Source of the DNA: Thermococcus onnurineus NA1
GTDB lineage: Archaea > Methanobacteriota_B > Thermococci > Thermococcales > Thermococcaceae
Length of the DNA: 64,000 bases
Assembly: GCF_000018365.1 (NCBI RefSeq)
Contig: NC_011529.1
Location: 186,001-250,000 of the forward strand
Direction of reading: 5' to 3'
Below are positions 1 through 64,000 of the stretch, piece after piece. The position numbers and the translations under genes are program-made. Each line of letters opens with the position of its first letter. Position 1 is the first letter of the stretch. The notes under the pieces are model-generated. The model made no database searches, had not been told where the DNA came from, and worked only from the letters and a program-made list of their open reading frames with translations.

Positions 1-637
1 AATCAAGGAGGTCATCCTCTAAGGGCACAAGAACCCTCGAGCCTGTTACATCGTACGCTCTCAGGAAAGGGGACACTATCTCGCGCAGAACATCGTTGCC
101 GTATGCCCAGGGGCTGAAGGCAGGAAGAACGACCAGATTGTCACTCATAATGAAGGCAGGAACCTTTATGAGCGCCCCTACCTCGTCGCGTAGCCTTATT
201 GCTGGGTGTTCATGGCCGATAATAAATCGTTCCCCCTCCACGAGCTTATGCCCATGAACAAGCTTCCAGCCGTGAAGTTCAAGCTCGTCAACGATTTCAA
301 CGCCGGACTCTTTAAGCCAGAGCGTTCCCACGTCGTGGTTTCCTCTTACAAGAACTATCTCATCAACGAGCGGGCTGATTTCATCCACGAGGGTTTTGAG
401 CTCTTCCCTCTCTCGCCACTCAGGAATGAATGAGTGCTTCAAATCGCCGTCGATTATCAGGATTTTTGGTTTCTCCCTCTTGAGGAGGGTTTTAAGCTGA
501 CCGACAACCTCATGGAAGACCCTCGGAAGATAAAAGCCTTCCCTCGCCATACTGACTTCGTAGCCTAGATGGAGATCCGCTATGATGAGTGCGCTCCCCA
601 ATCGGAGGGCCTTGTCGGGGAGGGGTTCTGGCTTCAT
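1..637 (-). CDS. Archaeal metallophosphoesterase (partial, runs off left edge)
   Basis: Predicted metal-dependent phosphoesterase of the calcineurin-like superfamily, in the archaeal ICC/SbcD-related branch. I translated it by hand; the protein begins MKPEPLPDKALRLG and is still open at base 1, so its C-terminus is outside the window. The dinuclear metal motifs appear in order: DLHLG, a GD pair (IDGDLKH), GNHD, HGH and GHEHP. These are all the metal-binding elements of the superfamily, so the fold assignment is firm, but the substrate cannot be told. I chose the ATG at 637 because the DLHLG motif follows at the usual distance and a GGAGG lies about 15 bases upstream. It reads away from the gene at 729. 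Confidence 0.85.
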   Translation of the reverse strand, partial: MKPEPLPDKALRLGSALIIADLHLGYEVSMAREGFYLPRVFHEVVGQLKTLLKREKPKILIIDGDLKHSFIPEWREREELKTLVDEISPLVDEIVLVRGNHDVGTLWLKESGVEIVDELELHGWKLVHGHKLVEGERFIIGHEHPAIRLRDEVGALIKVPAFIMSDNLVVLPAFSPWAYGNDVLREIVSPFLRAYDVTGSRVLVPLEDDLLD

Positions 638-728
638 GGTAGGAGGTTCAACCTCCGGCTTTTAAACTTTGTTAGGGGAACCGAAAAGGTTTTAAATCTG
701 GCCATTGATGGAACAATGGTGAGTAAAA

Positions 729-1007
729 ATGCCCTACATAGGCTTCGTCAAAAGCCCTTACGGGCCGGCTAAAACGTACGAGCTAATTCTGAAAGAGCTT
801 GAGAAGAGGGGCTTTGATGTCACATTTTCCAAGCACCACTGGATGGGGGATGCACCCTTTGGGCTGATCATCGCTGAGACAGACAGGGGAGAAGTCGCTA
901 TCAGATGGAACCTCGGGAAGACTTTCGGGCTCAAACTCGAAGAAGTTGAAAAAGGGGACGTTGACGAGTTCGTGGAGGACACCATGGAGTATCTCAGCGG
1001 TGACTGA
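729..1007 (+). CDS. Conserved-looking hypothetical protein, 92 aa
   Basis: Small soluble protein beginning MPYIGFVKSPYG and rich in Lys, Glu and Asp, as expected of a hyperthermophile cytosolic protein. I see no signal peptide, membrane segment or metal motif and do not recognise the family. A weak GGTGAG lies 9 bases before the ATG. It is divergent from the metallophosphoesterase, and its last 14 bases overlap the 3' end of the convergent HAD gene. It could be a small alpha/beta protein. The function is unknown. Confidence 0.65.
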   Translation: MPYIGFVKSPYGPAKTYELILKELEKRGFDVTFSKHHWMGDAPFGLIIAETDRGEVAIRWNLGKTFGLKLEEVEKGDVDEFVEDTMEYLSGD

Positions 1008-1683
1008 GTTCTTTTCGCTCCTGCTTCACCCGTTCTATCATATCAAGGAGGCTCCACAGATCCCGTATCACGTGCAGATGTGGAATTAGGGCGAGCCTTT
1101 CGCGGTTTCTTTCTATGAACCTCGCAGTTGACGGAAAGTAGTACCAGACGTACTCAGTGTTCTCATCGCCGTGTCCGATGAAGCGCCAGGGCTTGTCATC
1201 GACCCAGATAAAGACTTCATTCCCGTACTTTTCGCGGACAAGCTTAAACGCCTCGTCTATCGTCAAATCACGCCCGAAAACGATGACATCGTCAAAGAGG
1301 TCGTAGATACCCATAGCTTTGAGCCTTTTCACTTTCATGCCATCTATGAAGTCCTCGGCCGAGAAAGATATCACTGTGTGGCCCTCCTCCTTGAGCCTTT
1401 TCAAGAGCTCGGGAGCATCGTCGAGAGGCTTACTGAGCTTCGCCCGCTCCTCAAACCATGTCTCCATGAACTTAGTCCTAAGGAAGAACGGTGGCTCTGA
1501 CTTCTTCTTGTGACGCCCGAAGGCTGGTCTCTCAAAGTACATCTCGATTTTAGTCAGAACCTTGGCCCAGAAACCCTTGAATGGGAGCCAGCGGTAGCGC
1601 TTCTCTAGGGCTCGCCTGAAGGCCTCCTCGATGCATGAGTACGTATCGGCGAGTGTTCCGTCAAAGTCGAAGGCGATTATCAT
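994..1683 (-). CDS. HAD-superfamily hydrolase
   Basis: 229-residue protein of the haloacid dehalogenase superfamily. The N-terminal motif DFDGTL supplies the nucleophile Asp6 and the acid/base Asp8. A serine motif (ISFSAED) fits HAD motif II, and WVDDK near residue 165 fits the Mg-binding acidic motif IV. The long helical insert after motif I is a cap domain. Most family members are phosphatases acting on small metabolites, but the substrate is not predictable here. The ATG at 1683 places motif I at residues 6-10, the normal position. Convergent overlap with the 92-aa gene. Confidence 0.85.
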   Translation of the reverse strand: MIIAFDFDGTLADTYSCIEEAFRRALEKRYRWLPFKGFWAKVLTKIEMYFERPAFGRHKKKSEPPFFLRTKFMETWFEERAKLSKPLDDAPELLKRLKEEGHTVISFSAEDFIDGMKVKRLKAMGIYDLFDDVIVFGRDLTIDEAFKLVREKYGNEVFIWVDDKPWRFIGHGDENTEYVWYYFPSTARFIERNRERLALIPHLHVIRDLWSLLDMIERVKQERKELSHR

Positions 1684-1803
1684 GCTATCCCCCGGCGGAA
1701 TGATGCCCTTTGAACTTTAAGCTTTATCCTCTCAATTCACAATATTCCCCCAATCCCCGCTACGTTTTGACTCAAAACTTGTGGTTCTTGTAACTCCTGT
1801 AAC

Positions 1804-1819
1804 TCGAAAAATTTTTAAT
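1804..1819 (+). promoter_or_regulatory. BRE/TATA promoter of the phospholipase-like gene
   Basis: Purine-rich BRE (CGAAAA) followed by TATA-like ATTTTTAAT at 1811-1819, about 50 bases before the ATG at 1871. Immediately upstream, TGTAACTC occurs twice with a 9-base period (1789-1796 and 1798-1805), a possible activator or repressor contact site. Confidence 0.6.
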
Positions 1820-1870
1820 TCAGGTTCTCTATTGTTTGATTTGCAGTGCATACAACAAGGAGGGAGTTAA

Positions 1871-3157
1871 ATGAAAAAACTGCTGGCAATATTTCTCGGT
1901 TTTCTGGTTCTAAGTGGACTCGTCAGTGCTTGGCCAACGGACGGTCCAACCCTTGACAACCCCATGAACGTCCACCAGAAGCTGACCTATAAGGCTATTG
2001 AAGCCGTCTATCAGGACAACCCGGAGCTCGGCCAGATACTGATGCAGTACAAGGATCAGCTCCTCTACGGAGCCTACGATGAGGACTGGACCGGTGGAAG
2101 CATAGAGATTGACGGGAAGGTTTACACCATCCAGTCCCAGTACCACTTTCTCGACCCGATGGATCACGCTGAACTCTTCACAGTTAATCTACTCGGAGAC
2201 CCAGATACCTCTGCGGCAGACATGGCCCAGAGACTTTACGATACTGCTGTCCAGCTCTGGAAGCAGGGCAAGTACGAGGAGGCCATGTACTATCTCGGTA
2301 GGGCGGTCCACATAATCGAGGACCAGGGTATGCTCATCGCTCATCAGACCCCGCACCTCTTCGAGGATCTCGAACAGTTCAAATATATTGAAAACGCCCA
2401 CGACTTCGTTGAGAATGAGATTTCACCAGCAGTGGCCGATGATATTCTCAACAACCGCGTCCCACTCGACCTTACACCCATAAAGTGGTGGCAGATCCCG
2501 GACGAGAAGGCACGCTTCATGTGGGGTGGGGACATCTACATAGCCGATAACGAAAACGGCCACATGAGCCTTGCCAATGGTGTTGCTTGGGCCTATGCCG
2601 ATTTGGCAGCACACAACTCTTGGAGATACATGCTCTACTCAACTGGTCAGGACATAATTCTCTGGAGCGAATGGGGACACCTTGGCAGCTACTTCTGGAC
2701 GAAGGAGCTTAGGAAGGGTGACTGGAGCGTTCTGAAACTCGAATTCAAGGGCGCCAGCTCGATAACTATCGTCTTCAAGGACATCGATATGCAGAATGTT
2801 TATGGTAGGACTCTCGGTTACGTCGAAATATATGACAAGAACTGGAACCTCATTGCCAAGTACGCCCAAGATCCAAACCTGTTCGTTGACACCAGTGTCA
2901 CCGTTCCAGGAGACACTGTTTACATATACACCCACGTCGACAAAAACGACTGGTTCGACAGCGACGTCGATGGCTGGGCCATCAGAAACATAGAACTCCA
3001 CGCCAACTTCGACATCAACGCCCCGAGCGGCTTCGAGACCCTTGATGGCAGAGAATACAGCAACGTCCAGTGGGCAGTCTATGAGAGCATGCAGTACAAC
3101 ATTAGGCTCGTTGCAGGTCTTATGGAGAAGTTCTTCGAAGATGTGGGCCTCTCATGA
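1871..3157 (+). CDS. Secreted zinc-dependent phospholipase C-like protein
   Basis: 428 residues with a clear signal peptide (MKKLLAIFLGFLVLSGLVSA) cut before Trp21. A mature N-terminal Trp is the hallmark of zinc-dependent phospholipase C and S1/P1 nuclease folds, where its backbone binds zinc. Other candidate ligands are His35, YHFLDP near residue 98, HIIEDQ and the following AH near 145-155, and an HDFVE element (HxxxE) near 178. A C-terminal beta-sandwich of about 130 residues (from about 275) with aromatic and Asp-rich strands resembles the lipid- or Ca-binding module of clostridial alpha-toxins. The D-to-H spacing is one residue longer than in the bacterial enzymes. Lipase, phosphatase or nuclease activity are all possible. 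RBS GGAGGG precedes the ATG. Confidence 0.75.
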   Translation: MKKLLAIFLGFLVLSGLVSAWPTDGPTLDNPMNVHQKLTYKAIEAVYQDNPELGQILMQYKDQLLYGAYDEDWTGGSIEIDGKVYTIQSQYHFLDPMDHAELFTVNLLGDPDTSAADMAQRLYDTAVQLWKQGKYEEAMYYLGRAVHIIEDQGMLIAHQTPHLFEDLEQFKYIENAHDFVENEISPAVADDILNNRVPLDLTPIKWWQIPDEKARFMWGGDIYIADNENGHMSLANGVAWAYADLAAHNSWRYMLYSTGQDIILWSEWGHLGSYFWTKELRKGDWSVLKLEFKGASSITIVFKDIDMQNVYGRTLGYVEIYDKNWNLIAKYAQDPNLFVDTSVTVPGDTVYIYTHVDKNDWFDSDVDGWAIRNIELHANFDINAPSGFETLDGREYSNVQWAVYESMQYNIRLVAGLMEKFFEDVGLS

Positions 3158-3175
3158 AGTCTTTTCTCTTTTACC
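3158..3175 (+). terminator. T-rich terminator after the phospholipase-like gene
   Basis: Runs of T (CTTTTCTCTTTTACC) follow the stop directly, as usual for archaeal intrinsic termination, which does not need a hairpin. Confidence 0.5.
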
Positions 3176-3245
3176 AATTTTAAGCCGGCTGCAAGCCTCT
3201 CCAAGCTGTTCGCATTCTTATAACCATCTTACCTGAAACACAAAG

Positions 3246-3253
3246 CATATAAT
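3246..3253 (+). promoter_or_regulatory. TATA box of the gcvPA-gcvPB operon
   Basis: CATATAAT preceded by the BRE-like AAAG. Transcription would start near 3277, leaving a short leader with the RBS GAGGGTGAT at 3291-3299 before the ATG at 3304. Confidence 0.6.
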
Positions 3254-3303
3254 CTGCTGGGCATATTTTCAACGACCATCGTAAAGCTCAGAGGGTGATA
3301 GGC

Positions 3304-4644
3304 ATGGGAAAGCACTACCTGCCTAACTCAGCACATAAGGATGAAATGCTGAAGAAAATCGGATTCAACTCAATTGAAGACCTCTTCTCCGACGTGCCTA
3401 AGGGCATGGTCAAGGAGTTCAACCTTCCCGAGGGTAGGAGCGAGTACGAGGTCTTTCTCGAGCTCAACGAAGTCCTCTCAAAGAACAAGACCGTCCTCGA
3501 AATGCCCAGCTTCCTTGGAGCGGGAACGTACTTCCACTACATTCCGGCTCACGTAAAATACCTAATCGAGAGGAGCGAGTTTCTCACCGCGTACACCCCA
3601 TACCAGCCCGAGATAAGCCAAGGCATGCTCCAAGCGCTCTTCGAATACCAGAGCCTTATCGCGGAGCTCGTTGGCCTTCCGATAGTCAACTCTTCCATGT
3701 ATGACTGGGGAACAGCCATGGCAGAAGCGGCATTAATGAGTGCCCGTGTAACCAGAAAGAACAAGTTCGTGGTTCCAGAGCACATGAGCCCGGAGAAGAA
3801 GAAAGTCCTTCATACCTACACCGCCGGGCCGGGACTTGAAATCGAGTACGTGAACTGGAACGAGCGCGGCCAGCTCGACCTCGAGGAGCTCAAGGAGAAA
3901 GTAGAAGGAGCCGCCGGGGTTTACGTCGAGATGCCCAACTTCTTCGGTATTCTTGAAGAGGAGATTCGAGCTATAGGTGAGATAGCCCACGATGCCGGGG
4001 CGCTCTTCGTTGTGGGCGTTGATCCAACGATACTCGGCATAGTTGAGGCTCCTGGAGAGCTCGGTGCGGACATAGTCGTCGGCGAGGCCGCTTACTTTGG
4101 AAACCCAATGAATTTCGGGGGCCCAAGAGCAGGTATATTCGCTGTCAGGGACGACAAAAAGCTCATCCGCCAGATGCCGGGAAGGATAATCGGAATGACG
4201 AAAGATGCCGACGGAAAGCGTGCCTTCGTGATGACCCTCCAGACGAGGGAGCAGCACATAAGGAGGGCGAAGGCAACCTCCAATATCTGTTCAAACGAAG
4301 CTTTGGTTGCCGTTGCAGCCGCGATACACCTCGCGAGCCTCGGTCCAAGGGGATTGAGGGAACTTGGCGAGGTAATCCTCAAGAACACGGCCTATCTCAA
4401 GAAGCGCCTGAGTGAGGTCGCCGAGATTCCTTTTGAGGGCGTGAACTTCAAAGATGTTCTCGTCCGCTTCGAGAAATCTTACGAAGAAATACACGAGGTC
4501 CTCCTTGAGAGAAACATCCACGGCGGCTTCTACCTCAAGCCACACTTCCCAGAGCTTGGCGAGAGCGCCCTCTTTGCGGCAACTGAAACAACAAGGAAGG
4601 AGTGGGTCGATGCCCTCATCGAGGCCCTTAGGGAGGTGGCCTGA
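3304..4644 (+). CDS. gcvPA: Glycine dehydrogenase (decarboxylating) subunit 1
   Basis: 446-residue alpha half of the glycine-cleavage P-protein, which decarboxylates glycine and passes the aminomethyl group to lipoyl H-protein with its partner subunit. The N-terminus MGKHYLPNS and the stretches [23 protein letters not shown] and SNICSNEAL are typical of archaeal and Gram-positive GcvPA. It has the PLP transferase fold but no PLP lysine, because that sits in GcvPB. An in-frame GTG at 3295 exists, but it lies inside the GAGGGTGAT ribosome binding site, so ATG 3304 is the start. The stop abuts the gcvPB start with no gap. The T- and H-protein genes are not in this window. Confidence 0.95.
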
Positions 4645-6153
4645 ATGTTCCGTCAGGCTAAGTGGGATGAACCGCTCATCTTCGAGCTTTCCCGTTCAGG
4701 TAGGGTCGGCTATACCCTTCCAAAGCCGATTGAGGACGTTGAGATCAGAGTCCCGGAAAAGCTCAAGCGCAAGAGCCCGCTCAACCTGCCAGAGCTCAGC
4801 GAACCGGAAGTCGTCAAGCACTATACAAGGCTCAGCGGGATGAACTACGGTGTTGACAGCGGCATATATCCACTCGGTTCATGTACTATGAAGTACAACC
4901 CAAAGATAAACGAGGAGATAGCCGGCCATCCGGGTGTTGCCTACGTCCACCCATACCAGGACGAGAGAACCATCCAGGGTGCTCTTAAGATAATGTGGGA
5001 GCTTGAAGGGTGGCTTAAGGAAATCACCGGAATGGATCGCTTCACGCTACAGCCTGCCGCCGGAGCCAACGGCGAGTTCACCGGAGTTATGATAATCCGC
5101 GCCTACCATCTTGACCGTGGAGAAACACAGAGGACTGAGATGCTAGTTCCAGACTCAGCGCACGGAACCAATCCCGCCTCAGCTGCCATGGCAGGTTTCA
5201 AAGTCATCGAGATCCCATCGAACGAGAACGGAACCGTTGATCTGGAGGCCCTCGAGAACGCCGTCAGCGAGAGGACTGCAGGTTTGATGCTCACCAATCC
5301 CAACACGCTCGGCATCTTCGAGGATGAGATACTTGAGATCGCCAAGATAGTTCACAAAGCTGGAGGCCTGCTCTATTACGATGGAGCAAACCTCAACGCC
5401 GTCCTCGGAAAGATAAGGCCCGGCGACATGGGCTTTGACATCGTCCACCTCAACCTCCACAAGACGTTCTCGACGCCCCACGGCGGCGGCGGTCCAGGAA
5501 GCGGCCCGGTTGGCGTCAAGGACTTCCTGAAGGACTACCTCCCGGTTCCGCTCGTTGGCTATGATGAGGAGAGCGGAAGGTACTACCTCGACTACAACGT
5601 GCCCAAGAGCATAGGGAAAGTTAAGGAGCTCTACGGCAACTTTGCAGTCATGGTAAGGGCTCTCACCTACCTCAAGATAATGGGGAGGGACGGACTGAAG
5701 GAAGCCAGCGAGATAGCGGTTCTCAACGCCAACTACCTCACACAGAAGCTCAAAGGAACCCGCGGCTACGAGCTGCCGCACAAGGAGCTCAGAAAGCACG
5801 AGGTGGTCTTCAGCGCCGAGCCCATGAAGAAGGAGACTGGCGTTAAAGCCCTTGATGTTGCCAAGAGGCTTCTCGACTTCGGCCTGCACGCGCCGACCAT
5901 CTACTTCCCGCTGATAGTCCACGAGGCCCTCATGATAGAGCCAACCGAGACTGTGAGCAGGGAGGAGCTCGACGCCTACGTTGAAGCCCTCAAGAGGATA
6001 AGCGAAGAGGCCTACAGCAACCCCGAGCTTGTGAAGAGCGCACCACACAATACAGCGGTCAAGCGCGTGGATGATGTCCTAGCGGCGAAGAGGCCAATAA
6101 TAACATGGCGCATGTACAGAGAGCTGAAGGAGAAGGGAGAAGTCGATATTTGA
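4645..6153 (+). CDS. gcvPB: Glycine dehydrogenase (decarboxylating) subunit 2
   Basis: 502-residue beta half of the P-protein. It carries the PLP-binding lysine in [16 protein letters not shown] (near residue 275), the SCTMKYNP motif near 77 and the [10 protein letters not shown] loop near 175, all diagnostic of GcvPB. Its ATG follows the gcvPA stop directly, with GGGAGGTGG inside the gcvPA tail as RBS, so the two are translationally coupled and probably made in equal amounts. It is expected to form a heterotetramer in the cytosol with GcvPA. Length and motifs are complete and nothing is odd. Confidence 0.95.
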
Positions 6154-6154
6154 T

Positions 6155-6180
6155 CTTTTTGTCCCTTCCCACCATTTTTT
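6155..6180 (+). terminator. Oligo-T terminator after gcvPB
   Basis: Two T runs (CTTTTTG and ATTTTTT) separated by a pyrimidine-rich stretch directly after the gcvPB stop. Confidence 0.55.
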
Positions 6181-6233
6181 GCATTCCATCTGAGATCCTT
6201 CTTACTCAGATTTACACCGAAAGCTTAATAAAT

Positions 6234-6253
6234 ATGTAATAAATTACTTACAT
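6234..6253. promoter_or_regulatory. Inverted repeat, candidate operator for the gene at 6267
   Basis: ATGTAA (6234-6239) and TTACAT (6248-6253) form perfect 6-bp arms around 8 bases. The repeat sits directly after a TATA-like TTAATAAAT (about 6224-6232) and covers the expected transcription start, the place where an archaeal repressor would block initiation. Confidence 0.45.
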
Positions 6254-6266
6254 ATGGGTGAAACAA

Positions 6267-6575
6267 ATGGCAGAAGTATTGGGAAAGTCCGGGTTCGTTT
6301 CATACAGAGAGATTATAGAAGAGTATGAGGTTCCCATCAGGGGGTTTCTCTTCAAAGGAGGAACGCTTAAGGGAATATACGTTAGGGGTGGCCTTCTCCC
6401 TGTGACGGAAGAGCTCCCCAAGGACATCAACGAGGACATCCTTAGGGGAAAGGCCAGGAAGAAGCTCCTAGTCAGGGAGATCAAATATAAGGGAGCCGAG
6501 ATCATTGAGATCTACATCCAGGACGGCTACATAACGTGGCCAGTCTACGAGGCGAGCCTTGATGAGACGAGCTGA
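6267..6575 (+). CDS. Hypothetical protein, 102 aa
   Basis: Small basic/acidic mixed protein starting MAEVLGKSGFVSYRE. Beta-strand-like stretches (FLFKGGTLKGIYVRGG, EIIEIYIQDGYITW) suggest a compact beta-rich fold. I see no cysteine pairs, signal or membrane segments, and I do not recognise the family. An upstream in-frame GTG at 6258 overlaps the GGGTGA ribosome binding site, so ATG 6267 is preferred. Its promoter holds an inverted repeat, which suggests regulated and possibly self-regulated expression. It is followed by tRNA-Thr on the opposite strand. Confidence 0.65.
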   Translation: MAEVLGKSGFVSYREIIEEYEVPIRGFLFKGGTLKGIYVRGGLLPVTEELPKDINEDILRGKARKKLLVREIKYKGAEIIEIYIQDGYITWPVYEASLDETS

Positions 6576-6580
6576 GAATA

Positions 6581-6657
6581 TGGAGCCCCGGGCGGGATTT
6601 GAACCCGCGACCGGCGGATTACAAGTCCGCCGCCCCGCCAGGCTAGGCTACCGGGGC
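6581..6657 (-). tRNA. tRNA-Thr (anticodon TGT)
   Basis: Cloverleaf on the minus strand: acceptor GCCCCGG pairs with CCGGGGC, anticodon loop CTTGTAA between GCGGA and TCCGC, T-loop TTCAAAT, discriminator T and encoded CCA. A TATA element (CTTTATATT on the minus strand, near 6683-6692) lies about 25 bases upstream of the 5' end. Confidence 0.95.
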
Positions 6658-6794
6658 ACGGTCTAAAGACCGAGGGGAGAAATATAAAGTTTTCGTAACC
6701 TTCACGAGACTCTTCTCGAAGTCTCGAAGATGAATCTTCATCCCACATAGGCTCTGGAGAAGCCCATCGTAGTCATCACGAGACCACCGTAATC

Positions 6795-6802
6795 TTTATA
6801 AA
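6795..6802. promoter_or_regulatory. Symmetric TATA box TTTATAAA upstream of tRNA-Asn
   Basis: Perfectly palindromic TATA element about 30 bases before tRNA-Asn. Because it is symmetric it could also start transcription leftward, through a stretch on the minus strand containing GTGATGA. Confidence 0.6.
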
Positions 6803-6831
6803 TCCACCCTGTATTCCCTACATTGGGTCGT

Positions 6832-6907
6832 GCCGCCGTAGCTTAGACGGTAGAGCGCTGGACTGTTAATCCAGTGGTCCCCGGTTCGAATCCGGGCGGC
6901 GGCGCCA
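6832..6907 (+). tRNA. tRNA-Asn (anticodon GTT)
   Basis: Acceptor GCCGCCG pairs with CGGCGGC, anticodon loop CTGTTAA between CTGGA and TCCAG, T-loop TTCGAAT, encoded CCA. Five bases separate it from the next tRNA, so the two are very likely cotranscribed. Confidence 0.95.
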
Positions 6908-6912
6908 GCAGT

Positions 6913-6990
6913 GGGCCCGTAGCTCAGCCTGGTCAGAGCGCGCGGCTCATAACCGCGTGGTCGGGGGTTCAAAGCCCCCCGGGCCCACCA
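6913..6990 (+). tRNA. tRNA with CAT anticodon (Ile2 or elongator Met)
   Basis: Acceptor GGGCCCG pairs with CGGGCCC, anticodon loop CTCATAA between CGCGG and CCGCG, discriminator A and encoded CCA. The acceptor does not look like an initiator tRNA. Its GGGCCCG acceptor and D-arm resemble archaeal tRNA-Ile, so I lean to tRNA-Ile(CAU) that is agmatidine-modified, but elongator Met is not excluded. Confidence 0.9.
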
Positions 6991-7233
6991 CAACAGCCCT
7001 TGCTTGCGCAAGCGCTGGCGGAAAAGGAGGTGCCTTTTCTACAAGTTGCATTTCTGAAATGGGTTTTTACTCACTTGCTCCTTTGGTGAGTGTTTCACTC
7101 TGGGAAGGCGCCCTTGGGGCGCTGATAAAAATGTGAAACTGCTTGAAAGGTTTGATTTAAAAGTTAAACCCCTTTAAACTTGCTTCTTGAACAGTGCACG
7201 ACTGGCTTTTTGATCTTTGATGAGAAGGGCACT

Positions 7234-7289
7234 CTTTGATCAAACTTTGCAAAGCAAAGTTTGCTTGCCGAGCAAAAGTTTGATCAAAG
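7234..7289. repeat. Large imperfect palindrome with TTTGATCAAA ends
   Basis: Arms of about 16 bp (CTTTGATCAAACTTTGC and GCAAAAGTTTGATCAAAG) around an inner AAAGCAAAGTTTGC segment. Self-complementary TTTGATCAAA is at 7235-7244 and 7279-7288. Related units occur at 7799 and at 21253, each time in gene-free DNA downstream of tRNA genes. Confidence 0.75.
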
Positions 7290-7798
7290 TTTGTAGCTCT
7301 TTCTTGAAGTGCAGGTTCTTGAAGGGTTTTCTACTTGAAACCAATTGTTTTGGTGAGAACTCATCTAGGTGCTCCTTGTAAAGGGGTTTAACCCTAAAAA
7401 GACTCCCATAGGGCATCAAAAGAAAGCAAACTTTTTTGATAAGCTCTGCATTTTGTTTATTGTTCTCAATTAAAAACAGGGTTCTCAAGAGGAAGAAAAA
7501 CCAAAACTTTTCCAAATGCGACAATACAGAGAGCTACAAACTTTTGGTGAAGCTTTCCCCAAAAGCTTCCCCCGCAAGCGCTGGCGAAAGAAGGCGTACT
7601 ATTCTAAGGGTACTGGATTTTTAGCGGGTTTACTCATCGGATTGCCATTTCATAGTGTTTGCTCTCCTCAAGGCGTCCTCGGACGCCAGAATAAAAAGCA
7701 AACTTCTTAAAGGGCTACTTTTGGAGTTAAACCCTTTGCTAATGGGCCACAAAAAGAGTTCACGCTTGATGTTCGGCATTCTTATGATAACGGGCATC

Positions 7799-7852
7799 TT
7801 TTGATTAAACTTTGCTATGCAAAGTTTATTCGTCTGCGCGAAGTTTGATCAA
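7799..7852. repeat. Second TTTGATCAAA-type palindrome
   Basis: TTTTGATTAAACTTTGC on the left and AAGTTTGATCAAA on the right, with an inner TGCAAAGTTT. It has the same layout as the unit at 7234, with one substitution in the left core. Confidence 0.6.
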
Positions 7853-8132
7853 ATCTAAAAGAATAAAGCTTGTTTACCCACGTTAAAGCACGAAATAGAA
7901 GTACTCCCAAATACTCCCTTTTAAGAACTAACTCCCAATTTAAAGCCTCAAACGTTCTCCGTTTCTTACCAAAAACTGACCAATTTTGATCTTGTTTTGG
8001 TTGAATATGGCAATTGACCCCATAAAAAGCGAGTATGGCGCCAATATTCTATCACCAATAATGTCGAATCTCCAACAAATTCTAGCCATTTGGTCGTTTT
8101 TCCAGAAGTTCGAACCTCGAACCTATGCAGAG

Positions 8133-8268
8133 CCTTTATAAGTCTTTTCCAGTATTGGTGAACATACTAGTACACTAAAGTCGCTTTTCGGCGCGAAAAA
8201 CGGTTCTTAAACTTTTCGTAACCGATATAAACTCCTACAAGCCAGTTACTACTCGAAAAGCTTATATA
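8133..8268 (+). promoter_or_regulatory. Tandem TATA elements upstream of the RNA polymerase operon
   Basis: Three archaeal promoter-like elements: CTTTATAAG (8133-8141), GATATAAAC (about 8223-8231) and a strong BRE/TATA with CGAAAAG then CTTATATA (about 8253-8267). The last would start transcription near 8290, 40 bases before the rpoH start, and is the most likely main promoter. Confidence 0.6.
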
Positions 8269-8332
8269 CCGAAACCCGCAGGTGGGAGGTAGTGGTAATC
8301 ATTCTTAAAAAATGTTAAGGGGGCAATTCTCG

Positions 8333-8581
8333 GTGGCGGCGAAAAAAGAATTTGATATATTCACCCATGAGCTGGTTCCCGAGCACAGAATACTCAGCGA
8401 GGAGGAGAAGGAGGAGCTCCTCAGGAAGTACAGAATTAAAATTTCTCAGCTTCCGCAGATTAAGGCCTCGGACCCGGCTGTTGTCGCTCTCGGTGCTAAG
8501 CCTGGAGACGTTCTCGAGATCAAAAGGAAAAGCCCAACGGCGGGCTATTATTACTACTATCGCCTCGTGGTGGAGGACTGA
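8333..8581 (+). CDS. rpoH: RNA polymerase subunit H (Rpo5)
   Basis: 82-residue subunit of archaeal RNA polymerase, matching the C-terminal domain of eukaryotic Rpb5. The conserved segments [31 protein letters not shown] and [12 protein letters not shown] are all present. An earlier in-frame ATG at 8312 would add seven residues not found in the family. The GTG at 8333 gives the expected N-terminus ([10 protein letters not shown]) and has AGGGGG about 10 bases upstream, so I choose it. First gene of the operon; the rpoB start follows 16 bases after the stop. Confidence 0.95.
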
Positions 8582-8597
8582 TTCTTGAGGTGAGACC

Positions 8598-11500
8598 ATG
8601 AGAGGGCCAACCGTTGTAGATGTTACTCCCGACGATCTTTGGCTCGTTATGGAAGCTTACTGGAAGGAGAAGGGACTGGTTAGACAGCACCTTGACTCTT
8701 ACAACGCATTCATAGACTACGGAATGCAGCAGGTTATAAACGAGTTCGGCGGCATAAAGCCGGACATTCCTGACTTCGAGGTCAAGTTCGGAAAGATTCG
8801 CCTCGGCGAGCCTGAGTTCCAGGAGGCTCAGGGGCAAAGGAAGCCGCTCTACCCAATGGACGCTCGTATAAGGAACCTGACTTACTCAGCTCCACTTTAC
8901 CTCGAACTCATTCCCGTCGTCAACGGCATTGCACAGGAGCCGGTTGAGGTTCGCATAGGCGAGCTCCCAATAATGCTCAAGTCAAAGGCCTGTAGGCTTT
9001 ACGGCCTGAGCGACGAGGAGCTCATCAAGCTCGGCGAGGACCCGAAGGATCCAGGAGGATACTTTATCATCAACGGCTCTGAGAGGGTTATTGTCTCTAT
9101 CGAAGACCTTGCCCCGAACAAGACCCTCGTCGAGAGAGACGAAAGGCAGAACAGAATTATAGCAAAGTGCTTCTCCTACAGACACGGATACAGGGCTCTA
9201 ATCACCGTTGAGAGAAGAAAGGATGGTATTCTCTACGTCAACATCCCGAACGTTCCGAGACCTGTTAAGTTCGTCTACGTCATGCGCGCCCTCGGTCTTG
9301 AGAGCGACAAGGAGATAGTTGAAGCGGTAAGCGACGACCCGAGGATACAGCAGGTCCTCTTCGACAACCTCGAGGATGCCAGCGACATAATGAGCAGGGA
9401 GGAGGCTCTGGACTACATTGGTAAGCTTGCTTTGCCGGGCCAGCCGAAGGAGTACAGGCTTAGAAGAGCCGAGCACATCATAGACAACAACCTCCTGCCG
9501 CACATGGGCGTCGAGGAGAAAGACAGGCGCGCCAAGGCATACTACCTCGGCATGATGGCCCTTAAGGTCCTTGAGCTTTCCCTTGGCCTGCGTGGCGAGG
9601 ATGATAAAGACCACTACGCCAACAAGAGGCTCAAGCTCGCCGGTGACCTCCTGAGAGACCTCTTCCGCGTCGCCTTCGGCCAGCTTGTTAAGGACATGCA
9701 GTACCAGATGACCAAGACCTACCAGAGGAAGGGCGAACGCTACACCTTTGAGAACATTCAGAGGTTCGTGAGAAACTCGATAAGACCAGACGTTCTCAGC
9801 GAGAGAATTGAGCACGCCCTTGCGACCGGTGCCTGGCCTGGTGGAAGAACCGGTGTAAGCCAGCTTCTTGACAGAACCAACTACATGTCAACCCTTTCTC
9901 ACCTCAGGCGTGTCACTTCTCCGCTCAGCAGGGATCAGCCCCACTTCGAGGCCCGTGATCTACACGGAACCCACTGGGGCAGGATCTGTCCGACGGAAAC
10001 GCCAGAAGGTCCAAACTGTGGTCTCGTCAAGAACCTGGCTTTGATGGCCCAGATAACCACCGGAATTCCTGAGGAGGAAGTCAGGGATTACCTTAACAGG
10101 CTTGGCGTCGTTCCGATCGAGGAGAAGAGGCCGAGTCTAGAGCTCTGGCGTGTCTATCTAAACGGTGTTCTCATTGGAACAGTTGAGGACGGAGAGAGAC
10201 TTGTCAAGAGGATAAGGGCAGACAGAAGGAGCGGAAGGATAAGCGACGTCATCAACGTGGCTATCTACCAGGATGAGGAAGTGAAGGAAATCTATGTCAA
10301 CAGCGACGACGGTAGGGTGAGAAGGCCTCTTATCATAGTCGAGAACGGCCAGCCAAAGCTCACCCGCGAACACGTCGAGGGCATAAAGAACGGAACGCTC
10401 ACCTGGAGTGATCTCATCAAGATGGGTGTCATTGAGTATCTCGACGCCGAGGAAGAGGAGAACGCCTACGTTGCAACATGGCCGTGGGAAGTAACTGCAG
10501 AGCACACACACCTTGAGCTGATGCCCGCTGCCATACTTGGTATTCCAGCTTCGCTCGTTCCGTATCCTGAGCACAACGCTGCCCCGCGTAACACCTACGG
10601 TGCAGGTATGGCCAAGCAGAGCCTCGGTCTCGGCTGGGCCAACTTCAGGATTCGTGTTGACACCCGTGGTCACTTCATGCACTACCCGCAAGTTCCGCTC
10701 GTCAACTCAAGGATAATGAAGGCCGTCGGTTTCGAGGAGAGGCCAGCAGGTCAGAACTTTGTCGTCGCGGTTCTTAGCTACCAGGGATACAACATGGAGG
10801 ATGCAATCATAATGAACAAGGCCTCCATTGAGAGGGGACTCGCGAGGAGTACCTTCTTCAGAACCTACGAAGCCGAGGAGAAGCGCTACCTCGGTGGTCA
10901 GACCGATCGCTTCGAGGTTCCGGACCCGACCATACAGGGCTATCTCGGTGAGAAGTACTACAGACACCTCGATGAGGATGGTATAATCTTCCCAGAGTCA
11001 AAGGTCGAGGGTAAGGACGTCCTCGTCGGAAGGACCTCCCCACCGAGGTTCCTTGAGGAACAGAGCGGCCTTGGGGGAATAATCCTCCAGGAAAGAAGAG
11101 AGACCAGCGTAGCTGTCAGACCGAGCGAGAAGGGCATAGTTGACAAGGTTATCATCACCGAGACCGGTGACGGAACCAAGCTCGTCAAGGTCACCGTCAG
11201 GGATCTCAGAATTCCAGAGTTCGGAGACAAGTTCGCCTCAAGGCACGGTCAGAAGGGTGTTATAGGCCTCATTGTTCCACAGGAGGACATGCCCTGGACC
11301 GAGAGCGGAATAGTGCCAGACCTCATAGTCAACCCGCACGGTATCCCCTCCCGTATGACCGTCGGACAGCTCATAGAGGCCATAGGCGGAAAGGTGGCTT
11401 CACTCAAGGGAAGAAGGGTTGATGGTACCGCCTTCATCGGAGAGCCTGAAGAGAGGCTCAGGAAGGAGCTTGAAGAGCTCGGCTTCAAGCACAGCGGCAG

Positions 11501-11960
11501 GGAAGTCATGTATGATGGCATAACTGGAAGAAGATTAGAGGCTGACATATTCGTCGGTGTCATCTATTACCAGAGACTCCACCACATGGTCGCTGACAAG
11601 ATGCACGCGAGGAGCAGGGGTCCTGTGCAGGTTCTCACCAAGCAGCCGACCGAGGGTAGGGCCAGGGAAGGTGGTCTCAGGTTCGGTGAGATGGAGCGTG
11701 ACGTCCTCATCGGTCACGGCGCTGCAATGCTGCTCATAGAGCGTCTCCTCGAGGAGAGCGACAAGACTGAGGTATGGGCCTGCGAAAGCTGTGGACATCT
11801 GGCCCTAGAGGATAAACGCAGAGGAAAGGTCTACTGTCCGGTATGTGGAGAGGAAGAAAAGATAAGCAAGGTAGAGATGAGCTACGCTTTCAAGCTGCTG
11901 CTCGATGAGCTGAAGGCGATGGGAATAAGGCCGTCTCTCAATATCGTTGACAGGGTGTGA
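8598..11960 (+). CDS. rpoB: RNA polymerase subunit B (Rpo2), undivided
   Basis: 1120-residue second-largest subunit. Visible landmarks are [73 protein letters not shown] and a C-terminal zinc site CESCGH...CPVCGEE. In many methanogens and haloarchaea this subunit is split into B'' and B'. Here it is one chain, as in Thermococcales. RBS GAGGTGAGACC precedes ATG 8598. The 3' end overlaps the region just upstream of rpoA1. It forms half of the active-site cleft with A'. Confidence 0.98.
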
Positions 11961-11965
11961 TTGCC

Positions 11966-14683
11966 ATGCAGTCGATGAAAAAGGTCATCGGGAGTATTGA
12001 GTTCGGAATCCTCTCACCCCAAGAAATCAGGAAGATGAGCGCGGCCGAGATAACCGTTCCAGACACTTACGACGATGATGGTTACCCAATCGAAGGCGGC
12101 CTCATGGACAAAAGGCTGGGTGTCATTGACCCTGGACTCAGGTGTGAGACCTGTGGAGCAAGAGCTGGAGATTGCCCCGGCCACTTCGGCCACGTTGAGC
12201 TTGCCCGGCCGATAATCCACGTCGGCTTCGCCAAGACCATCCACCGTGTCCTTGAGAGCACGTGTAGGGAGTGCGGAAGGATAAAACTCACCGACGAGGA
12301 AATAGATGAGTACATGAAGAAGTTTGAGGTCATGGGCGACAGAAAGAAAGCCAAGGACCGGCTCATCAAGGAGATACACAAGAAAGCGAAGGAGAGAATG
12401 GTCTGTCCGCACTGTGGTGCTCCGCAGTTCCCGATCAAGTTTGAGAGACCGACCATCTACTGGGAGCTTAGGAGGGACGAGGAAGGCAACGAGTACAGGC
12501 ACAGGATGATGCCAAGCGAGGTCAGGGACAGGCTTGAGAAGATCCCTGACAAAGACCTCCCGCTTCTCGGCCTGCACCCGGAGAAGGCCAGGCCGGAGTG
12601 GATGGTTCTCACCGTCCTTCCGGTTCCGCCGGTTACAATGAGACCGTCCATTACCCTCGAGAGCGGTATTAGGGCGGAGGACGACCTCACACACAAGCTC
12701 GTCGACATAATCCGTATCAACAACAGGCTCAAGTCCAACATAGAGGCTGGAGCTCCTCAGCTCATCATCGAGGATCTCTGGGACCTTCTCCAGTACCACG
12801 TTACTACCTACATCAACAACGAAACCTCCGGAATTCCGCCGGCCAAGCACAAGAGCGGAAGGCCCCTCAAGACCCTCGCCCAGAGACTTAAGGGTAAGGA
12901 GGGACGCTTCAGGGGCAACCTCAGCGGTAAGCGTGTTAACTTCTCCGCTCGTACAGTTATCAGTCCCGATCCGATGATAAGCATCAACGAGGTCGGTGTT
13001 CCGATAGCGGTAGCCATGGAGCTCACCGTTCCCGAAAAGGTCACTGAGTTCAACTACGAGAAGCTCAAGAAAATGGTCCTCAATGGGCCCGAGAAGTATC
13101 CTGGAGCTAACTATGTTATCGATCCCGAGGGAAGAAGAATCAGGCTCATGGAAAACAACCTCGAGATCATCGCTGAGAAACTCGACATAGGCTGGACGGT
13201 TGAGAGACACCTCCTCGACGGTGACATAGTCCTCTTCAACAGACAACCGTCGCTTCACAGGATGTCCATCATGGCCCACCGCGTCAGAGTCATGCCTTAC
13301 AAGACCTTCAGACTCAACCTCGCCGTCTGTCCGCCTTATAACGCTGACTTCGACGGTGACGAAATGAACCTCCACGTGCCGCAGACGGAGGAAGCCCAGG
13401 CAGAGGCCAAGATACTCATGGAAGTCCAGAACCACATCATCTCGCCGCGTTACGGTGGCCCACTCATAGCGGGAATACAGGATCACATTTCCGGCGGCTA
13501 CCTCCTAACGCGCGAGGGAGCCTACTTCACTCGCTCAGAGGTCGAGCAGATGCTTATGTTTGCCGGCGTTGACGTTGACAAGCTCCCCAAGCCAGACAAG
13601 GTCGAGAACGGCGTTGAACTCTGGAGCGGAAAGACCATATTCTCCCTTCTCCTGCCCGAAGACTTGACCATCTGGTACAGAAACAAGCTCTGTGACGATC
13701 CGGAGCGCTGCGAGGCCCTTGAAAAGCTCATCGAGGAGAAGCTCATCCCGGACGAAGAGGAAGTGAGAAAGCTTGCCTATGATGGCTTCACGTACATCCT
13801 CAACGGCAAGCTCCTTAGCGGTGTCGTTGATAAGAAGGCCTACGGAAGAGAGGATGGTAAGATACTCGACATCATCGTGAGAGAGTACGGCGTTGAGAGG
13901 GCCAGACAGTTCCTTGATCAGGTCACCAAGCTCGCCATATGGGTGATAACCCACAAGGGCTTCACGACTGCGATAGACGATGAAGACCTTCCGACCGAGG
14001 CTCTTGACAGAATCAAGGAGATTATACGCGAGGCTGAGGAGAGGGTTAACAGGCTCATAGAGGCCTACAAGAACGGTGAGCTCGAACCTCTCCCAGGTAA
14101 GACCCTTGAAGAGACCCTTGAGAGCAACATCATGGCCGTCCTTGCCGAGGCTCGTGACAACGCAGGTAAAGTCGCTGAGAAATACCTCGGTATGACAAAC
14201 CACGCGGTCATCATGGCCAAGACCGGAGCGAGGGGTAAGATGCTCAACATCACCCAGATGGCGGCAATGCTCGGTCAGCAGTCTATCCGTGGAAAGCGTC
14301 TCTACCGCGGCTACCGCGAAAGGGTTCTGACCCACTTCAGGCCTGGTGACCTGGGAGCCAGAGCAAGGGGATTCGTCGTCAACTCCTACAAGAGCGGACT
14401 AACGCCGCAGGAGTACTTCTTCCACGCCATGGGTGGAAGGGAAGGTCTCGTCGATACGGCAGTCAGGACTGCCCAGAGCGGTTACATGCAGCGCAGGCTT
14501 ATCAACGCCCTCCAGGATCTCAAGGTGGACTACGACGGAACCGTCAGGGATCCAACAGGCATCATCGTCCAGTTCAAGTACGGTGAGGATGGCGTTGATC
14601 CTATGAAGAGCTGGCAGGGTAAGACCGTGGATGTGGATAGGGTGATTGTGAGAACCCTGCTTAAGGTCAGGAGTAAGGGGTGA
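11966..14683 (+). CDS. rpoA1: RNA polymerase subunit A' (Rpo1N)
   Basis: 905-residue N-terminal part of the largest subunit. Two zinc sites are visible ([17 protein letters not shown] and CRECGR...CPHCG), as are [10 protein letters not shown], the catalytic magnesium loop [12 protein letters not shown], and the bridge helix [20 protein letters not shown]. An in-frame GTG at 11957 lies within the GGGTGTGAT ribosome binding site, so ATG 11966 ([10 protein letters not shown]) is preferred; ATG 11975 is an alternative. The rest of the subunit is encoded by rpoA2, the normal archaeal split. Confidence 0.97.
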
Positions 14684-14688
14684 GAGAA

Positions 14689-15864
14689 ATGGTTGCTGCC
14701 AAGACTATCAAGAGCCTCGTCGATAAGGCCGACCTCCCCGATAACATCAAGGAGGAGCTTTACAACAAGCTCATCGAGTACAACAAGAAGTACAAGTTCA
14801 AGAAGGCCGAAGTCGAGGCCATCATAGAGGAGACCGTTAAGGAGTACCAAAACTCACTCGTCGAGCCTGGAGAGGCTATAGGAACCGTTGCTGCCCAGTC
14901 TATCGGTGAGCCCTCAACGCAGATGACCCTTAACACCTTCCACTACGCTGGTGTCGCAGAGATAAATGTTACCCTTGGTCTGCCGAGAATCATCGAGATT
15001 GTTGATGCCAGAAAGAACCCGTCCACGCCAATCATGACCGTCTACCTCGACGAGAAGCACAGATACGATAGGGAGAAGGCCCTAGAAGTTGCGAGGCGCA
15101 TTGAGGGAACGACCCTTGAGAACCTCGCCAGGGAGATGAGCATCGACATCCTCAACTTTGAATTCATCGTTGAGATTGACCCGGAGAGACTTGAGAAGAG
15201 TGGCCTCGACATGGAGAAGATTCAGAAAAAGTTGGAGAGCTCCTTCAAGAGCGCAGAGTTCGAAGTAGATGGCTACACGCTCATTATGAGGCCCAAGAAG
15301 GTAACCAAGCTCTCCGACCTTAGGAGGCTCTCCGAAAAGGTTAAAAAGCATCGCCTTAAGGGTCTCTCGGGCGTCGGAAAGACGATTATCAGGAAGGAAG
15401 GCGACGAGTACGTCATCTACACAGAGGGTTCCAACTTCAAGCAGATCCTCAAGGTTCCCGGTGTTGACCCGACGAGGACGAGGACGAACAACATCCACGA
15501 GATCGCCGAGGTGCTCGGAATCGAGGCTGCAAGAAACGCCATCATCGAGGAAATCGTCAACACGATGCGCGATCAGGGTCTTGAAGTGGATGTCAGGCAC
15601 ATCATGCTTGTTGCCGATATGATGACGCTCGACGGCGTCATACTGCCCATAGGCAGGCACGGCATAGTTGGGGAGAAGGCCAGCGTGCTTGCCAGGGCCG
15701 CGTTCGAGATCACCACTCAGCACCTCTTCGAGGCCGCTGAGAGGGGTGAAACCGACCCGCTCAACGGTGTCGTTGAGAACGTCCTCATAGGACAGCCGGT
15801 TCCAGTCGGAACCGGAATCGTCAAACTGGCAATGAATCTCCCCCTGAGACCGAAAAGGGAGTAG
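14689..15864 (+). CDS. rpoA2: RNA polymerase subunit A'' (Rpo1C)
   Basis: 391-residue C-terminal part of the largest subunit. It contains [20 protein letters not shown] and the trigger-loop sequence [15 protein letters not shown], followed by the jaw region and the conserved [15 protein letters not shown]-type tail. The in-frame GTG at 14680 overlaps the rpoA1 stop and lies in the GGGGTGAGA ribosome binding site, so ATG 14689 is chosen. No intein is present, although archaeal A'' and B genes sometimes carry one. Confidence 0.97.
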
Positions 15865-15877
15865 GGAGGTGTGATTG

Positions 15878-16617
<740 letters not shown>

Positions 16618-16627
16618 GGTGATGCTC

Positions 16628-17071
16628 ATGCCGGGAAAGAAGGCTCCATATGGAGAGTTCGCTGGTAGAAAGCTCAAGCTCAAGAGGAAGAAGTTCCGCT
16701 GGAGCGACATAAGGTATAAGAGAAGAGTCCTTCGCCTTAAGGAGAAGAGCGACCCGCTCGAAGGAGCCCCGCAGGCCAAGGGAATCGTCCTCGAGAAGAT
16801 AGCCGTCGAGGCTAAGCAGCCCAACTCTGGAATGCGTAAGGCAGTTCGTGTTCAGCTCATCAAGAACGGTAAGGTCGTTACCGCGTTCACCCCGGGTGAC
16901 GGTGCTATCAACCACATCGACGAGCACGACGAGGTCATCATCGAGGGAATCGGTGGTCCAAAGGGCGGTTCTATGGGTGATATCCCAGGAATCAGGTACA
17001 AGGTCGTCAAGGTGAACAGGGTTTCCCTCAAGGAGCTCGTTAAGGGCAGAAAGGAGAAGCCGAGGAGGTGA
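16628..17071 (+). CDS. rps12: Ribosomal protein S12
   Basis: 147-residue S12 (archaeal/eukaryotic S23 type) of the decoding centre. The conserved loop [18 protein letters not shown] (near residue 62) is the region contacting the A site. The N-terminal Lys/Arg-rich extension is typical of archaea. ATG 16628 (MPGKKAPYG) follows GAGGTGATGCTC; the in-frame ATG at 16622 and the start at 16619 lie within that ribosome binding region. Its last four bases overlap the upstream extension of rps7. Confidence 0.95.
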
Positions 17072-17076
17072 AGGAA

Positions 17077-17724
17077 ATGGCCAAGCCGCTCACCGAGAGG
17101 TTCTACCAGCCTAAGGAGCTCAAGGTCATGGGAAGGTGGAGCGTTGAGGACGTCGTTGTGAACGATCCCTCGCTCAGGCCCTACATCAACCTCGAGCCAA
17201 GGATTCTTCCGCACAGCCACGGAAGGCACGCCAAGAAGCCCTTTGGAAAGGCTCAGGTTCACATCGTCGAGAGGCTCATCAACAAGGTCATGCGCAGTGG
17301 TGCCAGCAGCCACAAGGTCGGCGGCCACTTCATGAGGAGAGAGCACCGCTCCCTCATGGGCAAGAAGATGAAGGCCTACGAGGTCGTCAAGGAGGCCTTC
17401 ATGATCATCGAGAGAAGGACCAAGCAGAACCCGATTCAGGTTTTCATAAGGGCTATCGAGAACTCTGCCCCGAGGGAAGACACGACCACCATAGCTTTTG
17501 GTGGAATCCGCTATCACATGGCCGTTGACGTTTCACCGCTCAGGAGACTCGACATAGCCCTCAAGAACATCGCCCTCGGTGCGAGCGCCAAGTGCTACCG
17601 CAACAAGACCAGCTACGCCCAGGCCCTTGCCGAGGAGATAATCGCAGCAGCTAACAAGGATCCGAAGAGCTTCGCCTACAGCAAGAAGGAAGAGATCGAG
17701 AGGATTGCTCAGTCCTCACGCTGA
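17077..17724 (+). CDS. rps7: Ribosomal protein S7
   Basis: 215-residue S7 of the small-subunit head. Characteristic parts are [26 protein letters not shown] and the helical tail ending [11 protein letters not shown] 17077 (MAKPLTERF) follows GGAGGTGAAGGAA; the GTG at 17068 is part of that RBS. Elongation factor genes that often follow rps7 are absent: the next gene is convergent, so the operon ends here. The 235 bases after it hold no gene I can see. Confidence 0.95.
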
Positions 17725-17959
17725 GGGCTGGCAGGCCTTTCCCTTCTTGTTCTCTTCTGTTTCTACGCTTCTACTTTGCCACGCTTGCAATGTTTTTAGG
17801 GGATATAATTTTGAGAACTGGTTGTGACATATGAAAGCGCAGAACAATCATGAAGTAATTAGTATGGGTTCTATGATTTACTGGAAAAAGTTAAAGCGTC
17901 GAAATTAGCATGAAGAAGGCCAAAGGGACTGATTCTTGTCCTCTTTCTCCTTCATCCAT

Positions 17960-19084
17960 TCAACTTCTATCTAGCAGACTCCCTCCCACCATATTCCCCG
18001 GCTTTTCTACACCAAAAAACTCCAGAACCGTCGGTGCTATGTCCATGAGGCCAGGGTTTTCAAGCTCAACTTTCTCGAAACCCCACAGTATCAGTGGAAC
18101 CTTCACAACTGGCTCGTTCATTGAGCCGTGCATTCCCTTAACCCAGTGACTTACTCCCTTAATCCCCCTGCACATTCTGTGGGAGCAGAACCAGTAGCCG
18201 GGCTTGGCTGAGACTATCAGCTCGCCGCTCAGCAGCGTATCGAGGTGTGGAAGCTCATCGCGGAAAAAGACTTCTTTGACACCCGGAGCCTTTCTCAGAA
18301 CTTCAAAAGCTTCCTCGGCCTGGTTTGGGTCTCTGAGATAAACATGAACTCCACCGCCAGAGGAAACGTGTAGCGTCTCGATGCCGTGTTTCCGGAGGTA
18401 TGTTCTCAGGTTCACCCAGGTGTGAACCTCCTCCTGTCCATGGTCGGCGAAGATTATGAATGCGTACTCGTCCTTCAGGCGCTCCCATAGGGTTCTCACT
18501 GCTGTATCGACGGTCTCAATGGCCTTTAGAGTCCCCTCACTCAGCGGCCCATAGTCGTGGCCCATGCCGTCTATCGAAGCAAAGTGGACGAGGAGCAAAT
18601 CCGGTCTGCATTCCTCGTATAGGTAGATGGCTGAGTTCATGACCCAGATGTCCTTCCTCCAATCGCGACCATGCTGGTGGTACATCCTATCGCCAGCAAA
18701 GAAGGGTGGGAAGATTCTAACGTCCGTCCCGCTGAACGGGGGCATCGTATAGCCGCTGACGGCTGCGGTTTTAACACCTTTCTGCCGTAGCAGATCAACG
18801 ATGGTCGGGGACTTAATGACCTTGTGGGGATTAAAGGCCACCTCATAGTTGTAGAAGTTGACCTTCCGATCAGAGATGCGGTCGTAGTAGCCGTTCTCGA
18901 CGACCCCGTGATCTTTCGGCCACATCCCCGTCATCACGCTGGTGTGAACTAAGTCCGTGAGCGTTGGAAAGATGGAGTCAACCACCGCGAACTCACCGCT
19001 TTCAGCAAGCTCGTTCAGGAATGGCATGTGTTTGATGTTGTAAACCCCACAGCCGTCGAGGCTTATCAGCGCAAGCTTCTTCAT
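17960..19084 (-). CDS. Type I phosphodiesterase/nucleotide pyrophosphatase-like enzyme
   Basis: 374-residue member of the alkaline phosphatase superfamily. LISLDGCG near the N-terminus gives the first metal aspartate, FPTLTDLVHTSVMTG holds the nucleophile Thr, and later HFASIDGMGHDYG, FADHGQEEV and GMHGSMNEP supply the remaining metal Asp/His. This fits nucleotide pyrophosphatase/phosphodiesterases or related phosphonatases; the substrate is unknown. No signal peptide, so it is cytosolic. ATG 19084 (MKKLALIS) is chosen, with GTGATG upstream; ATG 19090 is possible. It follows the toxin gene with a 1-base stop/start overlap at the upstream candidate, so it may be cotranscribed with the toxin-antitoxin pair. 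Confidence 0.8.
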   Translation of the reverse strand: MKKLALISLDGCGVYNIKHMPFLNELAESGEFAVVDSIFPTLTDLVHTSVMTGMWPKDHGVVENGYYDRISDRKVNFYNYEVAFNPHKVIKSPTIVDLLRQKGVKTAAVSGYTMPPFSGTDVRIFPPFFAGDRMYHQHGRDWRKDIWVMNSAIYLYEECRPDLLLVHFASIDGMGHDYGPLSEGTLKAIETVDTAVRTLWERLKDEYAFIIFADHGQEEVHTWVNLRTYLRKHGIETLHVSSGGGVHVYLRDPNQAEEAFEVLRKAPGVKEVFFRDELPHLDTLLSGELIVSAKPGYWFCSHRMCRGIKGVSHWVKGMHGSMNEPVVKVPLILWGFEKVELENPGLMDIAPTVLEFFGVEKPGNMVGGSLLDRS

Positions 19085-19089
19085 GTTCA

Positions 19090-19425
19090 TCACAGCCTAA
19101 GCGTATTACAGAGTTTTACGTTTATCTCTTCCTTGAGTAGGTCTCCAACTTCACCTAGAATGCCTGCAAGGAGACCCTTATGAACTGTCGCTATCTTGTT
19201 GAGCTTAATAATCGAAGAAACTTTAAGCCCAGTGACTTTAAATTCCAGATGAGAGCGTTCAACGAGAACGTCAGTTTTTGGCTCGAACTTCTCAAGTCTC
19301 GACGAAATGAACGCCACTACAACATCATCTTTTCCTTCGTACAGGACAAGTGCCGGACGAAGTTTAGTTGCCCGTAGATCTGTGAAAGGAAAGTGCACAA
19401 GAACTATCTTGCCCCTGAGACTCAT
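19090..19425 (-). CDS. MazF/PemK-like toxin of a type II toxin-antitoxin pair
   Basis: 111-residue protein starting MSLRGKIVLVHFPFTD. The pattern of RGxIVxVxFPFTD, LRPALVL, VVVAFISS and a final helix is that of MazF/PemK-fold endoribonucleases, which cleave mRNA. The Arg in LRPALVL and the Ser in ISS match family active-site positions. It overlaps the upstream 66-aa gene by 4 bases, the usual antitoxin-toxin arrangement. Its activity in this archaeon is not known from sequence. Confidence 0.8.
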   Translation of the reverse strand: MSLRGKIVLVHFPFTDLRATKLRPALVLYEGKDDVVVAFISSRLEKFEPKTDVLVERSHLEFKVTGLKVSSIIKLNKIATVHKGLLAGILGEVGDLLKEEINVKLCNTLRL

Positions 19426-19622
19426 TTGAATCTCACCTTAAGGTCTTCGTAGGAGTACAGGTCTGGTTCGGATTCTAGAAACTCCCTGAGGGATTCTTCT
19501 GAGAGCTTTACGACTCCATAAAGCTCGCTTGCCTCAATCAGCTCCTCCAGTTTGTGTTCTATCTCCTCAAGTTTGCGCTCTATCTTCAATATTTCGTTAA
19601 TCACTCTAACATCCTCACTCAC
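19422..19622 (-). CDS. Putative antitoxin, 66 aa
   Basis: Small acidic helical protein starting with GTG (MSEDVRVINEILKIE). Heptad-like Leu/Ile spacing over residues 10-35 suggests a coiled coil, and the acidic C-terminal half (SLREFLESEPDLYSYEDL) would wrap the basic toxin groove. I do not recognise a named antitoxin family. RBS GGGGGTGAT lies only a few bases after the 3' end of the C/D box sRNA on the same strand, so the RNA and the toxin-antitoxin mRNA may come from one transcript. Confidence 0.7.
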   Translation of the reverse strand: MSEDVRVINEILKIERKLEEIEHKLEELIEASELYGVVKLSEESLREFLESEPDLYSYEDLKVRFK

Positions 19623-19637
19623 GCTATCACCCCCAAT

Positions 19638-19698
19638 CGGTGTCGGCCTGACGTGCAGTCATCATACTTCAGTGGGATGGAGTGATCGTCATCCACCG
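19638..19698 (-). ncRNA. C/D box guide sRNA (minus strand)
   Basis: Complete double-guide archaeal C/D architecture, read on the minus strand. Terminal stem CGGTG/CACCG; box C ATGACGA (19692-19686); 13-base guide TCACTCCATCCCA; box D' CTGA (19672-19669); box C' ATGATGA (19665-19659); 12-base guide CTGCACGTCAGG; box D CCGA (19646-19643). It would direct 2'-O-methylation with L7Ae, Nop5 and fibrillarin. The second guide is complementary to CCTGACGTGCAG, which resembles a conserved CUGACGUGCA element I recall in large-subunit rRNA; this target is a guess. The RNA begins in the last codons of nre, and the nre stop codon TGA (19691-19689) lies inside box C. Confidence 0.85.
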
Positions 19699-20954
19699 TA
19701 GTTCCCTTTGTTAATCCGGTATAAATTCTTTCCGAGCCACTCGTCTAAAGTTTTCTGCCTCGCTAAGCTGCCAAGTATGTAGCTCCTCGTGAGGTACTTC
19801 TCGAACGGATGCTCAAGACGGCGCTTTATGGCCTCTAGCGCCTCGTTCAGCGTTGAGAAGCGACCGATGAGGTTGTTCATAGCTTTCTTGACGCCGAGCC
19901 TTATCTGCCAGACACCAACGGGGGCGTAGTACTCGGGAGTAACCTCGCGGAAAACTACTATCCTTGCCTGTCTCCTCCTCACTCTCAAAGCTTCAAGAAC
20001 GCTCAGACGAGCTGCATGGTAGGCGCCGGCCGTTTCCTTGACGTACTCCTTTCTTCCGCGGAAGTCCTCGTAGTCGTGGATGACGCTCGGTTCGTCGCTT
20101 CCGAAGAGCGAGCCCTTGAGCCACACCTCAAGGAGTTCGAAGGCATAGCTCTCAGGCATGAGAAGAACAGCGTAGCGGTTTCCGAGGAAGCGGTAGAAGT
20201 AGACCTCGTAGTCGTTTATCTCTGGATAGCTCAGAATTTCGCGCCTTAGGTTATTCCCTATCGTGTCCTGAACGGCGGTGATGCTCCACCTTGTGGGAAC
20301 AAGCCTCTTGTCAACGCCGAGAAGTCCCGCGGAGAGGAGCCTTATAATATAGTACTCGTCAAAGCCCCAGTTGTAAAGCCTCATTATTGCCTGCTCCGCC
20401 TTCAGCTCGTCGCTCACGACATAGTCGGTCCTCCTCGGAATCCTTGGATTCTCCGTGAGCTCAAAGTCCAAAAGCTCCGCCTTCGGCCCTATCGGCGGGG
20501 CAAACTCGCTTGGGAGGACTTTGAGAACGGGCTTTTTCTTCAGCAAAATCTCGCTGTCAACGGGCTTTATCGACATTGCCAGCTCCTGAACCTCGCCAAG
20601 TATTCTCCCGCTCCTCCTTACGTGGACGTCTGCTTTCGTCTCGCCCATAACCAATAGCGAGCGGTAGTAAAGGATGTCCCTTATCGTCTTGTCCTCCCAC
20701 TTCATGGGACTGTCGAGGTGACTGGTATCTCCCTCAATCGGCGGCACGAGAGGGCCTATGCGAACCTTAGGGTAGCCGTACTCCCCAACGAAGATGCTCG
20801 GCGGGGAAGAGCCAAAAAGGTGGCGCTTATTGAGCTTTTCCTCCACCCTATGGGCTACCCTAAACCTTTCGAGAATTGGACAGGTGGGCCTGCCGCAGAG
20901 GAGTTTCTTGCCCTTGCAGACGGCACAGAGCTTGGAGTTGAAGAGTTGGGTCAT
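19689..20954 (-). CDS. nreA: Nre-family DNA repair protein
   Basis: 421-residue archaeal Nre protein, implicated in repair of mitomycin-type damage together with PCNA. An N-terminal zinc-binding motif CAVCKGKKLLCGRPTCP is followed by the conserved Nre core (SSPPSIFVGEYGYPKVRIGP, MSIKPVDSEI, VPTRWSITAVQDTIG). Near the C-terminus QKTLDEWL is a PCNA-interacting (PIP) box. The end of the gene holds the promoter and 5' end of a C/D sRNA. Transcribed alone from the left of the tRNA-Ser promoter. Confidence 0.9.
   Translation of the reverse strand: MTQLFNSKLCAVCKGKKLLCGRPTCPILERFRVAHRVEEKLNKRHLFGSSPPSIFVGEYGYPKVRIGPLVPPIEGDTSHLDSPMKWEDKTIRDILYYRSLLVMGETKADVHVRRSGRILGEVQELAMSIKPVDSEILLKKKPVLKVLPSEFAPPIGPKAELLDFELTENPRIPRRTDYVVSDELKAEQAIMRLYNWGFDEYYIIRLLSAGLLGVDKRLVPTRWSITAVQDTIGNNLRREILSYPEINDYEVYFYRFLGNRYAVLLMPESYAFELLEVWLKGSLFGSDEPSVIHDYEDFRGRKEYVKETAGAYHAARLSVLEALRVRRRQARIVVFREVTPEYYAPVGVWQIRLGVKKAMNNLIGRFSTLNEALEAIKRRLEHPFEKYLTRSYILGSLARQKTLDEWLGKNLYRINKGNYGG
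19719..19726 (-). promoter_or_regulatory. TATA box of the C/D sRNA, inside the nre coding region
   Basis: ATTTATAC on the minus strand. Its centre is about 25 bases upstream of 19698, exactly where the terminal stem of the sRNA begins. It may also serve the downstream toxin-antitoxin genes. Confidence 0.65.
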
Positions 20955-21065
20955 CGGGGATAGTTACTCGGGGAAGGTATTTATGGTTTGCCAACGCTGG
21001 CATCTCGAGTACCTTCCAAAAAACTTAAAAACCCCCTCCGGCTCATATAACTCGGGCATTGGAGT

Positions 21066-21151
21066 GCCGCGGTAGCCTAGCCTGGTAGGGCGCCGGCCTG
21101 CTAAGCCGGTGGGCGCTGCCCACAGGGGTTCAAATCCCCTCCGCGGCGCCA
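21066..21151 (+). tRNA. tRNA-Ser (anticodon GCT)
   Basis: 86-base type II tRNA: acceptor GCCGCGG/CCGCGGC, anticodon loop CTGCTAA between CCGGC and GCCGG, a long variable arm TGGGCGCTGCCCA, T-loop TTCAAAT and encoded CCA. A TATA-like CATATAAC lies about 20 bases upstream. Confidence 0.95.
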
Positions 21152-21171
21152 AATCTTTCTCTGGGTCGAAT

Positions 21172-21246
21172 GCCGGGATAGCCTAGAGGTGAGGCGGTGG
21201 ACTGCAGATCCGCTTTACGGGGGTTCGAATCCCCCTCCCGGCTCCA
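21172..21246 (+). tRNA. tRNA-Cys (anticodon GCA)
   Basis: Acceptor GCCGGGA/TCCCGGC, anticodon loop CTGCAGA in a stem with one G-T pair, T-loop TTCGAAT, discriminator T and encoded CCA. It lies 20 bases after tRNA-Ser and is probably cotranscribed with it. Confidence 0.93.
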
Positions 21247-21252
21247 TAATTC

Positions 21253-21400
21253 TAACAAACTTTCGCCAAGAGAAAGTTTGATCAAAGTCCGTGGCTCCTT
21301 TCAAAGAGCAGTTTAAGAGTGCACGCCCTCATTCCCGCCAACTCAACAGAAAGGGAACTCTTTTGATCAAGTTTTTGGAAAAAGCTTGCTGATGCAAAAG
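21253..21400. repeat. TTTGATCAAA-type palindromic repeats after tRNA-Cys
   Basis: AAACTTTC/GAAAGTTT inverted arms followed by TTTGATCAAAG near 21277-21287, then a second TTTTGATCAAG near 21361. The core is the same as in the units at 7234 and 7799, and the position is again directly downstream of a tRNA pair. No gene is seen between 21247 and 21514. Confidence 0.6.
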
Positions 21401-21514
21401 TTTCCTGGCCTCGGGAGTGGTGGCCCTCATCACCCCATCGGTGCCGGGCCAAACGTTCCTCATCGGCCGGGAGATTTTATAAATGCTTGAAAGATATGCC
21501 TTTCGGTGGTGACG

Positions 21515-21718
21515 ATGATCAGGGTCAAGGTCCTTGGAAGAGGAATCGAGAAGGAACTCGAGTGGAGGAAAGGCATGAAGATCGCAGATGTTCTCCGCGA
21601 AGTGGGATTCAACACAGAGAGCGCGATAGCGAAGCTCAACGGCCGCGTTGCTCTGGAGGACGAAAACGTGAAAGATGGTGACTACGTGGAGGTTATTCCT
21701 GTAGTTTCGGGCGGATGA
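21515..21718 (+). CDS. ThiS/MoaD-like ubiquitin-fold sulfur carrier
   Basis: 67-residue beta-grasp protein starting MIRVKVLGRG and ending in the Gly-Gly tail (VIPVVSGG) that is adenylated and thiocarboxylated in ThiS, MoaD, Urm1 and archaeal SAMP proteins. The length and the LNGRVALEDENVKDGDYVEV core fit this family. It could supply sulfur for molybdo/tungstopterin or tRNA thiolation, or be attached to proteins like SAMPs; sequence alone does not decide. ATG 21515 follows GGTGGTGACG. A TATA box (TTTTATAAA) lies near 21475. Monocistronic. Confidence 0.85.
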   Translation: MIRVKVLGRGIEKELEWRKGMKIADVLREVGFNTESAIAKLNGRVALEDENVKDGDYVEVIPVVSGG

Positions 21719-21884
21719 AGCAGAGTTACAGAGGTTTATCCAATATTTTGTATTAAAACTAAATTTTTAATTCCTTGAACAACAATTTAGCAATGTAAGT
21801 TTTTAATTGCTATATTTAAACTACGAAAGTGTTATATACTACTTACGGAAATTATAATTGATAATTCTCTTGGGGGAGGGGTGA

Positions 21885-23315
21885 ATGCGGAAATGGATAA
21901 CAATGCTCCTCCTTGGGATACTTTTCCTGAGCAGTTTTCAGACTGTCAAAGCGGAAGCAACACAGACCACAAACCAAGTCCCAACAACCTGCCAGAGCTG
22001 CTCCTGCGTTGACGTTGAAGCACTTCTAAGCCAAGTCCTAGTGAACATTTCAACCTTGAGTTTCGAGATTGAACAGAAAAACGCCGAACTCCAAAAACTG
22101 TATATGGGGTGGAATACTACCAAGAACGTAAGCATTCTTTCTGAAATAGTCAGAATTGAGGATGAGGTTAGGGTCCTAACGAACAAATTAAAGTTTCTTG
22201 AGCGCCAGAAGCTCAGCATTGAACTGATCAAAAAGTACACTATAAAAACACCATACGGAATAAAAATCCTGTATTACAAGCTTCCATCTGAGAGTGCGCT
22301 TGTTCAGGAGTACATGGAGAAAGTTCATCCAGTGAGGACTGATGTTGACTTGACATGGTTCATAGCATATTACAGGCAGGCGGCAGAGCTCACATTTACT
22401 GAGTACGTTCAAACGGATATGAGATTAAGAGAACTGTTAAAGATTGTCAACAGTGGGAACTACACTCAAGAACATGTAAGGGAAATCCTCGATCTGCTAG
22501 AACAAAGGAGAATGCTCTGGAATGAGATATACTCATACGCTGAAGAGAAAGAAAAACTGGAAACTATCCAAGCACTTAAAGAGGCCGGATGGAAGCAGAC
22601 ACTAGTAGCAAGTGCTATAGGAATAGAACCTCTGGCAATAAACTTTGGAGGAATAGCAGAAGGAGAGAGTTGCTTCAGCATATTTTGCAACTGGAACTAT
22701 GGATACAAGGACCCATTGCCTGGAGTGGATGACCCTAAATACGCGGATTCAGCACCCCTAGTGCACTACAGTTCGTTTTATCCAGTTGCAGTATGGGTTG
22801 GAATTTATGAGAGCACAACCCCCAATAAGGATTATTTCTGGGGACAATATTGCACTTACGACTTTCCACAAACAAACACAGACTTTAGGAAATATTGGGA
22901 CAGAGCCGTGGATCTGCATCCAGGAACGCAATTCCAAGACTTTGGCTCAATACAGATAAAGCTCTTTTATGATGGCTGGGCATACAATCCCAATGAAGGC
23001 AACCAGCTACAGGAGAGTAACATAATCTGGCAAGTCGAATGCAATAAATCCGGATGTTGGGTTGTCACTAACTACCTAAAACCTCTCCCGGATCCAGATG
23101 CTGCTTATTATGCCGATAAGTATTACAAGCTTTATGTAAACAAATATTGGCTTGAGTGTTGCAAGTATGGAGATGTCGGAAGTTCCTGCAAGTGGGCAAA
23201 TACACACTGTGGTGGATGTTTTGCACCGGATCAAGCAAGATCTCAAAATTTCGTGGTTTGTACTAGGGATACATATGGAAGCCTGTGTGGATGGGACTGG
23301 GTGGTAAAGTGGTGA
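21885..23315 (+). CDS. Secreted cysteine-rich protein with coiled coil, unknown function
   Basis: 476 residues with a signal peptide (MRKWITMLLLGILFLSSF..., cut near Ala23-Glu24). After it comes a CQSCSC cluster, then about 200 residues of helix with heptad-like pattern (residues 50-110 and 165-230), then an aromatic and cysteine-rich globular half with at least a dozen Cys (CFSIFCNW, CNKSGCW, ECCKYGD, CKWANTHCGGCF, CTRD...CGW). Extracellular disulfides are likely. I do not recognise the family. Codon use is clearly AT-richer than in neighbours, and it pairs with the next gene, so recent acquisition is plausible. RBS GGGGGAGGGGTGA precedes ATG 21885; AT-rich promoter DNA with TTATATAC lies upstream. 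Confidence 0.75.
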   Translation: MRKWITMLLLGILFLSSFQTVKAEATQTTNQVPTTCQSCSCVDVEALLSQVLVNISTLSFEIEQKNAELQKLYMGWNTTKNVSILSEIVRIEDEVRVLTNKLKFLERQKLSIELIKKYTIKTPYGIKILYYKLPSESALVQEYMEKVHPVRTDVDLTWFIAYYRQAAELTFTEYVQTDMRLRELLKIVNSGNYTQEHVREILDLLEQRRMLWNEIYSYAEEKEKLETIQALKEAGWKQTLVASAIGIEPLAINFGGIAEGESCFSIFCNWNYGYKDPLPGVDDPKYADSAPLVHYSSFYPVAVWVGIYESTTPNKDYFWGQYCTYDFPQTNTDFRKYWDRAVDLHPGTQFQDFGSIQIKLFYDGWAYNPNEGNQLQESNIIWQVECNKSGCWVVTNYLKPLPDPDAAYYADKYYKLYVNKYWLECCKYGDVGSSCKWANTHCGGCFAPDQARSQNFVVCTRDTYGSLCGWDWVVKW

Positions 23316-23321
23316 TGATAC

Positions 23322-24239
23322 ATGGGCCGAAATAAAGTGGCAATTTCAATTTTAATCTTTTGTTTGCTCTTTGTCTTCTTTCTACCCAAAGGCTTACTTA
23401 TTCCAGCAGATGTAAAAGATGTAGATTTTGGAGAAGTCCCGAGCTCTTTGCATTGTCCCCCAAATATCCATATTAAAACCGAGTACTATCAGTATAAGCT
23501 TAACCATTTTGTGAACTTCACCCTCATTCAGAATCAGACTCCCATGGCAAATATAACCCTGAGGGGAGTTGAGGGAAAATACCTCTGTCTTCCCGAGGGC
23601 ATATTAGTTTACGCCTACTACCCTGGAAGTTCTAGGTCTTGGGCCGGAACAACTTTGGCATTGTTTGATTACAATATGAGCCTCAAATGGTGGCGGCCTG
23701 CCTCCGGATACCCACTCAGGTACACCCAAGACGGCCTCATTCTCGTTAGTTCTGCCCCATTTGGCTCTGGAGGTGAGTCCTGTGCATATATCATGAATAT
23801 CTCCACTGGAGAGACAACATTCAGATTTTGCCCCGATGTTTTGGGAGCCCATATCTCTGATGTCAGAATTATTGGTGACAAAGCTTACGTGACCGTTGGG
23901 TGGCCAGACAGAGGGTGGTCTTCCCTTAAGACTAAAGTAATCCTTTACATCGTGGAAGGGAAGAAAGTTAAAAGGAAAACAATTACAAGCATCAACGGCG
24001 AGGGCCTTGGGATTAGAGTGCGTGTAGACGCTGATGACAGCCATGTTGCGGTGGCATATTATCTTAAAAATGAGAAAGGCGAAGAAAAGAACGGAGTCTG
24101 CATTTACACGGCAGGCCATTTAATCAAAATTGCCTGCAAGAGCTTTAATGACCGACCATATGACGTGAAACTTGATGGAAACATAGTTTACATCAAAACA
24201 TGGAACAGCGTAAAAGCCTACAAAATAATCGGTCCATGA
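23322..24239 (+). CDS. Exported or membrane-anchored beta-propeller-like protein
   Basis: 305 residues. A hydrophobic N-terminal segment (VAISILIFCLLFVFFLP) acts as signal or anchor. The rest is beta-rich with repeating strands ending in WW, GYPL, YVTV and VYIKT patterns and with N-glycosylation-like NFT and NIT sites, which resembles a beta-propeller of PQQ/WD-like blades. Four to five cysteines suggest disulfides. It starts 6 bases after the upstream gene (RBS GGTGATGAT) and shares its AT-rich codon use, so both probably act together outside the cell. I do not recognise a specific family. Confidence 0.7.
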   Translation: MGRNKVAISILIFCLLFVFFLPKGLLIPADVKDVDFGEVPSSLHCPPNIHIKTEYYQYKLNHFVNFTLIQNQTPMANITLRGVEGKYLCLPEGILVYAYYPGSSRSWAGTTLALFDYNMSLKWWRPASGYPLRYTQDGLILVSSAPFGSGGESCAYIMNISTGETTFRFCPDVLGAHISDVRIIGDKAYVTVGWPDRGWSSLKTKVILYIVEGKKVKRKTITSINGEGLGIRVRVDADDSHVAVAYYLKNEKGEEKNGVCIYTAGHLIKIACKSFNDRPYDVKLDGNIVYIKTWNSVKAYKIIGP

Positions 24240-24286
24240 GAACTCCCATTATTTTTCTTTCTCTAACAGAGAAAATGGAGAGGGAA

Positions 24287-25486
24287 TCAGGAACTCAGCC
24301 TCTTCCTCATGAACGCCTCGAAGTTATCCATGGCCTCCTCGAGAATCTCGACCGGCGGCAGGAAGACTATCCTGAAGTGCCACTCACCGGCGTAGCCAAA
24401 GCCTGAGCCATGGACGAAGAGTACGTGAGCCTCGTTGAGGGCATCGAGCACGAACTCCTTGTCGTTCTTCCACTTGGAGCGCTCCTCTATCTTCGGGAAG
24501 ATGTAGAATGCTCCCTGAGGCTTGACGGTGCTTATTCCTGGAATCTCGGTCAGGCGCTTGTATATGTAATCTCTCCTCTCCTTAAGCTTGGCCATGTACT
24601 CCTCGAGATAGTCCATCGGGCCGGTGAGACCCGCTATTGCGGCGAACTGGGCGGGTGTATTTGGGCACAGTCTGATTCTCGCCATTTTGTCGACAGCTTC
24701 TCGAATCTCATCGAGCTTGCCCTCGGGATCAACGTAGTAGAAATAGCCGAGACGCCAGCCTGTTGCGAAGTAAACCTTCGAGAGGCCGTTCATGACGATG
24801 ACCGGGACGTCCTTGGTGAGTGAGCCCGGAGAGACGTGCTCTCCCTCGTAGGTCATGAGGTCGTATATCTCGTCGCTTATGACCGGAAGGTCATATTCAC
24901 CCGCTAAGTCGAGAATCTCCTTTATAGTCTTCTTCTCGTAAAGCGCTCCTGTTGGGTTGTTCGGGTTGATTACAGCTATGGCCTTGGTTTTCTCGTCTAT
25001 CTTCTTTCTCATGTCGTCTATGTCAGGCTGCCAGCCGTTCTCTTCAACCGTCAGGTACTCCCTGGGTACTCCCTCATAGAACTTAACGAGGCCGGTGTAG
25101 GGTGGATAGCTCGGGCTCGGCACGAGGATGTTGTCACCAGGATTGAGCAGAGCGCCGAAGAGGAACTGGAGCGCCTCCGTGACTGCGGCCGTAACACGGA
25201 CGTCGTCGGGGGTTATATCCACGTCGTTTTTCCTTTTCTCGCGCTCTACTATTGCTTCCCTAAGCTCGGGCAGGCCCTCGCTCGGACCGTAGTAGTTGTG
25301 GCCCTCCTGGATAGCCTTACAGTAGGCGTCCCTCATGTGTTTCGGCGGCTGGAAATCGTACTTTCCGGGGTCACCAATATTGAGCCTGATTACCTTTATT
25401 CCCTTCTTCTCAAGCTCCCTGGCAGGAAGAACAACGTCCCTTATGGCGTATTCAATCCCCATAGCCCTTTCGGATGCGCGAATCAT
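24287..25486 (-). CDS. Alanine aminotransferase
   Basis: 399-residue PLP-dependent class I/II aminotransferase. The sequence closely follows the characterised Pyrococcus furiosus alanine aminotransferase from memory: NIGDPGKYDFQPP, NPNNPTGALYEKK, the PLP lysine in GLSKVYFATGWR, and VHGSGFGYAGEWHFR. It converts pyruvate and glutamate to alanine and 2-oxoglutarate, important in peptide and sugar fermentation. ATG 25486 (MIRASERAM) follows TTTGGTGGTGCTC; the longer frame from 25498 has no support. Confidence 0.92.
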   Translation of the reverse strand: MIRASERAMGIEYAIRDVVLPARELEKKGIKVIRLNIGDPGKYDFQPPKHMRDAYCKAIQEGHNYYGPSEGLPELREAIVEREKRKNDVDITPDDVRVTAAVTEALQFLFGALLNPGDNILVPSPSYPPYTGLVKFYEGVPREYLTVEENGWQPDIDDMRKKIDEKTKAIAVINPNNPTGALYEKKTIKEILDLAGEYDLPVISDEIYDLMTYEGEHVSPGSLTKDVPVIVMNGLSKVYFATGWRLGYFYYVDPEGKLDEIREAVDKMARIRLCPNTPAQFAAIAGLTGPMDYLEEYMAKLKERRDYIYKRLTEIPGISTVKPQGAFYIFPKIEERSKWKNDKEFVLDALNEAHVLFVHGSGFGYAGEWHFRIVFLPPVEILEEAMDNFEAFMRKRLSS

Positions 25487-25581
25487 GAGCACCACCAAAG
25501 GCAGTTGAAGGATTCCTCATAAAAATCTTCACATTCCCAGGCAAGGTTCAAAGAGAAAGGCATTCAGAAAAGCTGGGGCAA

Positions 25582-25589
25582 CTTTAAAA
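25582..25589 (+). promoter_or_regulatory. TATA box of the C/D sRNA at 25611
   Basis: CTTTAAAA centred about 25 bases upstream of the first base of the sRNA terminal stem. Confidence 0.65.
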
Positions 25590-25610
25590 AGAGTGCATCC
25601 AAACTAACCC

Positions 25611-25676
25611 GGGCGATGACGAATAGCAAGCATACTGAGACAATGCAACATGATGACGTGAACACCCTCCGAGCCC
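25611..25676 (+). ncRNA. C/D box guide sRNA
   Basis: Double-guide C/D RNA: terminal stem GGGC/GCCC; box C ATGACGA (25616-25622); guide ATAGCAAGCATA; box D' CTGA (25635-25638); box C' ATGATGA (25650-25656); guide CGTGAACACCCT; box D CCGA (25669-25672). It has its own TATA box at the right spacing. As in the sRNA at 19638, the outer C/D pair uses the variants UGACGA and CCGA, while the inner C'/D' pair is canonical. Targets would be rRNA or tRNA positions complementary to the two guides; I cannot name them. Confidence 0.83.
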
Positions 25677-25714
25677 TTCGACACGTTTATTAACCTTCAG
25701 AGAGACCTCGTTAC

Positions 25715-25963
25715 ATGAACATATTCATTCCCCTGCTTTTTGGGATACTCCTCGGTTACGTCCTGAAGAAAAAGAACCGGAAAGTCAATGTAGGCCTTCC
25801 TATGAGCGTCGCGTTGCTTCTTCTCATCTTCTTCATGGGTGTTGAAGCCGGAAAAGTTGAGATAGATGCCCTCTGGCTCCTTGGCTCATCTGTGGTTTTT
25901 GCGACGTTGACAATATTGGGCAGCGTTGGGATTGCCATTCTTTTGGGAGGGAAGAAAAGATGA
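25715..25963 (+). CDS. LysO-family exporter, N-terminal half
   Basis: 82-residue membrane protein with three hydrophobic segments (starting MNIFIPLLFGILLGYVL). It corresponds to the N-terminal part of the single-chain bacterial lysine exporter LysO/YbjE (DUF340), encoded separately here. There is no clear RBS: GTTTATTAACC at about 25683 is a TATA-like element and the ATG lies about 27 bases after it, so the mRNA is probably leaderless. It overlaps the next gene by 4 bases. Confidence 0.8.
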   Translation: MNIFIPLLFGILLGYVLKKKNRKVNVGLPMSVALLLLIFFMGVEAGKVEIDALWLLGSSVVFATLTILGSVGIAILLGGKKR

Positions 25964-26541
25964 GGTTTCTGGCCTACGTTTTGACTTCACTAACTATCGG
26001 AATCCTCATCGGACACTTCTACGCCCCCGACTTCGGAAACCTCTACGAGATAATGCTCTATCTCCTGATATTCATCATAGGAATAGATCTTGGGGGGAGC
26101 TTCAGGCTCGACGAGGTTAGAAAGCTCGGAAGGCTCGCCGTTAAGCTCCCCCTCGGAACGCTCCTCGGCTCTCTCCTGGGAGGACTCGTGGCTTCCTTGG
26201 TTCTTGGTATAGATTTGAGATGGGGTTTGGCAGTTTCAGCGGGCTGTGGGTGGTACAGCCTAACGGGCCCGCTCATAGCTCAGTATTCGGCTGTCTACGG
26301 AACTCTCGGCTTTCTTGCAAATCTTACGAGAGAGATATTCACAGTGCTGCTGTATCCGGTCGTTATCCGGCAGATTCCAAAAGAGCTGGCCGTGTCAATG
26401 GGTGGGGCAACTACTATGGACACGACGCTGCCAATAATGACTAAGTTCGGAGGCAGCGACGTTGCAATCATAGCCTTTGTTCACGGATTCATACTGACTG
26501 CGTTGGTTCCCTTTGTGGTCCCATTCATTCTTCAGCTTTAA
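25960..26541 (+). CDS. LysO-family exporter, C-terminal half
   Basis: 193-residue integral membrane protein with about six hydrophobic segments. The conserved stretches IFIIGIDLGG, GWYSLTGPLI, LANLTREIF and MGGATTMDTTLPIM are typical of LysO, which exports lysine and toxic analogues. Its start overlaps the stop of the N-terminal half, so the two are made together and probably assemble into one transporter. The substrate is inferred only from the bacterial homologue. Confidence 0.85.
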   Translation: MRFLAYVLTSLTIGILIGHFYAPDFGNLYEIMLYLLIFIIGIDLGGSFRLDEVRKLGRLAVKLPLGTLLGSLLGGLVASLVLGIDLRWGLAVSAGCGWYSLTGPLIAQYSAVYGTLGFLANLTREIFTVLLYPVVIRQIPKELAVSMGGATTMDTTLPIMTKFGGSDVAIIAFVHGFILTALVPFVVPFILQL

Positions 26542-26602
26542 CCGTTAATCTTTTAAGTTCAAACACTTTAGGTTCTCTTGACAAACCCAAATGGTGATGA
26601 GA

Positions 26603-26782
26603 ATGAGCGAGGTTGAGCTCGTATTTAAAGTCCTGAAGGAAGCTGGAAAGCCCCTCAAGAGCAAGGAGATAGCAGAGCTTGCCGGGATAGATAAGAAAGA
26701 AGTCGACAAGGCTATCAAGATCCTCAAGAAGGAAGGGAAAATAATCTCACCAAAGCGCTGCTACTACGCCCCGGCCGAGTGA
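26603..26782 (+). CDS. Small winged-helix DNA-binding protein, 59 aa
   Basis: A single helix-turn-helix/winged-helix unit: MSEVELVFKVLKEAG, then PLKSKEIAELAGIDKKEVDKAIKILKKEG as the recognition helices, and a short wing IISPKRCYYAP. It has MarR/ArsR-like topology without a sensor domain. ATG 26603 follows GGTGATGAGA; the frame could open at 26591 but that is inside the RBS. It is likely a transcription regulator whose target is not evident. Confidence 0.75.
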   Translation: MSEVELVFKVLKEAGKPLKSKEIAELAGIDKKEVDKAIKILKKEGKIISPKRCYYAPAE

Positions 26783-26792
26783 GTCAGCCCGG

Positions 26793-26810
26793 TATTTTTC
26801 TTTCAATTTC
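26793..26810 (+). terminator. T-rich terminator after the winged-helix gene
   Basis: TATTTTTCTTTCAATTTC directly after the stop codon. Confidence 0.45.
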
Positions 26811-26888
26811 TCTAGCAGGGTCTTTCTTTCGATTTCCTCCACTCCACTTTGAGGGTCTACTGGAATTCGCCCCAGTCGATAGCAAAAA

Positions 26889-27000
26889 CATTTTTAAAGC
26901 CTCACGATTAGCGGTGGTTGCAGGATAATCCCTCATGGCTCGGGGGTGTCCGAGGCGAGAGCGGGTAGGAGCCCACCGGGCCCTCTGTGGAGGTGAGAGA
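26889..27000 (+). promoter_or_regulatory. Promoter and GC-rich structured leader of rpl44e-rps27e
   Basis: TATA-like TTTTTAAAG near 26889-26897 is followed by a leader of about 80 bases that is unusually GC-rich. It can form CTCGG/CCGAG (a 5-bp stem with 6-base loop near 26940-26955) and GAGCCC/GGGCCC pairings near 26968-26985, ending in the RBS GGAGGTGAGAGA. Such a leader could be a binding site for autogenous control by a ribosomal protein, or part of a small RNA. I found no ACA box or C/D boxes in it. Confidence 0.45.
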
Positions 27001-27285
27001 ATGAAGTATCCAAAGCAGATAAGGACTTACTGTCCGTTTTGCAAGAAGCACACCATACACAAGGTCGAGAAGGTCAAGAAGAGGCCGAGGAGCGAGCTCA
27101 GCCAGGGTCAGAGAAGGTTCAGGAGGATTATGAAGGGTTACCGCGGTTTCCCGAGGCCGAACCCCGCCGGAAGGGAGAAGCCGGTCAAGAAGCTCGACCT
27201 CAGGTTCAGGTGCACCGTCTGCGGTAAGGCCCACACGAGGGGGCAGGGCTTCCGCGTTAAGAAGTTCGAGCTCGTGGAGGTGTGA
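27001..27285 (+). CDS. rpl44e: Ribosomal protein L44e
   Basis: 94-residue large-subunit protein with a zinc ribbon (CPFCKKHT near residue 11 and CTVCGK near 75) and the conserved [10 protein letters not shown] stretch. The reading frame stays open upstream to an ATG at 26935, but those 22 codons are the GC-rich leader and have no RBS; ATG 27001 follows GGAGGTGAGAGA. It is paired with rps27e, as in other archaea. Confidence 0.95.
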
Positions 27286-27288
27286 CGC

Positions 27289-27486
27289 ATGGCGCTCCCG
27301 AAGAACCTCATCCCGATGCCGAGGAGCAGGTTCCTCCGCGTCAAGTGCATCGACTGCGGCAACGAGCAGATAGTTTTCAGCAACCCGGCCACCACCGTCA
27401 GGTGCCTCGTCTGCGGTGCAACGCTCGTCGAGCCCACCGGCGGTAAGGGCGTTATCAAGGCCAAGATACTCGAGGTTCTCGAGTGA
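27289..27486 (+). CDS. rps27e: Ribosomal protein S27e
   Basis: 65-residue small-subunit zinc-ribbon protein: [25 protein letters not shown] provides the four cysteines, written here as the two pairs CIDC and CLVC. Its ATG begins 3 bases after the L44e stop; RBS GTGGAGGTG lies in the L44e tail. Typical length and composition. Confidence 0.95.
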
Positions 27487-27582
27487 ACATCTTTCTTTCT
27501 CTTCCCTTTCGGCCTTCTGCTAAACTTTAAAAACCTCCTTTTCGTAAATTACTCAGGCAAAGAAAATTTTGAGGTGGTTAGA

Positions 27583-28410
27583 ATGCCGAGGAAAGCCAAG
27601 GAGTATCCTGAAGAGGGAGAGTTTGTTATCGCGACCGTCAAGAGCATCCATCCTTACGGTGCGTTTCTCAAGCTTGACGAGTACCCCGGTAAAGAGGGCT
27701 TCATGCACATAAGCGAGGTCGCCTCGACGTGGGTCAAGAACATTAGGGACTATGTGAAAGAGGGTCAGAAAGTAGTCGCCAAGGTCATACGCGTTGACCC
27801 GAATAAGGGGCACATAGACCTGAGCCTCAAGAGGGTGAACCAGCAGCAGAGGAAAGCCAAACTCCAGGAGTACAAGCGCGCCCAGAAGGCCGAGAACCTC
27901 CTCAAGATGGCCGCAGAAAAGCTCGGGAAGGACTTTGAGATGGCCTGGCAAGAGGTCTGGGTTCCCCTCGAGGAGGAGTACGGCGAAGTTTACGCCGCCT
28001 TTGAGGACGCTGCCCAGAACGGCATAGAGGTTCTTAAGGGCATCATACCCGAGGAATGGCTCGAGCCGCTCAACGAGATAGTCCAGAACTACGTCGAGGT
28101 TCCCACGGTAACCATCGATGCCGAGTTCGAGATAACCGTGCCGAAGCCCAACGGCATAGAGATAATCAAGGAGGCGCTCATAAGGGCCCGTGACAGGGTC
28201 AACGAAGATAAGGACATCGAAGTCAAGTTCACCTACCAGGGAGCTCCAAGATACAGGATAGACATAACTGCACCCGACTATTACAAGGCCGAAGAGGTTC
28301 TCGAGGACATCGCTGAGGAGATACTTCGCGTTATCAAGCAGGCGGGAGGAGAGGCAACCCTCCTGAGGAAGGAGAAGCGCATCAAGAAGATAAAGAGGAG
28401 AGGCGCCTGA
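27583..28410 (+). CDS. eif2a: Translation initiation factor aIF2 alpha subunit
   Basis: 275-residue alpha subunit of the trimeric factor bringing initiator tRNA to the ribosome. An N-terminal S1/OB domain (GEFVIATVKSIHPYGAFLKL...GFMHISEV) is followed by a helical domain and a C-terminal alpha/beta domain that binds the gamma subunit. ATG 27583 (MPRKAKEYP) follows GAGGTGG; a GTG at 27574 overlaps it. It forms a cluster with nop10 and a PAC2 gene, an arrangement common in Thermococcales. Confidence 0.95.
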   Translation: MPRKAKEYPEEGEFVIATVKSIHPYGAFLKLDEYPGKEGFMHISEVASTWVKNIRDYVKEGQKVVAKVIRVDPNKGHIDLSLKRVNQQQRKAKLQEYKRAQKAENLLKMAAEKLGKDFEMAWQEVWVPLEEEYGEVYAAFEDAAQNGIEVLKGIIPEEWLEPLNEIVQNYVEVPTVTIDAEFEITVPKPNGIEIIKEALIRARDRVNEDKDIEVKFTYQGAPRYRIDITAPDYYKAEEVLEDIAEEILRVIKQAGGEATLLRKEKRIKKIKRRGA

Positions 28411-28421
28411 AGGGGATTGAC

Positions 28422-28598
28422 ATGAGGTTCCGCATAAGGAAGTGTCCCAGCTGCGGGCGCTACACCCTCAAAGAGACCTGTCCAGTCTGCGGAACCAAGA
28501 CAAAGATAGCCCACCCGCCGCGCTTCTCGCCAGAGGATCCCTACGGGGAGTACAGGCGCAGACTGAAGCGCGAACAGCTGGGCATTGTGAAGAGGTGA
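28422..28598 (+). CDS. nop10: H/ACA ribonucleoprotein protein Nop10
   Basis: 58-residue protein translated by hand: MRFRIRKCPSCGRYTLKETC, then PVCG...KIAHPPRFSPEDPYGEYRRR. The zinc ribbon CPSC/CPVC and the HPPRFSPEDPYG motif identify Nop10, which joins Cbf5, Gar1 and L7Ae in the pseudouridine-guide complex. It lies 11 bases after aIF2-alpha with RBS GGGGATTGA, and 4 bases before the PAC2 gene. Confidence 0.95.
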   Translation: MRFRIRKCPSCGRYTLKETCPVCGTKTKIAHPPRFSPEDPYGEYRRRLKREQLGIVKR

Positions 28599-28602
28599 GA
28601 CC

Positions 28603-29403
28603 ATGAAAGAAACCATGATTTATGTCTACGAGAGGCCCCAGCTGAGGGACCCTGTGTTCATCGAGGGTCTCCCTGGGATAGGCCTAGTTGGAAAGCTTGC
28701 CGCAGAACACCTGATCCAGGAGCTTGAGGCCGTCAAGTTCGCCGAGCTCTACTCGCCGCATTTCATGCATCAGGTGCTCATCAAGAAGAACTCCGTAGTT
28801 GAGTTGATGAAAAACGAGTTCTACTACTGGAAGAACCCCGACGAGAACGGAAGAGACCTGATAATCATCACGGGCGATCAGCAGGTTCCGCCGACGGACA
28901 GCCCCGGTCACTTCGAGGTCGTTGGCAAGATGCTCGACTTCGTGAGCGAGTTCGGAGTAAGGGAAATCATCACGATGGGCGGCTACCAGGTGCCGGAGCT
29001 CCAGGGAGAGCCAAAGGTTTTAGCGGCAGTAACCCACGAGGAGCTTGTTGAGTACTATAAAGCCAAGCTGGAAGGCTGTCAGGTCGAAGTTGTCTGGAGG
29101 GAGGACGAGGGAGGCGCAATAGTTGGTGCCGCCGGACTGCTCCTCGGCATGGGGAAGCTCAGGAGCATGTACGGAATAAGCCTGCTCGGCGAAAGCCTCG
29201 GCTACATCGTTGACGCAAAGGCAGCCAAATCGGTCCTCAGCGCGGTAACTAAGATACTCGGCATCGAGCTCGATATGACGGCCCTCGATGAGCGCGCCAA
29301 GGAAACCGAGGAGATACTCCGCAAGGTTCAGGAGATGCAGAGAGCGATGCTCGAACAGACCATGCCTCCAACACCGGAGGAAGAGGACAGGGGTTACCTC
29401 TGA
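28603..29403 (+). CDS. PAC2-family proteasome assembly chaperone homologue
   Basis: 266-residue archaeal PAC2 protein. The conserved signatures IEGLPGIGLVGKLAAEHLI near the N-terminus, TMGGYQVPELQGEPKVLA near 125 and GAAGLLLGMGK near 175 are present. Pyrococcus has two such proteins, PbaA and PbaB, with roles around proteasome assembly or activation. The C-terminus ends RGYL, in which Tyr is the penultimate residue as in proteasome-docking HbYX tails, although the hydrophobic position is Gly. Cotranscribed with nop10. Confidence 0.85.
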   Translation: MKETMIYVYERPQLRDPVFIEGLPGIGLVGKLAAEHLIQELEAVKFAELYSPHFMHQVLIKKNSVVELMKNEFYYWKNPDENGRDLIIITGDQQVPPTDSPGHFEVVGKMLDFVSEFGVREIITMGGYQVPELQGEPKVLAAVTHEELVEYYKAKLEGCQVEVVWREDEGGAIVGAAGLLLGMGKLRSMYGISLLGESLGYIVDAKAAKSVLSAVTKILGIELDMTALDERAKETEEILRKVQEMQRAMLEQTMPPTPEEEDRGYL

Positions 29404-29420
29404 CCCTTTCTTTTCTCATT
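29404..29420 (+). terminator. T-rich terminator after the PAC2 gene
   Basis: CCCTTTCTTTTCTC directly after the stop. Confidence 0.4.
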
Positions 29421-29446
29421 GCTAAGCTCCGGTGCCTCAACTTATG

Positions 29447-29463
29447 GTTAATAATACCGAGTT
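29447..29463 (+). promoter_or_regulatory. SurR-like site upstream of cbiM (one mismatch)
   Basis: GTT-AAT-AAT-ACCGA-GTT fits the SurR consensus GTT-N3-AAC-N5-GTT in eight of nine fixed bases. It ends about 8-10 bases before the TATA-like CTTTTATG (about 29473-29480), the same spacing as the perfect sites upstream of hypA and the NifX-like gene. Confidence 0.5.
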
Positions 29464-29537
29464 AAAGAAACACTTTTATGTGGTGCTACCTTTTTTGATT
29501 TTGATGACACAACAGGACCAAGAGGGAGGGAGATAAA

Positions 29538-30152
29538 TTGCACATACCCGACGGCCTTTTGAGCACGCCTGTTATAGTATTGACATACGCAGTAACTATA
29601 GCAGGACTTTTATACTCAATCAAGAAGCTCAGGGACTTCCCAGAAGACAAAATACCTCTCCTCGGCCTTTTTGCGGCTGGAATCTTCGCAGCCCAGATGG
29701 TCAACTTCCCGATAATCGGGGGAGTCAGTGGACATCTGCTCGGAGCGACGCTCGTTGCCATACTGCTCGGCCCGTACGCGGCGGTAGTAGTCATGAGTGC
29801 GGTGCTGCTCATTCAGACATTGCTCTTCGGTGACGGTGGAATAACGGCCATCGGAGCCAACATCCTCAACATGGGACTTATCGGGGCGTTCGTTGGCTAC
29901 GCCATTTACACCAAGCTGAAGAACATCAATGAGGTTTTTGCCATGGGCTTTGCCGCGTGGCTCTCGGTGCTCCTAGGGGCAACGATGACTGCTATCGAGA
30001 TAGGCCTCAGCCAGAGCCTGCCCTTCGCCAAGATTCTTACCCTGATGATAAGCTATCATGCTATAATCGGCATCGGTGAGGCCATACTCACTATACTCAT
30101 CGTCCAGGCCGTTAGGATGAAGCTTCCCGAGATAGAGGGGGTGACCGCATGA
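29538..30152 (+). CDS. cbiM: Ni/Co ECF transporter substrate-binding subunit CbiM/NikM
   Basis: 204-residue membrane subunit. The N-terminal MHIPDG is the family signature: the amino group and His2 bind Ni2+ or Co2+. The codon for this Met is TTG (29538-29540), with GGGAGGGAGAT just upstream, so the metal-site motif fixes this rare start. About six membrane helices; FPIIGGVSGHLLGA and FGDGGITAIGANILNMG are also typical. First gene of a four-gene operon with 4-base overlaps. Nickel is the likely substrate given the hydrogenase genes nearby. Confidence 0.93.
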   Translation: MHIPDGLLSTPVIVLTYAVTIAGLLYSIKKLRDFPEDKIPLLGLFAAGIFAAQMVNFPIIGGVSGHLLGATLVAILLGPYAAVVVMSAVLLIQTLLFGDGGITAIGANILNMGLIGAFVGYAIYTKLKNINEVFAMGFAAWLSVLLGATMTAIEIGLSQSLPFAKILTLMISYHAIIGIGEAILTILIVQAVRMKLPEIEGVTA

Positions 30153-30397
30153 GGACGATAGTGAAGGGACTCATCGCCATAGCCGTTATACTGGTCATAG
30201 TCCTTCCGCTGGCCTCGAGCAATCCCGATGGTTTAGAGGCCACCATGGAAAAGGTCGGCCTCGAAGAGAATCCCATCTACCACGCCCCCCTCGATTATGG
30301 CGAAAGCTGGGCTCAGAGCTTCGCCATGGGGCTCCTTGGGATAACCTTGACCTTCGTGGTTGGCTACGGCTTAGCAAAGCTCGCCAAGGGTGCCTGA
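30149..30397 (+). CDS. CbiN/NikN-like small subunit (PDGLE domain)
   Basis: 82-residue protein with one N-terminal and one C-terminal membrane helix. The extracytoplasmic loop contains SSNPDGLEATMEKVGLEE, in which PDGLE names the domain, and HAPLDYG. Such subunits help CbiM/NikM take up Ni or Co. It overlaps cbiM by 4 bases. Confidence 0.88.
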   Translation: MRTIVKGLIAIAVILVIVLPLASSNPDGLEATMEKVGLEENPIYHAPLDYGESWAQSFAMGLLGITLTFVVGYGLAKLAKGA

Positions 30398-31058
30398 AGT
30401 GTACCTGCCGTTCATTTTTATTTACGCGATTGGCGTCGTTACCCGAAAAAGCCTGAGTGAGTTAGCTTATTTTGCCCTCCTGTTCCTTGCTGTAGTCATT
30501 ATGATGAGGCCTAAGAAGAGGATTTTCCTCAACCTCGGATTCCTCCTCGGGTTTGAGGGGCTGCTCTTTATCCTTGCTCTCTTCAATCCTGGAAGACCAA
30601 TTCTCGATACTCCCATAGGGTCGATAACTCACGAGGGGCTTTATTCATTCCTCTTGCTCCTTGGGAAGGCCTTTCTATCCGCAGGGGCCGCCGTAGTTAT
30701 AACCAGCTCGGTCGGCTTTTCAAGGATACTCGCAGAGATGGAGACCCTGAAGTTCCCGAGGGTACTCATCCTGACGCTCGCGTTCACGTACCGCTACCTC
30801 GACCTCTTTGCAGAGGAGGCTGAGAGGATGAAGCGGGCCCTTGATTCTAGGGCCTTTGGAATCGAGAGAAAGGAATACTACCGGAAACTTGGAGCACTCA
30901 TAGGCGAGATTTTTGTGAGGGCATACCTTAGAAACGGGAGAATTTATAAGGCAATGCTCTCAAGGGGCTTTGGCGAGTTCCCAAGGCTCGAAGAACCACG
31001 CCCAAACCCCTCAATCGGACTGCTGATGCTCCTTGCCATCGGGGGTCTGCTGATATGA
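30390..31058 (+). CDS. cbiQ: ECF transporter transmembrane subunit CbiQ/EcfT
   Basis: 222-residue energy-coupling membrane subunit. RMKRALDSRAFG and AMLSRGFGEF supply the two conserved Ala-Arg-Gly-type coupling helices (SRAFG and SRGFG) that contact the ATPases. The start is GTG 30390, overlapping the upstream gene by 8 bases, or GTG 30399; I cannot decide. It couples ATP hydrolysis to metal uptake and overlaps the ATPase gene by 4 bases. Confidence 0.9.
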   Translation: MPEVYLPFIFIYAIGVVTRKSLSELAYFALLFLAVVIMMRPKKRIFLNLGFLLGFEGLLFILALFNPGRPILDTPIGSITHEGLYSFLLLLGKAFLSAGAAVVITSSVGFSRILAEMETLKFPRVLILTLAFTYRYLDLFAEEAERMKRALDSRAFGIERKEYYRKLGALIGEIFVRAYLRNGRIYKAMLSRGFGEFPRLEEPRPNPSIGLLMLLAIGGLLI

Positions 31059-31855
31059 TAGAGCTGAGAAACGTTCACTTCTCGTACGTAGGAAGGGAGG
31101 TTCTGAGGGGTGTAAACCTCACCATCAAAGGGGGAGAAATTTTCGGAATTCTCGGACCCAATGGGGCTGGAAAGAGCACGCTTGTTCTTCATCTCAACGG
31201 CATACTGAAGCCGAAGAAGGGAGAGGTGATTATAGACGGCCTCGATCCCGCTAAAAACCCTAAGGAGGTTCGAAGGAAGGTTGGCATCGTCTTTCAGGAC
31301 CCAAACGACCAGCTGTTCTCGCCGACTGTCTTCGAGGACGTTGCCTTCGGCCCCTACAACCTCGGTCTCCGCGGGGAGAAGCTGAGGGAGAGAGTCCTGT
31401 GGGCACTGAGACAGGTCGGTATGGAGGACTACGCCAGCAGGGAAACAAAGGAGCTCAGCTTCGGCGAAAAGAAGAGGATAGCAATAGCCACGATCCTTGC
31501 GATGGAACCCGAAATCATTGTCTTTGACGAGCCCTTCGCCAACCTTGATTTCAGAGGGAAACGGCTCCTCGGAGAGCTGATAAGGGGAATGAAGGAGGAA
31601 GGGAAGACGGTAATCTTGGCCTCCCACGAGGCAGAATATCTGGCCCTCTGCGACAGGATAGCCCTGATGGACAGTGGGAAAATAATAACCGTTGGAACAC
31701 CCGAGGAGATACTCGGTAATCCCAGGCTCCTTAGAGAGCACAACCTTGAGGTCCCATCCATCGCGGAGCTGTTCCTGAGCTTAGGGCTGAAGGTTCCAAG
31801 GAACGTTGAAGAGGCAAGAAAAATACTCGAAGAATGGAGAAGAACTACTCCATAG
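31055..31855 (+). CDS. cbiO: Ni/Co ECF transporter ATPase CbiO
   Basis: 266-residue ABC ATPase. Walker A GPNGAGKST near residue 37, Q-loop FQDPNDQLFSPTV, signature LSFGEKKRIAIA and Walker B IIVFDEPFANLD, followed by the switch His in ASHEAEYL. A single ATPase gene implies a homodimer in the ECF complex. The last 11 bases overlap the 3' end of the convergent phosphomannomutase gene. Confidence 0.93.
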   Translation: MIELRNVHFSYVGREVLRGVNLTIKGGEIFGILGPNGAGKSTLVLHLNGILKPKKGEVIIDGLDPAKNPKEVRRKVGIVFQDPNDQLFSPTVFEDVAFGPYNLGLRGEKLRERVLWALRQVGMEDYASRETKELSFGEKKRIAIATILAMEPEIIVFDEPFANLDFRGKRLLGELIRGMKEEGKTVILASHEAEYLALCDRIALMDSGKIITVGTPEEILGNPRLLREHNLEVPSIAELFLSLGLKVPRNVEEARKILEEWRRTTP

Positions 31856-33212
31856 CCTTCTCCAAAAGCTCCAGGCCAAGGTCGAGGTATTTCCTTGCCT
31901 TTTCTTCGCTCTTTGCCTCGCTGAAAACCCTTATTATCGGCTCCGTTCCGCTGGCTCTGACCAATACCCAGCCGTCGTCGAAGAGTATCTTGGTTCCGTC
32001 AGTTGTATCGATGGTGTAACCTCCCTCCCTGGCCAACTCAGCCACTTTAGCGACTATCGCCTTCCTGTCGCCTTCGATGTGCCTTTTCGTCTTGAACTGG
32101 TAGTACCTGGGAAGTTCATCTATAAGCTCGCTGAACTTCTTACCGCTTTTCGCGAATATCTCCACGATTTTTGCCGCTGTCATGGCCCCGTCCCTGCCAA
32201 GGACAAAGTCTGGAAAGATTACGCCGCCGTTCTCCTCGCCACCTATGGTTCCGCCGTGCTCCAACAAAGCCCTCGCCACTATAAGGTCGCCGACCTTCGT
32301 GCGCATTACCTTGGCGTTGTTCCTCTTGGCTATGTCATCAAGCAGGTAGGAGGTAGCGACGGTTGTGACAAGCAGCCCGCCGCCGTTTTCTCTGAGAACA
32401 GCGTCAGCAACCAGCGCAAAGGTCTTATCACCCTGAACGAAGTTGCCGTTCTCGTCGATGAAAACGGCTCTGTCGGCATCCCCATCCTGGGCCACTCCAA
32501 AGTCCGCCCCGAGAGCCTTGACAACCTTCATAAAGTCCTTAAGATTTTCCTCATTGGGCTCAGGATTTCTCGCAGGGAAGTGGCCGTCTGGATGGGCGTT
32601 TACGCTGACGACCTTACAACCCAGCTCCCTGAGCAGGTAGGGTAAAGTGAGCGAGCCGGCACCGTTGGACGTATCGACGACTACGAATGGTTTCCTCTTC
32701 CTTATTGCCTCAACGTCCACCCTCGATTTTATGGCGTCTAGATAGGGCCTTATTATGTCCTCCTTCCTGACATCTCCGATTTCGTCCCACTTAGCTCTGT
32801 CGAAGTCCTCGTTGAAGAACAGCTCCTCAACTACCGTCTCCCTCTCCTTCTTCAAGCCCATGCCATTGGGCTCGAGGAGCTTTATGCCGTTGTATTCAGG
32901 TGGGTTGTGGCTTGCAGTTATTGCCGCTCCGCCGTCGGCCTTGAAGTACCTGCAGGCAAACTGTATGGCGGGAGTTGGAGCGACTCCAACATCGATAACG
33001 TCACATCCAACGCTGAGGAGACCGCTTATTAAAGCCTCCTTGAGCATCTCACCGCTAACGCGGGTGTCCCTGCCAACAACTACCAGCGGCTTCTCCCTTC
33101 CTTCCCTCTTCAGCATCGTTCCGAAGGCCATGCCCATCTTAAGCGCGAACTCTGGGGTTATCTTCTCGTTGGCTATTCCCCTGACGCCGAAGGTTCCAAA
33201 CAGCTTTCCCAT
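31845..33212 (-). CDS. Phosphomannomutase/phosphoglucomutase family enzyme
   Basis: 455-residue alpha-D-phosphohexomutase. The catalytic phosphoserine loop ITASHNPPEYNG (near residue 95), the metal loop DGDADRAVF, the sugar loop GGEENGGVIF and the phosphate-binding RASGTEPIIRV are all intact. Together with the upstream mannose-1-phosphate guanylyltransferase, it probably converts Man-6-P to Man-1-P for GDP-mannose. ATG 33212 (MGKLFGTFG) follows GGGAGGGAATGAG, one base after the stop of the upstream gene, so the earlier in-frame ATGs at 33239 are rejected. Phosphoglucosamine mutase is an alternative. Confidence 0.88.
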   Translation of the reverse strand: MGKLFGTFGVRGIANEKITPEFALKMGMAFGTMLKREGREKPLVVVGRDTRVSGEMLKEALISGLLSVGCDVIDVGVAPTPAIQFACRYFKADGGAAITASHNPPEYNGIKLLEPNGMGLKKERETVVEELFFNEDFDRAKWDEIGDVRKEDIIRPYLDAIKSRVDVEAIRKRKPFVVVDTSNGAGSLTLPYLLRELGCKVVSVNAHPDGHFPARNPEPNEENLKDFMKVVKALGADFGVAQDGDADRAVFIDENGNFVQGDKTFALVADAVLRENGGGLLVTTVATSYLLDDIAKRNNAKVMRTKVGDLIVARALLEHGGTIGGEENGGVIFPDFVLGRDGAMTAAKIVEIFAKSGKKFSELIDELPRYYQFKTKRHIEGDRKAIVAKVAELAREGGYTIDTTDGTKILFDDGWVLVRASGTEPIIRVFSEAKSEEKARKYLDLGLELLEKAME

Positions 33213-33213
33213 C

Positions 33214-34596
33214 TCATTCCCTCCCAAAATCATCATCAAAGCGGACTATGTCATCCTCACCAAGGTATTCTCCTATCTGCGTTTCAATGACCTCAAGGAC
33301 GACCTTTCCGGGGTTCTCAAGCCTGTGAACTACGCCCGCGGGAATGAAAGTGCTCTCCCCCGGTCTGAGGAGTATCTCCTCACCGTCAATGAAAACCTTG
33401 GCCGTTCCCCTTACAACGACCCAGTGCTCGCTCCTGTGATAGTGCATCTGCAGGGAAAGCTTTTTGCCAGGCAGAACTGTCAGACGCTTTATCTTGTAGC
33501 GCTCGCCCTCCTCGAGGATAGTGTAGCTTCCCCAGGGACGATAAGCGGTTCTATGAACAAAGACCCTCTCATCACCCTTATCCTTAAGCCTTTTGTAAAC
33601 CTCCTTGACTTTCTGACTATCACCGCGATGGGCGACGAGGAGGGCATCATCAGTATCAATGATTATCAGATCCTCAACACCAACTGTAGCGGTCAAACGC
33701 TCCGTCATTATGAGGTTGTTCCTCGAATCGATACCGACGTGATAGCCCTTCCTTCCCCGTATCTTCACAGCGTTGCCGTTTTTGTCCTTCTCAAGAACCT
33801 CGTAGATAGCGTCGAAGCTCCCGAGATCATTCCAGTAGACGTTGAGAGGGACGACGGCGGCTTTATCAGTTTTCTCCATTATCCCGTAGTCAACGGAGAT
33901 ATCCTGAACCCGTTCGTAGGCTTCCCGGATAGTCGCAGCCTCTTCAAAAGCAGAGTAGATTTCGGGAGCTAGCCTCTTCACTTCATCAATGAAGAGCTCA
34001 GTATCGAACATAAACATGCCGCTGTTCCAGTAATAGCCTTCCTCAACGTAGCGTTTGGCAGTCTTCAAATCCGGCTTCTCCTTGAACTCAGCAACGCGGT
34101 AGCCACCTTCAAGCCGTTCCCCTGGCTTTATGTAGCCATAGCCGGTGTGCGGCCTCGTTGGTTTTATTCCGAAGGTTACGAGGTAATCATGAGCAATCCT
34201 CTCAGCATTCCTGAAGGCTTTCTCGTAGTTCTTATCCGCTTCTATCAGGTGATCCGACGGGAGGACCGCCACAATGGAGTCTCCGAAGATTTCTTCGATT
34301 CTCATTATTCCCCAGTAAATGGCAGGGAGAGTGTTCTTTCCTACGGGCTCAAGGAGGAGGTTCTCTTCTGGGAGCTCCAGGCCGAGCTCTCTTAAATCGT
34401 CAAGAATACGAAACTTGTACTTCTCATTAGTCACGATGAATATTTCGTTTGGTTTTGAGAACATCAACGCCCTCTGAATCGTTTTCTGAAAGAGGGAATA
34501 GTCATCAAACATCCTTATGAACTGCTTTGGCATCAGCTCCCTGCTCAGGGGCCAGAGGCGAGTTCCCTTACCACCGGCAAGAATCAGAGTCTTCAT
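33214..34596 (-). CDS. Mannose-1-phosphate guanylyltransferase/mannose-6-phosphate isomerase
   Basis: 460-residue bifunctional enzyme. N-terminal nucleotidyltransferase: LAGGKGTRLWPLSRELMPKQF near residue 7 (GGKGTRLWP signature) and FKEKPDL in the middle. C-terminal cupin from about residue 345: RPWGSYTILEEGERYKIKRL, where GxKLSLQMHYHRSEHWVVV holds the metal His/Glu. It makes GDP-mannose and interconverts Man-6-P and Fru-6-P. ATG 34596 (MKTLILAGG) follows AAGGTGGTG. Forms an operon with the phosphomannomutase. Confidence 0.93.
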   Translation of the reverse strand: MKTLILAGGKGTRLWPLSRELMPKQFIRMFDDYSLFQKTIQRALMFSKPNEIFIVTNEKYKFRILDDLRELGLELPEENLLLEPVGKNTLPAIYWGIMRIEEIFGDSIVAVLPSDHLIEADKNYEKAFRNAERIAHDYLVTFGIKPTRPHTGYGYIKPGERLEGGYRVAEFKEKPDLKTAKRYVEEGYYWNSGMFMFDTELFIDEVKRLAPEIYSAFEEAATIREAYERVQDISVDYGIMEKTDKAAVVPLNVYWNDLGSFDAIYEVLEKDKNGNAVKIRGRKGYHVGIDSRNNLIMTERLTATVGVEDLIIIDTDDALLVAHRGDSQKVKEVYKRLKDKGDERVFVHRTAYRPWGSYTILEEGERYKIKRLTVLPGKKLSLQMHYHRSEHWVVVRGTAKVFIDGEEILLRPGESTFIPAGVVHRLENPGKVVLEVIETQIGEYLGEDDIVRFDDDFGRE

Positions 34597-34671
34597 TGGG
34601 CACCACCTTAGTTTAGCTCTGAATCCTTTTAGCATCCAAAGTTTTTAACTTTAAGGGGAAAGAAGGAAAAC

Positions 34672-36066
<1,395 letters not shown>

Positions 36067-36107
36067 TTAATAAGGGTTGCGGTGAACGTTAAAAATTAAG
36101 AAGAGGC

Positions 36108-36677
36108 TCATGCTTTCCACTTGGGATTGTCAACAACCTTAACTTCACCGCCCTCCTCAATCACAAGCTTTGAGAAGCCCTTCTCCTTTATTGAGCCGTA
36201 GTCATGGCCGGCATCGGCCGGATATATCGCCAGGAATATAAATGGCTCATCCCCAGTGTTCACCGTCCTGTGGGCCCAGTATGGTGGAACGTAGACGACT
36301 GTTCCCGGCTCCATTGGGACCCACTTGGCATTTCCTTCAGGCGTCTGGAGGAGCATTCCTCCCTTACCTTTGATGGCGTAGTATATCTCCGCCCTGTCGG
36401 CCTTGGCATGGTAGTGACCCTTCGTAAAGAAGAATTCCTTTCCAACCTTGCCCGGATAGAGAACCGTGGTCGCGAAGTTGAGATCACCGTCCTTCTCCTC
36501 CTGCTCTATTGCATAGACTTCATAAACAACAGGATCTTCCCTGAGGAGCTCGTTGTATGCCTCTTCATCGATGAAGTATCCCTTGAGGTCACTGAGCCTT
36601 CTCACAAGCTTCTTGGCGCCGGGGATAACGCCGGTTTCAAGGTCAATCTTAACACCAATCGGAGCTTTGTACTCCAT
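36108..36677 (-). CDS. pgiA: Cupin-type glucose-6-phosphate isomerase
   Basis: 189-residue cupin phosphoglucose isomerase. The metal site is visible as TKGHYHAKADRAEIYY (two His and Glu) and WAHRTVN (His). Length and sequence match the characterised P. furiosus enzyme. It converts Glc-6-P to Fru-6-P, the step after the neighbouring glucokinase. ATG 36677 follows GCGGTGATCAAA. The promoter region (36708-36748) holds a near-palindrome TATAACAC/GTGATATA, a weak resemblance to the Thermococcales glycolytic motif TATCAAC-N5-GTTGATA. Confidence 0.95.
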   Translation of the reverse strand: MEYKAPIGVKIDLETGVIPGAKKLVRRLSDLKGYFIDEEAYNELLREDPVVYEVYAIEQEEKDGDLNFATTVLYPGKVGKEFFFTKGHYHAKADRAEIYYAIKGKGGMLLQTPEGNAKWVPMEPGTVVYVPPYWAHRTVNTGDEPFIFLAIYPADAGHDYGSIKEKGFSKLVIEEGGEVKVVDNPKWKA

Positions 36678-36742
36678 TTTGATCACCGCTCTAAAGTCGT
36701 TCCAGGCCTATTTAATCTTTCGCTTCTATATCACTGTGGGTG

Positions 36743-37339
36743 TTATATAAAGGCCCTAAGCAGATAGGCCACACCTATGGCTATCGCCCAGTAGCCGGTG
36801 TTCCAGCGGAGCACCTTCCAGCCATCGAGCGGAGGAACCGGAAGGAGATTGAAGAAGGCCAGCCAGAGGTTCACGCTCGCGGTTGTCCTGAGAACCCACC
36901 ACAGCGTTGTGAGCGGCGTAACCGCCCTCATCATGATTATGGCCACTATGCCTATCACTATGTTCGTCAACGGGCCGACGAGGCTTATCTTTCCATGTGC
37001 CTCCTTATCCTCCCAGTACTGATAAGGCGCGTAGATATAAACCGCCCCCAGGGCTGCAAATATCCACACTCCCCCCGTTAAGAGCTTCGTAAGTATGCCA
37101 AGGAGAAGGGCCATCACTATTCCAGTGTCCCACCGCTTATAGTAGGCAACGTAGCCATAGCGCCTGGCCATGCTTCTATGAGCGAGTTCGTGGAATATAA
37201 AGGCCGTCAGAACCGCCACTACAACGTAGGGGATGTTATAGGGGTCAAAGTTGGAAAATAGCAAGACGAGGACGAGGAAAGAGATGGCTAGGTCTTCCAG
37301 CTCCCTTCGGTGGAAACGCTCCCCAAGGGAGAGATTCAT
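36743..37339 (-). CDS. Site-2-protease family membrane metallopeptidase (M50)
   Basis: 198-residue multi-pass membrane protein. FHELAHRSMA in one helix is the HExxH zinc motif, and NLLPVPPLDGWK in a later helix provides the third ligand Asp. About five or six hydrophobic segments. Such proteases cut transmembrane segments of regulators or stress proteins; the target here is unknown. Its ATG overlaps the stop of the upstream KH-protein gene. The M50 stop lies within the TATA-like TTTATATAAC upstream of pgi. Confidence 0.88.
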   Translation of the reverse strand: MNLSLGERFHRRELEDLAISFLVLVLLFSNFDPYNIPYVVVAVLTAFIFHELAHRSMARRYGYVAYYKRWDTGIVMALLLGILTKLLTGGVWIFAALGAVYIYAPYQYWEDKEAHGKISLVGPLTNIVIGIVAIIMMRAVTPLTTLWWVLRTTASVNLWLAFFNLLPVPPLDGWKVLRWNTGYWAIAIGVAYLLRAFI

Positions 37340-37515
37340 TTACTTTTCACCTCAATCTTCTTGCCGATAACGAGCTCGGCAGCTTTCACTGCAGCACCGC
37401 CGCTACCAACGGCTATCCTCACCTGATCCTCTGGAACATAGACAACTATCTTGTCGTCGAGTTCCTCTATCTCCAAGATCTTAACGTTGAGCATCTTCTC
37501 CAGCCTGTCCTTCAT
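37336..37515 (-). CDS. KH-like RNA-binding mini-protein, 59 aa
   Basis: Read by hand on the minus strand: MKDRLEKMLNVKILEIEELD followed by KIVVYVPEDQVRIAVGSGGAA, given here as two parts, then VKAAELVIGKKIEVKSK. The sequence VRIAVGSGGAAVKAAELVIG closely resembles the GxxG loop and following helix of the second NusA KH domain, so a single RNA-binding KH-like domain is likely. RBS GGATTCACC is weak. It overlaps the M50 protease start by a shared ATGA. Function unknown; possibly an RNA-binding partner in translation or transcription. Confidence 0.75.
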   Translation of the reverse strand: MKDRLEKMLNVKILEIEELDDKIVVYVPEDQVRIAVGSGGAAVKAAELVIGKKIEVKSK

Positions 37516-37564
37516 GGTGAATCCCCAAGAATGCTCGGCGGTTCCAAATATAAAAGTAACGAAA

Positions 37565-37741
37565 TCAGTCGAAGTCCCAGATGGTCCTTCCCTTGTAGAA
37601 CATCATCACATAGCCGCAGTTCTTGCAGATGACTATCTTGACCTTATGGGCAGTAAAGCCCCACTTGCTGTCGAGCTTTCCTTCCTCAACTTTGAAATCT
37701 GTCCCTCCGCAGAGGGGACATTTAAGGTGCCTGTGTTCCAT
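37565..37741 (-). CDS. Small zinc-ribbon protein, 58 aa
   Basis: MEHRHLKCPLCGGTDFKVEEG and later ICKNCGYVMMFYKGR give a two-CxxC zinc ribbon. The C-terminal end is aromatic (TIWDFD). ATG 37741 follows GTGATCGAC; an earlier in-frame start at 37765 lies within the TraB-like gene. The two genes are separated by 5 bases and likely cotranscribed. Role unknown, possibly nucleic acid or protein binding. Confidence 0.75.
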   Translation of the reverse strand: MEHRHLKCPLCGGTDFKVEEGKLDSKWGFTAHKVKIVICKNCGYVMMFYKGRTIWDFD

Positions 37742-37746
37742 GTCGA

Positions 37747-38448
37747 TCACTGGTAGTAGCTCCAACTTGAAGATATAAATGCTTTTTCCTTTGCAGAGTT
37801 TAGCAAGTGTTCAATGCCAGGTTTGTGGCCAAGGCCAACCACCGCCACAACCTTCGGCTTCTTAACGCCTTGAGCCTTCAGGAAGTTGACGATTGAGATT
37901 AGGTTCCTCGCCATGACCTCGTTGCGCTCTTCCACAAGAACGCGGTAGAGATAGGGGTAACGCAACCTGAACTGTATCATCATAACTTTGTAGTCTGCCA
38001 TAACATCGGGAGAGCTCCCAGAGACCCCAACAGGCAAAAAGACGCTCAAAGCCTCAAGCGCCATCAGGAGCTTCTCGCGCGATGGGGCCGCGGCTATCTT
38101 CGCTAAGATGACGTTGATGTCCTCGTCGATGAGGTATAACGGGACGCCGAGGGTTTGGGCAGCACTTATAGCTGCCTTCATTTCCTCTCCCGGCTTCATG
38201 CCGAACTCTTCCCCAAGCCTCTCCTCGACCTTAGCCAGAACGTAGTTTATAAGCCCTTTCTTTCCATAACGGAGGGATTCCTCCAGCGTTAGCTCTCTGT
38301 TCTGCTTCATAGCCAGGAAACGTGCCCTGTCGAGCTCTATCGCAACTGCGTGAGGTTTCTCAGAAAGGATGGTACTTATTACCTCTTCTCTACTCTTTGG
38401 GGAGACATGCATGGTTCCGATAAGCTTGACGTAGCGCAGGTAGCTCAT
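37747..38448 (-). CDS. TraB/PrgY-family protein
   Basis: 233-residue protein beginning MSYLRYVKLIGTMHVSPKS. The LIGTMHVS, VAIELDRARF, VEERNEVMARNL and VAVVGLGHKPGIEHLL elements define the TraB/GumN/Tiki fold, which includes putative metal proteases or inhibitor-binding proteins. GTMH and the GLGH His are candidate metal ligands. No clear membrane tail, unlike some archaeal members. ATG 38448 overlaps the RNase Z stop (ATGA) with GGAGG 9 bases upstream; an in-frame TTG at 38454 is less likely. Confidence 0.8.
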   Translation of the reverse strand: MSYLRYVKLIGTMHVSPKSREEVISTILSEKPHAVAIELDRARFLAMKQNRELTLEESLRYGKKGLINYVLAKVEERLGEEFGMKPGEEMKAAISAAQTLGVPLYLIDEDINVILAKIAAAPSREKLLMALEALSVFLPVGVSGSSPDVMADYKVMMIQFRLRYPYLYRVLVEERNEVMARNLISIVNFLKAQGVKKPKVVAVVGLGHKPGIEHLLNSAKEKAFISSSWSYYQ

Positions 38449-39380
38449 TGCCAATCCTCCAGAAGGTTTCTCATCTCCCAGCGTCCGGATTTGAAAGTCA
38501 GAACGTCGAAGTCCTTAGGGATAACAAAGGGGACATCGCACAATTCTCTGGCCTTTGCCATGTATTCGTCATAAGTATAACGGAACGCTCTGTGGAACAA
38601 CGCCAAAAGTTTAACCTTGGCCTTTTTGGCTATCTCACAGGCCTCCCCAACGGTGGTGTGGTAACTGTCCCCTCTATCCTCCGGCCTCAGATAGGTCGCC
38701 TCGTGGATGAGCAGGTCAGCGTTCTCGGCGAAGAGCCTCGTCCTCTCGCACGGCTCGGTATCGCCGGTGTAAACCACCTTAACACCCTTCCTCCTCGGTC
38801 CGGTCACGTCCTCCAGGCGGATTATTCGACCGTTCCACTCGATTTGACCCTGCTTCTCAAGCTTCCCCAGAATTGGCCCCTCGCTCAGGCCGTATTCTGC
38901 GAGCTTCTCGGGGAGGAACTTCCCACGCTTATCCTTTTCCTTGAAGACATAGCCCAGAGCAGGAATTCCGTGCTCAACTTTGAAGCTCCAGATTTCGTAA
39001 TCACCAAACTTGAGCCTTACCTCACCTATCTCATGGACGTGTATATCAAAGCCTGGCCTGAAGAAGCCGCTGTTGAGAAAATTCTGGATGAACCGGAAGG
39101 TGTACTTGGGTCCGTAGATGTGGAGAGGCTTTTCCCTGTTCCAAAGGTTCATGGTCTGGATTAGCGCGGCCAAGCCGAGGTAGTGGTCGCCGTGGAAGTG
39201 CGTGATGAATATCTTCTCGACTTTCATGGGGCTGAGCTTGGCAGTGCTCATCTGCCTCATCGTGCCTTCTCCAACATCGAAGAGGATAATCTCACCTTTG
39301 TAGCGGAGCGCTATGGCCGGGACGTTCCTCTCGCGGTTAGGCATTATACCACCGGTGCCAAGGAATATCACTTCAAGCAT
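38445..39380 (-). CDS. rnz: Ribonuclease Z (tRNA 3' processing)
   Basis: 311-residue metallo-beta-lactamase enzyme. ITHFHGDHYLGLAALI is the HxHxDH zinc motif, with further ligands in VEHGIPALGY, VYTGDTEPC, LLIHEATYL and LALFHRAFRY. It removes 3' trailers from tRNA precursors in organisms like this one, where the tRNA genes already encode CCA. Typical length. It starts the minus-strand cluster with TraB-like, zinc-ribbon and other genes, divergent from the TPR gene. Confidence 0.93.
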   Translation of the reverse strand: MLEVIFLGTGGIMPNRERNVPAIALRYKGEIILFDVGEGTMRQMSTAKLSPMKVEKIFITHFHGDHYLGLAALIQTMNLWNREKPLHIYGPKYTFRFIQNFLNSGFFRPGFDIHVHEIGEVRLKFGDYEIWSFKVEHGIPALGYVFKEKDKRGKFLPEKLAEYGLSEGPILGKLEKQGQIEWNGRIIRLEDVTGPRRKGVKVVYTGDTEPCERTRLFAENADLLIHEATYLRPEDRGDSYHTTVGEACEIAKKAKVKLLALFHRAFRYTYDEYMAKARELCDVPFVIPKDFDVLTFKSGRWEMRNLLEDWQ

Positions 39381-39468
39381 GGTCTAATGTTCCATTCTGG
39401 GATTAAAAACCTAAGCATGCCAAAGCGTTAAATACCTGAGAGTGTTAATCCGTATGAGGTGTTTGGGA

Positions 39469-40428
39469 ATGGAAGAAATTCTGAAGGCTATCGAGGAGAA
39501 GGACTGCAAAAAGGTGGCAAGCCTTCTCTACTACAAGGTCGATGAGCTCTCGGACGAGGAGCTAAAAGAGGCTCTCGAGAGGGCCGAGAAGCTGGCCCTC
39601 GAGTGTAAGGATCCGGAACTGTACAAGCTCATCGTTTACTACTTCCATGCACTTCTCGACGTGGACAAGATACACGAGTTCGAAAATCTGGCGGAGGAGA
39701 TGGATACCTTCGAGGCAAAGTTCAACCTGGCCGACCTCTACTACCTCATCGGAGAGCTGGAGAAGAGCCTCGACCTCTACCGCGCTCTTCTCGAGGAGGA
39801 AACCGCGAAGGGCAACAGGGAGAACGTGGCGAAGGTGTACTACAACATGGCCCTCATTCACGAAGAGATACAGGAGTACGAGAAGGCCCTCGAACTGCTG
39901 GAGAAAGCCAAGGAGGTCTACGAAGAGCTAGGAAAGGAGGAGGAAGTCCTCCACGTCGAGGTCTACAGGGCATACGTCATATTCGAAGCCGGCGAGCCTT
40001 ACAGGGCCAAGGCTCTGCTGGCTAAAGTTATTCCCAAGGCCGTGAACAACAGCAGACTGCTGGCAGAGATACACCTTGCCTTCGAGGAGATATTCGAGGA
40101 AGACGAGAACTACGAGGCGGCACTGCAGGAGTGCCTCTACGCGGCGATGAGCGCCAAAGGAACTGAGTACCAAGACGTCGCCTTTGACTCGCTCATAGAC
40201 GTCATCTGGCAACTCATGCTTGACGACGAGTTCGAGATGGTATACCTTCACATGGATATGTTCGCCAACGCAATGCCCGAGCTGGCGGACTTCTTCGAGG
40301 CCATAAAGGCAATAGCCCTCTACAAGGACGGCAAGATTGAGGCGGAGGAAGCCAGCAAAGTCATCGAGAAAGTCAAAGACAGAAGGCTACTTGACTTACT
40401 TGAATTCCTCGGAGAAGCCGAGATGTGA
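39469..40428 (+). CDS. TPR-repeat protein
   Basis: 319-residue all-helical protein built of tetratricopeptide-like repeats. Clear units are AKFNLADLYYLIGELEKSLD (near 85-105) and AKVYYNMALIHEEIQEYEKALE (near 125-147), with others before and after. It probably acts as a cytosolic scaffold for protein-protein contacts. ATG 39469 (MEEILKAIEE) follows GAGGTG; the frame opens earlier at 39442 without an RBS. Its last 33 bases overlap the 3' end of the convergent ABC ATPase gene. The partner is not evident. Confidence 0.85.
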   Translation: MEEILKAIEEKDCKKVASLLYYKVDELSDEELKEALERAEKLALECKDPELYKLIVYYFHALLDVDKIHEFENLAEEMDTFEAKFNLADLYYLIGELEKSLDLYRALLEEETAKGNRENVAKVYYNMALIHEEIQEYEKALELLEKAKEVYEELGKEEEVLHVEVYRAYVIFEAGEPYRAKALLAKVIPKAVNNSRLLAEIHLAFEEIFEEDENYEAALQECLYAAMSAKGTEYQDVAFDSLIDVIWQLMLDDEFEMVYLHMDMFANAMPELADFFEAIKAIALYKDGKIEAEEASKVIEKVKDRRLLDLLEFLGEAEM

Positions 40429-41172
40429 AAGGGAAACGATCACTGGAATTCCCCTTATTTCTTCCACCTCAACTTTTACGCCGTAGACCTCTTCGAAAAG
40501 CTCTGGCTTGAGGATTTTCCTCCCACCGTCGGCTATTATTTCTCCATTCTTCATGAAGACGAAGCGCTCGGCGAAGCGAAGGGCTAAGTTGACGTCGTGC
40601 ATAACGACTATAGAAGTTCCTCCCGAGAGCGCGAAATCCCGGGCTATCTCCATCACCTCGAGCTGGCTCTTCAGGTCGAGGTTGTTGGTGGGCTCGTCCA
40701 TCATGAGGATTCTCGGCTCCTGGGCTAACGCTCTCGCTATACTGACCTTCTGCAGCTCACCGCCGCTCAGTCTGTTGGTCGGCTTCAGGGCGAGGTGAGA
40801 TATACCGAGCTTTTCGAGGGTTTTCCTAACAACCTCAATATCCCTCTTCGAGGGCCGTAGCCCCATGTAAGGCCTCCTGCCGAGGAGAACCGTGTCAAAG
40901 ACAGTCATAAAGCCAGGTTCACATCTCTGAGGAACATATGCTAAAACCCTCGCGAGCTCGTTTCTGGGATAGCTCTCGATGGGTCTCTCCAGAACCTCAA
41001 CACCCTCACAGTGAAGGATTCCTGCGATGCATCTCAGGAGCGTGCTCTTTCCAGCGCCGTTCGGTCCGAGGATTACTATGAACTCGCCCTCCTCGACCTC
41101 GAGGTCTATTCCCCTCAGCACCTCGGAGCCGTTGTAGGTGAAGCGCAGGTTTCTGACTTTTACTGCCTTCAT
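40396..41172 (-). CDS. ABC transporter ATPase, FepC/BtuD type
   Basis: 258-residue ATPase: Walker A GPNGAGKST near residue 36, signature LSGGELQKVSIA, Walker B RILMMDEPTNNLD and switch VVMHD. The best match is the ATPase of FecCD-type importers for iron-siderophore, haem or cobalamin-like ligands. It overlaps the permease gene by 4 bases and belongs to the FmdE operon. The cargo could be a metal complex needed for Mo/W or Ni enzymes. Confidence 0.9.
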   Translation of the reverse strand: MKAVKVRNLRFTYNGSEVLRGIDLEVEEGEFIVILGPNGAGKSTLLRCIAGILHCEGVEVLERPIESYPRNELARVLAYVPQRCEPGFMTVFDTVLLGRRPYMGLRPSKRDIEVVRKTLEKLGISHLALKPTNRLSGGELQKVSIARALAQEPRILMMDEPTNNLDLKSQLEVMEIARDFALSGGTSIVVMHDVNLALRFAERFVFMKNGEIIADGGRKILKPELFEEVYGVKVEVEEIRGIPVIVSLSHLGFSEEFK

Positions 41173-42203
41173 CGCCGCCCCTCCATCCTTATGAGGAGGT
41201 ATATGAATGTCGGCGCACCGAGGAAGGAGGTTACAACGCCAACGGGCAGGATCATCGGTGAGAAAGCCAGCCTCGCAACTGTATCCGCCGCGAGGAGGAG
41301 CAGAGCCCCGGTTAGGGCAGAAAGGGGAATGAGGAAGCGGTAGTCACCGCCGACGATGAGCCTGATTGCGTGGGGAGCTATTAAGCCGACGAAGCCTATT
41401 ACCCCAACGAAGGCCACGCTGATTGCTGTTATCAGTGCAGCCAAAAACGTCGAGATAAGTCTGACCCTCTCGACCTCTACACCGACCGACTTTGCAACAT
41501 CATCTCCCATCGCCGAGGCGTTAAGGTCCCAGCGCTTGATAACGAAGTATAGGAAAACCGGAATGAAAACGGCAAACATTATTCCGTCTTCCCTCCACGT
41601 CGCCCTGCCAAGATCGCCGAAGCTCCAGTAGACCATTGCAGCCAGCTGGAGCTCGTCGGCGAAGTATTGGACGAGTGTCGTTAGGGCCACAAAGAGGGAG
41701 CTCATTGCCACCCCGGCAAGAATTATGGCCTCGGGACTGAGGCCTTTGAGTTTGGCGAGGGCAAGGATAACCGCGGTAGCACTTACCGCCCCGAGAAAGG
41801 CGAAGATAACCACCGCGTATGGATTGCTGAGCGAAATCCTGCCCGAGCTTTCCGCGTAGCCCGCTCCTAGGAGTATCGCCAGAGAGGCGCCAAACATCGC
41901 CCCGTGTGAAACGCCTATCGTGAACGGAGTGGCGAGAGGGTTCCTGAGGAAGCCCTGCATGACCGCTCCGGCTATGGCCAGAGAAGCCCCTACAAGAATA
42001 GCAGCAACGATTCTCGGCAGGCGGATGTTCCAGACGACGAGATGGGCGCTCCCGCTCCCACCACCGAGAAGAGCATTCATCATCTCTCCAATCGTGAGGC
42101 TGTAGGCACCATGGGTGAGGGAGTACAGGCTAACCAGGACGAGAATGAGAAAGAGGGAAAGGCCAACGAGCAGCTTTTTGGCGACATAACCCTCGTAGTC
42201 CAT
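41169..42203 (-). CDS. ABC transporter permease, FecCD type
   Basis: 344-residue permease with about ten membrane helices. WNIRLPRIVAAILVGASLA, GAVMQGFLRNPLATPF and VGFIGLIAPHAIRLIVG (the EAA-like coupling region) are typical of the BtuC/FecCD family. Candidate starts are ATG 42203 (MDYEGYVAKK), ATG 42209 and GTG 42212; I choose 42203 for the GTGAT-type RBS. Coupled to the binding protein and ATPase genes. Confidence 0.9.
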   Translation of the reverse strand: MDYEGYVAKKLLVGLSLFLILVLVSLYSLTHGAYSLTIGEMMNALLGGGSGSAHLVVWNIRLPRIVAAILVGASLAIAGAVMQGFLRNPLATPFTIGVSHGAMFGASLAILLGAGYAESSGRISLSNPYAVVIFAFLGAVSATAVILALAKLKGLSPEAIILAGVAMSSLFVALTTLVQYFADELQLAAMVYWSFGDLGRATWREDGIMFAVFIPVFLYFVIKRWDLNASAMGDDVAKSVGVEVERVRLISTFLAALITAISVAFVGVIGFVGLIAPHAIRLIVGGDYRFLIPLSALTGALLLLAADTVARLAFSPMILPVGVVTSFLGAPTFIYLLIRMEGRR

Positions 42204-42208
42204 GGCCA

Positions 42209-43345
42209 TCACGGTGAAGTAGGCAGTGAGTACTTAACGGTTCCGTTGGCGAGGTCGATCTTTCCGAAACCACCGAACTGCTCGGCCATGACGCTGTAGA
42301 CGGGCTTCCCGAGGAGGAAGGTGTATATCTCGTCGGCCTTCTCGACGGGGTCTATGTCTTCAAAGCGCTCTGGATAGAGGACTTTTCCGATGAAGTAGGC
42401 GTCCGCTAAAGCGGTTCCGATGTTGGTGGTGTAGAAGTTGTACGGGAGGATTCCGTAGACGTTGCCCTCTCTGACAGCCTTGAGGGAGTTGTAGAAGTCC
42501 GGGTCTTTCTGGTAGTCATCGAGGACGAGCTTAAGGCCGCCCTCATCGATGAAGATGTAGTCTGGGTTCCACTCAAGGAGCTGCTCCTTATCAATGAACT
42601 TGTGCCCGTCACCGAGCTCATCAGCGACGTTCTTGGCGTGAACAACCACAAAAGGTGGATATTTGGCCTCGGTGCTCTCTATGCCGTGTGCTCCCTTGTA
42701 GCCTATTCCACCGACGTAAACAGCTGGACTCTCAACGTTCTCGGTGCGCTTCATGAGGTCGTCCTGGATGGATTTGACAAAGTTTATAACCTCCTCCGCG
42801 CGCTTCTCCTTTCCGAGGATTTTACCTGCCAGCTCGAGGGACTTAAAGAGCTCCTCGTCGTCGAAGGTAGCCAACTGGCCGTAGCTGAGGACTACAACTG
42901 GGACGCCTGTCTTCTCTTGGATGTCGTCAGCGGTCTTGGCGTCAACGTAGGTGATGAATATCACGTCCGGTTTGAGCTTAACCAGTGCTTCCAAATCGGG
43001 AAGCTTTCCGGGGCCGCCTGGCCCTATGGTGGGCAGCTCCTTGAGCTCGGGATGGGCTATTATGTAGGGCCTGCCGTAGTTGTAGCGCTTCTCGAAGTCC
43101 TCGACTCCAATCACCATGCCGCTAGCGTTGAGATAGACCATCAGCCTCAAAGCTCCGGGTCCAGCGGCTACAACCTTGGTGACCTGAGCCGGAACCTCAA
43201 CGGTTCTTCCGAGCAGATCCGTCACAGTTACGTAAGCCGAACTGGTCTCTGTGGTTGCAGTATTGGTTGGATTTTCCGTCGTGCCTATGCACCCGCTTAC
43301 AGAGACAACCAGCAGAACGAGAAGTAGAGCCAGAGCCTTCCTCAT
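42209..43345 (-). CDS. ABC transporter substrate-binding lipoprotein
   Basis: 378 residues with a lipobox (SVSGCIG) after a hydrophobic signal, then a Thr-rich linker and a class III binding-protein fold ([28 protein letters not shown], split by family variation; later [20 protein letters not shown] and [12 protein letters not shown]). Such proteins deliver siderophores, haem, cobalamin or metal chelates to FecCD importers. ATG 43345 follows GGGGGTG and starts one base after the FmdE stop. The cofactor cargo is unknown; the FmdE neighbour suggests a Mo/W- or tetrapyrrole-related ligand. Confidence 0.88.
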
Positions 43346-43346
43346 T

Positions 43347-44045
43347 TCAGCACCCCCTAAAGCTGTTGACATCGACTATGCCTCTGCCGATGATGGCGTG
43401 ATACTTCTCATTAGCGCATCTCATGCAGAGAGGCTCCTCGTTGATGTAAACGATCCTCGTGGACATGACCAGCTCGCCACAGCGAGAGCAGCGGATGCTC
43501 TCAACTATTGGCGCCTGTTCGATTGGCGGAACCTTGACGCGCTCGATTTTGAACTCTTCTTTTGGCAGGTAAAGCATGGTCTTAGCAATCGATTCCCAGA
43601 GCCCCCAGAGGCGCTTCCGCTCTTCAGGGGTTCCTTTCCGTTCCTTAACGACCTTATTGAAGAGCTCGGTTGTGCCCGAAGGGTAGTACTTCCTCAGCTT
43701 CTCAGCATCGGTGTAGACCCTAACGCCCTCCCATGTGGAGCGTTTGACGAGAGTCAGGGCTGTCTTGCCGAGATCGATGTATATCATGGAGTTATTTCCC
43801 AGCGTGCAGCCTGTAGCTACCTGGACGCCGTCAGTAAAGCAGCTGTTGACCTCGACTATGGCAAGAATGGACTCATCGACGCTTCCAGAATAGTCAAGCC
43901 TTCCGACACCTAGTTCCTCCATTGCTATCAGTGAAGCCCTTATTCCGAGGGCTAGGTATGGACAAACATGGCCATGGAACTCGCGGGCGTATTCAAGGAT
44001 TTTCTCCGCGTCCCTCTCCTCCACGAGACGGTTGAGCGCGAGCAT
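43347..44045 (-). CDS. FmdE-domain protein with C-terminal zinc ribbon
   Basis: 232 residues. The N-terminal FmdE domain contains [16 protein letters not shown] and [20 protein letters not shown], whose Cys and His may bind a metal. A linker follows, then a C-terminal zinc ribbon [10 protein letters not shown]...[13 protein letters not shown]. FmdE was named from methanogen formylmethanofuran dehydrogenase operons, but this organism makes no methane, so another metal-handling role is likely. First gene of the ABC transporter operon; a SurR-like site lies upstream between it and the NifX-like gene. Confidence 0.85.
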
Positions 44046-44100
44046 GGTATCACCAATAACAGTAAAAGTAACACGCTTTTAATCATTTTTGAACCCAGGT

Positions 44101-44117
44101 GTTATCAACCCTTGGTT
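44101..44117 (+). promoter_or_regulatory. SurR consensus site between the FmdE operon and the NifX-like gene
   Basis: GTT-ATC-AAC-CCTTG-GTT is a perfect match to GTT-N3-AAC-N5-GTT. It ends 8 bases before the TATA-like TTTTTAAT (44126-44133) of the NifX-like gene. It is about 15-20 bases upstream of a TATA-like ATTAAAAG on the minus strand for FmdE, so one site could serve both operons. Confidence 0.6.
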
Positions 44118-44164
44118 GCGGCAGGTTTTTAATGAATGAGTTTTCATGAATTAGTGGTGGTACC

Positions 44165-44539
44165 ATGAGGATAGTCGTGCCGATAAAGGACAATAGCGGC
44201 CTTGAGAGCGAGGTTTGCGAGCACTTCGGAAGGGCCAGATACTTCGTTTTCATCGACGTCGAGGATGGGAAAGTTAAAGGATCGGAGGTTATAGAGGTAC
44301 CCTTTAAGGAGCATGAACCTGGAGACCTACCCGCCTTTATTAAGGAGCACGGGGGAGAAGTCGTCCTTGCCTACGGCATGGGGAGGAGGGCCATCGCCTA
44401 CTTCAACACCATGGGAATAGAGGCCATCACAGGCGCAAGCGGAAGGGTGAAAGACCTCGTGGAGGCCTTACTGAAGGGAGCACTGAAGGTGGACCCCGAG
44501 TGGAGGAGCAAAGGCGATTTCGGACGGCACGAGTTCTGA
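44165..44539 (+). CDS. NifX/NifB-like iron-molybdenum cofactor-binding domain protein
   Basis: 124-residue dinitrogenase iron-molybdenum cofactor family protein: MRIVVPIKDNSGLESEVCEHFG, split in family blocks, then ARYFVFIDVEDGKV and VVLAYGMGRRAIAYFNTMGIE. These RNase H-like domains bind Fe-S or Mo clusters; there are no nitrogenase genes here, so a metal-cluster storage or regulatory role is more likely. ATG follows GGTGGTACC. The promoter has a SurR-like site upstream and an ATGA-GTTT-TCAT element (44136-44147) downstream of its TATA. Confidence 0.88.
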   Translation: MRIVVPIKDNSGLESEVCEHFGRARYFVFIDVEDGKVKGSEVIEVPFKEHEPGDLPAFIKEHGGEVVLAYGMGRRAIAYFNTMGIEAITGASGRVKDLVEALLKGALKVDPEWRSKGDFGRHEF

Positions 44540-44561
44540 ACTTTCAGTTGCGGTAAGGTTT

Positions 44562-44585
44562 ATATATGAAATTTTTTTCATATAT
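44562..44585. promoter_or_regulatory. Perfect 10-bp inverted repeat in the TDT transporter promoter
   Basis: ATATATGAAA (44562-44571), TTTT loop, TTTCATATAT (44576-44585). It overlaps the 3' part of the TATA element (TTTATATA, 44559-44566) and covers the predicted transcription start, so a dimeric repressor bound here would block initiation. As RNA it could also form a short hairpin. Confidence 0.55.
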
Positions 44586-44597
44586 TTTGGTGGTGAT

Positions 44598-45623
44598 ATG
44601 AAGCTGAACGTGAAGGACTTCGCCCCAAGCTGGTTCGCGAGCGTCATGGGCACAGGAGCTTTGGTACTGGTGAGCAAAGCTTACTCCTCAAAGCTCACAA
44701 TCCTTGAAAGTTTCGCTGAGTTCCTCGTTTATCTCAACACCGTCCTCTTCTTCGTTCTGCTGATTCCGTGGGTTCTCAGATGGATCAAATACCGAGAGAA
44801 CGCTCTGGCGGATCTACACCATCCAGTCCTCGGCAACTTCTACGGAACGATAGCCATAGCGATGCTCGTGCTCTCGGCCGATTACCTCACGGTCTTCGGG
44901 AATACAAGTGTGGCGTGGGCCTTCTGGCTCGCCGGGACACCGCTGACGATATTCTTCGCCCTGATGATTCCATACCTTGTTTTCACGAGCGAAGGAGTAG
45001 ATACCAAGGCCATAACACCCGCCTGGTTCATTCCGCCGGTGGGGCTGATAGTCATTCCGATAAGCGGGGCGAAGCTCATGACACTCGCTTCTGGAACTGC
45101 GAGAGAGGTTATGGCCTTCATCAACTACTTCGCCTGGGGCGCTGGGTTCTTCCTGTATTTAGCACTCTTTGCCATCGTGATGTACAGACTCATAACCCAC
45201 GAGCCGATGCCCTGCGGCATAGCGCCTTCGATATGGATAAACCTCGGTCCGATAGGGGCTGGAACCTCAACCCTCTACGCCCTCGTTAAAGCTTCCGATT
45301 TCATAACCGTCAAGGAACCGCTCTTAGCTTTCGGCTTGTTCTTCTGGGGCTTCGGCGTCTGGTGGTTCGTCATGGCAGTCCTGCTGACCATCCACTACAT
45401 CAGAAAGCTCAACCTGCCATACAGCCTGGCTTGGTGGGCCTTTATATTCCCCTTTGGAGCCTACGTAAGTGCCACATACAACGTTGGGACGACGTTCGGA
45501 ATAGGTTCAATCGTTAACTTTGGCTTCGCCCTGTACTGGCTGCTCCTAGCGATGTGGCTGGTGACGGGAGTTAAAACTATCGTGCACGTACTTTCCGGCC
45601 CCAAAACAAGAGGCAAGGTATGA
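44598..45623 (+). CDS. TDT-family (TehA/SLAC1/Mae1-type) transporter
   Basis: 341-residue membrane protein with about ten helices. It begins with the family pattern FAPSWFASVMGTGALVLV and includes HPVLGNFYGTIAIAML, PAWFIPPVGLIVIPISG, IWINLGPIGAGTS and WWAFIFPFGAYVSAT. Members move monovalent anions, malate, sulfite or tellurite. Substrate unknown here. RBS GGTGGTGAT precedes ATG 44598. The promoter carries a perfect inverted repeat. Confidence 0.88.
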   Translation: MKLNVKDFAPSWFASVMGTGALVLVSKAYSSKLTILESFAEFLVYLNTVLFFVLLIPWVLRWIKYRENALADLHHPVLGNFYGTIAIAMLVLSADYLTVFGNTSVAWAFWLAGTPLTIFFALMIPYLVFTSEGVDTKAITPAWFIPPVGLIVIPISGAKLMTLASGTAREVMAFINYFAWGAGFFLYLALFAIVMYRLITHEPMPCGIAPSIWINLGPIGAGTSTLYALVKASDFITVKEPLLAFGLFFWGFGVWWFVMAVLLTIHYIRKLNLPYSLAWWAFIFPFGAYVSATYNVGTTFGIGSIVNFGFALYWLLLAMWLVTGVKTIVHVLSGPKTRGKV

Positions 45624-45648
45624 GTAGTTTCCTCCCAAGTTCAGAAAC

Positions 45649-45960
45649 ATGGAGAACCAAAGTGGCGCTCTCACTTTCCCTGTTTCACCCTTTTCGCCGA
45701 GGTGCTCAGAGGCTCCACTCCTTCTGGAAGCCGTCAATCCATTGGCGTTCCTTTTCCTCTGGGCATACTACGGTGATGGCGTTCTCCTCGTGAGAGAGGT
45801 CTGGGATGAGGTGGGAGGGTCACCTCAAGTTTATGCTCCTCGGGGCTGTTTACGGTACAGGTGAGCCAAGGCCATCCTTGGGATAGTGACCTTTGCATAC
45901 CTTCTCAAGAAGAGAAAGGAAAATGGCCCAAGCACAGCCCGAAGGCAAGGAAAGCGCTTA
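45649..45960 (+). pseudogene. Decayed gene for a small membrane protein (tentative)
   Basis: Between the TDT and CDF genes there are 334 bases without an intact gene. Three frames in turn give protein-like pieces: NPLAFLFLWAYYGDGVLLVR from an ATG at 45649, then WEGHLKFMLLGAVYGTG in a second frame near 45810-45870, then AKAILGIVTFAYLLKKRKE in a third near 45870-45920. Together they look like two membrane helices and a Lys-rich tail interrupted by frameshifts and stops. I do not recognise the parent family. Confidence 0.4.
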
Positions 45961-46845
45961 ACTCTTGCATACCACATCGTCGTCATCACAGCGGTTCACC
46001 TCGAGTTGCACTGTGACGTGGGTTACTCCATACTTCTCCAGAATCTTTTCGACATCGTCAATGATACGCTGAGCCTCGCTTAGGGACATGTCGTTCACAT
46101 CAACGTGGCACTCAAAGTGGGTTTCATTTTCTCCAATGCGCCATGCGTGGAAGTGGTGAGCATTTTTAACGCCGGGAATTGACTCGAGTTCTGCCTTTAT
46201 TGCATCGAAGTCGAGCTCGGGCGATGCCTCCATGAGAACATCAACGCTTTCTTTCAGTATATCGTAGCCCTCGCGGAGGATGTAGAGGGAAATGAACACA
46301 GTGACAAGTGGGTCTATCCAGACGAGGTCGTAGTATCTTATGGCCAGACCGCCGGCCACCACAGCCACCGAAGACAGCGTGTCGCTCACAAGATGAAGGT
46401 AAGCGGAGCGAACGTTGATGCTCTCGTGGGCGTGCTCGTGGAGGAGGAGAACGGAGAGAAGGTTAGCCAGAAGTCCAATAACCGCCACCACAAGCATGAG
46501 CCCTGTGTCTATTGGATTGGGATTCCTGAAGCGCTTATAGGCCTCCACGAGCAGGAAGAGGGCAACGCCGACGAGGACGGCAGAGTTGACAAAGGCGACG
46601 AGTATCTCGGCCCTCTTATAGCCGAAAGTGTACTTTTCGTTCTTTTCACGCTCACCGATTCTTATCGCTATGTAGCTCGCCAGAAGGCTCATAGTGTCGC
46701 TGAAGTTGTGGAGCGAGTCGCTCAGGAGAGCTAAACTTCCGGAAAGAATTCCACCTATGACCTCGGCTATCGTAATGACAAAGTTCAGGATTATAGAGAA
46801 GACCATACGGGATTTCATGGCCCTGTGGGAGTGTTTGTGTCCCAT
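45958..46845 (-). CDS. Cation diffusion facilitator (Zn2+/Co2+/Ni2+ exporter)
   Basis: 295 residues with six membrane helices and a cytosolic C-terminal domain. SLALLSDSLHNFSDT and YLHLVSDTLSSVAV carry the HxxxD pairs forming the transport metal site; a His-rich loop LLHEHAHE lies between them. The C-terminal domain has AHHFHAWRIGENETHFECHVDV and ends CDDDDVVC, a possible extra metal clamp. It exports excess Zn, Co or Ni. Divergent from hypA across a region containing a SurR site. Confidence 0.9.
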   Translation of the reverse strand: MGHKHSHRAMKSRMVFSIILNFVITIAEVIGGILSGSLALLSDSLHNFSDTMSLLASYIAIRIGEREKNEKYTFGYKRAEILVAFVNSAVLVGVALFLLVEAYKRFRNPNPIDTGLMLVVAVIGLLANLLSVLLLHEHAHESINVRSAYLHLVSDTLSSVAVVAGGLAIRYYDLVWIDPLVTVFISLYILREGYDILKESVDVLMEASPELDFDAIKAELESIPGVKNAHHFHAWRIGENETHFECHVDVNDMSLSEAQRIIDDVEKILEKYGVTHVTVQLEVNRCDDDDVVCKS

Positions 46846-46934
46846 TTCTCTCCCTGAGAGGGGTCTAATTGGAGACTTAAAAGCCTTTTGAGGTCAGAAT
46901 TGGGAAGTTTTAATCCCAGATAGGGGAAGACATA

Positions 46935-46951
46935 AACATAGGGTTAAAAAC
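46935..46951 (-). promoter_or_regulatory. SurR consensus site upstream of hypA
   Basis: On the minus strand GTT-TTT-AAC-CCTAT-GTT matches GTT-N3-AAC-N5-GTT perfectly. It ends about 8 bases before the TATA-like TTTTTAAG (about 46960-46967) of hypA. It is part of a 7- to 8-bp palindrome GGGTTAA/TTAACCC at 46941-46958. SurR is a redox-sensitive regulator in Pyrococcus and Thermococcus that activates hydrogenase genes when sulfur is absent. Confidence 0.65.
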
Positions 46952-46996
46952 TTAACCCTTTTTAAGGATAGCACTGAAAAAGTTGGTGGTGATACA

Positions 46997-47416
46997 ATGC
47001 ACGAATGGGCTCTGGCTGATGGAATAGTTAGAACCGCCCTCGACTACGCTCAAAGAGAAGGTGCAAAAAAGCTTCTGGCAATTCAAGTAGTCCTCGGAGA
47101 GCTCCAGGACGTTAACGCCGAGATAGTCGAGTTTGCCATGAAGGAGCTTCTCAAGGGCACCATCGGGGAGGGTGCGGAGATAGAGTTCATCGAGGAGGAG
47201 GCAGTTTTCAAGTGTCGCGACTGCGGTCACGAGTGGAAGCTCAAGGAAGTGAAGGGAAGCTTCGATGAGCGCATCAAGGAGGACATCCACTTCATCCCCG
47301 AGGTAGTTCACGCCTTCTTGGCATGTCCAAAGTGTGGCAGCAGGGACTTCGAAGTCGTACAGGGTAGGGGAGTCTACATAAGCGGGATAAAAATCGAGAA
47401 GGAGGGGGAGGCATGA
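46997..47416 (+). CDS. hypA: Hydrogenase nickel incorporation protein HypA
   Basis: 139 residues. Nickel is bound by the N-terminal MHEWALADGI (His2), and the zinc domain is formed by FKCRDCGHEW near 73 and LACPKCGSRDF near 110. The zinc loop insertion between them is typical of Thermococcus HypA. It delivers Ni to the [NiFe] large subunit with HypB. RBS GGTGGTGAT precedes the ATG, and the gene overlaps hypB by 4 bases. A SurR consensus site lies upstream of its TATA box. Confidence 0.97.
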   Translation: MHEWALADGIVRTALDYAQREGAKKLLAIQVVLGELQDVNAEIVEFAMKELLKGTIGEGAEIEFIEEEAVFKCRDCGHEWKLKEVKGSFDERIKEDIHFIPEVVHAFLACPKCGSRDFEVVQGRGVYISGIKIEKEGEA

Positions 47417-48159
47417 TAGCCATAGACCCTCGCGTCAAGGGCATAGAGGCTCGCCTTGAAAATGTGAAGCGCATCATTCCCGTCGTCAGCGGCAAGGGCG
47501 GCGTTGGAAAGTCGCTGGTTTCAACAACGCTCGCCCTTGTTCTGGCGGAGAAGGGCTATAAGGTCGGCCTCCTTGACCTCGACTTCCACGGCGCGAGCGA
47601 CCACGTAATCCTCGGCTTCGAGCCGGAGGACTTCCCTGAGGAGGACAGAGGCGTCGTCCCGCCGACGGTTCACGGAATAAAGTTCATGAGCATCGTCTAT
47701 TACTCGGAGGATAAACCAACACCCATGAGGGGCATGGAGATAAGCGATGCGCTCATTGAGCTCCTCACTATAACCCGCTGGGACGAGCTGGACTACCTCG
47801 TCATCGACATGCCTCCCGGTCTCGGTGATCAGTTCCTAGATGTCCTTCGCTTCCTTAAGAGGGGTGAGTTCCTGGTTGTGGCAACACCTTCAAAGCTCTC
47901 CCTCAACATCGTCAGGAAGCTTCTTACCCTCCTGAAGGAGAGGGACTACAAGATTCTCGGTATCGTCGAGAACATGAAACTTCATTCGGAGCAACGAAAC
48001 AACGAGAAGGGCATAGAGGCTCTTGCAGAGGAGTTCGACGTGCCCTATCTGGCTGGTATCCCGCTCTACGACGACCTCGAGGAGAAGATAGGAAAGCCCG
48101 AGGAGCTCCTCAGGACGGAGTTTGCAGAGAGGATAAGGGAAGTTGCGGGGAAGCTCTGA
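47413..48159 (+). CDS. hypB: HypB, ATPase of the Mrp/MinD type
   Basis: 248-residue P-loop ATPase with a deviant Walker A VSGKGGVGKSLVS near residue 26, DLDFHGASDH (switch) and VIDMPPGLGDQ. This is the atypical HypB described from Thermococcus kodakarensis, which is an Mrp/MinD-like ATPase rather than the GTPase HypB of bacteria. It forms a complex with HypA and regulates nickel delivery by ATP binding. It overlaps hypA by 4 bases and is followed by the maturation protease. Confidence 0.93.
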   Translation: MIAIDPRVKGIEARLENVKRIIPVVSGKGGVGKSLVSTTLALVLAEKGYKVGLLDLDFHGASDHVILGFEPEDFPEEDRGVVPPTVHGIKFMSIVYYSEDKPTPMRGMEISDALIELLTITRWDELDYLVIDMPPGLGDQFLDVLRFLKRGEFLVVATPSKLSLNIVRKLLTLLKERDYKILGIVENMKLHSEQRNNEKGIEALAEEFDVPYLAGIPLYDDLEEKIGKPEELLRTEFAERIREVAGKL

Positions 48160-48184
48160 TCCTTCTTTATTTTGGGGTGAAACT

Positions 48185-48661
48185 ATGGAGCTTGAAGAAC
48201 TCTTTCAGAACGCTAAACGTATCGTTATCTGCGGCATAGGGAACGAACTTAGGGGGGACGACGCCTTTGGTGTCCTTGTGGCGGAGATGCTGGCGGAGCT
48301 CGTCAAAAGCCCGAACGTCTTAGTCATCAACTGCGGTGAAGTGCCTGAGAGCTACACCGGAAAGATAGTGGATTTCAAGCCTGATCTGATTATCTTCGTC
48401 GATGCCGTTGACTTCGGCGGGGAGCACGGAGAGCTCGTAGTCGCCGATCCAGAGGGAACACTCGGTGAGGCGGTTTCGACACACAGTCTGCCCCTAAAAT
48501 TCTTAGTCCAGTACCTCAAAACGAAGGTAAACGCAAAGTTCGTCCTCATAGGCTGCCAGCCACGCTCGCTCGGCCTTTTCGAGGAGCCAAGTGGGGTGAT
48601 AAGAGAGAGGGCTGAGATGCTGGCACAGGCGATTGCAGATTCGCTTAATGGGGGCGAATGA
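48185..48661 (+). CDS. hycI: Hydrogenase maturation protease HycI-type
   Basis: 158-residue endopeptidase. GIGNELRGDDAFGVLVAEML holds the nickel-binding Glu and Asp of the family; VDAVDFGGE gives the second Asp and THSLPLKFLVQYL gives the His. It removes the C-terminal extension of the [NiFe] large subunit after nickel insertion; the HycE-like subunit in this window carries such an extension. ATG 48185 follows GGGGTGAAACT; the frame opens at 48143 inside hypB. The operon is hypA-hypB-hycI. Confidence 0.94.
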   Translation: MELEELFQNAKRIVICGIGNELRGDDAFGVLVAEMLAELVKSPNVLVINCGEVPESYTGKIVDFKPDLIIFVDAVDFGGEHGELVVADPEGTLGEAVSTHSLPLKFLVQYLKTKVNAKFVLIGCQPRSLGLFEEPSGVIRERAEMLAQAIADSLNGGE

Positions 48662-48904
48662 ATGGACTGAAACATCCTGTGGCTGATTGCAGGTCTTCTC
48701 TCACTCTTAGCCTTCTTTCTGGATCTCGGGACAGAGGAGAGCCGATACGAGACCCTAAAAGATCTGTTTCTTGGCATCAGCTTCCTCGCATGGTACTGGG
48801 GAGGGTTCATTGTCGGACTGGTGTTCGTTGCAGCTGCCGGAATAATCTACCTGCCAAGGCAAAGAAGTGGCGGATTAGAAGGAGGTATAGGTAAGCTTCC
48901 GTAA
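48662..48904 (+). pseudogene. Small membrane protein gene with in-frame stop at codon 3
   Basis: Beginning at ATG 48662, whose first base overlaps the hycI stop and which has GGGGGCG upstream, the frame reads Met-Asp-stop(TGA)-Asn, then NILWLIAGLLSLLAFFLDLG, later DLFLGISFLAWYWGGFIVG and LVFVAAAGIIYLPRQRSGG, and ends at TAA 48902. The downstream part has three membrane helices and no further stop for 77 codons, so it is or was coding. A TGG to TGA change at codon 3 would explain it. Alternatives are a sequencing variant or a start at a rare codon such as CTG 48677. A 78-aa frame overlapping it on the same strand is not protein-like. Confidence 0.5.
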
Positions 48905-49456
48905 ATCCTCTTTCCTGTTCACGTTGAAGAAGCTCTTGCGCCACCTCTCTGGGAGCTCCTCTATCGGCAGGTAGCAAGTGTCGACTCTCTCTATGGCTTT
49001 CCTTATCATGTAGTCTCCGCTCTTAATCTGTTCCTCAAGGATTTTTCTGAATCTCTCAGAGTAAGCCGCGTGGAGGGGTTCTATGTATCCATTACTCCAG
49101 CGCGGAACGCAGACTGCTTTCCCACTTTTCCTGAATTCACGAATTATGTAATCAACGAATTCTGGGACTATCAGGGGCATATCGCCAGCCACCACGAAGG
49201 CATCATCGAGGCTCAATGCAGTGTAGATGCCGCCTATGGGGCCGACCATCAGCTCGTCAACGATGACCTCGTAGCCGAACTTTTTTAGACGTTCTGCATT
49301 CTCGGGAGAGGCCACAAGGACGATCCCATCTATTTCTTTGGTGGCTTCAAGGGCTTCGACGGCGTAAAGAACAAGCGGCTTCCCGTCTATCCTGAAGAGC
49401 AGCTTATTGCCGCCGAAGCGTCTGCCCCTCCCCCCGGCCAAAACTGCTCCTATCAT
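48875..49456 (-). CDS. mobA: Molybdenum cofactor guanylyltransferase MobA
   Basis: 193-residue nucleotidyltransferase: [20 protein letters not shown] near the N-terminus is the MobA signature (LAGG...RFGGNK), followed by [16 protein letters not shown] and VVAGDMPLI with the metal Asp. It attaches GMP to molybdopterin to make the bis-MGD cofactor used by formate dehydrogenase-type enzymes such as the one at the right edge. The 3' end overlaps the membrane-protein remnant by 30 bases; the start overlaps the next gene by 4 bases. Confidence 0.93.
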
Positions 49457-49893
49457 TGCTCCTCCCTTTTCTCCTCATCAACTGGGATGTACTCGATGGT
49501 GCTTATGTACTTCACGTACTCTATAGTCTTCTTCGGATTTAGCATCTCTCTTAGCAGGTTCTGGAAGTAGTTGTCCCTGTCGTAGGCAATCTCGTGGGCC
49601 TTGGCAACGTCGAGGAAGGACGAGTGGAAGTTCTCCGCCTCTTCCCTCGTGTAGAGCTCAAAGGCTATAAAGTGGCCGTATTCCTCCTCAACGGGTTCCT
49701 TGATGTTTTCTATAAAGTCCGCCACCCGGTTGATCTTGACCGGGTCGTAGGGTTCATCGATTATAACCAGCACATCAATCTCATCAAGCCCTCCCTTCAG
49801 GTGTGCCCCATAGAAGACCACGGAGAGCAAATTGTCGCCGTAGAATTCCCTTATCCGCTGAAGAAGACTCTGCTTTGCCGCCTCAATGCTCAT
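49453..49893 (-). CDS. Nucleotidyltransferase-like protein
   Basis: 146 residues. [19 protein letters not shown] resembles the GSxARGxxxxDSDIDL motif of MNT-type nucleotidyltransferases, but key positions are changed (GAH for GSR, and only one clear Asp-x-Asp-like DEID). It may be inactive or act on a small partner. An acidic C-terminal tail ends DEEKREEQ. Cotranscribed with mobA and close to the end of the antiporter operon. A link to cofactor metabolism is only positional. Confidence 0.65.
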
Positions 49894-49918
49894 TCCAACA
49901 CCTCCAAAAATTGAGAGG

Positions 49919-51484
49919 TTAGAGGAGTTTTAATCTTGACGCATACTCCAGGGCGGTCTGGATGTAAAGCTTGTAGTCCATCGTCTGGGTCGCGGCAGGT
50001 TCGATGTAGTGCTGGAGTATTACCGGCGCGGCAAGACCTATCACAACAACCGCAGCCGCCAGCAGGAGCACCACGAATGCCATGCTCTTAGATTCTCCCA
50101 CTGCCACTTCTCTGGATGGCTTGCCGAGCCATATCTTGTAGAAGACGCGCATGTAGGCAACGAGTGCAGTTACTGAGCTGACAACGATAACCATCGCCAA
50201 GGCTAAGCTCTTCTCCATCAGCGCATCAAAGAGGAGCAGCTTGCTGAAGAACACGTTGAACGGTGGGATTCCAACGAGGCTGAGGGTTGCTATTGCGAGT
50301 CCGAGAGTTGCCATTGGCATCTGTCTGCCCAAACCAGCCATATCATTGATGTCCCTTGAACCGATGGCGTGGATGAACATGCCCGCAGCAAGGAAGAGTA
50401 ATGCTTTAGCAATTGCGTGGTTGATAATGTGGAATAATGCCGCCTGAAGTCCAAGCTGGGTGCCGAGGCCAACGGCCATGAACAGGTAACCCATGTGCAT
50501 TATCGTGGAGTAAGCAATGAGCTTCTTGACGTCGCGCTGGGCGTTCATCATGAGTGCACCGAAAAGTGCCGAAACCGCACCGAGAGCTATGACTACTGTC
50601 CCCAAGGTTCCAACGATTTTTGCTAGACCCGGTGTGAGTTCACCACCGTAAACAGTGTAGAGGAATCTAATCAGAGCGTAAACTCCAACATTTACTACGA
50701 GACCACTCAAGACTGCCGAGATTGGACTTGGTGCCGCTGGGTGAGCTTCTGGAAGCCAGAAGTGGTTCGGAACAATTGCTGCCTTTATGAGGAAAGCCCA
50801 CGTAGCTAAAGCCAAAGCAACACCAGAAGCAATTACAATATTACCAACTGGTGAACCTGTTACTGGAAAACTCAAACCATGAACCTTTGCACTCAAATCA
50901 GCAAGATTAACCGTACCAAAAGCCCCGTAGAGAATTCCAAGCGCTAAGAAGTACATTGTAGTACCAATTGCACCTATGAATGCATACTTCAATGCAGCAT
51001 GAACTGCGTCCTTCCTTCCCCTGTAGAAAGCTACGAGGGCGTATGCTGCGATGCTGGTGACTTCTATCATGACGAAGAGGTTGAAGGCATCACCAGTTAG
51101 TAAAACACCTATTAGTCCAGCTTCCAAGCCTAAATAGAGTGTATAGTACCACTCCAGACCCTCCTCGTGCTCTAGGTAGCGATAACTGTAAATCGCAATG
51201 AGGAACATCAGCGCGGCGGTGAGGAGAGTTATAAGTGCCCCAGTTCTGTCAACCTCATAAATTATGCCAATTGGAGCAGTCCAGCCGCCAAAAGTATATA
51301 TCGGCGGCTTTTCAGATGAGTACACTAGTTCGAAAAGCTTGAGCGCACTGATTAAGGTTAAACCCGTGCCGAGCAGTGCATAGGCTTGGATTATCTTCCT
51401 GTTGCCCTTAACTATGATCGAAGTCAGGGGGAGTGCAAAGGCAAAGATGACCGGAATCACAGGAGTTAGTCCAACCACGTCCAT
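49919..51484 (-). CDS. mnhD: Mrp antiporter subunit MnhD/MbhH-like
   Basis: 521-residue proton-pumping subunit of the NuoL/M/N and MrpD family with about 14 helices. YIEVTSIAAYALVAF-type Glu, KAAIVPNHFWLPEAHPAAPSP (Lys of the ion path) and LIAYSTIMHMGYLFMAVG are family landmarks; the first is written MIEVTSIAAYALVAFYRG in this protein. Last gene of the long fdh-hydrogenase-Mrp operon. ATG 51484 (MDVVGLTPVI) follows GAGGTGAGAGGC; the frame opens earlier at 51526 in the mnhE tail. Confidence 0.92.
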   Translation of the reverse strand: MDVVGLTPVIPVIFAFALPLTSIIVKGNRKIIQAYALLGTGLTLISALKLFELVYSSEKPPIYTFGGWTAPIGIIYEVDRTGALITLLTAALMFLIAIYSYRYLEHEEGLEWYYTLYLGLEAGLIGVLLTGDAFNLFVMIEVTSIAAYALVAFYRGRKDAVHAALKYAFIGAIGTTMYFLALGILYGAFGTVNLADLSAKVHGLSFPVTGSPVGNIVIASGVALALATWAFLIKAAIVPNHFWLPEAHPAAPSPISAVLSGLVVNVGVYALIRFLYTVYGGELTPGLAKIVGTLGTVVIALGAVSALFGALMMNAQRDVKKLIAYSTIMHMGYLFMAVGLGTQLGLQAALFHIINHAIAKALLFLAAGMFIHAIGSRDINDMAGLGRQMPMATLGLAIATLSLVGIPPFNVFFSKLLLFDALMEKSLALAMVIVVSSVTALVAYMRVFYKIWLGKPSREVAVGESKSMAFVVLLLAAAVVVIGLAAPVILQHYIEPAATQTMDYKLYIQTALEYASRLKLL

Positions 51485-51494
51485 GCCTCTCACC

Positions 51495-51980
51495 TCACTC
51501 CAGTATTCTCTTTGCAAATCTCTCAAAGTCCGCCGAGATTTCTCCCTTAGCCGTCTCAGGGTCCAGAGTCGTCACGTCAATCCAGTTTACGTAAAAGTAC
51601 TTGTCGTCCATGTCCACCACGACCGTTCCAGGGGTGTTGGTTATCGAGTTCGCCACGAGGGTCTTAGCGTAGCTCGTCTCGACACCAATAGGTACCTTCA
51701 CTATTCCGGGGTTGTAGTTGCCGGTGATAATCCTGATTATGACGTCTATGTGGGACTTCGTCTCTGCCACGAGCATATACCAGAGGAAGTAAATGACTCC
51801 CCACAGCCACCTCACTGGATTCATGGCCTTGGCATCATTCTGGACAACGTATCTCCCCATCAGCAACCCCACTCCTATTGCCACAACTGCTCCAGTGAAC
51901 ATGTCGTAGGGGCTGCTTGAACCAGAGAAGATTATGTACGTGATGAACGCGAGCAGGGCCGTTGGAATGACCCCCCTCAT
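51495..51980 (-). CDS. mnhE: Mrp antiporter subunit MnhE
   Basis: 161-residue MnhE with two or three N-terminal helices and a C-terminal cytosolic domain (VETSYAKTLVANSITNTPGT, then VVVDMDDKYFYVNWID), the family pattern of TLVANSITxTPGT. In Mrp and Mbh operons MnhE is usually the first Mrp subunit; here it sits between MnhC and MnhD. It overlaps mnhC by 4 bases. Confidence 0.92.
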   Translation of the reverse strand: MRGVIPTALLAFITYIIFSGSSSPYDMFTGAVVAIGVGLLMGRYVVQNDAKAMNPVRWLWGVIYFLWYMLVAETKSHIDVIIRIITGNYNPGIVKVPIGVETSYAKTLVANSITNTPGTVVVDMDDKYFYVNWIDVTTLDPETAKGEISADFERFAKRILE

Positions 51981-52369
51981 TCCTCACCACCCCTCTTCGC
52001 TATCTCCCTCACGTCAAGCGTGCCGTAGAGGCGGTAGAGCTGTATCGCTAGCACCGCGAGGAGCATGTTCACCGCCATTCCTATGACGACGGCGGTAATC
52101 ACTAGTGCCTGCGGAAGTGGATCAACGGCAGAGCTCACGAACCCTTCCAACGCTTCCTTTGAGAGCGATGGTAGTATCGGTGGGGCGATTGGATAGGTGA
52201 GGTGGTAGCCTATGAGAACGACCATGACGTTGACGGCATCGCCTAGTATCGTGAGAGATATGATTTTCTTCAGCATGTTCGGCCTAGCGATTATGCCATA
52301 CAGCGATACCGCCAACGTGAGCAGTAAGACGGTCCAGAGGTAAGCCCACAGGAACTCTGAAGTGCTCAT
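51977..52369 (-). CDS. mnhC: Mrp antiporter subunit MnhC (NuoK-like)
   Basis: 130-residue three-helix NuoK/MnhC subunit. LGDAVNVMVVLIGYH and DPLPQALVITAVVIGMAVNMLLA (Glu/Asp replaced by the DPLPQALVITAVVIG signature) are typical. An insertion between helices (LPSLSKEALEGFVSSAV) carries charged residues. It overlaps mnhB and mnhE by 4 bases each. Confidence 0.92.
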   Translation of the reverse strand: MSTSEFLWAYLWTVLLLTLAVSLYGIIARPNMLKKIISLTILGDAVNVMVVLIGYHLTYPIAPPILPSLSKEALEGFVSSAVDPLPQALVITAVVIGMAVNMLLAVLAIQLYRLYGTLDVREIAKRGGEE

Positions 52370-53139
52370 TTCTTCACCCCCAGGATTTTCTTGAACTTCT
52401 CCTCTGGGATGCTCAGAAGGAGGAACACCGCCGTGAATCCAACGCCAACAGCCAGGAACTCGAAGAAGTTGTAGTAGATTAGGGAACCACCGATAAGCTG
52501 ACTCTCAATCTCAGCCGGGAATATTGGCTGGTTCTGCATGATGAAGCCACCGCTGAGGAGGGGAACCAGAGCAACCAGGGCTATGCCAAGCAGTCCGATG
52601 GAACGAAGGATTAAAGCTCTGGTTTTGTCCAGGCCGTGGCCTTCCAGAGTGTATTTTGAGTATGCCGCTATTATGAGGAGCGGTGCCACAGCCAATGCCG
52701 AACCGCCCTGGAAGCCTCCTCCAGGCGTTAAGTGACCGTGCAGGGCTATTGAAGCTGAAACGGCAAGAATCATGACGACGATAACTTTAGTAACGTCCTT
52801 CACTATTGGCGTCAGCTCGGTTGGAGTGCTTTCAGCCTTCTTGACTTCTTTCTCCTGCTCCTTGGTGAGCCTGAAGACGGTCAGGCTGCCTATTATTGCG
52901 AGGAAGAACACTGCAGTCTCGAAGAGCGTGTCAATGCCACGGTAGTCCCAGAGGATTGAGGTGATAACCTCCGGGCTCTTGGCCGAGTAATCTCCGAAAT
53001 AGCTGTTTTCAAGGTAAAACTCGCCAAGGGGCCTAACTCCAGTACCCTCACCGAAGACCTGGAGTGAGATAACAGCGTAAGTCATGAGCGCGGCGAAGGT
53101 CAGGATTATAACCGCCGTGATGAGGCTTTTGCCCCTCAT
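52366..53139 (-). CDS. Fused MbhE-MnhB-like antiporter subunit
   Basis: 257 residues combining two normally separate Mrp/Mbh subunits. Residues 1-100 contain SILWDYRGIDTLFETAVFFLA, typical of MbhE or the MrpA C-terminal portion. After a charged linker (KEQEKEVKKAESTP), residues 110-257 are MnhB with ASIALHGHLTPGGGFQGG and FEFLAVGVGFTAVF. In P. furiosus Mbh these are MbhE and MbhF. The fusion fixes their 1:1 ratio. Overlaps mnhC by 4 bases. Confidence 0.88.
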   Translation of the reverse strand: MRGKSLITAVIILTFAALMTYAVISLQVFGEGTGVRPLGEFYLENSYFGDYSAKSPEVITSILWDYRGIDTLFETAVFFLAIIGSLTVFRLTKEQEKEVKKAESTPTELTPIVKDVTKVIVVMILAVSASIALHGHLTPGGGFQGGSALAVAPLLIIAAYSKYTLEGHGLDKTRALILRSIGLLGIALVALVPLLSGGFIMQNQPIFPAEIESQLIGGSLIYYNFFEFLAVGVGFTAVFLLLSIPEEKFKKILGVKK

Positions 53140-53394
53140 TCACACCACCTCATACCTCTCGGTCTTGCTGATGGCGAATATCAGCAGGGCGGAGTATATT
53201 CCCACGGCTATCGCTATGTAGGTGAGAACTATGTCCGGCGCCATTAGGATGTAGAAGGCTATTGCGTAGGCTATTGCCTGGACGGATGAAAAGCCCACTG
53301 CTTTAAGCAGATCCCTCTCCATCACCGCTAGATAGCTGGCTATGAATCCCAGGATGAGGGCAAGGCTGAGGATGAGCAGATGAACTTCAATCAC
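53140..53394 (-). CDS. MbhD-like subunit (MrpA C-terminal fragment, DUF4040)
   Basis: 84-residue three-helix protein: VMERDLLKAVGFSSVQAIAYAIAF and APDIVLTYIAIAVGI, corresponding to MbhD and to part of the C-terminal domain of MrpA. The conserved PDIxLTxxAV pattern is intact. It overlaps mnhG by 8 bases, and its stop abuts the fused MbhE-MnhB start. Confidence 0.88.
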   Translation of the reverse strand: MIEVHLLILSLALILGFIASYLAVMERDLLKAVGFSSVQAIAYAIAFYILMAPDIVLTYIAIAVGIYSALLIFAISKTERYEVV

Positions 53395-53743
53395 TCTTCC
53401 TCACCTCCCCGAGGTGATCCACTTTGGGCTCCCACTCCACGAGCTTGGCCCTGTGAGCGGCATAGGCCAAAGCGTGGCTTCCAGCTGGGGAGGCAAGGAG
53501 GACTATTATGCCGGTGATGAAGCTCGCTCCCGCTATGGCATACCTGTGGGGTAGGAAGTCCGCACCAAGGGCAAGCAGGGCAACGCCGAAGAGCGGAACC
53601 GCTGCACCGCCGATGATGCCCACGGTCGCGGCGTGCAGCCTAACGTAGAAGTTAGGGAAGCGGAGTAATCCTAATGCTCCGAAGAAATCGCAGAGGGCGC
53701 CTATGACTATCAGAAGCGCTCCTATGTAGAATAAAATGCTCAT
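53387..53743 (-). CDS. mnhG: Mrp antiporter subunit MnhG
   Basis: 118-residue three-helix MnhG: FFGALGLLRFPNFYVRLHAATV is the family signature (GxLGLLRFPDxYxRLHAAT). ATG 53743 (MSILFYIG) follows GGAGGTGGGAGC; the longer frame from 53803 is inside mnhF. It overlaps mnhF by the shared ATGA. Confidence 0.92.
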   Translation of the reverse strand: MSILFYIGALLIVIGALCDFFGALGLLRFPNFYVRLHAATVGIIGGAAVPLFGVALLALGADFLPHRYAIAGASFITGIIVLLASPAGSHALAYAAHRAKLVEWEPKVDHLGEVRKSD

Positions 53744-54024
53744 GCTCCCACCTCCTTGCTCACTAGGTGCTTGGCGATGTAGATATCCAGCAGATAGCCC
53801 CACAGTGCCAAAATCATCGCCCCGCTCACTAAGTAAACGCTCTTGAAGTAAACCGCAAGGATGGCCATGAACGCTGCCACATCGAAGGAGAGACAGTCAA
53901 CGGCGAGGATTATATCCGCTATCGTTGGACCCTTGAAGGCTCTGACGGCATAGATGATGAAAGCCAGCAGATAAACAGGTATCACAAACTTCATCAGTAG
54001 GAAGAACTGAGACTCAAGGCTCAT
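53740..54024 (-). CDS. mnhF: Mrp antiporter subunit MnhF
   Basis: 94-residue three-helix MnhF: RAFKGPTIADIILAVDCLSFD matches the RxxxGPTxxDRVLAxD signature. Starts 5 bases after the small gene at 54029. First Mrp-type gene of the operon, which makes the order F, G, MbhD-like, MbhE-MnhB, C, E, D. Confidence 0.9.
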   Translation of the reverse strand: MSLESQFFLLMKFVIPVYLLAFIIYAVRAFKGPTIADIILAVDCLSFDVAAFMAILAVYFKSVYLVSGAMILALWGYLLDIYIAKHLVSKEVGA

Positions 54025-54028
54025 ACCC

Positions 54029-54334
54029 TCACCCCCTCACTATCTTGAGCTTGGCGTCCGCCCCAAGCTCCTGGGCGACTTTTAAGAGGAGCTTCCTATC
54101 GTCCTCGGGCAACCTTTCCACTGGTATCAGTATAAGGTCGCCTATAGACAGGTCTATCTCGTTTCCCTTTGCCCCGAGGCTCTCCTTGATTATCTCGACG
54201 CTTTTCTCATTCAGCGTGCCTATTTCCTCTAACACAGCCATGTCGCCGGCGAAATGTGCCATCGCCTTCGAGACGTAAGGTGGATTAACGTACACCAGCT
54301 TTAACAAGTGCCAGGTGCCTCTTTTCGTAGGCAT
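54029..54334 (-). CDS. Hypothetical protein between hydrogenase and antiporter genes
   Basis: Up to 101 residues, soluble, mixed alpha/beta: LVYVNPPYVSKAMAHFAGDMAV near residue 12-34, then EIDLSIGDLILIPVERLPEDD and a C-terminal ELGADAKLKIVRG. No cysteines or membrane segments. The frame overlaps the HycG end by 50 bases, so the true start may be the TTG near 54307 or the GTG near 54295 rather than ATG 54334. Conserved position suggests an assembly or linking protein for the complex; I do not recognise the family. Confidence 0.6.
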   Translation of the reverse strand: MPTKRGTWHLLKLVYVNPPYVSKAMAHFAGDMAVLEEIGTLNEKSVEIIKESLGAKGNEIDLSIGDLILIPVERLPEDDRKLLLKVAQELGADAKLKIVRG

Positions 54335-55085
54335 CCTTCAACCTCCAGTACTCGTTTTCGAGGAACCTTATCGCGAACTTCACACGGGAATCCTTCTCCC
54401 TCAGGAAGTATCCGATGACTAGCTCGTGGAGCCTCTCCCTCGGGTTCTCGCTCTCCTGAGCCTTTTCCACGAGGGCCATGAAGTCCTCGAGAACCTTCTC
54501 CCTGTCGAAGTACCCCACGACGCGCCTCAGGGATTCTCTGAGCGTCAGGTAAATCCTCTCCTCGATGGGTCTCTCTGGAAGAACGAACTCAATCTCGTCT
54601 GCATAGTAGTACTCGCCCTTCATCTTCTTCTCCTTCAGGCCGAGGAGCTGGGCCAGCCCATATAGTATCTCCTCCGGACTCGGTGGACATCCTGGAATGT
54701 ACATGTCGGGCTTTTTCCCGTACTCCGCCAAAAGGACCTCTATTCCACCCGTCCTGAGCCTGTCGCTTCCCCTCTCAGGGTTCGGGTTGTAGATTGGGTA
54801 ACCGTTGTAGAATATACCACCACTGGACGCGCAGGTGCCTATGGCCACAACTATCCTCGGCTTCGGCGGCATCGCCTCGTAGGCTGCTTTGACAGCGTAG
54901 TAAGTCTGCCTCGTGAGTGGGCCTGAAACGAGGAGGGCATCGGCATGTCTTGGACTCGGCACGAGCTTTATCCCAAGCCTCTCGGCGTCGTAATAGGGCG
55001 TGAGCACGTCGAGTATCTCTATGTCGCAGCCGTTGCAGCTCCCACTGTCAACGTGGAAGACCCAAACGGACTTCAACCCGCTCAT
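54285..55085 (-). CDS. [NiFe] hydrogenase small subunit, HycG/NuoB-like
   Basis: 266 residues. The proximal 4Fe-4S cluster is bound by SGSCNGCDIEILDVLTPYYD (two Cys), AIGTCASSGG and PGCPPSPEEIL, the NuoB/HycG pattern. A C-terminal extension of about 110 residues (YADEIEFVLP... to the end), rich in charge and helix, exceeds E. coli HycG and is a feature of Mfh/Mbh-type small subunits. It faces the large subunit. Overlaps the ferredoxin gene by 4 bases. Confidence 0.92.
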   Translation of the reverse strand: MSGLKSVWVFHVDSGSCNGCDIEILDVLTPYYDAERLGIKLVPSPRHADALLVSGPLTRQTYYAVKAAYEAMPPKPRIVVAIGTCASSGGIFYNGYPIYNPNPERGSDRLRTGGIEVLLAEYGKKPDMYIPGCPPSPEEILYGLAQLLGLKEKKMKGEYYYADEIEFVLPERPIEERIYLTLRESLRRVVGYFDREKVLEDFMALVEKAQESENPRERLHELVIGYFLREKDSRVKFAIRFLENEYWRLKDAYEKRHLALVKAGVR

Positions 55086-55699
55086 CTCCTCTCACCCATC
55101 ACCTTTGAGCCTCTCGGATAGAGGGAAAGGAGAAGGCTATCCGCATAGGGCCCTTGAACCGCCAAGGTCTTGGCGCTCTCCTCCATCCTGCACTCCCTGC
55201 AGAGAAAAGCCCTCTCAGCTATGCCGTGCTGGTCAATGACTTCCTCCGGCAGAATCTGGAACATCTTCCCTATCTGCCTCTCGGTGAACTCCTCGTACCG
55301 CCCACAGCGCGGGCATCTGTAGAGCTTGTGGTCAACGACCTCGATGAGGTCCTCCTTGTTCGGCGTCGCTATCTCGAACCTCGTTGTGCCCTGCATCGCA
55401 CCGGTTGGACAAACCTCGACGCAGCGGTGGCACCTTATGCAGCGCGCGGCGTTGAAGACTATCCTCTTCCTCCCGTTCTCGAAGTCCCACTCTATCGTGA
55501 GCGCGTCCGGTGGACAGGCCCTAACACAGGCTCCACAACCAATGCAGAGGTGAGGATCTATGCGAGGTATGCCCCTATATTCCGGCGGCTTTTCGATATC
55601 AACAAAAGGATAAGAAGTCGTGACGGGAGCCTTCTTAACGTCCTCCTCTGGTCGCTTCCAGAACTTGAGCCTGTCGGTGAAGGAAATCGCCTGGGCCAT
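55082..55699 (-). CDS. Hydrogenase ferredoxin subunit, HycF/NuoI-like
   Basis: 205 residues. Two 4Fe-4S motifs, CIGCGACVRACPPDAL near 52 and CIRCHRCVEVCPTGAM near 87, form the electron wire toward HycG. A following zinc-like region CPRCGRYEEF ... CRECRMEES is an extra. The N-terminal part has no signal. Its start overlaps the HycE-like stop by one base. Confidence 0.92.
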   Translation of the reverse strand: MAQAISFTDRLKFWKRPEEDVKKAPVTTSYPFVDIEKPPEYRGIPRIDPHLCIGCGACVRACPPDALTIEWDFENGRKRIVFNAARCIRCHRCVEVCPTGAMQGTTRFEIATPNKEDLIEVVDHKLYRCPRCGRYEEFTERQIGKMFQILPEEVIDQHGIAERAFLCRECRMEESAKTLAVQGPYADSLLLSLYPRGSKVMGERR

Positions 55700-57450
55700 C
55701 AGGCCACCCCCTTGCCCTTCTGTATTGAGAGCATGTTGAACTGCTGCTCGTTCAGGGTCTGGGCCTTTCCGGTCTCAACGTCCACTATCTGAACCCTCTC
55801 CGTACAGGAGTAGCACGGATCTATGCTCGCTATGATGAGCGGGGCATCGGCAACGCTGTAGCCCTTGAGCATCTCCGGAACAGCTGGAAGGTTGTTGTAG
55901 GTCGGGGCTCTAACCTTCCAGCGGTAGACCTTGTTCTTCTTGTCAGTCATGACGTAGTGGATGACTTCGCCCCTTGGAGCTTCACTGTAGCCTAGGGCCT
56001 CTTCATACTCCGGAAGCTCCCCTATCGGCACGAAGACGTCTCCTCCCGGCATCTGGTCAATGGCCTGCTCTATTATCCAGATGCTCTCGAGCACCTCGTC
56101 CATCCTGATGAGGAACCTTGCCAAGACGTCGCCCTCCTTGTAGACTGGAACCTTGAAGTCCAAATCCTTGTATGCTGCGAACGGCTGATCCCTTCTAATG
56201 TCAATGTTCCTCCCACTGGCCCTTCCGTTCGGACCAAGGACTGAGTAAGCCTTGGCCACCTTGTACGGCAGAATTCCAACCCCCTCGGCCCTCTTGACGA
56301 AGGTTGCCGTACCGGTCGCTATTTCGATGAACTCTTCGACCTGCCTCCTGAGCTCCTTGATCTTCTCCATTATCATCTCCTTGCGGTAGTCGAGGAAGTC
56401 CCTCCTAACTCCTCCGACGATGTTGATTCCGTAGGTCTTCCTGTTTCCTGTGAGCCTCTCTGCGAGCCACATAACAGGCTCTCTGACGCGCCAAGCGTGC
56501 ATGAATCCCGTGTCAAAGCCCGTCAGGTGAGCCGCAACACCGGCCCAGAGCATGTGGGAGTGAATCCTTTCTATCTCCAGCATTATCGTCCTTATGTACA
56601 TGGCCCTCTCGGGGATTTCAACGCCGGCTATGTTTTCAACCGCCTGGGCGTAGCTCGTCGAGTGCTGGAAGCCACAGATTCCACATATTCTCTCGGCTAT
56701 GAAGAGCACCTGATTGTAGGTCAGTCTTCCCTCTCCTATCTTCTCGATTCCCCTGTGGGAGTAGAAGCCGCGGTAGTCAACGTCAACCACCGTTTCCCCC
56801 TTGACGAATATCCTGAAGTGGGCCGGCTCGTCGAGCGCCAGGTGGTACGGACCAATCGGAACCGTCATTGTGTCGGGCGGCCCGGGCTTGTAGTAGCACT
56901 TTGGCGTATCCATCGGCGAGGCCTTGTAGTCATGGTCCTTCCTGAGCGGGTAAACACCCTCCGGCCAGTCCTCCGGCAGGACGAGCCTCCTCAGGTCGGG
57001 ATGGCCTTTGGGGTTGAAGCCAAGCAGATCATAGACTTCCCTCTCCGCCCAGAGGGCTGCTGGAAGCTTCGCGGCTATGGAGGGGAACTCCGGGTTGTCC
57101 TCGTCGAGGTAGGCCTTCAGAATAACCCAGTAGTTCCTCTCCCCGTTTCCAGGCTCAACGGCAACGTTTATTACCGGAGCGTAGGTGAACTTTCCGGCGA
57201 TGTTCCTCTCATCGGTTCCTGTTCCCATCGAGAAGTGGGTTTCTTTTAGCTCGGAATGGTTGTGCCAGTGGAGGACCATCTCCGGAAGTGCCTCCCTATC
57301 AACGATGAACAGGTACTGGTTCCTCGTCAGCTTCTTGCACTCGAAGATCGCTCCCCTAAACTTCTCCACGAATTCCTTTAGATGACCATCCTCAAGGACG
57401 TCCTCAACTTCAGCCGATCTGCATCCACCCGCACACACGCTGCACTCCAT
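55699..57450 (-). CDS. [NiFe] hydrogenase large subunit, HycE-like (NuoC-NuoD fusion)
   Basis: 583 residues. Residues 1-170 resemble NuoC/HycE N-terminus (LPAALWAEREVYDLLGF, HPDLRRLVLPEDWPEGVYPL); the rest is the catalytic domain. The NiFe ligands are RICGICGFQHS near 255 and DPCYSCTER near 547. A 31-residue tail follows the DPCxxCxxR motif and should be cut by HycI after nickel insertion. A CSVCAGGC cluster at the extreme N-terminus is unusual and might bind metal. Group 4, formate hydrogenlyase-type. Full length is typical. Confidence 0.94.
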   Translation of the reverse strand: MECSVCAGGCRSAEVEDVLEDGHLKEFVEKFRGAIFECKKLTRNQYLFIVDREALPEMVLHWHNHSELKETHFSMGTGTDERNIAGKFTYAPVINVAVEPGNGERNYWVILKAYLDEDNPEFPSIAAKLPAALWAEREVYDLLGFNPKGHPDLRRLVLPEDWPEGVYPLRKDHDYKASPMDTPKCYYKPGPPDTMTVPIGPYHLALDEPAHFRIFVKGETVVDVDYRGFYSHRGIEKIGEGRLTYNQVLFIAERICGICGFQHSTSYAQAVENIAGVEIPERAMYIRTIMLEIERIHSHMLWAGVAAHLTGFDTGFMHAWRVREPVMWLAERLTGNRKTYGINIVGGVRRDFLDYRKEMIMEKIKELRRQVEEFIEIATGTATFVKRAEGVGILPYKVAKAYSVLGPNGRASGRNIDIRRDQPFAAYKDLDFKVPVYKEGDVLARFLIRMDEVLESIWIIEQAIDQMPGGDVFVPIGELPEYEEALGYSEAPRGEVIHYVMTDKKNKVYRWKVRAPTYNNLPAVPEMLKGYSVADAPLIIASIDPCYSCTERVQIVDVETGKAQTLNEQQFNMLSIQKGKGVA

Positions 57451-57453
57451 AAT

Positions 57454-58356
57454 TCACCACCCCACCAGCGCTATTATCAGGACAGCAAGGGACATCAGGA
57501 AGACCTTCTTGTTAAGGGAAACCGCCTGGTCGATCCTCAGGCGGGCGTTTGCAGCCTCAACGGCCACGGCAAGCGAATAAAGCAGAAACGTAACGACCAG
57601 CTGGGCGACGAGCAGTGCCATTGAGCTTGTTATACCGAGAGACCTCATGGCGGGAATCACAATCATAGACGCCAGCAGCCAGAGCAGGACAACCCTCTTG
57701 ACGAGCAGGGCGTACTTGAAGACTCCGAGGAGCCTTCCGCTGTACTCGGTGAGCGGGCCCCCGATTACTTCGGTTTCTGCCTCAGCTATGTCAAATGGAA
57801 CGAATCCGCCCTCAACGTAGACCGCGTAAGCCAGCAAGATGTAAGCTAGGGCAACGGAAAGCGAGAGGTTAGCACTGAAAGGCATCTCAGCGACGTTGAG
57901 CGTTCCAAGCTTGAATGCCAGGACACCGAAGACGACGGCCAGCACTGGCTCAATCGAGAGTATCAGCATGACCTCTCTGTGTCCACCTATGTGAGAGAAC
58001 GCGTTCTGGACGGAGAAAGCAGCAAGTATCATCACTACGCTGACCATCGCCATGACGTAGAAGAACACTATGAGGCTCTTTCCAAAAGCCAACACCGGCT
58101 CGCTTCCGAAGGGAAGCATTAGGCCGCCGGCAATGGCAGATGCCAGGGCTATGTACGGGGCCAGCCTGAAGATTGGGCCCTCAGTTGGAAGCACTGACGG
58201 CAGCTTGAGAAGCTTTTCGAGGTCGTAGAACGTCTGCATTATAGGCGGTCCTCTCCTGTACTGAATCCTCGCCTTTATCCTTCTCCCTATTCCGTCAAGG
58301 AACGGTGGAAGGAGGAAGAGGACGATCGGAGCAGCGATAATGCTTACGTAGTCCAT
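57454..58356 (-). CDS. Hydrogenase membrane subunit HycD/NuoH-like
   Basis: 300 residues with about eight helices. FLDGIGRRIKARIQYRRGPP and PFDIAEAETEVIGGPLTEYSG are the NuoH/HycD landmarks; the second stretch faces the hydrogenase module. ATG 58356 (MDYVSIIAAP) follows GAGGTGATGGTG; earlier Met codons lie within that RBS. It anchors HycE/G to the membrane arm. Confidence 0.92.
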   Translation of the reverse strand: MDYVSIIAAPIVLFLLPPFLDGIGRRIKARIQYRRGPPIMQTFYDLEKLLKLPSVLPTEGPIFRLAPYIALASAIAGGLMLPFGSEPVLAFGKSLIVFFYVMAMVSVVMILAAFSVQNAFSHIGGHREVMLILSIEPVLAVVFGVLAFKLGTLNVAEMPFSANLSLSVALAYILLAYAVYVEGGFVPFDIAEAETEVIGGPLTEYSGRLLGVFKYALLVKRVVLLWLLASMIVIPAMRSLGITSSMALLVAQLVVTFLLYSLAVAVEAANARLRIDQAVSLNKKVFLMSLAVLIIALVGW

Positions 58357-58366
58357 CACCATCACC

Positions 58367-60346
58367 TCACAACACAAGGAGTGCGAGTATTATCACCGTG
58401 GTCAGCATTGAAGCCAGGAAGAGCTCGTCCATGGACACCGAGATGCCCGCTGCCAGCACGGCGATGTTTTTGAGTAGATCCATCATCGGCGCGAAGAATG
58501 CCTCGTCCAGGTACCTGACGGTGCGGTGGCGAAGCTCGTCAAGGGTGAAGGAGCGCTTCTTCTCCCTGCCGGTGTAGACGAGGCCCCTGGCGAGAACGAG
58601 GTAGACGGACATCAGAGCAGAGAGAAGGACCCTTCCGACCTTGCCAGCGGCGCTTCCAAGCTTGTAGAGGCCCTCCATCTCGGTAAAGTACTGCCTGTAA
58701 TAGTCCCTGGCCTTCGCTCCATACCTCTCCTCCGGCAGGAAAAGCGCTCCAGTGTTCCAGGGTTTGACATTGGTCGTCTTTGGCCTGAAGACGAAGTATG
58801 AAGCAACCGCAATGAATGAAACCGCAAGGAGCAGGGCTATTGGCGAGAAGTACTCAAAGTCAGTGGATATCGAGCCCATTGTAACGGTGACGTCGCCGCC
58901 ATTCAATGAAATCGTTAATATCGGGTAAGCAATAGCCGGAAGTATTCCAACGGCAAGTGAAGTTAAGGCAATAATTCCCTCACCGAGGAGCATACCCGAC
59001 GGGACTTCCCTGGCGTTCTCAGTTCTCTCGTTCGGTTCGCCCCCAAAGGCAGAGGTGTAGAGCTTGAGCGAATATGCCAAGGTTACGGCGCTCATAAACA
59101 CCGCCATTACGGAGCCAAAGACGAAGAGGCCGATTCCAGAGTAGTAGCCGGCCTGGTAAATCATCCACTTGGAGAGGAAACCGCTGAAGAGGGGCACTCC
59201 AGCGAGGGAGAGCGCACCTATGACGGTGAAGAGCGACGAGTACGGCATTGCCCTCCTCAAACCACCAAGCTCGTTGAGGTCAGCGGTTCCGGCGGAGTAC
59301 TCGAAGTTGCCCGAGATGAGAAAGAGCAGCCCCTTGAAGAGTGTGTGATTGAAGGAGTGGAAGACTCCGGCGAGGAAGGCCAGGTAAGCCAGGCTCTCCA
59401 TGCCCATCGTCAGGAAGATCATGCCCATGCCCACCGCGAACCAGATGTAGCCCATTTGTCCAACGCTTGAGTAAGCGAGGAGCCTCTTTGCGTGAGTCTC
59501 TCTGAGGGCGTAGAGGGTTCCGAAGGTCATGGTAAGTATGCCGACGATAACGAGAACGTAACCAATGCCTTCACTGCATGGCAGGGCGTTGCAGAGGAGC
59601 CTTATCAGACCGTAAACCGCCATCTTCTCCATGACGCCGGCCATCAGCGAGGCTATATTGCTGGGAGCGGCTTCGTATGCATCGGGCACCCAGAACTGGA
59701 AGGGCACGCTTCCAGATTTTGCAAGGAACGTCACGAGGAACATCGCGTAGAGCAGCTTGAGCTGGACTGGAGAAAGGGAAGATGCAACCTCCCTAAGCGT
59801 GGCGTAATCAACGCTGAAGCTTCCAGTGGCGGAGTAGATTATGCCGAGGGCCACGAAGAGGGGCACCGTGTTGGCGAGCTGCATCGTGAGGAGGTATTTA
59901 ATTCCAGCGTCCTGCTCCCTCCAGCTCACGAAGATGAAGGAAGTTAGGGTCATCAGCTCCCAGAAGAAGACGAACCAGAGCAGGTTTGACGTCAGAGCCA
60001 CGAATACAATCGACAGCACGAACGTGCCGTAGAGGATGGTGTACGCCAGTGGTCTTCCGGTATCTCTGTGGACTTCCATATATGAAATGGAATACACTGA
60101 AACCACAAGGCTGAGCAGGGCTATGATGAACAGGAACGGGAGGGAGAGGCTGTCTATGATTAGGGGAATGCCCAAAAAGCTCTCCTGAACGGGAAGCCCC
60201 CTGGACAGGGCGTGGGCAGCTATGCCCAGAAGGGATAGGGATGCTATGGCTGAGAGGACGCTTGAAATCTTAATGCTCCGCTTAAAGTCTCCAATCAGGC
60301 CGGAAATCGCTGAGAGTGAGTAGAGCGCGATTGGAATTTCCATCAT
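58367..60346 (-). CDS. Antiporter-like membrane subunit, HycC/HyfB/NuoL family (659 aa)
   Basis: 659 residues with about 15-16 helices. FVFFWELMTLTSFIFVSWRE (Glu), FLAKSGSVPFQFWVPDAYEA (Lys) and KRLLAYSSVGQMGYIWFAVG are the ion-path motifs. A long C-terminal part after residue 540 (KPWNTGALFLPEERYGAKARDYY...) fits HyfB/HycC. Two such subunits lie side by side in this operon, and a third (MnhD) lies at its end. It starts 7 bases after the upstream gene. Confidence 0.9.
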   Translation of the reverse strand: MMEIPIALYSLSAISGLIGDFKRSIKISSVLSAIASLSLLGIAAHALSRGLPVQESFLGIPLIIDSLSLPFLFIIALLSLVVSVYSISYMEVHRDTGRPLAYTILYGTFVLSIVFVALTSNLLWFVFFWELMTLTSFIFVSWREQDAGIKYLLTMQLANTVPLFVALGIIYSATGSFSVDYATLREVASSLSPVQLKLLYAMFLVTFLAKSGSVPFQFWVPDAYEAAPSNIASLMAGVMEKMAVYGLIRLLCNALPCSEGIGYVLVIVGILTMTFGTLYALRETHAKRLLAYSSVGQMGYIWFAVGMGMIFLTMGMESLAYLAFLAGVFHSFNHTLFKGLLFLISGNFEYSAGTADLNELGGLRRAMPYSSLFTVIGALSLAGVPLFSGFLSKWMIYQAGYYSGIGLFVFGSVMAVFMSAVTLAYSLKLYTSAFGGEPNERTENAREVPSGMLLGEGIIALTSLAVGILPAIAYPILTISLNGGDVTVTMGSISTDFEYFSPIALLLAVSFIAVASYFVFRPKTTNVKPWNTGALFLPEERYGAKARDYYRQYFTEMEGLYKLGSAAGKVGRVLLSALMSVYLVLARGLVYTGREKKRSFTLDELRHRTVRYLDEAFFAPMMDLLKNIAVLAAGISVSMDELFLASMLTTVIILALLVL

Positions 60347-60352
60347 CCCACA

Positions 60353-61804
60353 TCACCCCATGAACCCTATCTGAGTCACGAGCTTCACGCTTAGGAACGG
60401 CGCAACGATGGACAGGACTATTAGGACTACGAGGACAAAGCGCATCAGCGGGGAAACTTCTGCACTCTCCTGGAGGGGCTCGCTGAATACCATCCTCTTA
60501 ATCCATCCGAGAGATACCGCAAGGAAAACCGTGGCATCGGCCAACACTAGGAAGAGCGGAATCCAGCCAACCCAGCTGGTTATTGAAGACGCGTTCATGA
60601 AGAGATACGCCTTGCTGAAGAACAGGCCGAGCGGAGGAACTCCAGCCAGGCCGAGAAGGGCTAAGAACCAGCTTGCACCAACGACCGGAACGAGCTTTCC
60701 GAGGCCCCTAATCTTCTCCATGTCGAGCGTTCCAAAAGCGTAACTGAAGGTTCCCGCGGTGAGGAAGGCAAGACCCTTGACGAAAGCGTGGTTAGCCAGC
60801 TGGAACATGGCCGCCTGGAGACCATAGACAGAGCCAAGCACGGCATAGAGCACGCCAACGTACATCACTCCTGCCTCTGCTATGGTTGAATAAGCAAGGA
60901 GTCTCTTGGCGTCCTTCTGGAGCGGGTAGTAGAGAATTGCTATGAGTAAAGTTAGCGACACGAAGACGAGCATAACGTAGAAAGCTGTCTCCGGAATCGG
61001 TTGCATGAACTGGGTGACCCTGGCGAGCAGGTAAACGCCCATTTCAACCATTGCAGCACCGTGGAGAAAAGCGGAAGCAGGTGTCGGCGCCGCCATTGCA
61101 TCCGGAAGCCATGAATAGAGCGGGAACTGGGCGCTCTTGGTAAAGGCCGCAACCATTACGCCAAGGAACACGAGAAGCTTGAGCTCATCATTCAGGTTCT
61201 GGAGCGCATAGATGCTCAAATCATGGAGCTTGAGGATGCCAATGCCAACGGTGGTGTAGAGGCCCACCATGGCACCGAAGTTCGGCACAAGCAGGGCCTT
61301 GTATGCAGCCCTCTCGGCTTTTGGGCCCTTATAATACCCAACGACACCCCAGCAGGCGAGTCCCATTATCTCGAAGAATATGAGCAGCTGAAGCGTCGTG
61401 GAGGAGTATATGAATGCCAGCGTAGCTCCAACGAAGATGACCATCCAAGCATAGAACCTGCCCTTATCAGAGTAGACGGGGTGCTGCTTGTTTCTCTCGC
61501 TCATGTAGTCCACCGCGTAGAGAAGGAACAGCACGCCAGCCAAGCTCACGACAAAACCGACCAAAACGCTCATTGGGTCGATTATAACGCCGTAGACCTC
61601 ACCGAGGGAAGAAGTTTCGAGGTAAACGATATGATGAGCGCCACCGACTTTCAGGTATTCGAGGACTCCCACAAGATTAGCCAGGAAGGAAGACACAACG
61701 GCGATGAGCATGAATACATCGGCCTTTCTACCGTCTAATTTGAACAGGAGTGGACCGAGGAGCAGGGGGATCAAAAAAGATATAATGAAGGGAGAGGCGT
61801 TCAT
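60353..61804 (-). CDS. Antiporter-like membrane subunit, NuoM/MrpD family (483 aa)
   Basis: 483 residues with about 14 helices. IFFEIMGLACWGVVGYYKG (Glu), AAFTKSAQFPLYSWLPDAMA (Lys), PTPASAFLHGAAMVEMGVYL and KRLLAYSTIAEAGVMYVGV are family motifs. ATG 61804 (MNASPFIIS) follows AGGAGGTGCCAGG; the ATG at 61822 overlaps this RBS and the upstream gene. It likely forms part of the ion-pumping arm of the hydrogenase. Confidence 0.9.
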   Translation of the reverse strand: MNASPFIISFLIPLLLGPLLFKLDGRKADVFMLIAVVSSFLANLVGVLEYLKVGGAHHIVYLETSSLGEVYGVIIDPMSVLVGFVVSLAGVLFLLYAVDYMSERNKQHPVYSDKGRFYAWMVIFVGATLAFIYSSTTLQLLIFFEIMGLACWGVVGYYKGPKAERAAYKALLVPNFGAMVGLYTTVGIGILKLHDLSIYALQNLNDELKLLVFLGVMVAAFTKSAQFPLYSWLPDAMAAPTPASAFLHGAAMVEMGVYLLARVTQFMQPIPETAFYVMLVFVSLTLLIAILYYPLQKDAKRLLAYSTIAEAGVMYVGVLYAVLGSVYGLQAAMFQLANHAFVKGLAFLTAGTFSYAFGTLDMEKIRGLGKLVPVVGASWFLALLGLAGVPPLGLFFSKAYLFMNASSITSWVGWIPLFLVLADATVFLAVSLGWIKRMVFSEPLQESAEVSPLMRFVLVVLIVLSIVAPFLSVKLVTQIGFMG

Positions 61805-61818
61805 CCTGGCACCTCCTT

Positions 61819-62316
61819 TCATCTGATGAGGTAGGCCTCGAGGACGTTGGTCCTGTCGCCGATGTCCTTAAGCTCGGCGACTATCTTTCCTTCTCTGGCC
61901 CAGAGGACATCGTTTATGTCGCCGTACTTGAGGGCCTCAGTTGGGCACGCTGAGACACAGGCAGGAAGCTTTCCTTCGGCTCTCCTGTGGGCACAGAGGT
62001 CGCACTTGTCCATTATCTTGTTGTACTCGTCTATCTTTGGAATGCCGAATGGACAGGCCAGACCGCACATGAGACAGCCGATACACTTGAGGGGATCGAG
62101 AACGACTGCGCCATCATCGTCCTTGGAGAGCGCGTTAACTGGACACACTTCCATACATGGAGCCTTTTCACAGTGGCGGCAGTTGAAGGCGACGCTGGTC
62201 AGATCGGGGAACTCAAAAACCCTAATCCTCGCTTCCCCGTGCTCCATTTCACAGGCGACTTCACAGGCCTTACAGGCAATGCAGCGCTTAAAATCGATAA
62301 ATATCTTTTTGCTCAT
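61819..62316 (-). CDS. Polyferredoxin electron carrier (HycB/HydN/CooF-like)
   Basis: 165 residues with four 4Fe-4S motifs: CIACKACEVACEMEH, CRHCEKAPCMEVCPVNAL, CIGCLMCGLACPFGIP and CDLCAHRRAEGKLPACVSACP. This is the pattern of HycB- and CooF-like proteins that pass electrons from formate (or CO) oxidation to the hydrogenase. Starts 5 bases after the FdhA-like gene. Confidence 0.93.
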   Translation of the reverse strand: MSKKIFIDFKRCIACKACEVACEMEHGEARIRVFEFPDLTSVAFNCRHCEKAPCMEVCPVNALSKDDDGAVVLDPLKCIGCLMCGLACPFGIPKIDEYNKIMDKCDLCAHRRAEGKLPACVSACPTEALKYGDINDVLWAREGKIVAELKDIGDRTNVLEAYLIR

Positions 62317-62321
62317 TTAAA

Positions 62322-64000
62322 TCACCCCTCAACCTTGGAGATCCTACACGCGGCCGTCTTCAACTCCGGCATCTTGGCGTATTCGTCGAGGACGTCCGTG
62401 GTCAGGTAGTTGAAGTCCCAGTGCCACGGCGCGGCAACGACGCCCTCCCTGATGTGCGGTGTAACCTTGGCCCTGAGAACCAGCGCTGCCCTCCTGGTCT
62501 CGACTCTCACGAGGTCGCCGTCCTTTATGCCGAGCCTCTTCGCGTCGTTCTCGTTGATCTCAATGTACTCCTCTGGCCACCTCTTGCTCAGGCTCTTGCT
62601 CCTGTGGCTCATGGTTCCGGTGTGGAAGTGGCCAACGAACCTGTAGTTGGTGAGCCAGAACGGGTACTCCTCATCGGGGACTTCTCCAGGCTCTTTATAC
62701 TCCACAGGAATAAGCTGGGCCTTTCCGTTTGGCGTGAGGAAGCCCTGGACAAAGAGCCTCGGAACCTCAGTGTTCTCGTCTGGGCAGGGTATCATACAGC
62801 CTTTGAGGTTCTTCTTGAGCCTCTCGGGTGTCGCGCCAGCAAGGGGCGGAATGATTCTGTTTATTTCTCTCAGGATGTCGTCTGCATCAGAGTAGTTGAA
62901 GTACTCTCCAAAGCCGAGCTCCTTAGCGAGCATAACAAGGATTTCCCAGTCAGGCTTGGCCTCTCCCGGTGCGTCAGCAGCCTTAAAGCTCCTCTGAACC
63001 CTTCTCTCGAAGCTTATGGCGGTTCCGTCCTTCTCAAACCATGCAGCCGCTGGAAGGACTATGTCGGCGTATTTCGCGGTCTCAGTAAGGAAGATATCCT
63101 GGACGACGAGGAACTCGATGTTCTTAAAGGCCTCCTCAGCCTTCTTGAGGTTCGGAAGGGCCTTGGCAGGGTTGGTTCCCATGACGTAGAGGGCCTTGAG
63201 CTTGCCCTCAAGGATTGCATCAATCATTTCAACGTAAGTGATTCCAGGCTTCTCTGGGATCTTGAAGCCCCATGCCTCCTCAATTCTCCTCTTGTGCTCC
63301 TCGGCGTGGAGCGGGAATCTTCCTGGCAGTTCGTGTGGTCCAATACCCATTAGACCAGCGCCCATACCGTTGTGGGCACCGGGTATAGCTCCAGACATGA
63401 CGCCCTCCTTTCCGAAGTAGCCGCAGAGAACCATCATCTCAGTGATAGCCATAACAGTCCTCGTTCCGTTGGCGTGCTGGTTCACTCCCTCGTTCGTCAG
63501 CAGGGCGGCAGTTCCAGCCGTTGCAAAGGTGATTGCGGCCTTCCTTATGAGCTCGGCAGGAACGCCGCTGACCTTCTCAGCCCATTCTGGAGTGTACTTT
63601 TCGACGGTCTTGGCGAGCTCCTCAAGGCCCTCCGCGCGCTCCGCCACGAAGTCCTTATCGTAGAGCTCCTCGGTGATTATGACGTTGAGCATAGCCAACG
63701 CAATGGCAAGGTCGGTTCCGGGATATGGCTGCAGGTGTATGTCTGCGTACTTGGCAGTCTTCGTTTTTCTTGGGTCAACGACAATGAGGGTGGCGTTGTT
63801 GTCGAGAATTGCCTTCTCAATGTACTGGCCGAAGAAGACCGGATTAGTTGCGGCTGGATTGTATCCCCAAAGGACGATAACTTTGGCCTTAAGAATGTCC
63901 TCGAAGGGGTTCGTCAGACCGGGGTGTCCAAGAACCATCCCCTTACCTGCAACAGCCGTTGACTGACACATCCTACACACATATTCAATGTTGTTGGTTC
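62322..64000 (-). CDS. Formate dehydrogenase alpha-like molybdopterin subunit (partial, runs off right edge)
   Basis: The C-terminal 550-plus residues of a bis-MGD oxidoreductase; the N-terminal FeS domain is beyond base 64000, and the frame stays open to the edge (reading NNIEYVCRMCQSTAV). Family markers are ILKAKVIVLWGYNPAATNPV, TLIVVDPRKTKTAKYADIHL, YVMGTNPAKALPN, ADIVLPAAAWFEKDGT and FHTGTMSHRSKS. The predicted metal ligand is Cys in CRMCQ at the place of selenocysteine 140 of E. coli FDH-H. Aligned by eye, E. coli His141 is Gln here and Arg333 is Pro (GAIPGAHNG). Both are thought to be needed for formate in FDH-H, so the substrate deserves checking. First gene visible of the fdh-mfh-mnh operon. 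Confidence 0.88.
   Translation of the reverse strand, partial: TNNIEYVCRMCQSTAVAGKGMVLGHPGLTNPFEDILKAKVIVLWGYNPAATNPVFFGQYIEKAILDNNATLIVVDPRKTKTAKYADIHLQPYPGTDLAIALAMLNVIITEELYDKDFVAERAEGLEELAKTVEKYTPEWAEKVSGVPAELIRKAAITFATAGTAALLTNEGVNQHANGTRTVMAITEMMVLCGYFGKEGVMSGAIPGAHNGMGAGLMGIGPHELPGRFPLHAEEHKRRIEEAWGFKIPEKPGITYVEMIDAILEGKLKALYVMGTNPAKALPNLKKAEEAFKNIEFLVVQDIFLTETAKYADIVLPAAAWFEKDGTAISFERRVQRSFKAADAPGEAKPDWEILVMLAKELGFGEYFNYSDADDILREINRIIPPLAGATPERLKKNLKGCMIPCPDENTEVPRLFVQGFLTPNGKAQLIPVEYKEPGEVPDEEYPFWLTNYRFVGHFHTGTMSHRSKSLSKRWPEEYIEINENDAKRLGIKDGDLVRVETRRAALVLRAKVTPHIREGVVAAPWHWDFNYLTTDVLDEYAKMPELKTAACRISKVEG

Follow-up and report, generated by a model that had tools for sequence, protein, structure and literature searches.

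A conserved putative SurR operator in front of the hydrogenase maturation genes hypA-hypB-hycI in Thermococcus onnurineus NA1

Presentation of the hypothesis

The gene hypA is a further, conserved putative target of the well-known regulator SurR, judging from a sequence footprint that extends across the order Thermococcales. In T. onnurineus NA1 the site lies directly in front of the hypA promoter, within a stretch of 64,000 nucleotides (the window, to which positions refer unless the genome is named). The strain is recognisable from a cysteine desulfurase encoded a few kb downstream of the start of hypF, which over 399 residues is identical to PDB 5b7s, the T. onnurineus NA1 enzyme according to PMC5426080. 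In our opinion it is probably a functional SurR operator that activates a hypA-hypB-hycI operon. The two parts of this prediction may be judged separately: that SurR controls the operon we predict with high confidence, and, if it does, there is a good case that the control is activation. The literature is cited below by PMC number.

The genes behind the promoter are the following.

46997-47416, plus strand: hypA, nickel metallochaperone (NF003008, 224.7 bits against a cut-off of 125; PF01155)
47413-48159, plus strand: hypB, archaeal Mrp/MinD type (PF10609; PDB 3vx3/5aun-5auq, E 2.9e-131, which we take to be the T. kodakarensis HypB structures)
48185-48661, plus strand: hycI, hydrogenase maturation protease (TIGR00072, 113.3 bits against a cut-off of 47.45; with TIGR00142 it scores 113.7, slightly below the cut-off of 119.1)

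These genes lie on one strand, hypA and hypB overlapping by 4 nt and hypB and hycI being separated by 25 nt, and mobA on the opposite strand bounds the unit; the spacing suggests an operon. In all 89 Thermococcales loci hypB directly follows hypA on its 3' side, and hycI was found at 65 of them; some loci end too soon to include it.

The regulator itself is present. The surR gene occupies positions 292441-293148 of the genome, adjoining pdo, and its product has the redox CxxC motif (CTEC, residues 24-27), a PF0095-like_C domain and a match to PDB 2qlz ('Transcription Factor PF0095', E 2.2e-91). It was found in 92 of 94 Thermococcales genomes and in 74 of the 74 that are of good quality. The SurR motif, the redox switch and the restriction of SurR to this order are described in PMC12162507 and in section 15 of PMC8595942. 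SurR sites upstream of BRE/TATA activate, as at mbh (PMC12401011, PMC10025317), and a site that overlaps BRE/TATA, as at mbs, represses (PMC12401011). The redox switch, the motif and the position rule in our model for hypA are all taken from these four papers. Open papers on SurR targets, so far as their titles, abstracts and excerpts go, do not name hypA, which may nevertheless be listed already in the founding SurR work.

The site and the promoter of hypA

46935-46951, minus strand: long SurR-type site GTTTTTAACCCTATGTT (from the sequence and its conservation in hypA promoters)
46943-46951, either strand: core GTTAAAAAC (GTT-N3-AAC), the promoter-proximal part of the site
46952-46958, plus strand: probable BRE (TTAACCC), from its sequence and position upstream of TATA
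46959-46966, plus strand: TATA box TTTTTAAG
46985-46989, plus strand: probable transcription start, from the TATA position, giving a leader of about 8-12 nt
46985-46993, plus strand: Shine-Dalgarno sequence GGTGGTGAT
46940-46959: inverted repeat AGGGTTAA (46940-46947) / TTAACCCT (46952-46959), incidental

The plus-strand letters at 46935-46951 are AACATAGGGTTAAAAAC, and their reverse complement reads GTT-TTT-AAC-CCTAT-GTT. The full long form GTT-N3-AAC-N5-GTT is thus indeed there on the minus strand, as an earlier note on this DNA had claimed. That note had put the site about 8 bp from the TATA box; it is just before TATA, at a measured distance of 7 nt. The site stands upstream of BRE and TATA without overlapping either, as in the activating class, and its core is self-complementary in the defining bases. 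For the rest of the promoter we relied on PMC5316973, which gives the spacing used to place the BRE and, for this strain, a TATA position of -30 to -20 and the Shine-Dalgarno motif GGDGRD, used here for GGTGGTGAT. The GGGTTAA/TTAACCC palindrome that the earlier note saw around the site exists, but as a regulatory element it was rejected: GGGTTAAN4TTAACCC occurs in only one of the 89 hypA promoters, that of T. onnurineus itself, and is incidental.

Conservation of the site

Conservation in orthologous promoters, on which the earlier claim depended, is where the site fares best. We looked for hypA in all 94 Thermococcales genomes; 90 gave a match and 89 were usable (G061, with HypA in two fragments, was left out, and no HypA was found in G010, G060, G081 and G083). 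In the same place and orientation as in T. onnurineus, that is, on the minus strand and starting between -74 and -58, the long site is exact in 41 of the 89 promoters and has at most one mismatch in 69. Anywhere within 200 bp upstream of hypA, the exact long site occurs in 42, a site with at most one mismatch in 72 and GTT-N3-AAC in 73. The core lies at -70 to -48 in 67 promoters and is missing from the other 22, so that the site must have been lost or weakened in some lineages.

A TATA box of the TTTWTAAR type (score at least 7 of 8) is found in 88 of the 89 promoters. When these 88 are aligned on TATA alone, blind to the motif and leaving out the one promoter without TATA, the most conserved columns upstream of BRE are AAC at -24 to -22, GTT at -16 to -14 and AAC at -10 to -8. 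These are the nine SurR positions with their N5 and N3 spacers, and beyond -26 conservation is at background level. Where a core lies no more than 40 nt from TATA (65 promoters), the gap between the two is exactly 7 nt in 63. With one genome kept per cluster of 90%-identical HypA (26 clusters, 25 with TATA), mean information over the 25 representatives is 1.02 bits in the nine SurR columns, 0.22 in the spacers and 0.16 farther upstream. At most one mismatch is seen in 15 of the 26 representatives (mean of 1000 shuffling rounds 0.07, maximum 2), and no mismatch in 11 (mean 0.004, maximum 1).

The footprint does not extend beyond the order in the loci that we could compare. Among named contigs we examined 15 of 61 loci, 5 from Thermococcales and 10 from elsewhere: a site with at most one mismatch is present at hypA in four of the former, and in none of the latter 10 did we find either the core or such a site.

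Is the match above chance?

The earlier note had asked whether the motif is commoner than chance allows, and it is. Where 0.27 exact long sites would be expected, the window has 3, a number that none of 100 dinucleotide shuffles reached; the genome (1,847,607 bases) has 34, and the reversed pattern occurs in it 13 times. We rejected the reversed pattern as a clean null, however, because several of its matches lie in repeated intergenic sequence of the TTTGATCAAA/TTTGCAAAG type. This inflates the control, and the single-genome counts are therefore moderate evidence only. The control pattern incidentally led us to this repeated sequence, with arms TTTGATCAAA and TTTGCAAAGCAAAGTTTG-like, at genome positions G000:C1:193241, 1385549 and 1804447, among others. 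We also dropped the intergenic bias of the sites as specific evidence. Only 8 of the 34 exact sites lie inside ATG-initiated ORFs of at least 120 aa, against 83.5% of the 17-mers of the window, but with 1 of 13 the reversed control is equally intergenic (Fisher p 0.41). The decisive evidence is the conservation upstream of hypA in 89 genomes, where 35,406 bp (400 bp per genome) hold 45 exact long sites and none of either of two control patterns.

The suggestion that the hypA site would rank with the mbh sites came out mixed. In a leave-one-out matrix it does lie between the two mbh sites, but in the middle of the range, at rank 19 of 34, and the ranking is itself weak: the genes at the 13 training sites were mostly labelled from peptide sequence.

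Sites at other promoters

We verified surR, pdo and hypF with Pfam; the labels nsr, SHII, mbh, mbs, nfn, frhA and fdh2 come from peptide sequence and are presumptive. The distance from the end of the long site to TATA is 7 nt at hypA and hypF, 10 at surR, and 9 at frhA, at the gene for a TDT/SLAC1 transporter and at osmC. The nsr site overlaps TATA at the end of the box, pdo has a core that overlaps it, and at mbs a core comes after it. The activating placement proposed for hypA is supported by this comparison, as its layout matches that of surR, hypF and frhA, differs from that of nsr, pdo and mbs, and fits the position rule of PMC12401011 and PMC10025317.

For hypF we sampled 50 of the 94 genomes (the 30 best-scoring and 20 picked from other genera). 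All 50 have the exact long site within 200 bp upstream; on the plus strand, at -65 to -67, 49 of them match exactly and the remaining one has one mismatch. For hypC, the first gene of hypC-hypD, no GTT-N3-AAC was found in the 1.5 kb upstream. Hence two of the three maturation units carry sites, and the claim that hydrogenase maturation as such falls under the SurR switch stands in part: HypA/B, HycI and HypF are behind predicted sites, HypC/D not visibly so. HypE would also come under the switch if it is cotranscribed. In passing, PF01924 of hypD is split between two overlapping frames, 251898-252218 and 252176-252958 (genome, G000:C1:251898-252958), an apparent frameshift in the T. onnurineus genome.

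Several other sites deserve mention in their own right. The TDT/SLAC1 transporter gene (44598-45623) has an exact long site at 44533-44549 on the plus strand, 9 nt before TATA. Relatives of this gene were matched in 66 of the 94 genomes, and of 30 loci scanned 16 have an exact site upstream; the gene of a TDT-family anion transporter thus seems to be another conserved target of SurR. TDT promoters also have, right after TATA and near the probable start, an ATGAAATTTTTTTCAT-like inverted repeat (here about 44566-44583) common to close relatives. Another exact long site, 44101-44117 on the plus strand, lies between an FmdE-like gene (43347-44045, minus strand) and a Nitro_FeMo-Co gene (44165-44539, plus strand). 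The latter was matched in 70 genomes, and of 30 loci scanned only 3 have an exact site; most of the others have an TGTGCATATGCACA-like palindrome right before TATA, which suggests the site of a different regulator. Elsewhere in the genome there is an exact long site upstream of an OsmC-like gene (G000:C1:1680865-1680881), and an ABC-type binding-protein gene is preceded by an overlapping double exact site (1752677-1752701), both genes being labelled by eye.

Alternative explanations

Could an AT-rich intergenic region have produced the match by chance? That the genome has 34 exact sites against 13 reversed ones implies that some single matches are chance. For hypA, conservation far above the shuffles and the 45 sites against none for each control leave this a negligible probability, and the TATA-anchored footprint refutes it. 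We give just as little credence to the idea that the target is the divergent gene for cation efflux (CDF, 45958-46845), which shares the intergenic region and has the site 106 nt upstream of its start codon. CDF is the divergent neighbour of hypA in only 14 of the 89 genomes, and the site is kept regardless, at a fixed distance from the hypA TATA; therefore the site belongs to hypA, and we rejected CDF as its target. The genome presumably encodes further HTH regulators, and one may object that our assignment to SurR is by consensus, so that another ArsR-type winged-helix regulator with an overlapping preference could use the site. We regard this as very improbable, since all nine motif positions and both spacings are conserved at hypA, the same motif occurs at surR and hypF, and it is missing from 10 of 10 hypA promoters outside Thermococcales.

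The more serious alternative, though in our opinion still an unlikely one, is that SurR does bind at hypA but represses or fine-tunes it: a core that abuts BRE could hinder TFB, and hypA would then rise with sulfur. At hypA, indeed, 7 nt separate the core from TATA and the core adjoins BRE, while at hypF, surR and frhA it is the third GTT that is nearest to TATA, with the core farther away than at hypA. On the other hand, at the repressed promoters of this genome (nsr, pdo, mbs) the core overlaps TATA or comes after it. Expression data are available on both sides. The TON numbers of PMC4463584 (hypB and hycI TON_0262-0263, hypF 0286, surR 0318) agree with the gene order of the genome, by which TON_0262 should be hypB at 47413-48159 and TON_0263 hycI. 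In the T. onnurineus proteome of that paper, TON_0262 is lower with sulfur, the ratio being 0.53 to formate and 0.47 to starch (p 0.00 each) and 0.78 to CO (p 0.07). HycI was detected on formate only in the sulfur-formate comparison, and HypF falls to 0.26, 0.41 and 0.18 with sulfur relative to CO, formate and starch, respectively. The same paper counts maturation genes among the most down-regulated in the sulfur response of P. furiosus. The decrease of HypB on sulfur relative to formate or starch fits activation. Against this, RNA-seq of T. onnurineus has the transcripts of the Hyg4-I cluster, of Mbh and of Sulf-I/II lower without sulfur (PMC5316973). The comparison there is of CO or formate minimal medium with a rich sulfur medium, so that media are confounded and mbh itself goes in the 'wrong' direction; even so, the result runs contrary to activation of hypA. 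HypF of Palaeococcus pacificus, moreover, is up 10.8-fold with sulfur (PMC6981617).

Implications of the hypothesis

If SurR activates hypA, as we infer, events would proceed as follows. Without elemental sulfur, reduced SurR would bind the GTT-N3-AAC core right behind the BRE, with AAC-N5 as its upstream half-contact, and would aid the loading of TFB/TBP at the TATA box at 46959. Nickel insertion by HypA/HypB and large-subunit processing by HycI would thus increase in step with the synthesis of hydrogenases. Once sulfur is present, SurR would be oxidised at its CxxC and would leave, and maturation would drop together with the hydrogenases.

In this way a known redox switch would extend from the synthesis of hydrogenases to their assembly, with an order-wide footprint in its support. 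In T. kodakarensis, overproduction of Mbh is accompanied by an accumulation of MbhL precursor, and the reason may be that there is more to process than the Hyp proteins can handle (PMC4549637); hence control of Hyp levels bears on hydrogen production.

The pair hypA and hypF is a natural test of how orientation and spacing affect activation by an archaeal regulator. The hypA sites in the conserved place are reverse and the TATA-proximal hypF sites forward, and the core centre lies about 12 bp from TATA at hypA, about 20 bp at hypF and 22-23 bp at surR, frhA and TDT; the difference between hypA and hypF is about one helical turn. It is tempting to speculate that one regulator works here with two activator layouts, forward and near-invariant at hypF, reversed, shifted by one turn and evolutionarily loose at hypA. 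SurR would then meet the initiation complex from the same face of the DNA, and its control of cyanide-ligand synthesis by HypF and of nickel insertion and processing by HypA/B and HycI would differ in strength or in sulfur threshold. We offer this tentatively and rather doubt it; the functional meaning of the difference in orientation is a guess.

Comparison with known SurR promoters

With the SurR-activated hydrogenase promoters (mbh, SH, frh) that of hypA has in common a long motif directly upstream of BRE/TATA. It differs in that the genes encode maturation factors and in that the site is reversed, with the core nearest to TATA (41 exact cases in the conserved place). The hypF promoter resembles it more closely: it too serves a maturation gene and has an exact long site right upstream of TATA, although there the site is forward and an exact one is present throughout the sample, whereas at hypA it is reverse and some members of the order have lost or changed it. 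The SurR-repressed promoters nsr, pdo and mbs have the same motif, but, unlike at hypA, the site or its core overlaps TATA or follows it.

Follow-up and report, generated by a model that had tools for sequence, protein, structure and literature searches.

Thermococcus onnurineus is a model for formate growth with H2 release, and the locus described here raises the question of whether an FdhA-like subunit that is encoded beside a hydrogenase in this organism acts on formate at all. The window, i.e., the whole stretch of 64,000 nucleotides that was analysed (T. onnurineus NA1, NC_011529.1, positions 186,001 to 250,000), ends within the gene for this subunit. A first-pass annotation had claimed that the protein lacks the equivalents of His141 and Arg333 of the E. 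coli formate dehydrogenase H (FdhF), and that it has either an active site different from those of the known formate dehydrogenases (FDHs) or another substrate, whose oxidation feeds the hydrogenase.

The fdh1 operon and its FdhA-like subunit

The gene (window 62322..64000, minus strand) corresponds to fdh1A (TON_0281), an assignment that draws on published work (PMC8965080, PMC4463584, PMC5522443). The window holds 558 of its 691 codons; the start lies about 400 bp past the window end, and the N-terminal ~133 residues fall outside. The open reading frame, the TIGR01591 family, the PDB relatives and the fold match all point to an FdhA-like W/Mo-bisMGD catalytic subunit. The whole protein scores 713 bits against TIGR01591 (Fdh-alpha), above the cut-off of 666.25, FDHs rank first among the solved structures in a profile search, and the predicted fold of the 558-residue fragment matches FDHs, with a similarity also to NapA. 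The scores for the related families NasC (546 bits, cut-off 1100), NapA (287 bits, cut-off 904) and PhsA/PsrA (278 bits, cut-off 694) stay well below their thresholds, and Fdh1A lacks the Cys-Met/Thr signature of NapA/NasA, having Gln and Pro at the Met and Thr columns. Five further members of the clade to which Fdh1A belongs score between 653 and 691 bits against TIGR01591, on either side of the cut-off, which thus splits the clade (653 to 713 bits in six members), so that automatic names may differ among equivalent operons. The open frames and the intact operon rule out a pseudogene.

The remaining genes of the operon lie on the same strand. An FdhB/HycB-like electron transfer subunit (TON_0280, 61819..62316), whose 16 Cys residues are enough for four [4Fe-4S] clusters, is followed by a NuoL/M-type membrane subunit of the hydrogenase module (60353..61822), which is kept in the operons of other clade members, a second NuoL/N-type membrane subunit (58367..60346) and a NuoH-type membrane subunit (57454..58377). 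The [NiFe] hydrogenase large subunit (NuoC+D type, TON_0276, 55699..57450) has intact RICGICG and DPCYSC motifs, and it is accompanied by a NuoI-type subunit with two [4Fe-4S] clusters (55082..55699), the small subunit (NuoB type, 54285..55085) and an Mrp-type Na+/H+ antiporter module (mnh1, 49919..54024). The cluster has been described as fdh1-mfh1-mnh1 (PMC5522443) and shows the combination of FdhA, FdhB, hydrogenase and Mrp genes that characterises energy-converting formate hydrogen lyases. TON_0281 is predicted to supply the W- or Mo-bisMGD subunit to a [NiFe] hydrogenase complex that sits in the membrane and is coupled to Mrp. Past the end of the Mrp module, the window (43347-45623) encodes an FmdE-domain zinc finger protein, a small MrpORP-like protein and a TDT-family (TehA-like) transporter.

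Pocket residues of Fdh1A and its clade

Residues are numbered after E. coli FdhF, taken from NC_000913.3, and 50 sequences of the clade were compared with 38 standard FDH sequences, their sisters. The segment from GYFGKEG to ELPG and the FdhF segment from GNLGKPH to TYPG (34 residues each) align without gaps and place Pro at Arg333, as the first-pass annotation had described. Single-sequence, profile (HMMER) and multiple (MAFFT) alignments agree on this gap-free placement, which rules out misalignment. The Pro codon (CCC, 63381..63383, minus strand like all codons given here) stands in a column that holds Pro in 50/50 clade members and Arg in 38/38 sisters, and also Arg in the five FDH structures aligned. 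The metal ligand Cys (TGT, 63966..63968), at the position of FdhF Sec140, is present in 50/50 clade members, and the next codon (CAG, 63963..63965) puts Gln at His141, again as had been noted; the residue is Gln in 50/50 clade members and His in 38/38 sisters. The Cys-Gln and Pro-Gly-Ala motifs are common to all 50 aligned clade members.

Four further pocket positions differ between the two sets. Gln335 is replaced by Ala (63375..63377; Ala in 50/50, Gln in 38/38 sisters) and Gln339, which corresponds by offset to Gln447 of D. vulgaris FdhA, by Met (63363..63365; Met, Phe, Leu or Tyr in 50/50, Gln in 38/38). Met297 (D. vulgaris FdhA Met405, offset 108) is replaced by Glu (63489..63491; Glu in 48/50 and Met in 2, Met in 38/38 sisters) and Thr300 by Asn (63480..63482; Asn in 48/50 and Thr in 2, Thr in 38/38 sisters), with both ancestral residues retained in two sequences of subtype b. 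The proposal of an active site different from those of known FDHs is borne out, positions 141, 333, 335 and 339 being replaced throughout the clade and 297 and 300 in 48/50. Chance or a sequencing error is ruled out by Gln and Pro being fixed in 50 sequences, along with the low dN/dS.

The standard set has 197 conserved columns, of which the clade keeps 114 and has switched 12 to another fixed residue. Six of these 12 (His141Gln, Met297Glu, Thr300Asn, Arg333Pro, Gln335Ala and Val338Gly) lie in the loops of the active-site shell (Fisher p = 1.1e-4, a guide only, as the shell was picked post hoc). The first-pass annotation had left room for an Arg and a His that reach the active site from other positions; none is conserved in the pocket loops, and among the switched pocket-loop columns (50 versus 38 sequences) no compensating gain of Arg or His was found, the only new charge being Glu297 (48/50).

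In the crystal structure of D. vulgaris FdhAB, formate lies near H193, T450, R441 and Q447 (PMC10478512), which a constant, inferred offset maps to FdhF positions 141, 342, 333 and 339. The residues Met405, Thr408 and Gln409 of the same enzyme (PMC11134731) fall on FdhF Met297, Thr300 and Gln301, supporting the offset. Three of the four formate contact positions (H193, R441 and Q447) thus map onto columns that are changed in the clade. Replacing Met405 by Ala or Ser abolishes or reduces activity (PMC11134731), and the His and Arg, which are conserved in FDHs, have had their role confirmed by variants of the R. capsulatus enzyme (PMC13397495). The structure prediction for the 558-residue fragment has a mean pLDDT of 76.7, with a pocket loop (residues 204-212) below 50, and the pocket geometry was not taken from the model because the confidence in this loop is too low.

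The loss of several ancestral catalytic residues could also mean that Fdh1A is catalytically dead and serves the hydrogenase module as a scaffold or regulator, a role for which the superfamily offers a precedent in NuoG. We consider this very improbable: the clade retains the metal ligand Cys (50/50), Lys44 (48/50, with a gap in 2) and the Cys residues of the N-terminal [4Fe-4S] motif (CPWCSVGC), the new pocket residues are fixed and not drifting, and selection on the clade is purifying (dN/dS of 0.05 to 0.075). Judged from the alignments, the decisive change is Arg333Pro together with Gln335Ala, Gln339Met/Phe/Leu/Tyr, Met297Glu and Thr300Asn.

Distribution, physiology and proposed function

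The search began with 94 Thermococcaceae genomes and was widened first to the phylum and then to one genome per prokaryotic species. Near-complete clade members score at least 1,058 bits and everything else at most 873. The Cys-Gln/Pro clade was assigned in 38 of the 94 Thermococcaceae genomes, in one by fragments only. Beyond the Thermococci it turned up in four MAGs, three from Anaerolineae and one from a crenarchaeon (Acidilobaceae), for which binning errors are possible, though three bins agree. A sample of 396 genomes of the Anaerolineae class and 398 of the Thermoproteota yielded no further members, a viral collection gave no relatives, and a plasmid search gave only relatives below 60% identity. 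With the trait columns left out of the alignment, a tree made by a quick method, with SH-aLRT as the only support measure, shows the clade as monophyletic with a support of 100. It is best explained as having descended from FDHs and lost the formate pocket.

Hydrogenase genes follow fdhA in 11 of 13 loci compared (one of the others is cut by a contig end, and one is a lone pair), and also in the four loci outside the Thermococcales. The RICGICG and DPCY(S/A)C motifs are intact in every complete large subunit checked across the clade, and, within the reach of the contigs, the Thermococci, the Anaerolineae and the crenarchaeon have the same operon. The upstream neighbour is a TetR gene in most Thermococci loci and a sensor kinase with a response regulator in the Anaerolineae. 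No metabolic gene that could hint at the substrate is common to the clade loci, which share only TetR and hydrogenase maturation genes, and the TetR protein yielded no informative structural relative. In one Anaerolineae MAG (L080, 1-3868), genes for an ABC transporter with an extracellular solute-binding protein of the molybdate/tungstate-like kind are found upstream of the operon with the FdhA-like gene, on the opposite strand. The lone pair (L043, G089:C2:145000-164999, at 6618-11035) is a second Cys-Gln FdhA-like/FdhB-like pair with no hydrogenase genes directly adjoining; its neighbours are a TauE/SafE-type exporter gene and a DUF169 gene.

A linked formate transporter gene, a feature of the formate-using lyase types, is missing from the fdh1 cluster; the two FocA genes of T. 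onnurineus belong to the fdh2 and fdh3 loci. FocA occurs in 0/19 of the clade-bearing genomes that lack a standard Group 1/2 FdhA, and a Group 1/2 FdhA is present in 22/22 FocA genomes. Physiology and active site are confounded here, since the transporter is likewise missing from strains that make no use of formate, and its absence could mean that the enzyme handles internal formate. Formate growth is supported by the fdh2 cluster only (PMC5522443). A published classification divides the FdhA proteins of the Thermococci into five clades, of which Group 4 comprises fhl clusters only, mostly has TetR, and has neither a formate transporter nor a SurR site (PMC10025317). This description fits the Cys-Gln clade, which we matched to Group 4 by the text.

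Expression data come from several studies. The T. paralvinellae Group 4 operon goes down on formate (PMC10025317), and the Fdh1 cluster of T. piezophilus is up at 50 MPa (PMC8595942). In T. onnurineus, TON_0280 and TON_0281 were detected only in cells grown on yeast extract, peptone and sulfur and not in formate cells, and TON_0276 was raised in the former (PMC4463584). The authors of that study proposed that Fdh1 removes formate, and a later paper states the role of fdh1 to be undetermined (PMC8965080, 2022).

In line with that proposal, Fdh1A may still be an FDH with an unusual site, in which Gln replaces His and formate is held by the backbone or another residue, clearing the formate that arises from peptide catabolism. 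Removal of internal formate needs no transporter, the NCBI equivalog cut-off is passed, B. subtilis ForC sets a precedent for Cys-Gln, and formate removal is the published interpretation (PMC4463584, and PMC2432063 for the T. litoralis complex). We nevertheless regard this explanation as unlikely, since ForC has the Arg that is Pro throughout the clade, where Gln335 and Gln339 are lost as well, the pocket loops offer no conserved substitute, the T. paralvinellae operon goes down on formate, and Fdh2 and Fdh3 already provide the cell with two standard FDHs.

The appearance of the Fdh1 subunits only or mainly in elemental-sulfur cells (PMC4463584) would also suit a complex working in reverse, with the hydrogenase oxidising H2 and the FdhA-like subunit reducing, for example, polysulfide or thiosulfate. 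The PhsA scores point the same way, being 278 bits for Fdh1A and 265 to 302 for four other members compared with 245 and 223 for the FDH paralogues, as does the extra copy on G089:C2, which adjoins the gene for a TauE-type sulfite exporter. However, the sulfur medium is also peptide-rich, so that the two effects are inseparable, the scores remain far under the PhsA and DmsA cut-offs (694 and 778), the link to TauE occurs in a single genome, and the hydrogenase-Mrp architecture is that of H2-evolving complexes. A reductive role for Fdh1A therefore seems quite improbable to us.

The explanation that we favour, with modest confidence, is that Fdh1A is a repurposed FDH that feeds the hydrogenase from another low-potential substrate. 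The corresponding suggestion of the first-pass annotation gives the best fit to the sequence, the operon and the published expression. Fdh1A would not oxidise formate physiologically but another low-potential two-electron donor tied to peptide-based growth, probably one that exceeds formate in size or has a weaker anionic character. The pocket has lost a positive charge and amides and has gained an acid and hydrophobic residues, which suggests that the substrate carries less negative charge than formate and may be bulkier; Gln141 and Glu297 may act as polar groups in the pocket. The FdhB-like protein would relay electrons from Fdh1A to the hydrogenase, and the release of H2 would drive ion translocation via the Mrp module, making the complex in effect an "X:hydrogen lyase". 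As a guess, X could be an aldehyde from amino acid catabolism, which suits the energetics and the peptide-linked expression. Set against a substrate other than formate are the nearest family by whole-protein score and the closest solved structures, both still FDHs, the tolerance of Gln for His in ForC, and the report of formate-driven H2 for the T. litoralis "FHL", whose FdhA belongs to another clade and also lacks the Arg.

The complex, annotated as formate hydrogen lyase, is widespread: roughly 40% of the Thermococcaceae genomes have it, and there are scattered cases among the Chloroflexota and Crenarchaeota of vents. We give even chances to the claim that this complex of hyperthermophiles is an energy-conserving "X:H2 lyase", in which a substrate so far unrecognised is oxidised and this reaction is coupled to the release of H2 and the pumping of ions. 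The fdh1 cluster and its clade are already known. In the literature searched, mostly non-subscription papers, we found no statement that the clade lacks the formate-binding Arg and the neighbouring loop, and no Thermococcus FDH paper naming Arg333 and His141. Surveys of hydrothermal vent genomes count T. onnurineus fdh1 and the "Group 4 fhl" class as formate metabolism (PMC10025317); if Group 4 enzymes do not handle formate, these surveys overcount formate use and automatic naming by TIGR01591 misleads here. The Thermococcales would then have an electron input to energy-conserving hydrogenases in addition to ferredoxin, formate and CO.

Comparison with known systems

The Fdh2-Mfh2-Mnh2 cluster of T. 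onnurineus (TON_1563-1580) resembles the fdh1 cluster in encoding FdhA, FdhB, NuoL/N/H, the [NiFe] large and small subunits and Mrp. Fdh2A (TON_1563) is 49% identical to Fdh1A but keeps Arg-Leu-Cys-His and Met-Arg-Gly-Gln-Asn-Asn, and its cluster has a formate transporter gene; fdh1A comes with neither. Fdh3A (TON_0539) is 52% identical to Fdh1A, shares the Cys ligand and belongs to the same fold family, but it carries the same two motifs as Fdh2A and so has the full Cys-His-Arg set where Fdh1A has Gln and Pro. Alignment of the paralogues, which the first-pass annotation had called for, leaves Fdh1A as the only one of the three to differ; Fdh2A and Fdh3A are both among the 38 sisters, all of which keep Cys-His and Arg. 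Fdh3 was purified as a W-dependent, NADP-linked FDH that oxidises formate, with 241.7 U/mg with methyl viologen (PMC8965080).

A precedent for the Gln is B. subtilis ForC/YjgC (PDB IDs 8rqz and 9gzq), in which the Cys is likewise followed by Gln-Ser (SRYCQSPATAG). Arias-Cartin et al. reportedly pointed out this natural His-to-Gln change. Unlike Fdh1A, ForC keeps the Arg (PLRGHNNVQGA), and its partner is ForE and not a hydrogenase. ForCE1 oxidises formate experimentally (PMC13397495), and a Gln after the Cys is hence compatible with FDH activity. The loss of His was accordingly dropped as proof against an FDH, and of the two residues that had been considered central, only the Arg upholds that view, being replaced by Pro in all 50 clade members and retained by all 38 sisters. 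As Gln alone is compatible with FDH activity, it is the Arg and the surrounding loop that make the clade unusual, and the clade amounts to a natural experiment on the second-sphere residues that define formate chemistry. With Gln for His141 and the Arg kept, ForC is also a useful control for FDH annotation.

The T. litoralis Fdh-Mhy system (Group 3; L199 and L207) is similar to fdh1 in having an FdhA-like subunit in a hydrogenase operon and in having lost the Arg. It differs in keeping His, Gln335 and Gln339, with Ala in place of the Arg (LAGQNN), and forms a separate, more divergent clade. To go by these residues, the Arg has been lost at least twice, in the Cys-Gln clade and in Group 3. The Group 3 FdhA proteins (L199 and L207 of G077, L195 of G073), encoded beside soluble hydrogenase genes, have Ser instead of Met297 and Ala instead of Thr300. 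L199 and L207 are probably the published T. litoralis FHL, for which formate-driven H2 was reported but was not fully reproducible (PMC2432063). Lastly, E. coli NapA has a similar fold and, like Fdh1A, neither His nor Arg at the two columns, but it carries Met and Thr there, where Fdh1A has Gln and Pro.
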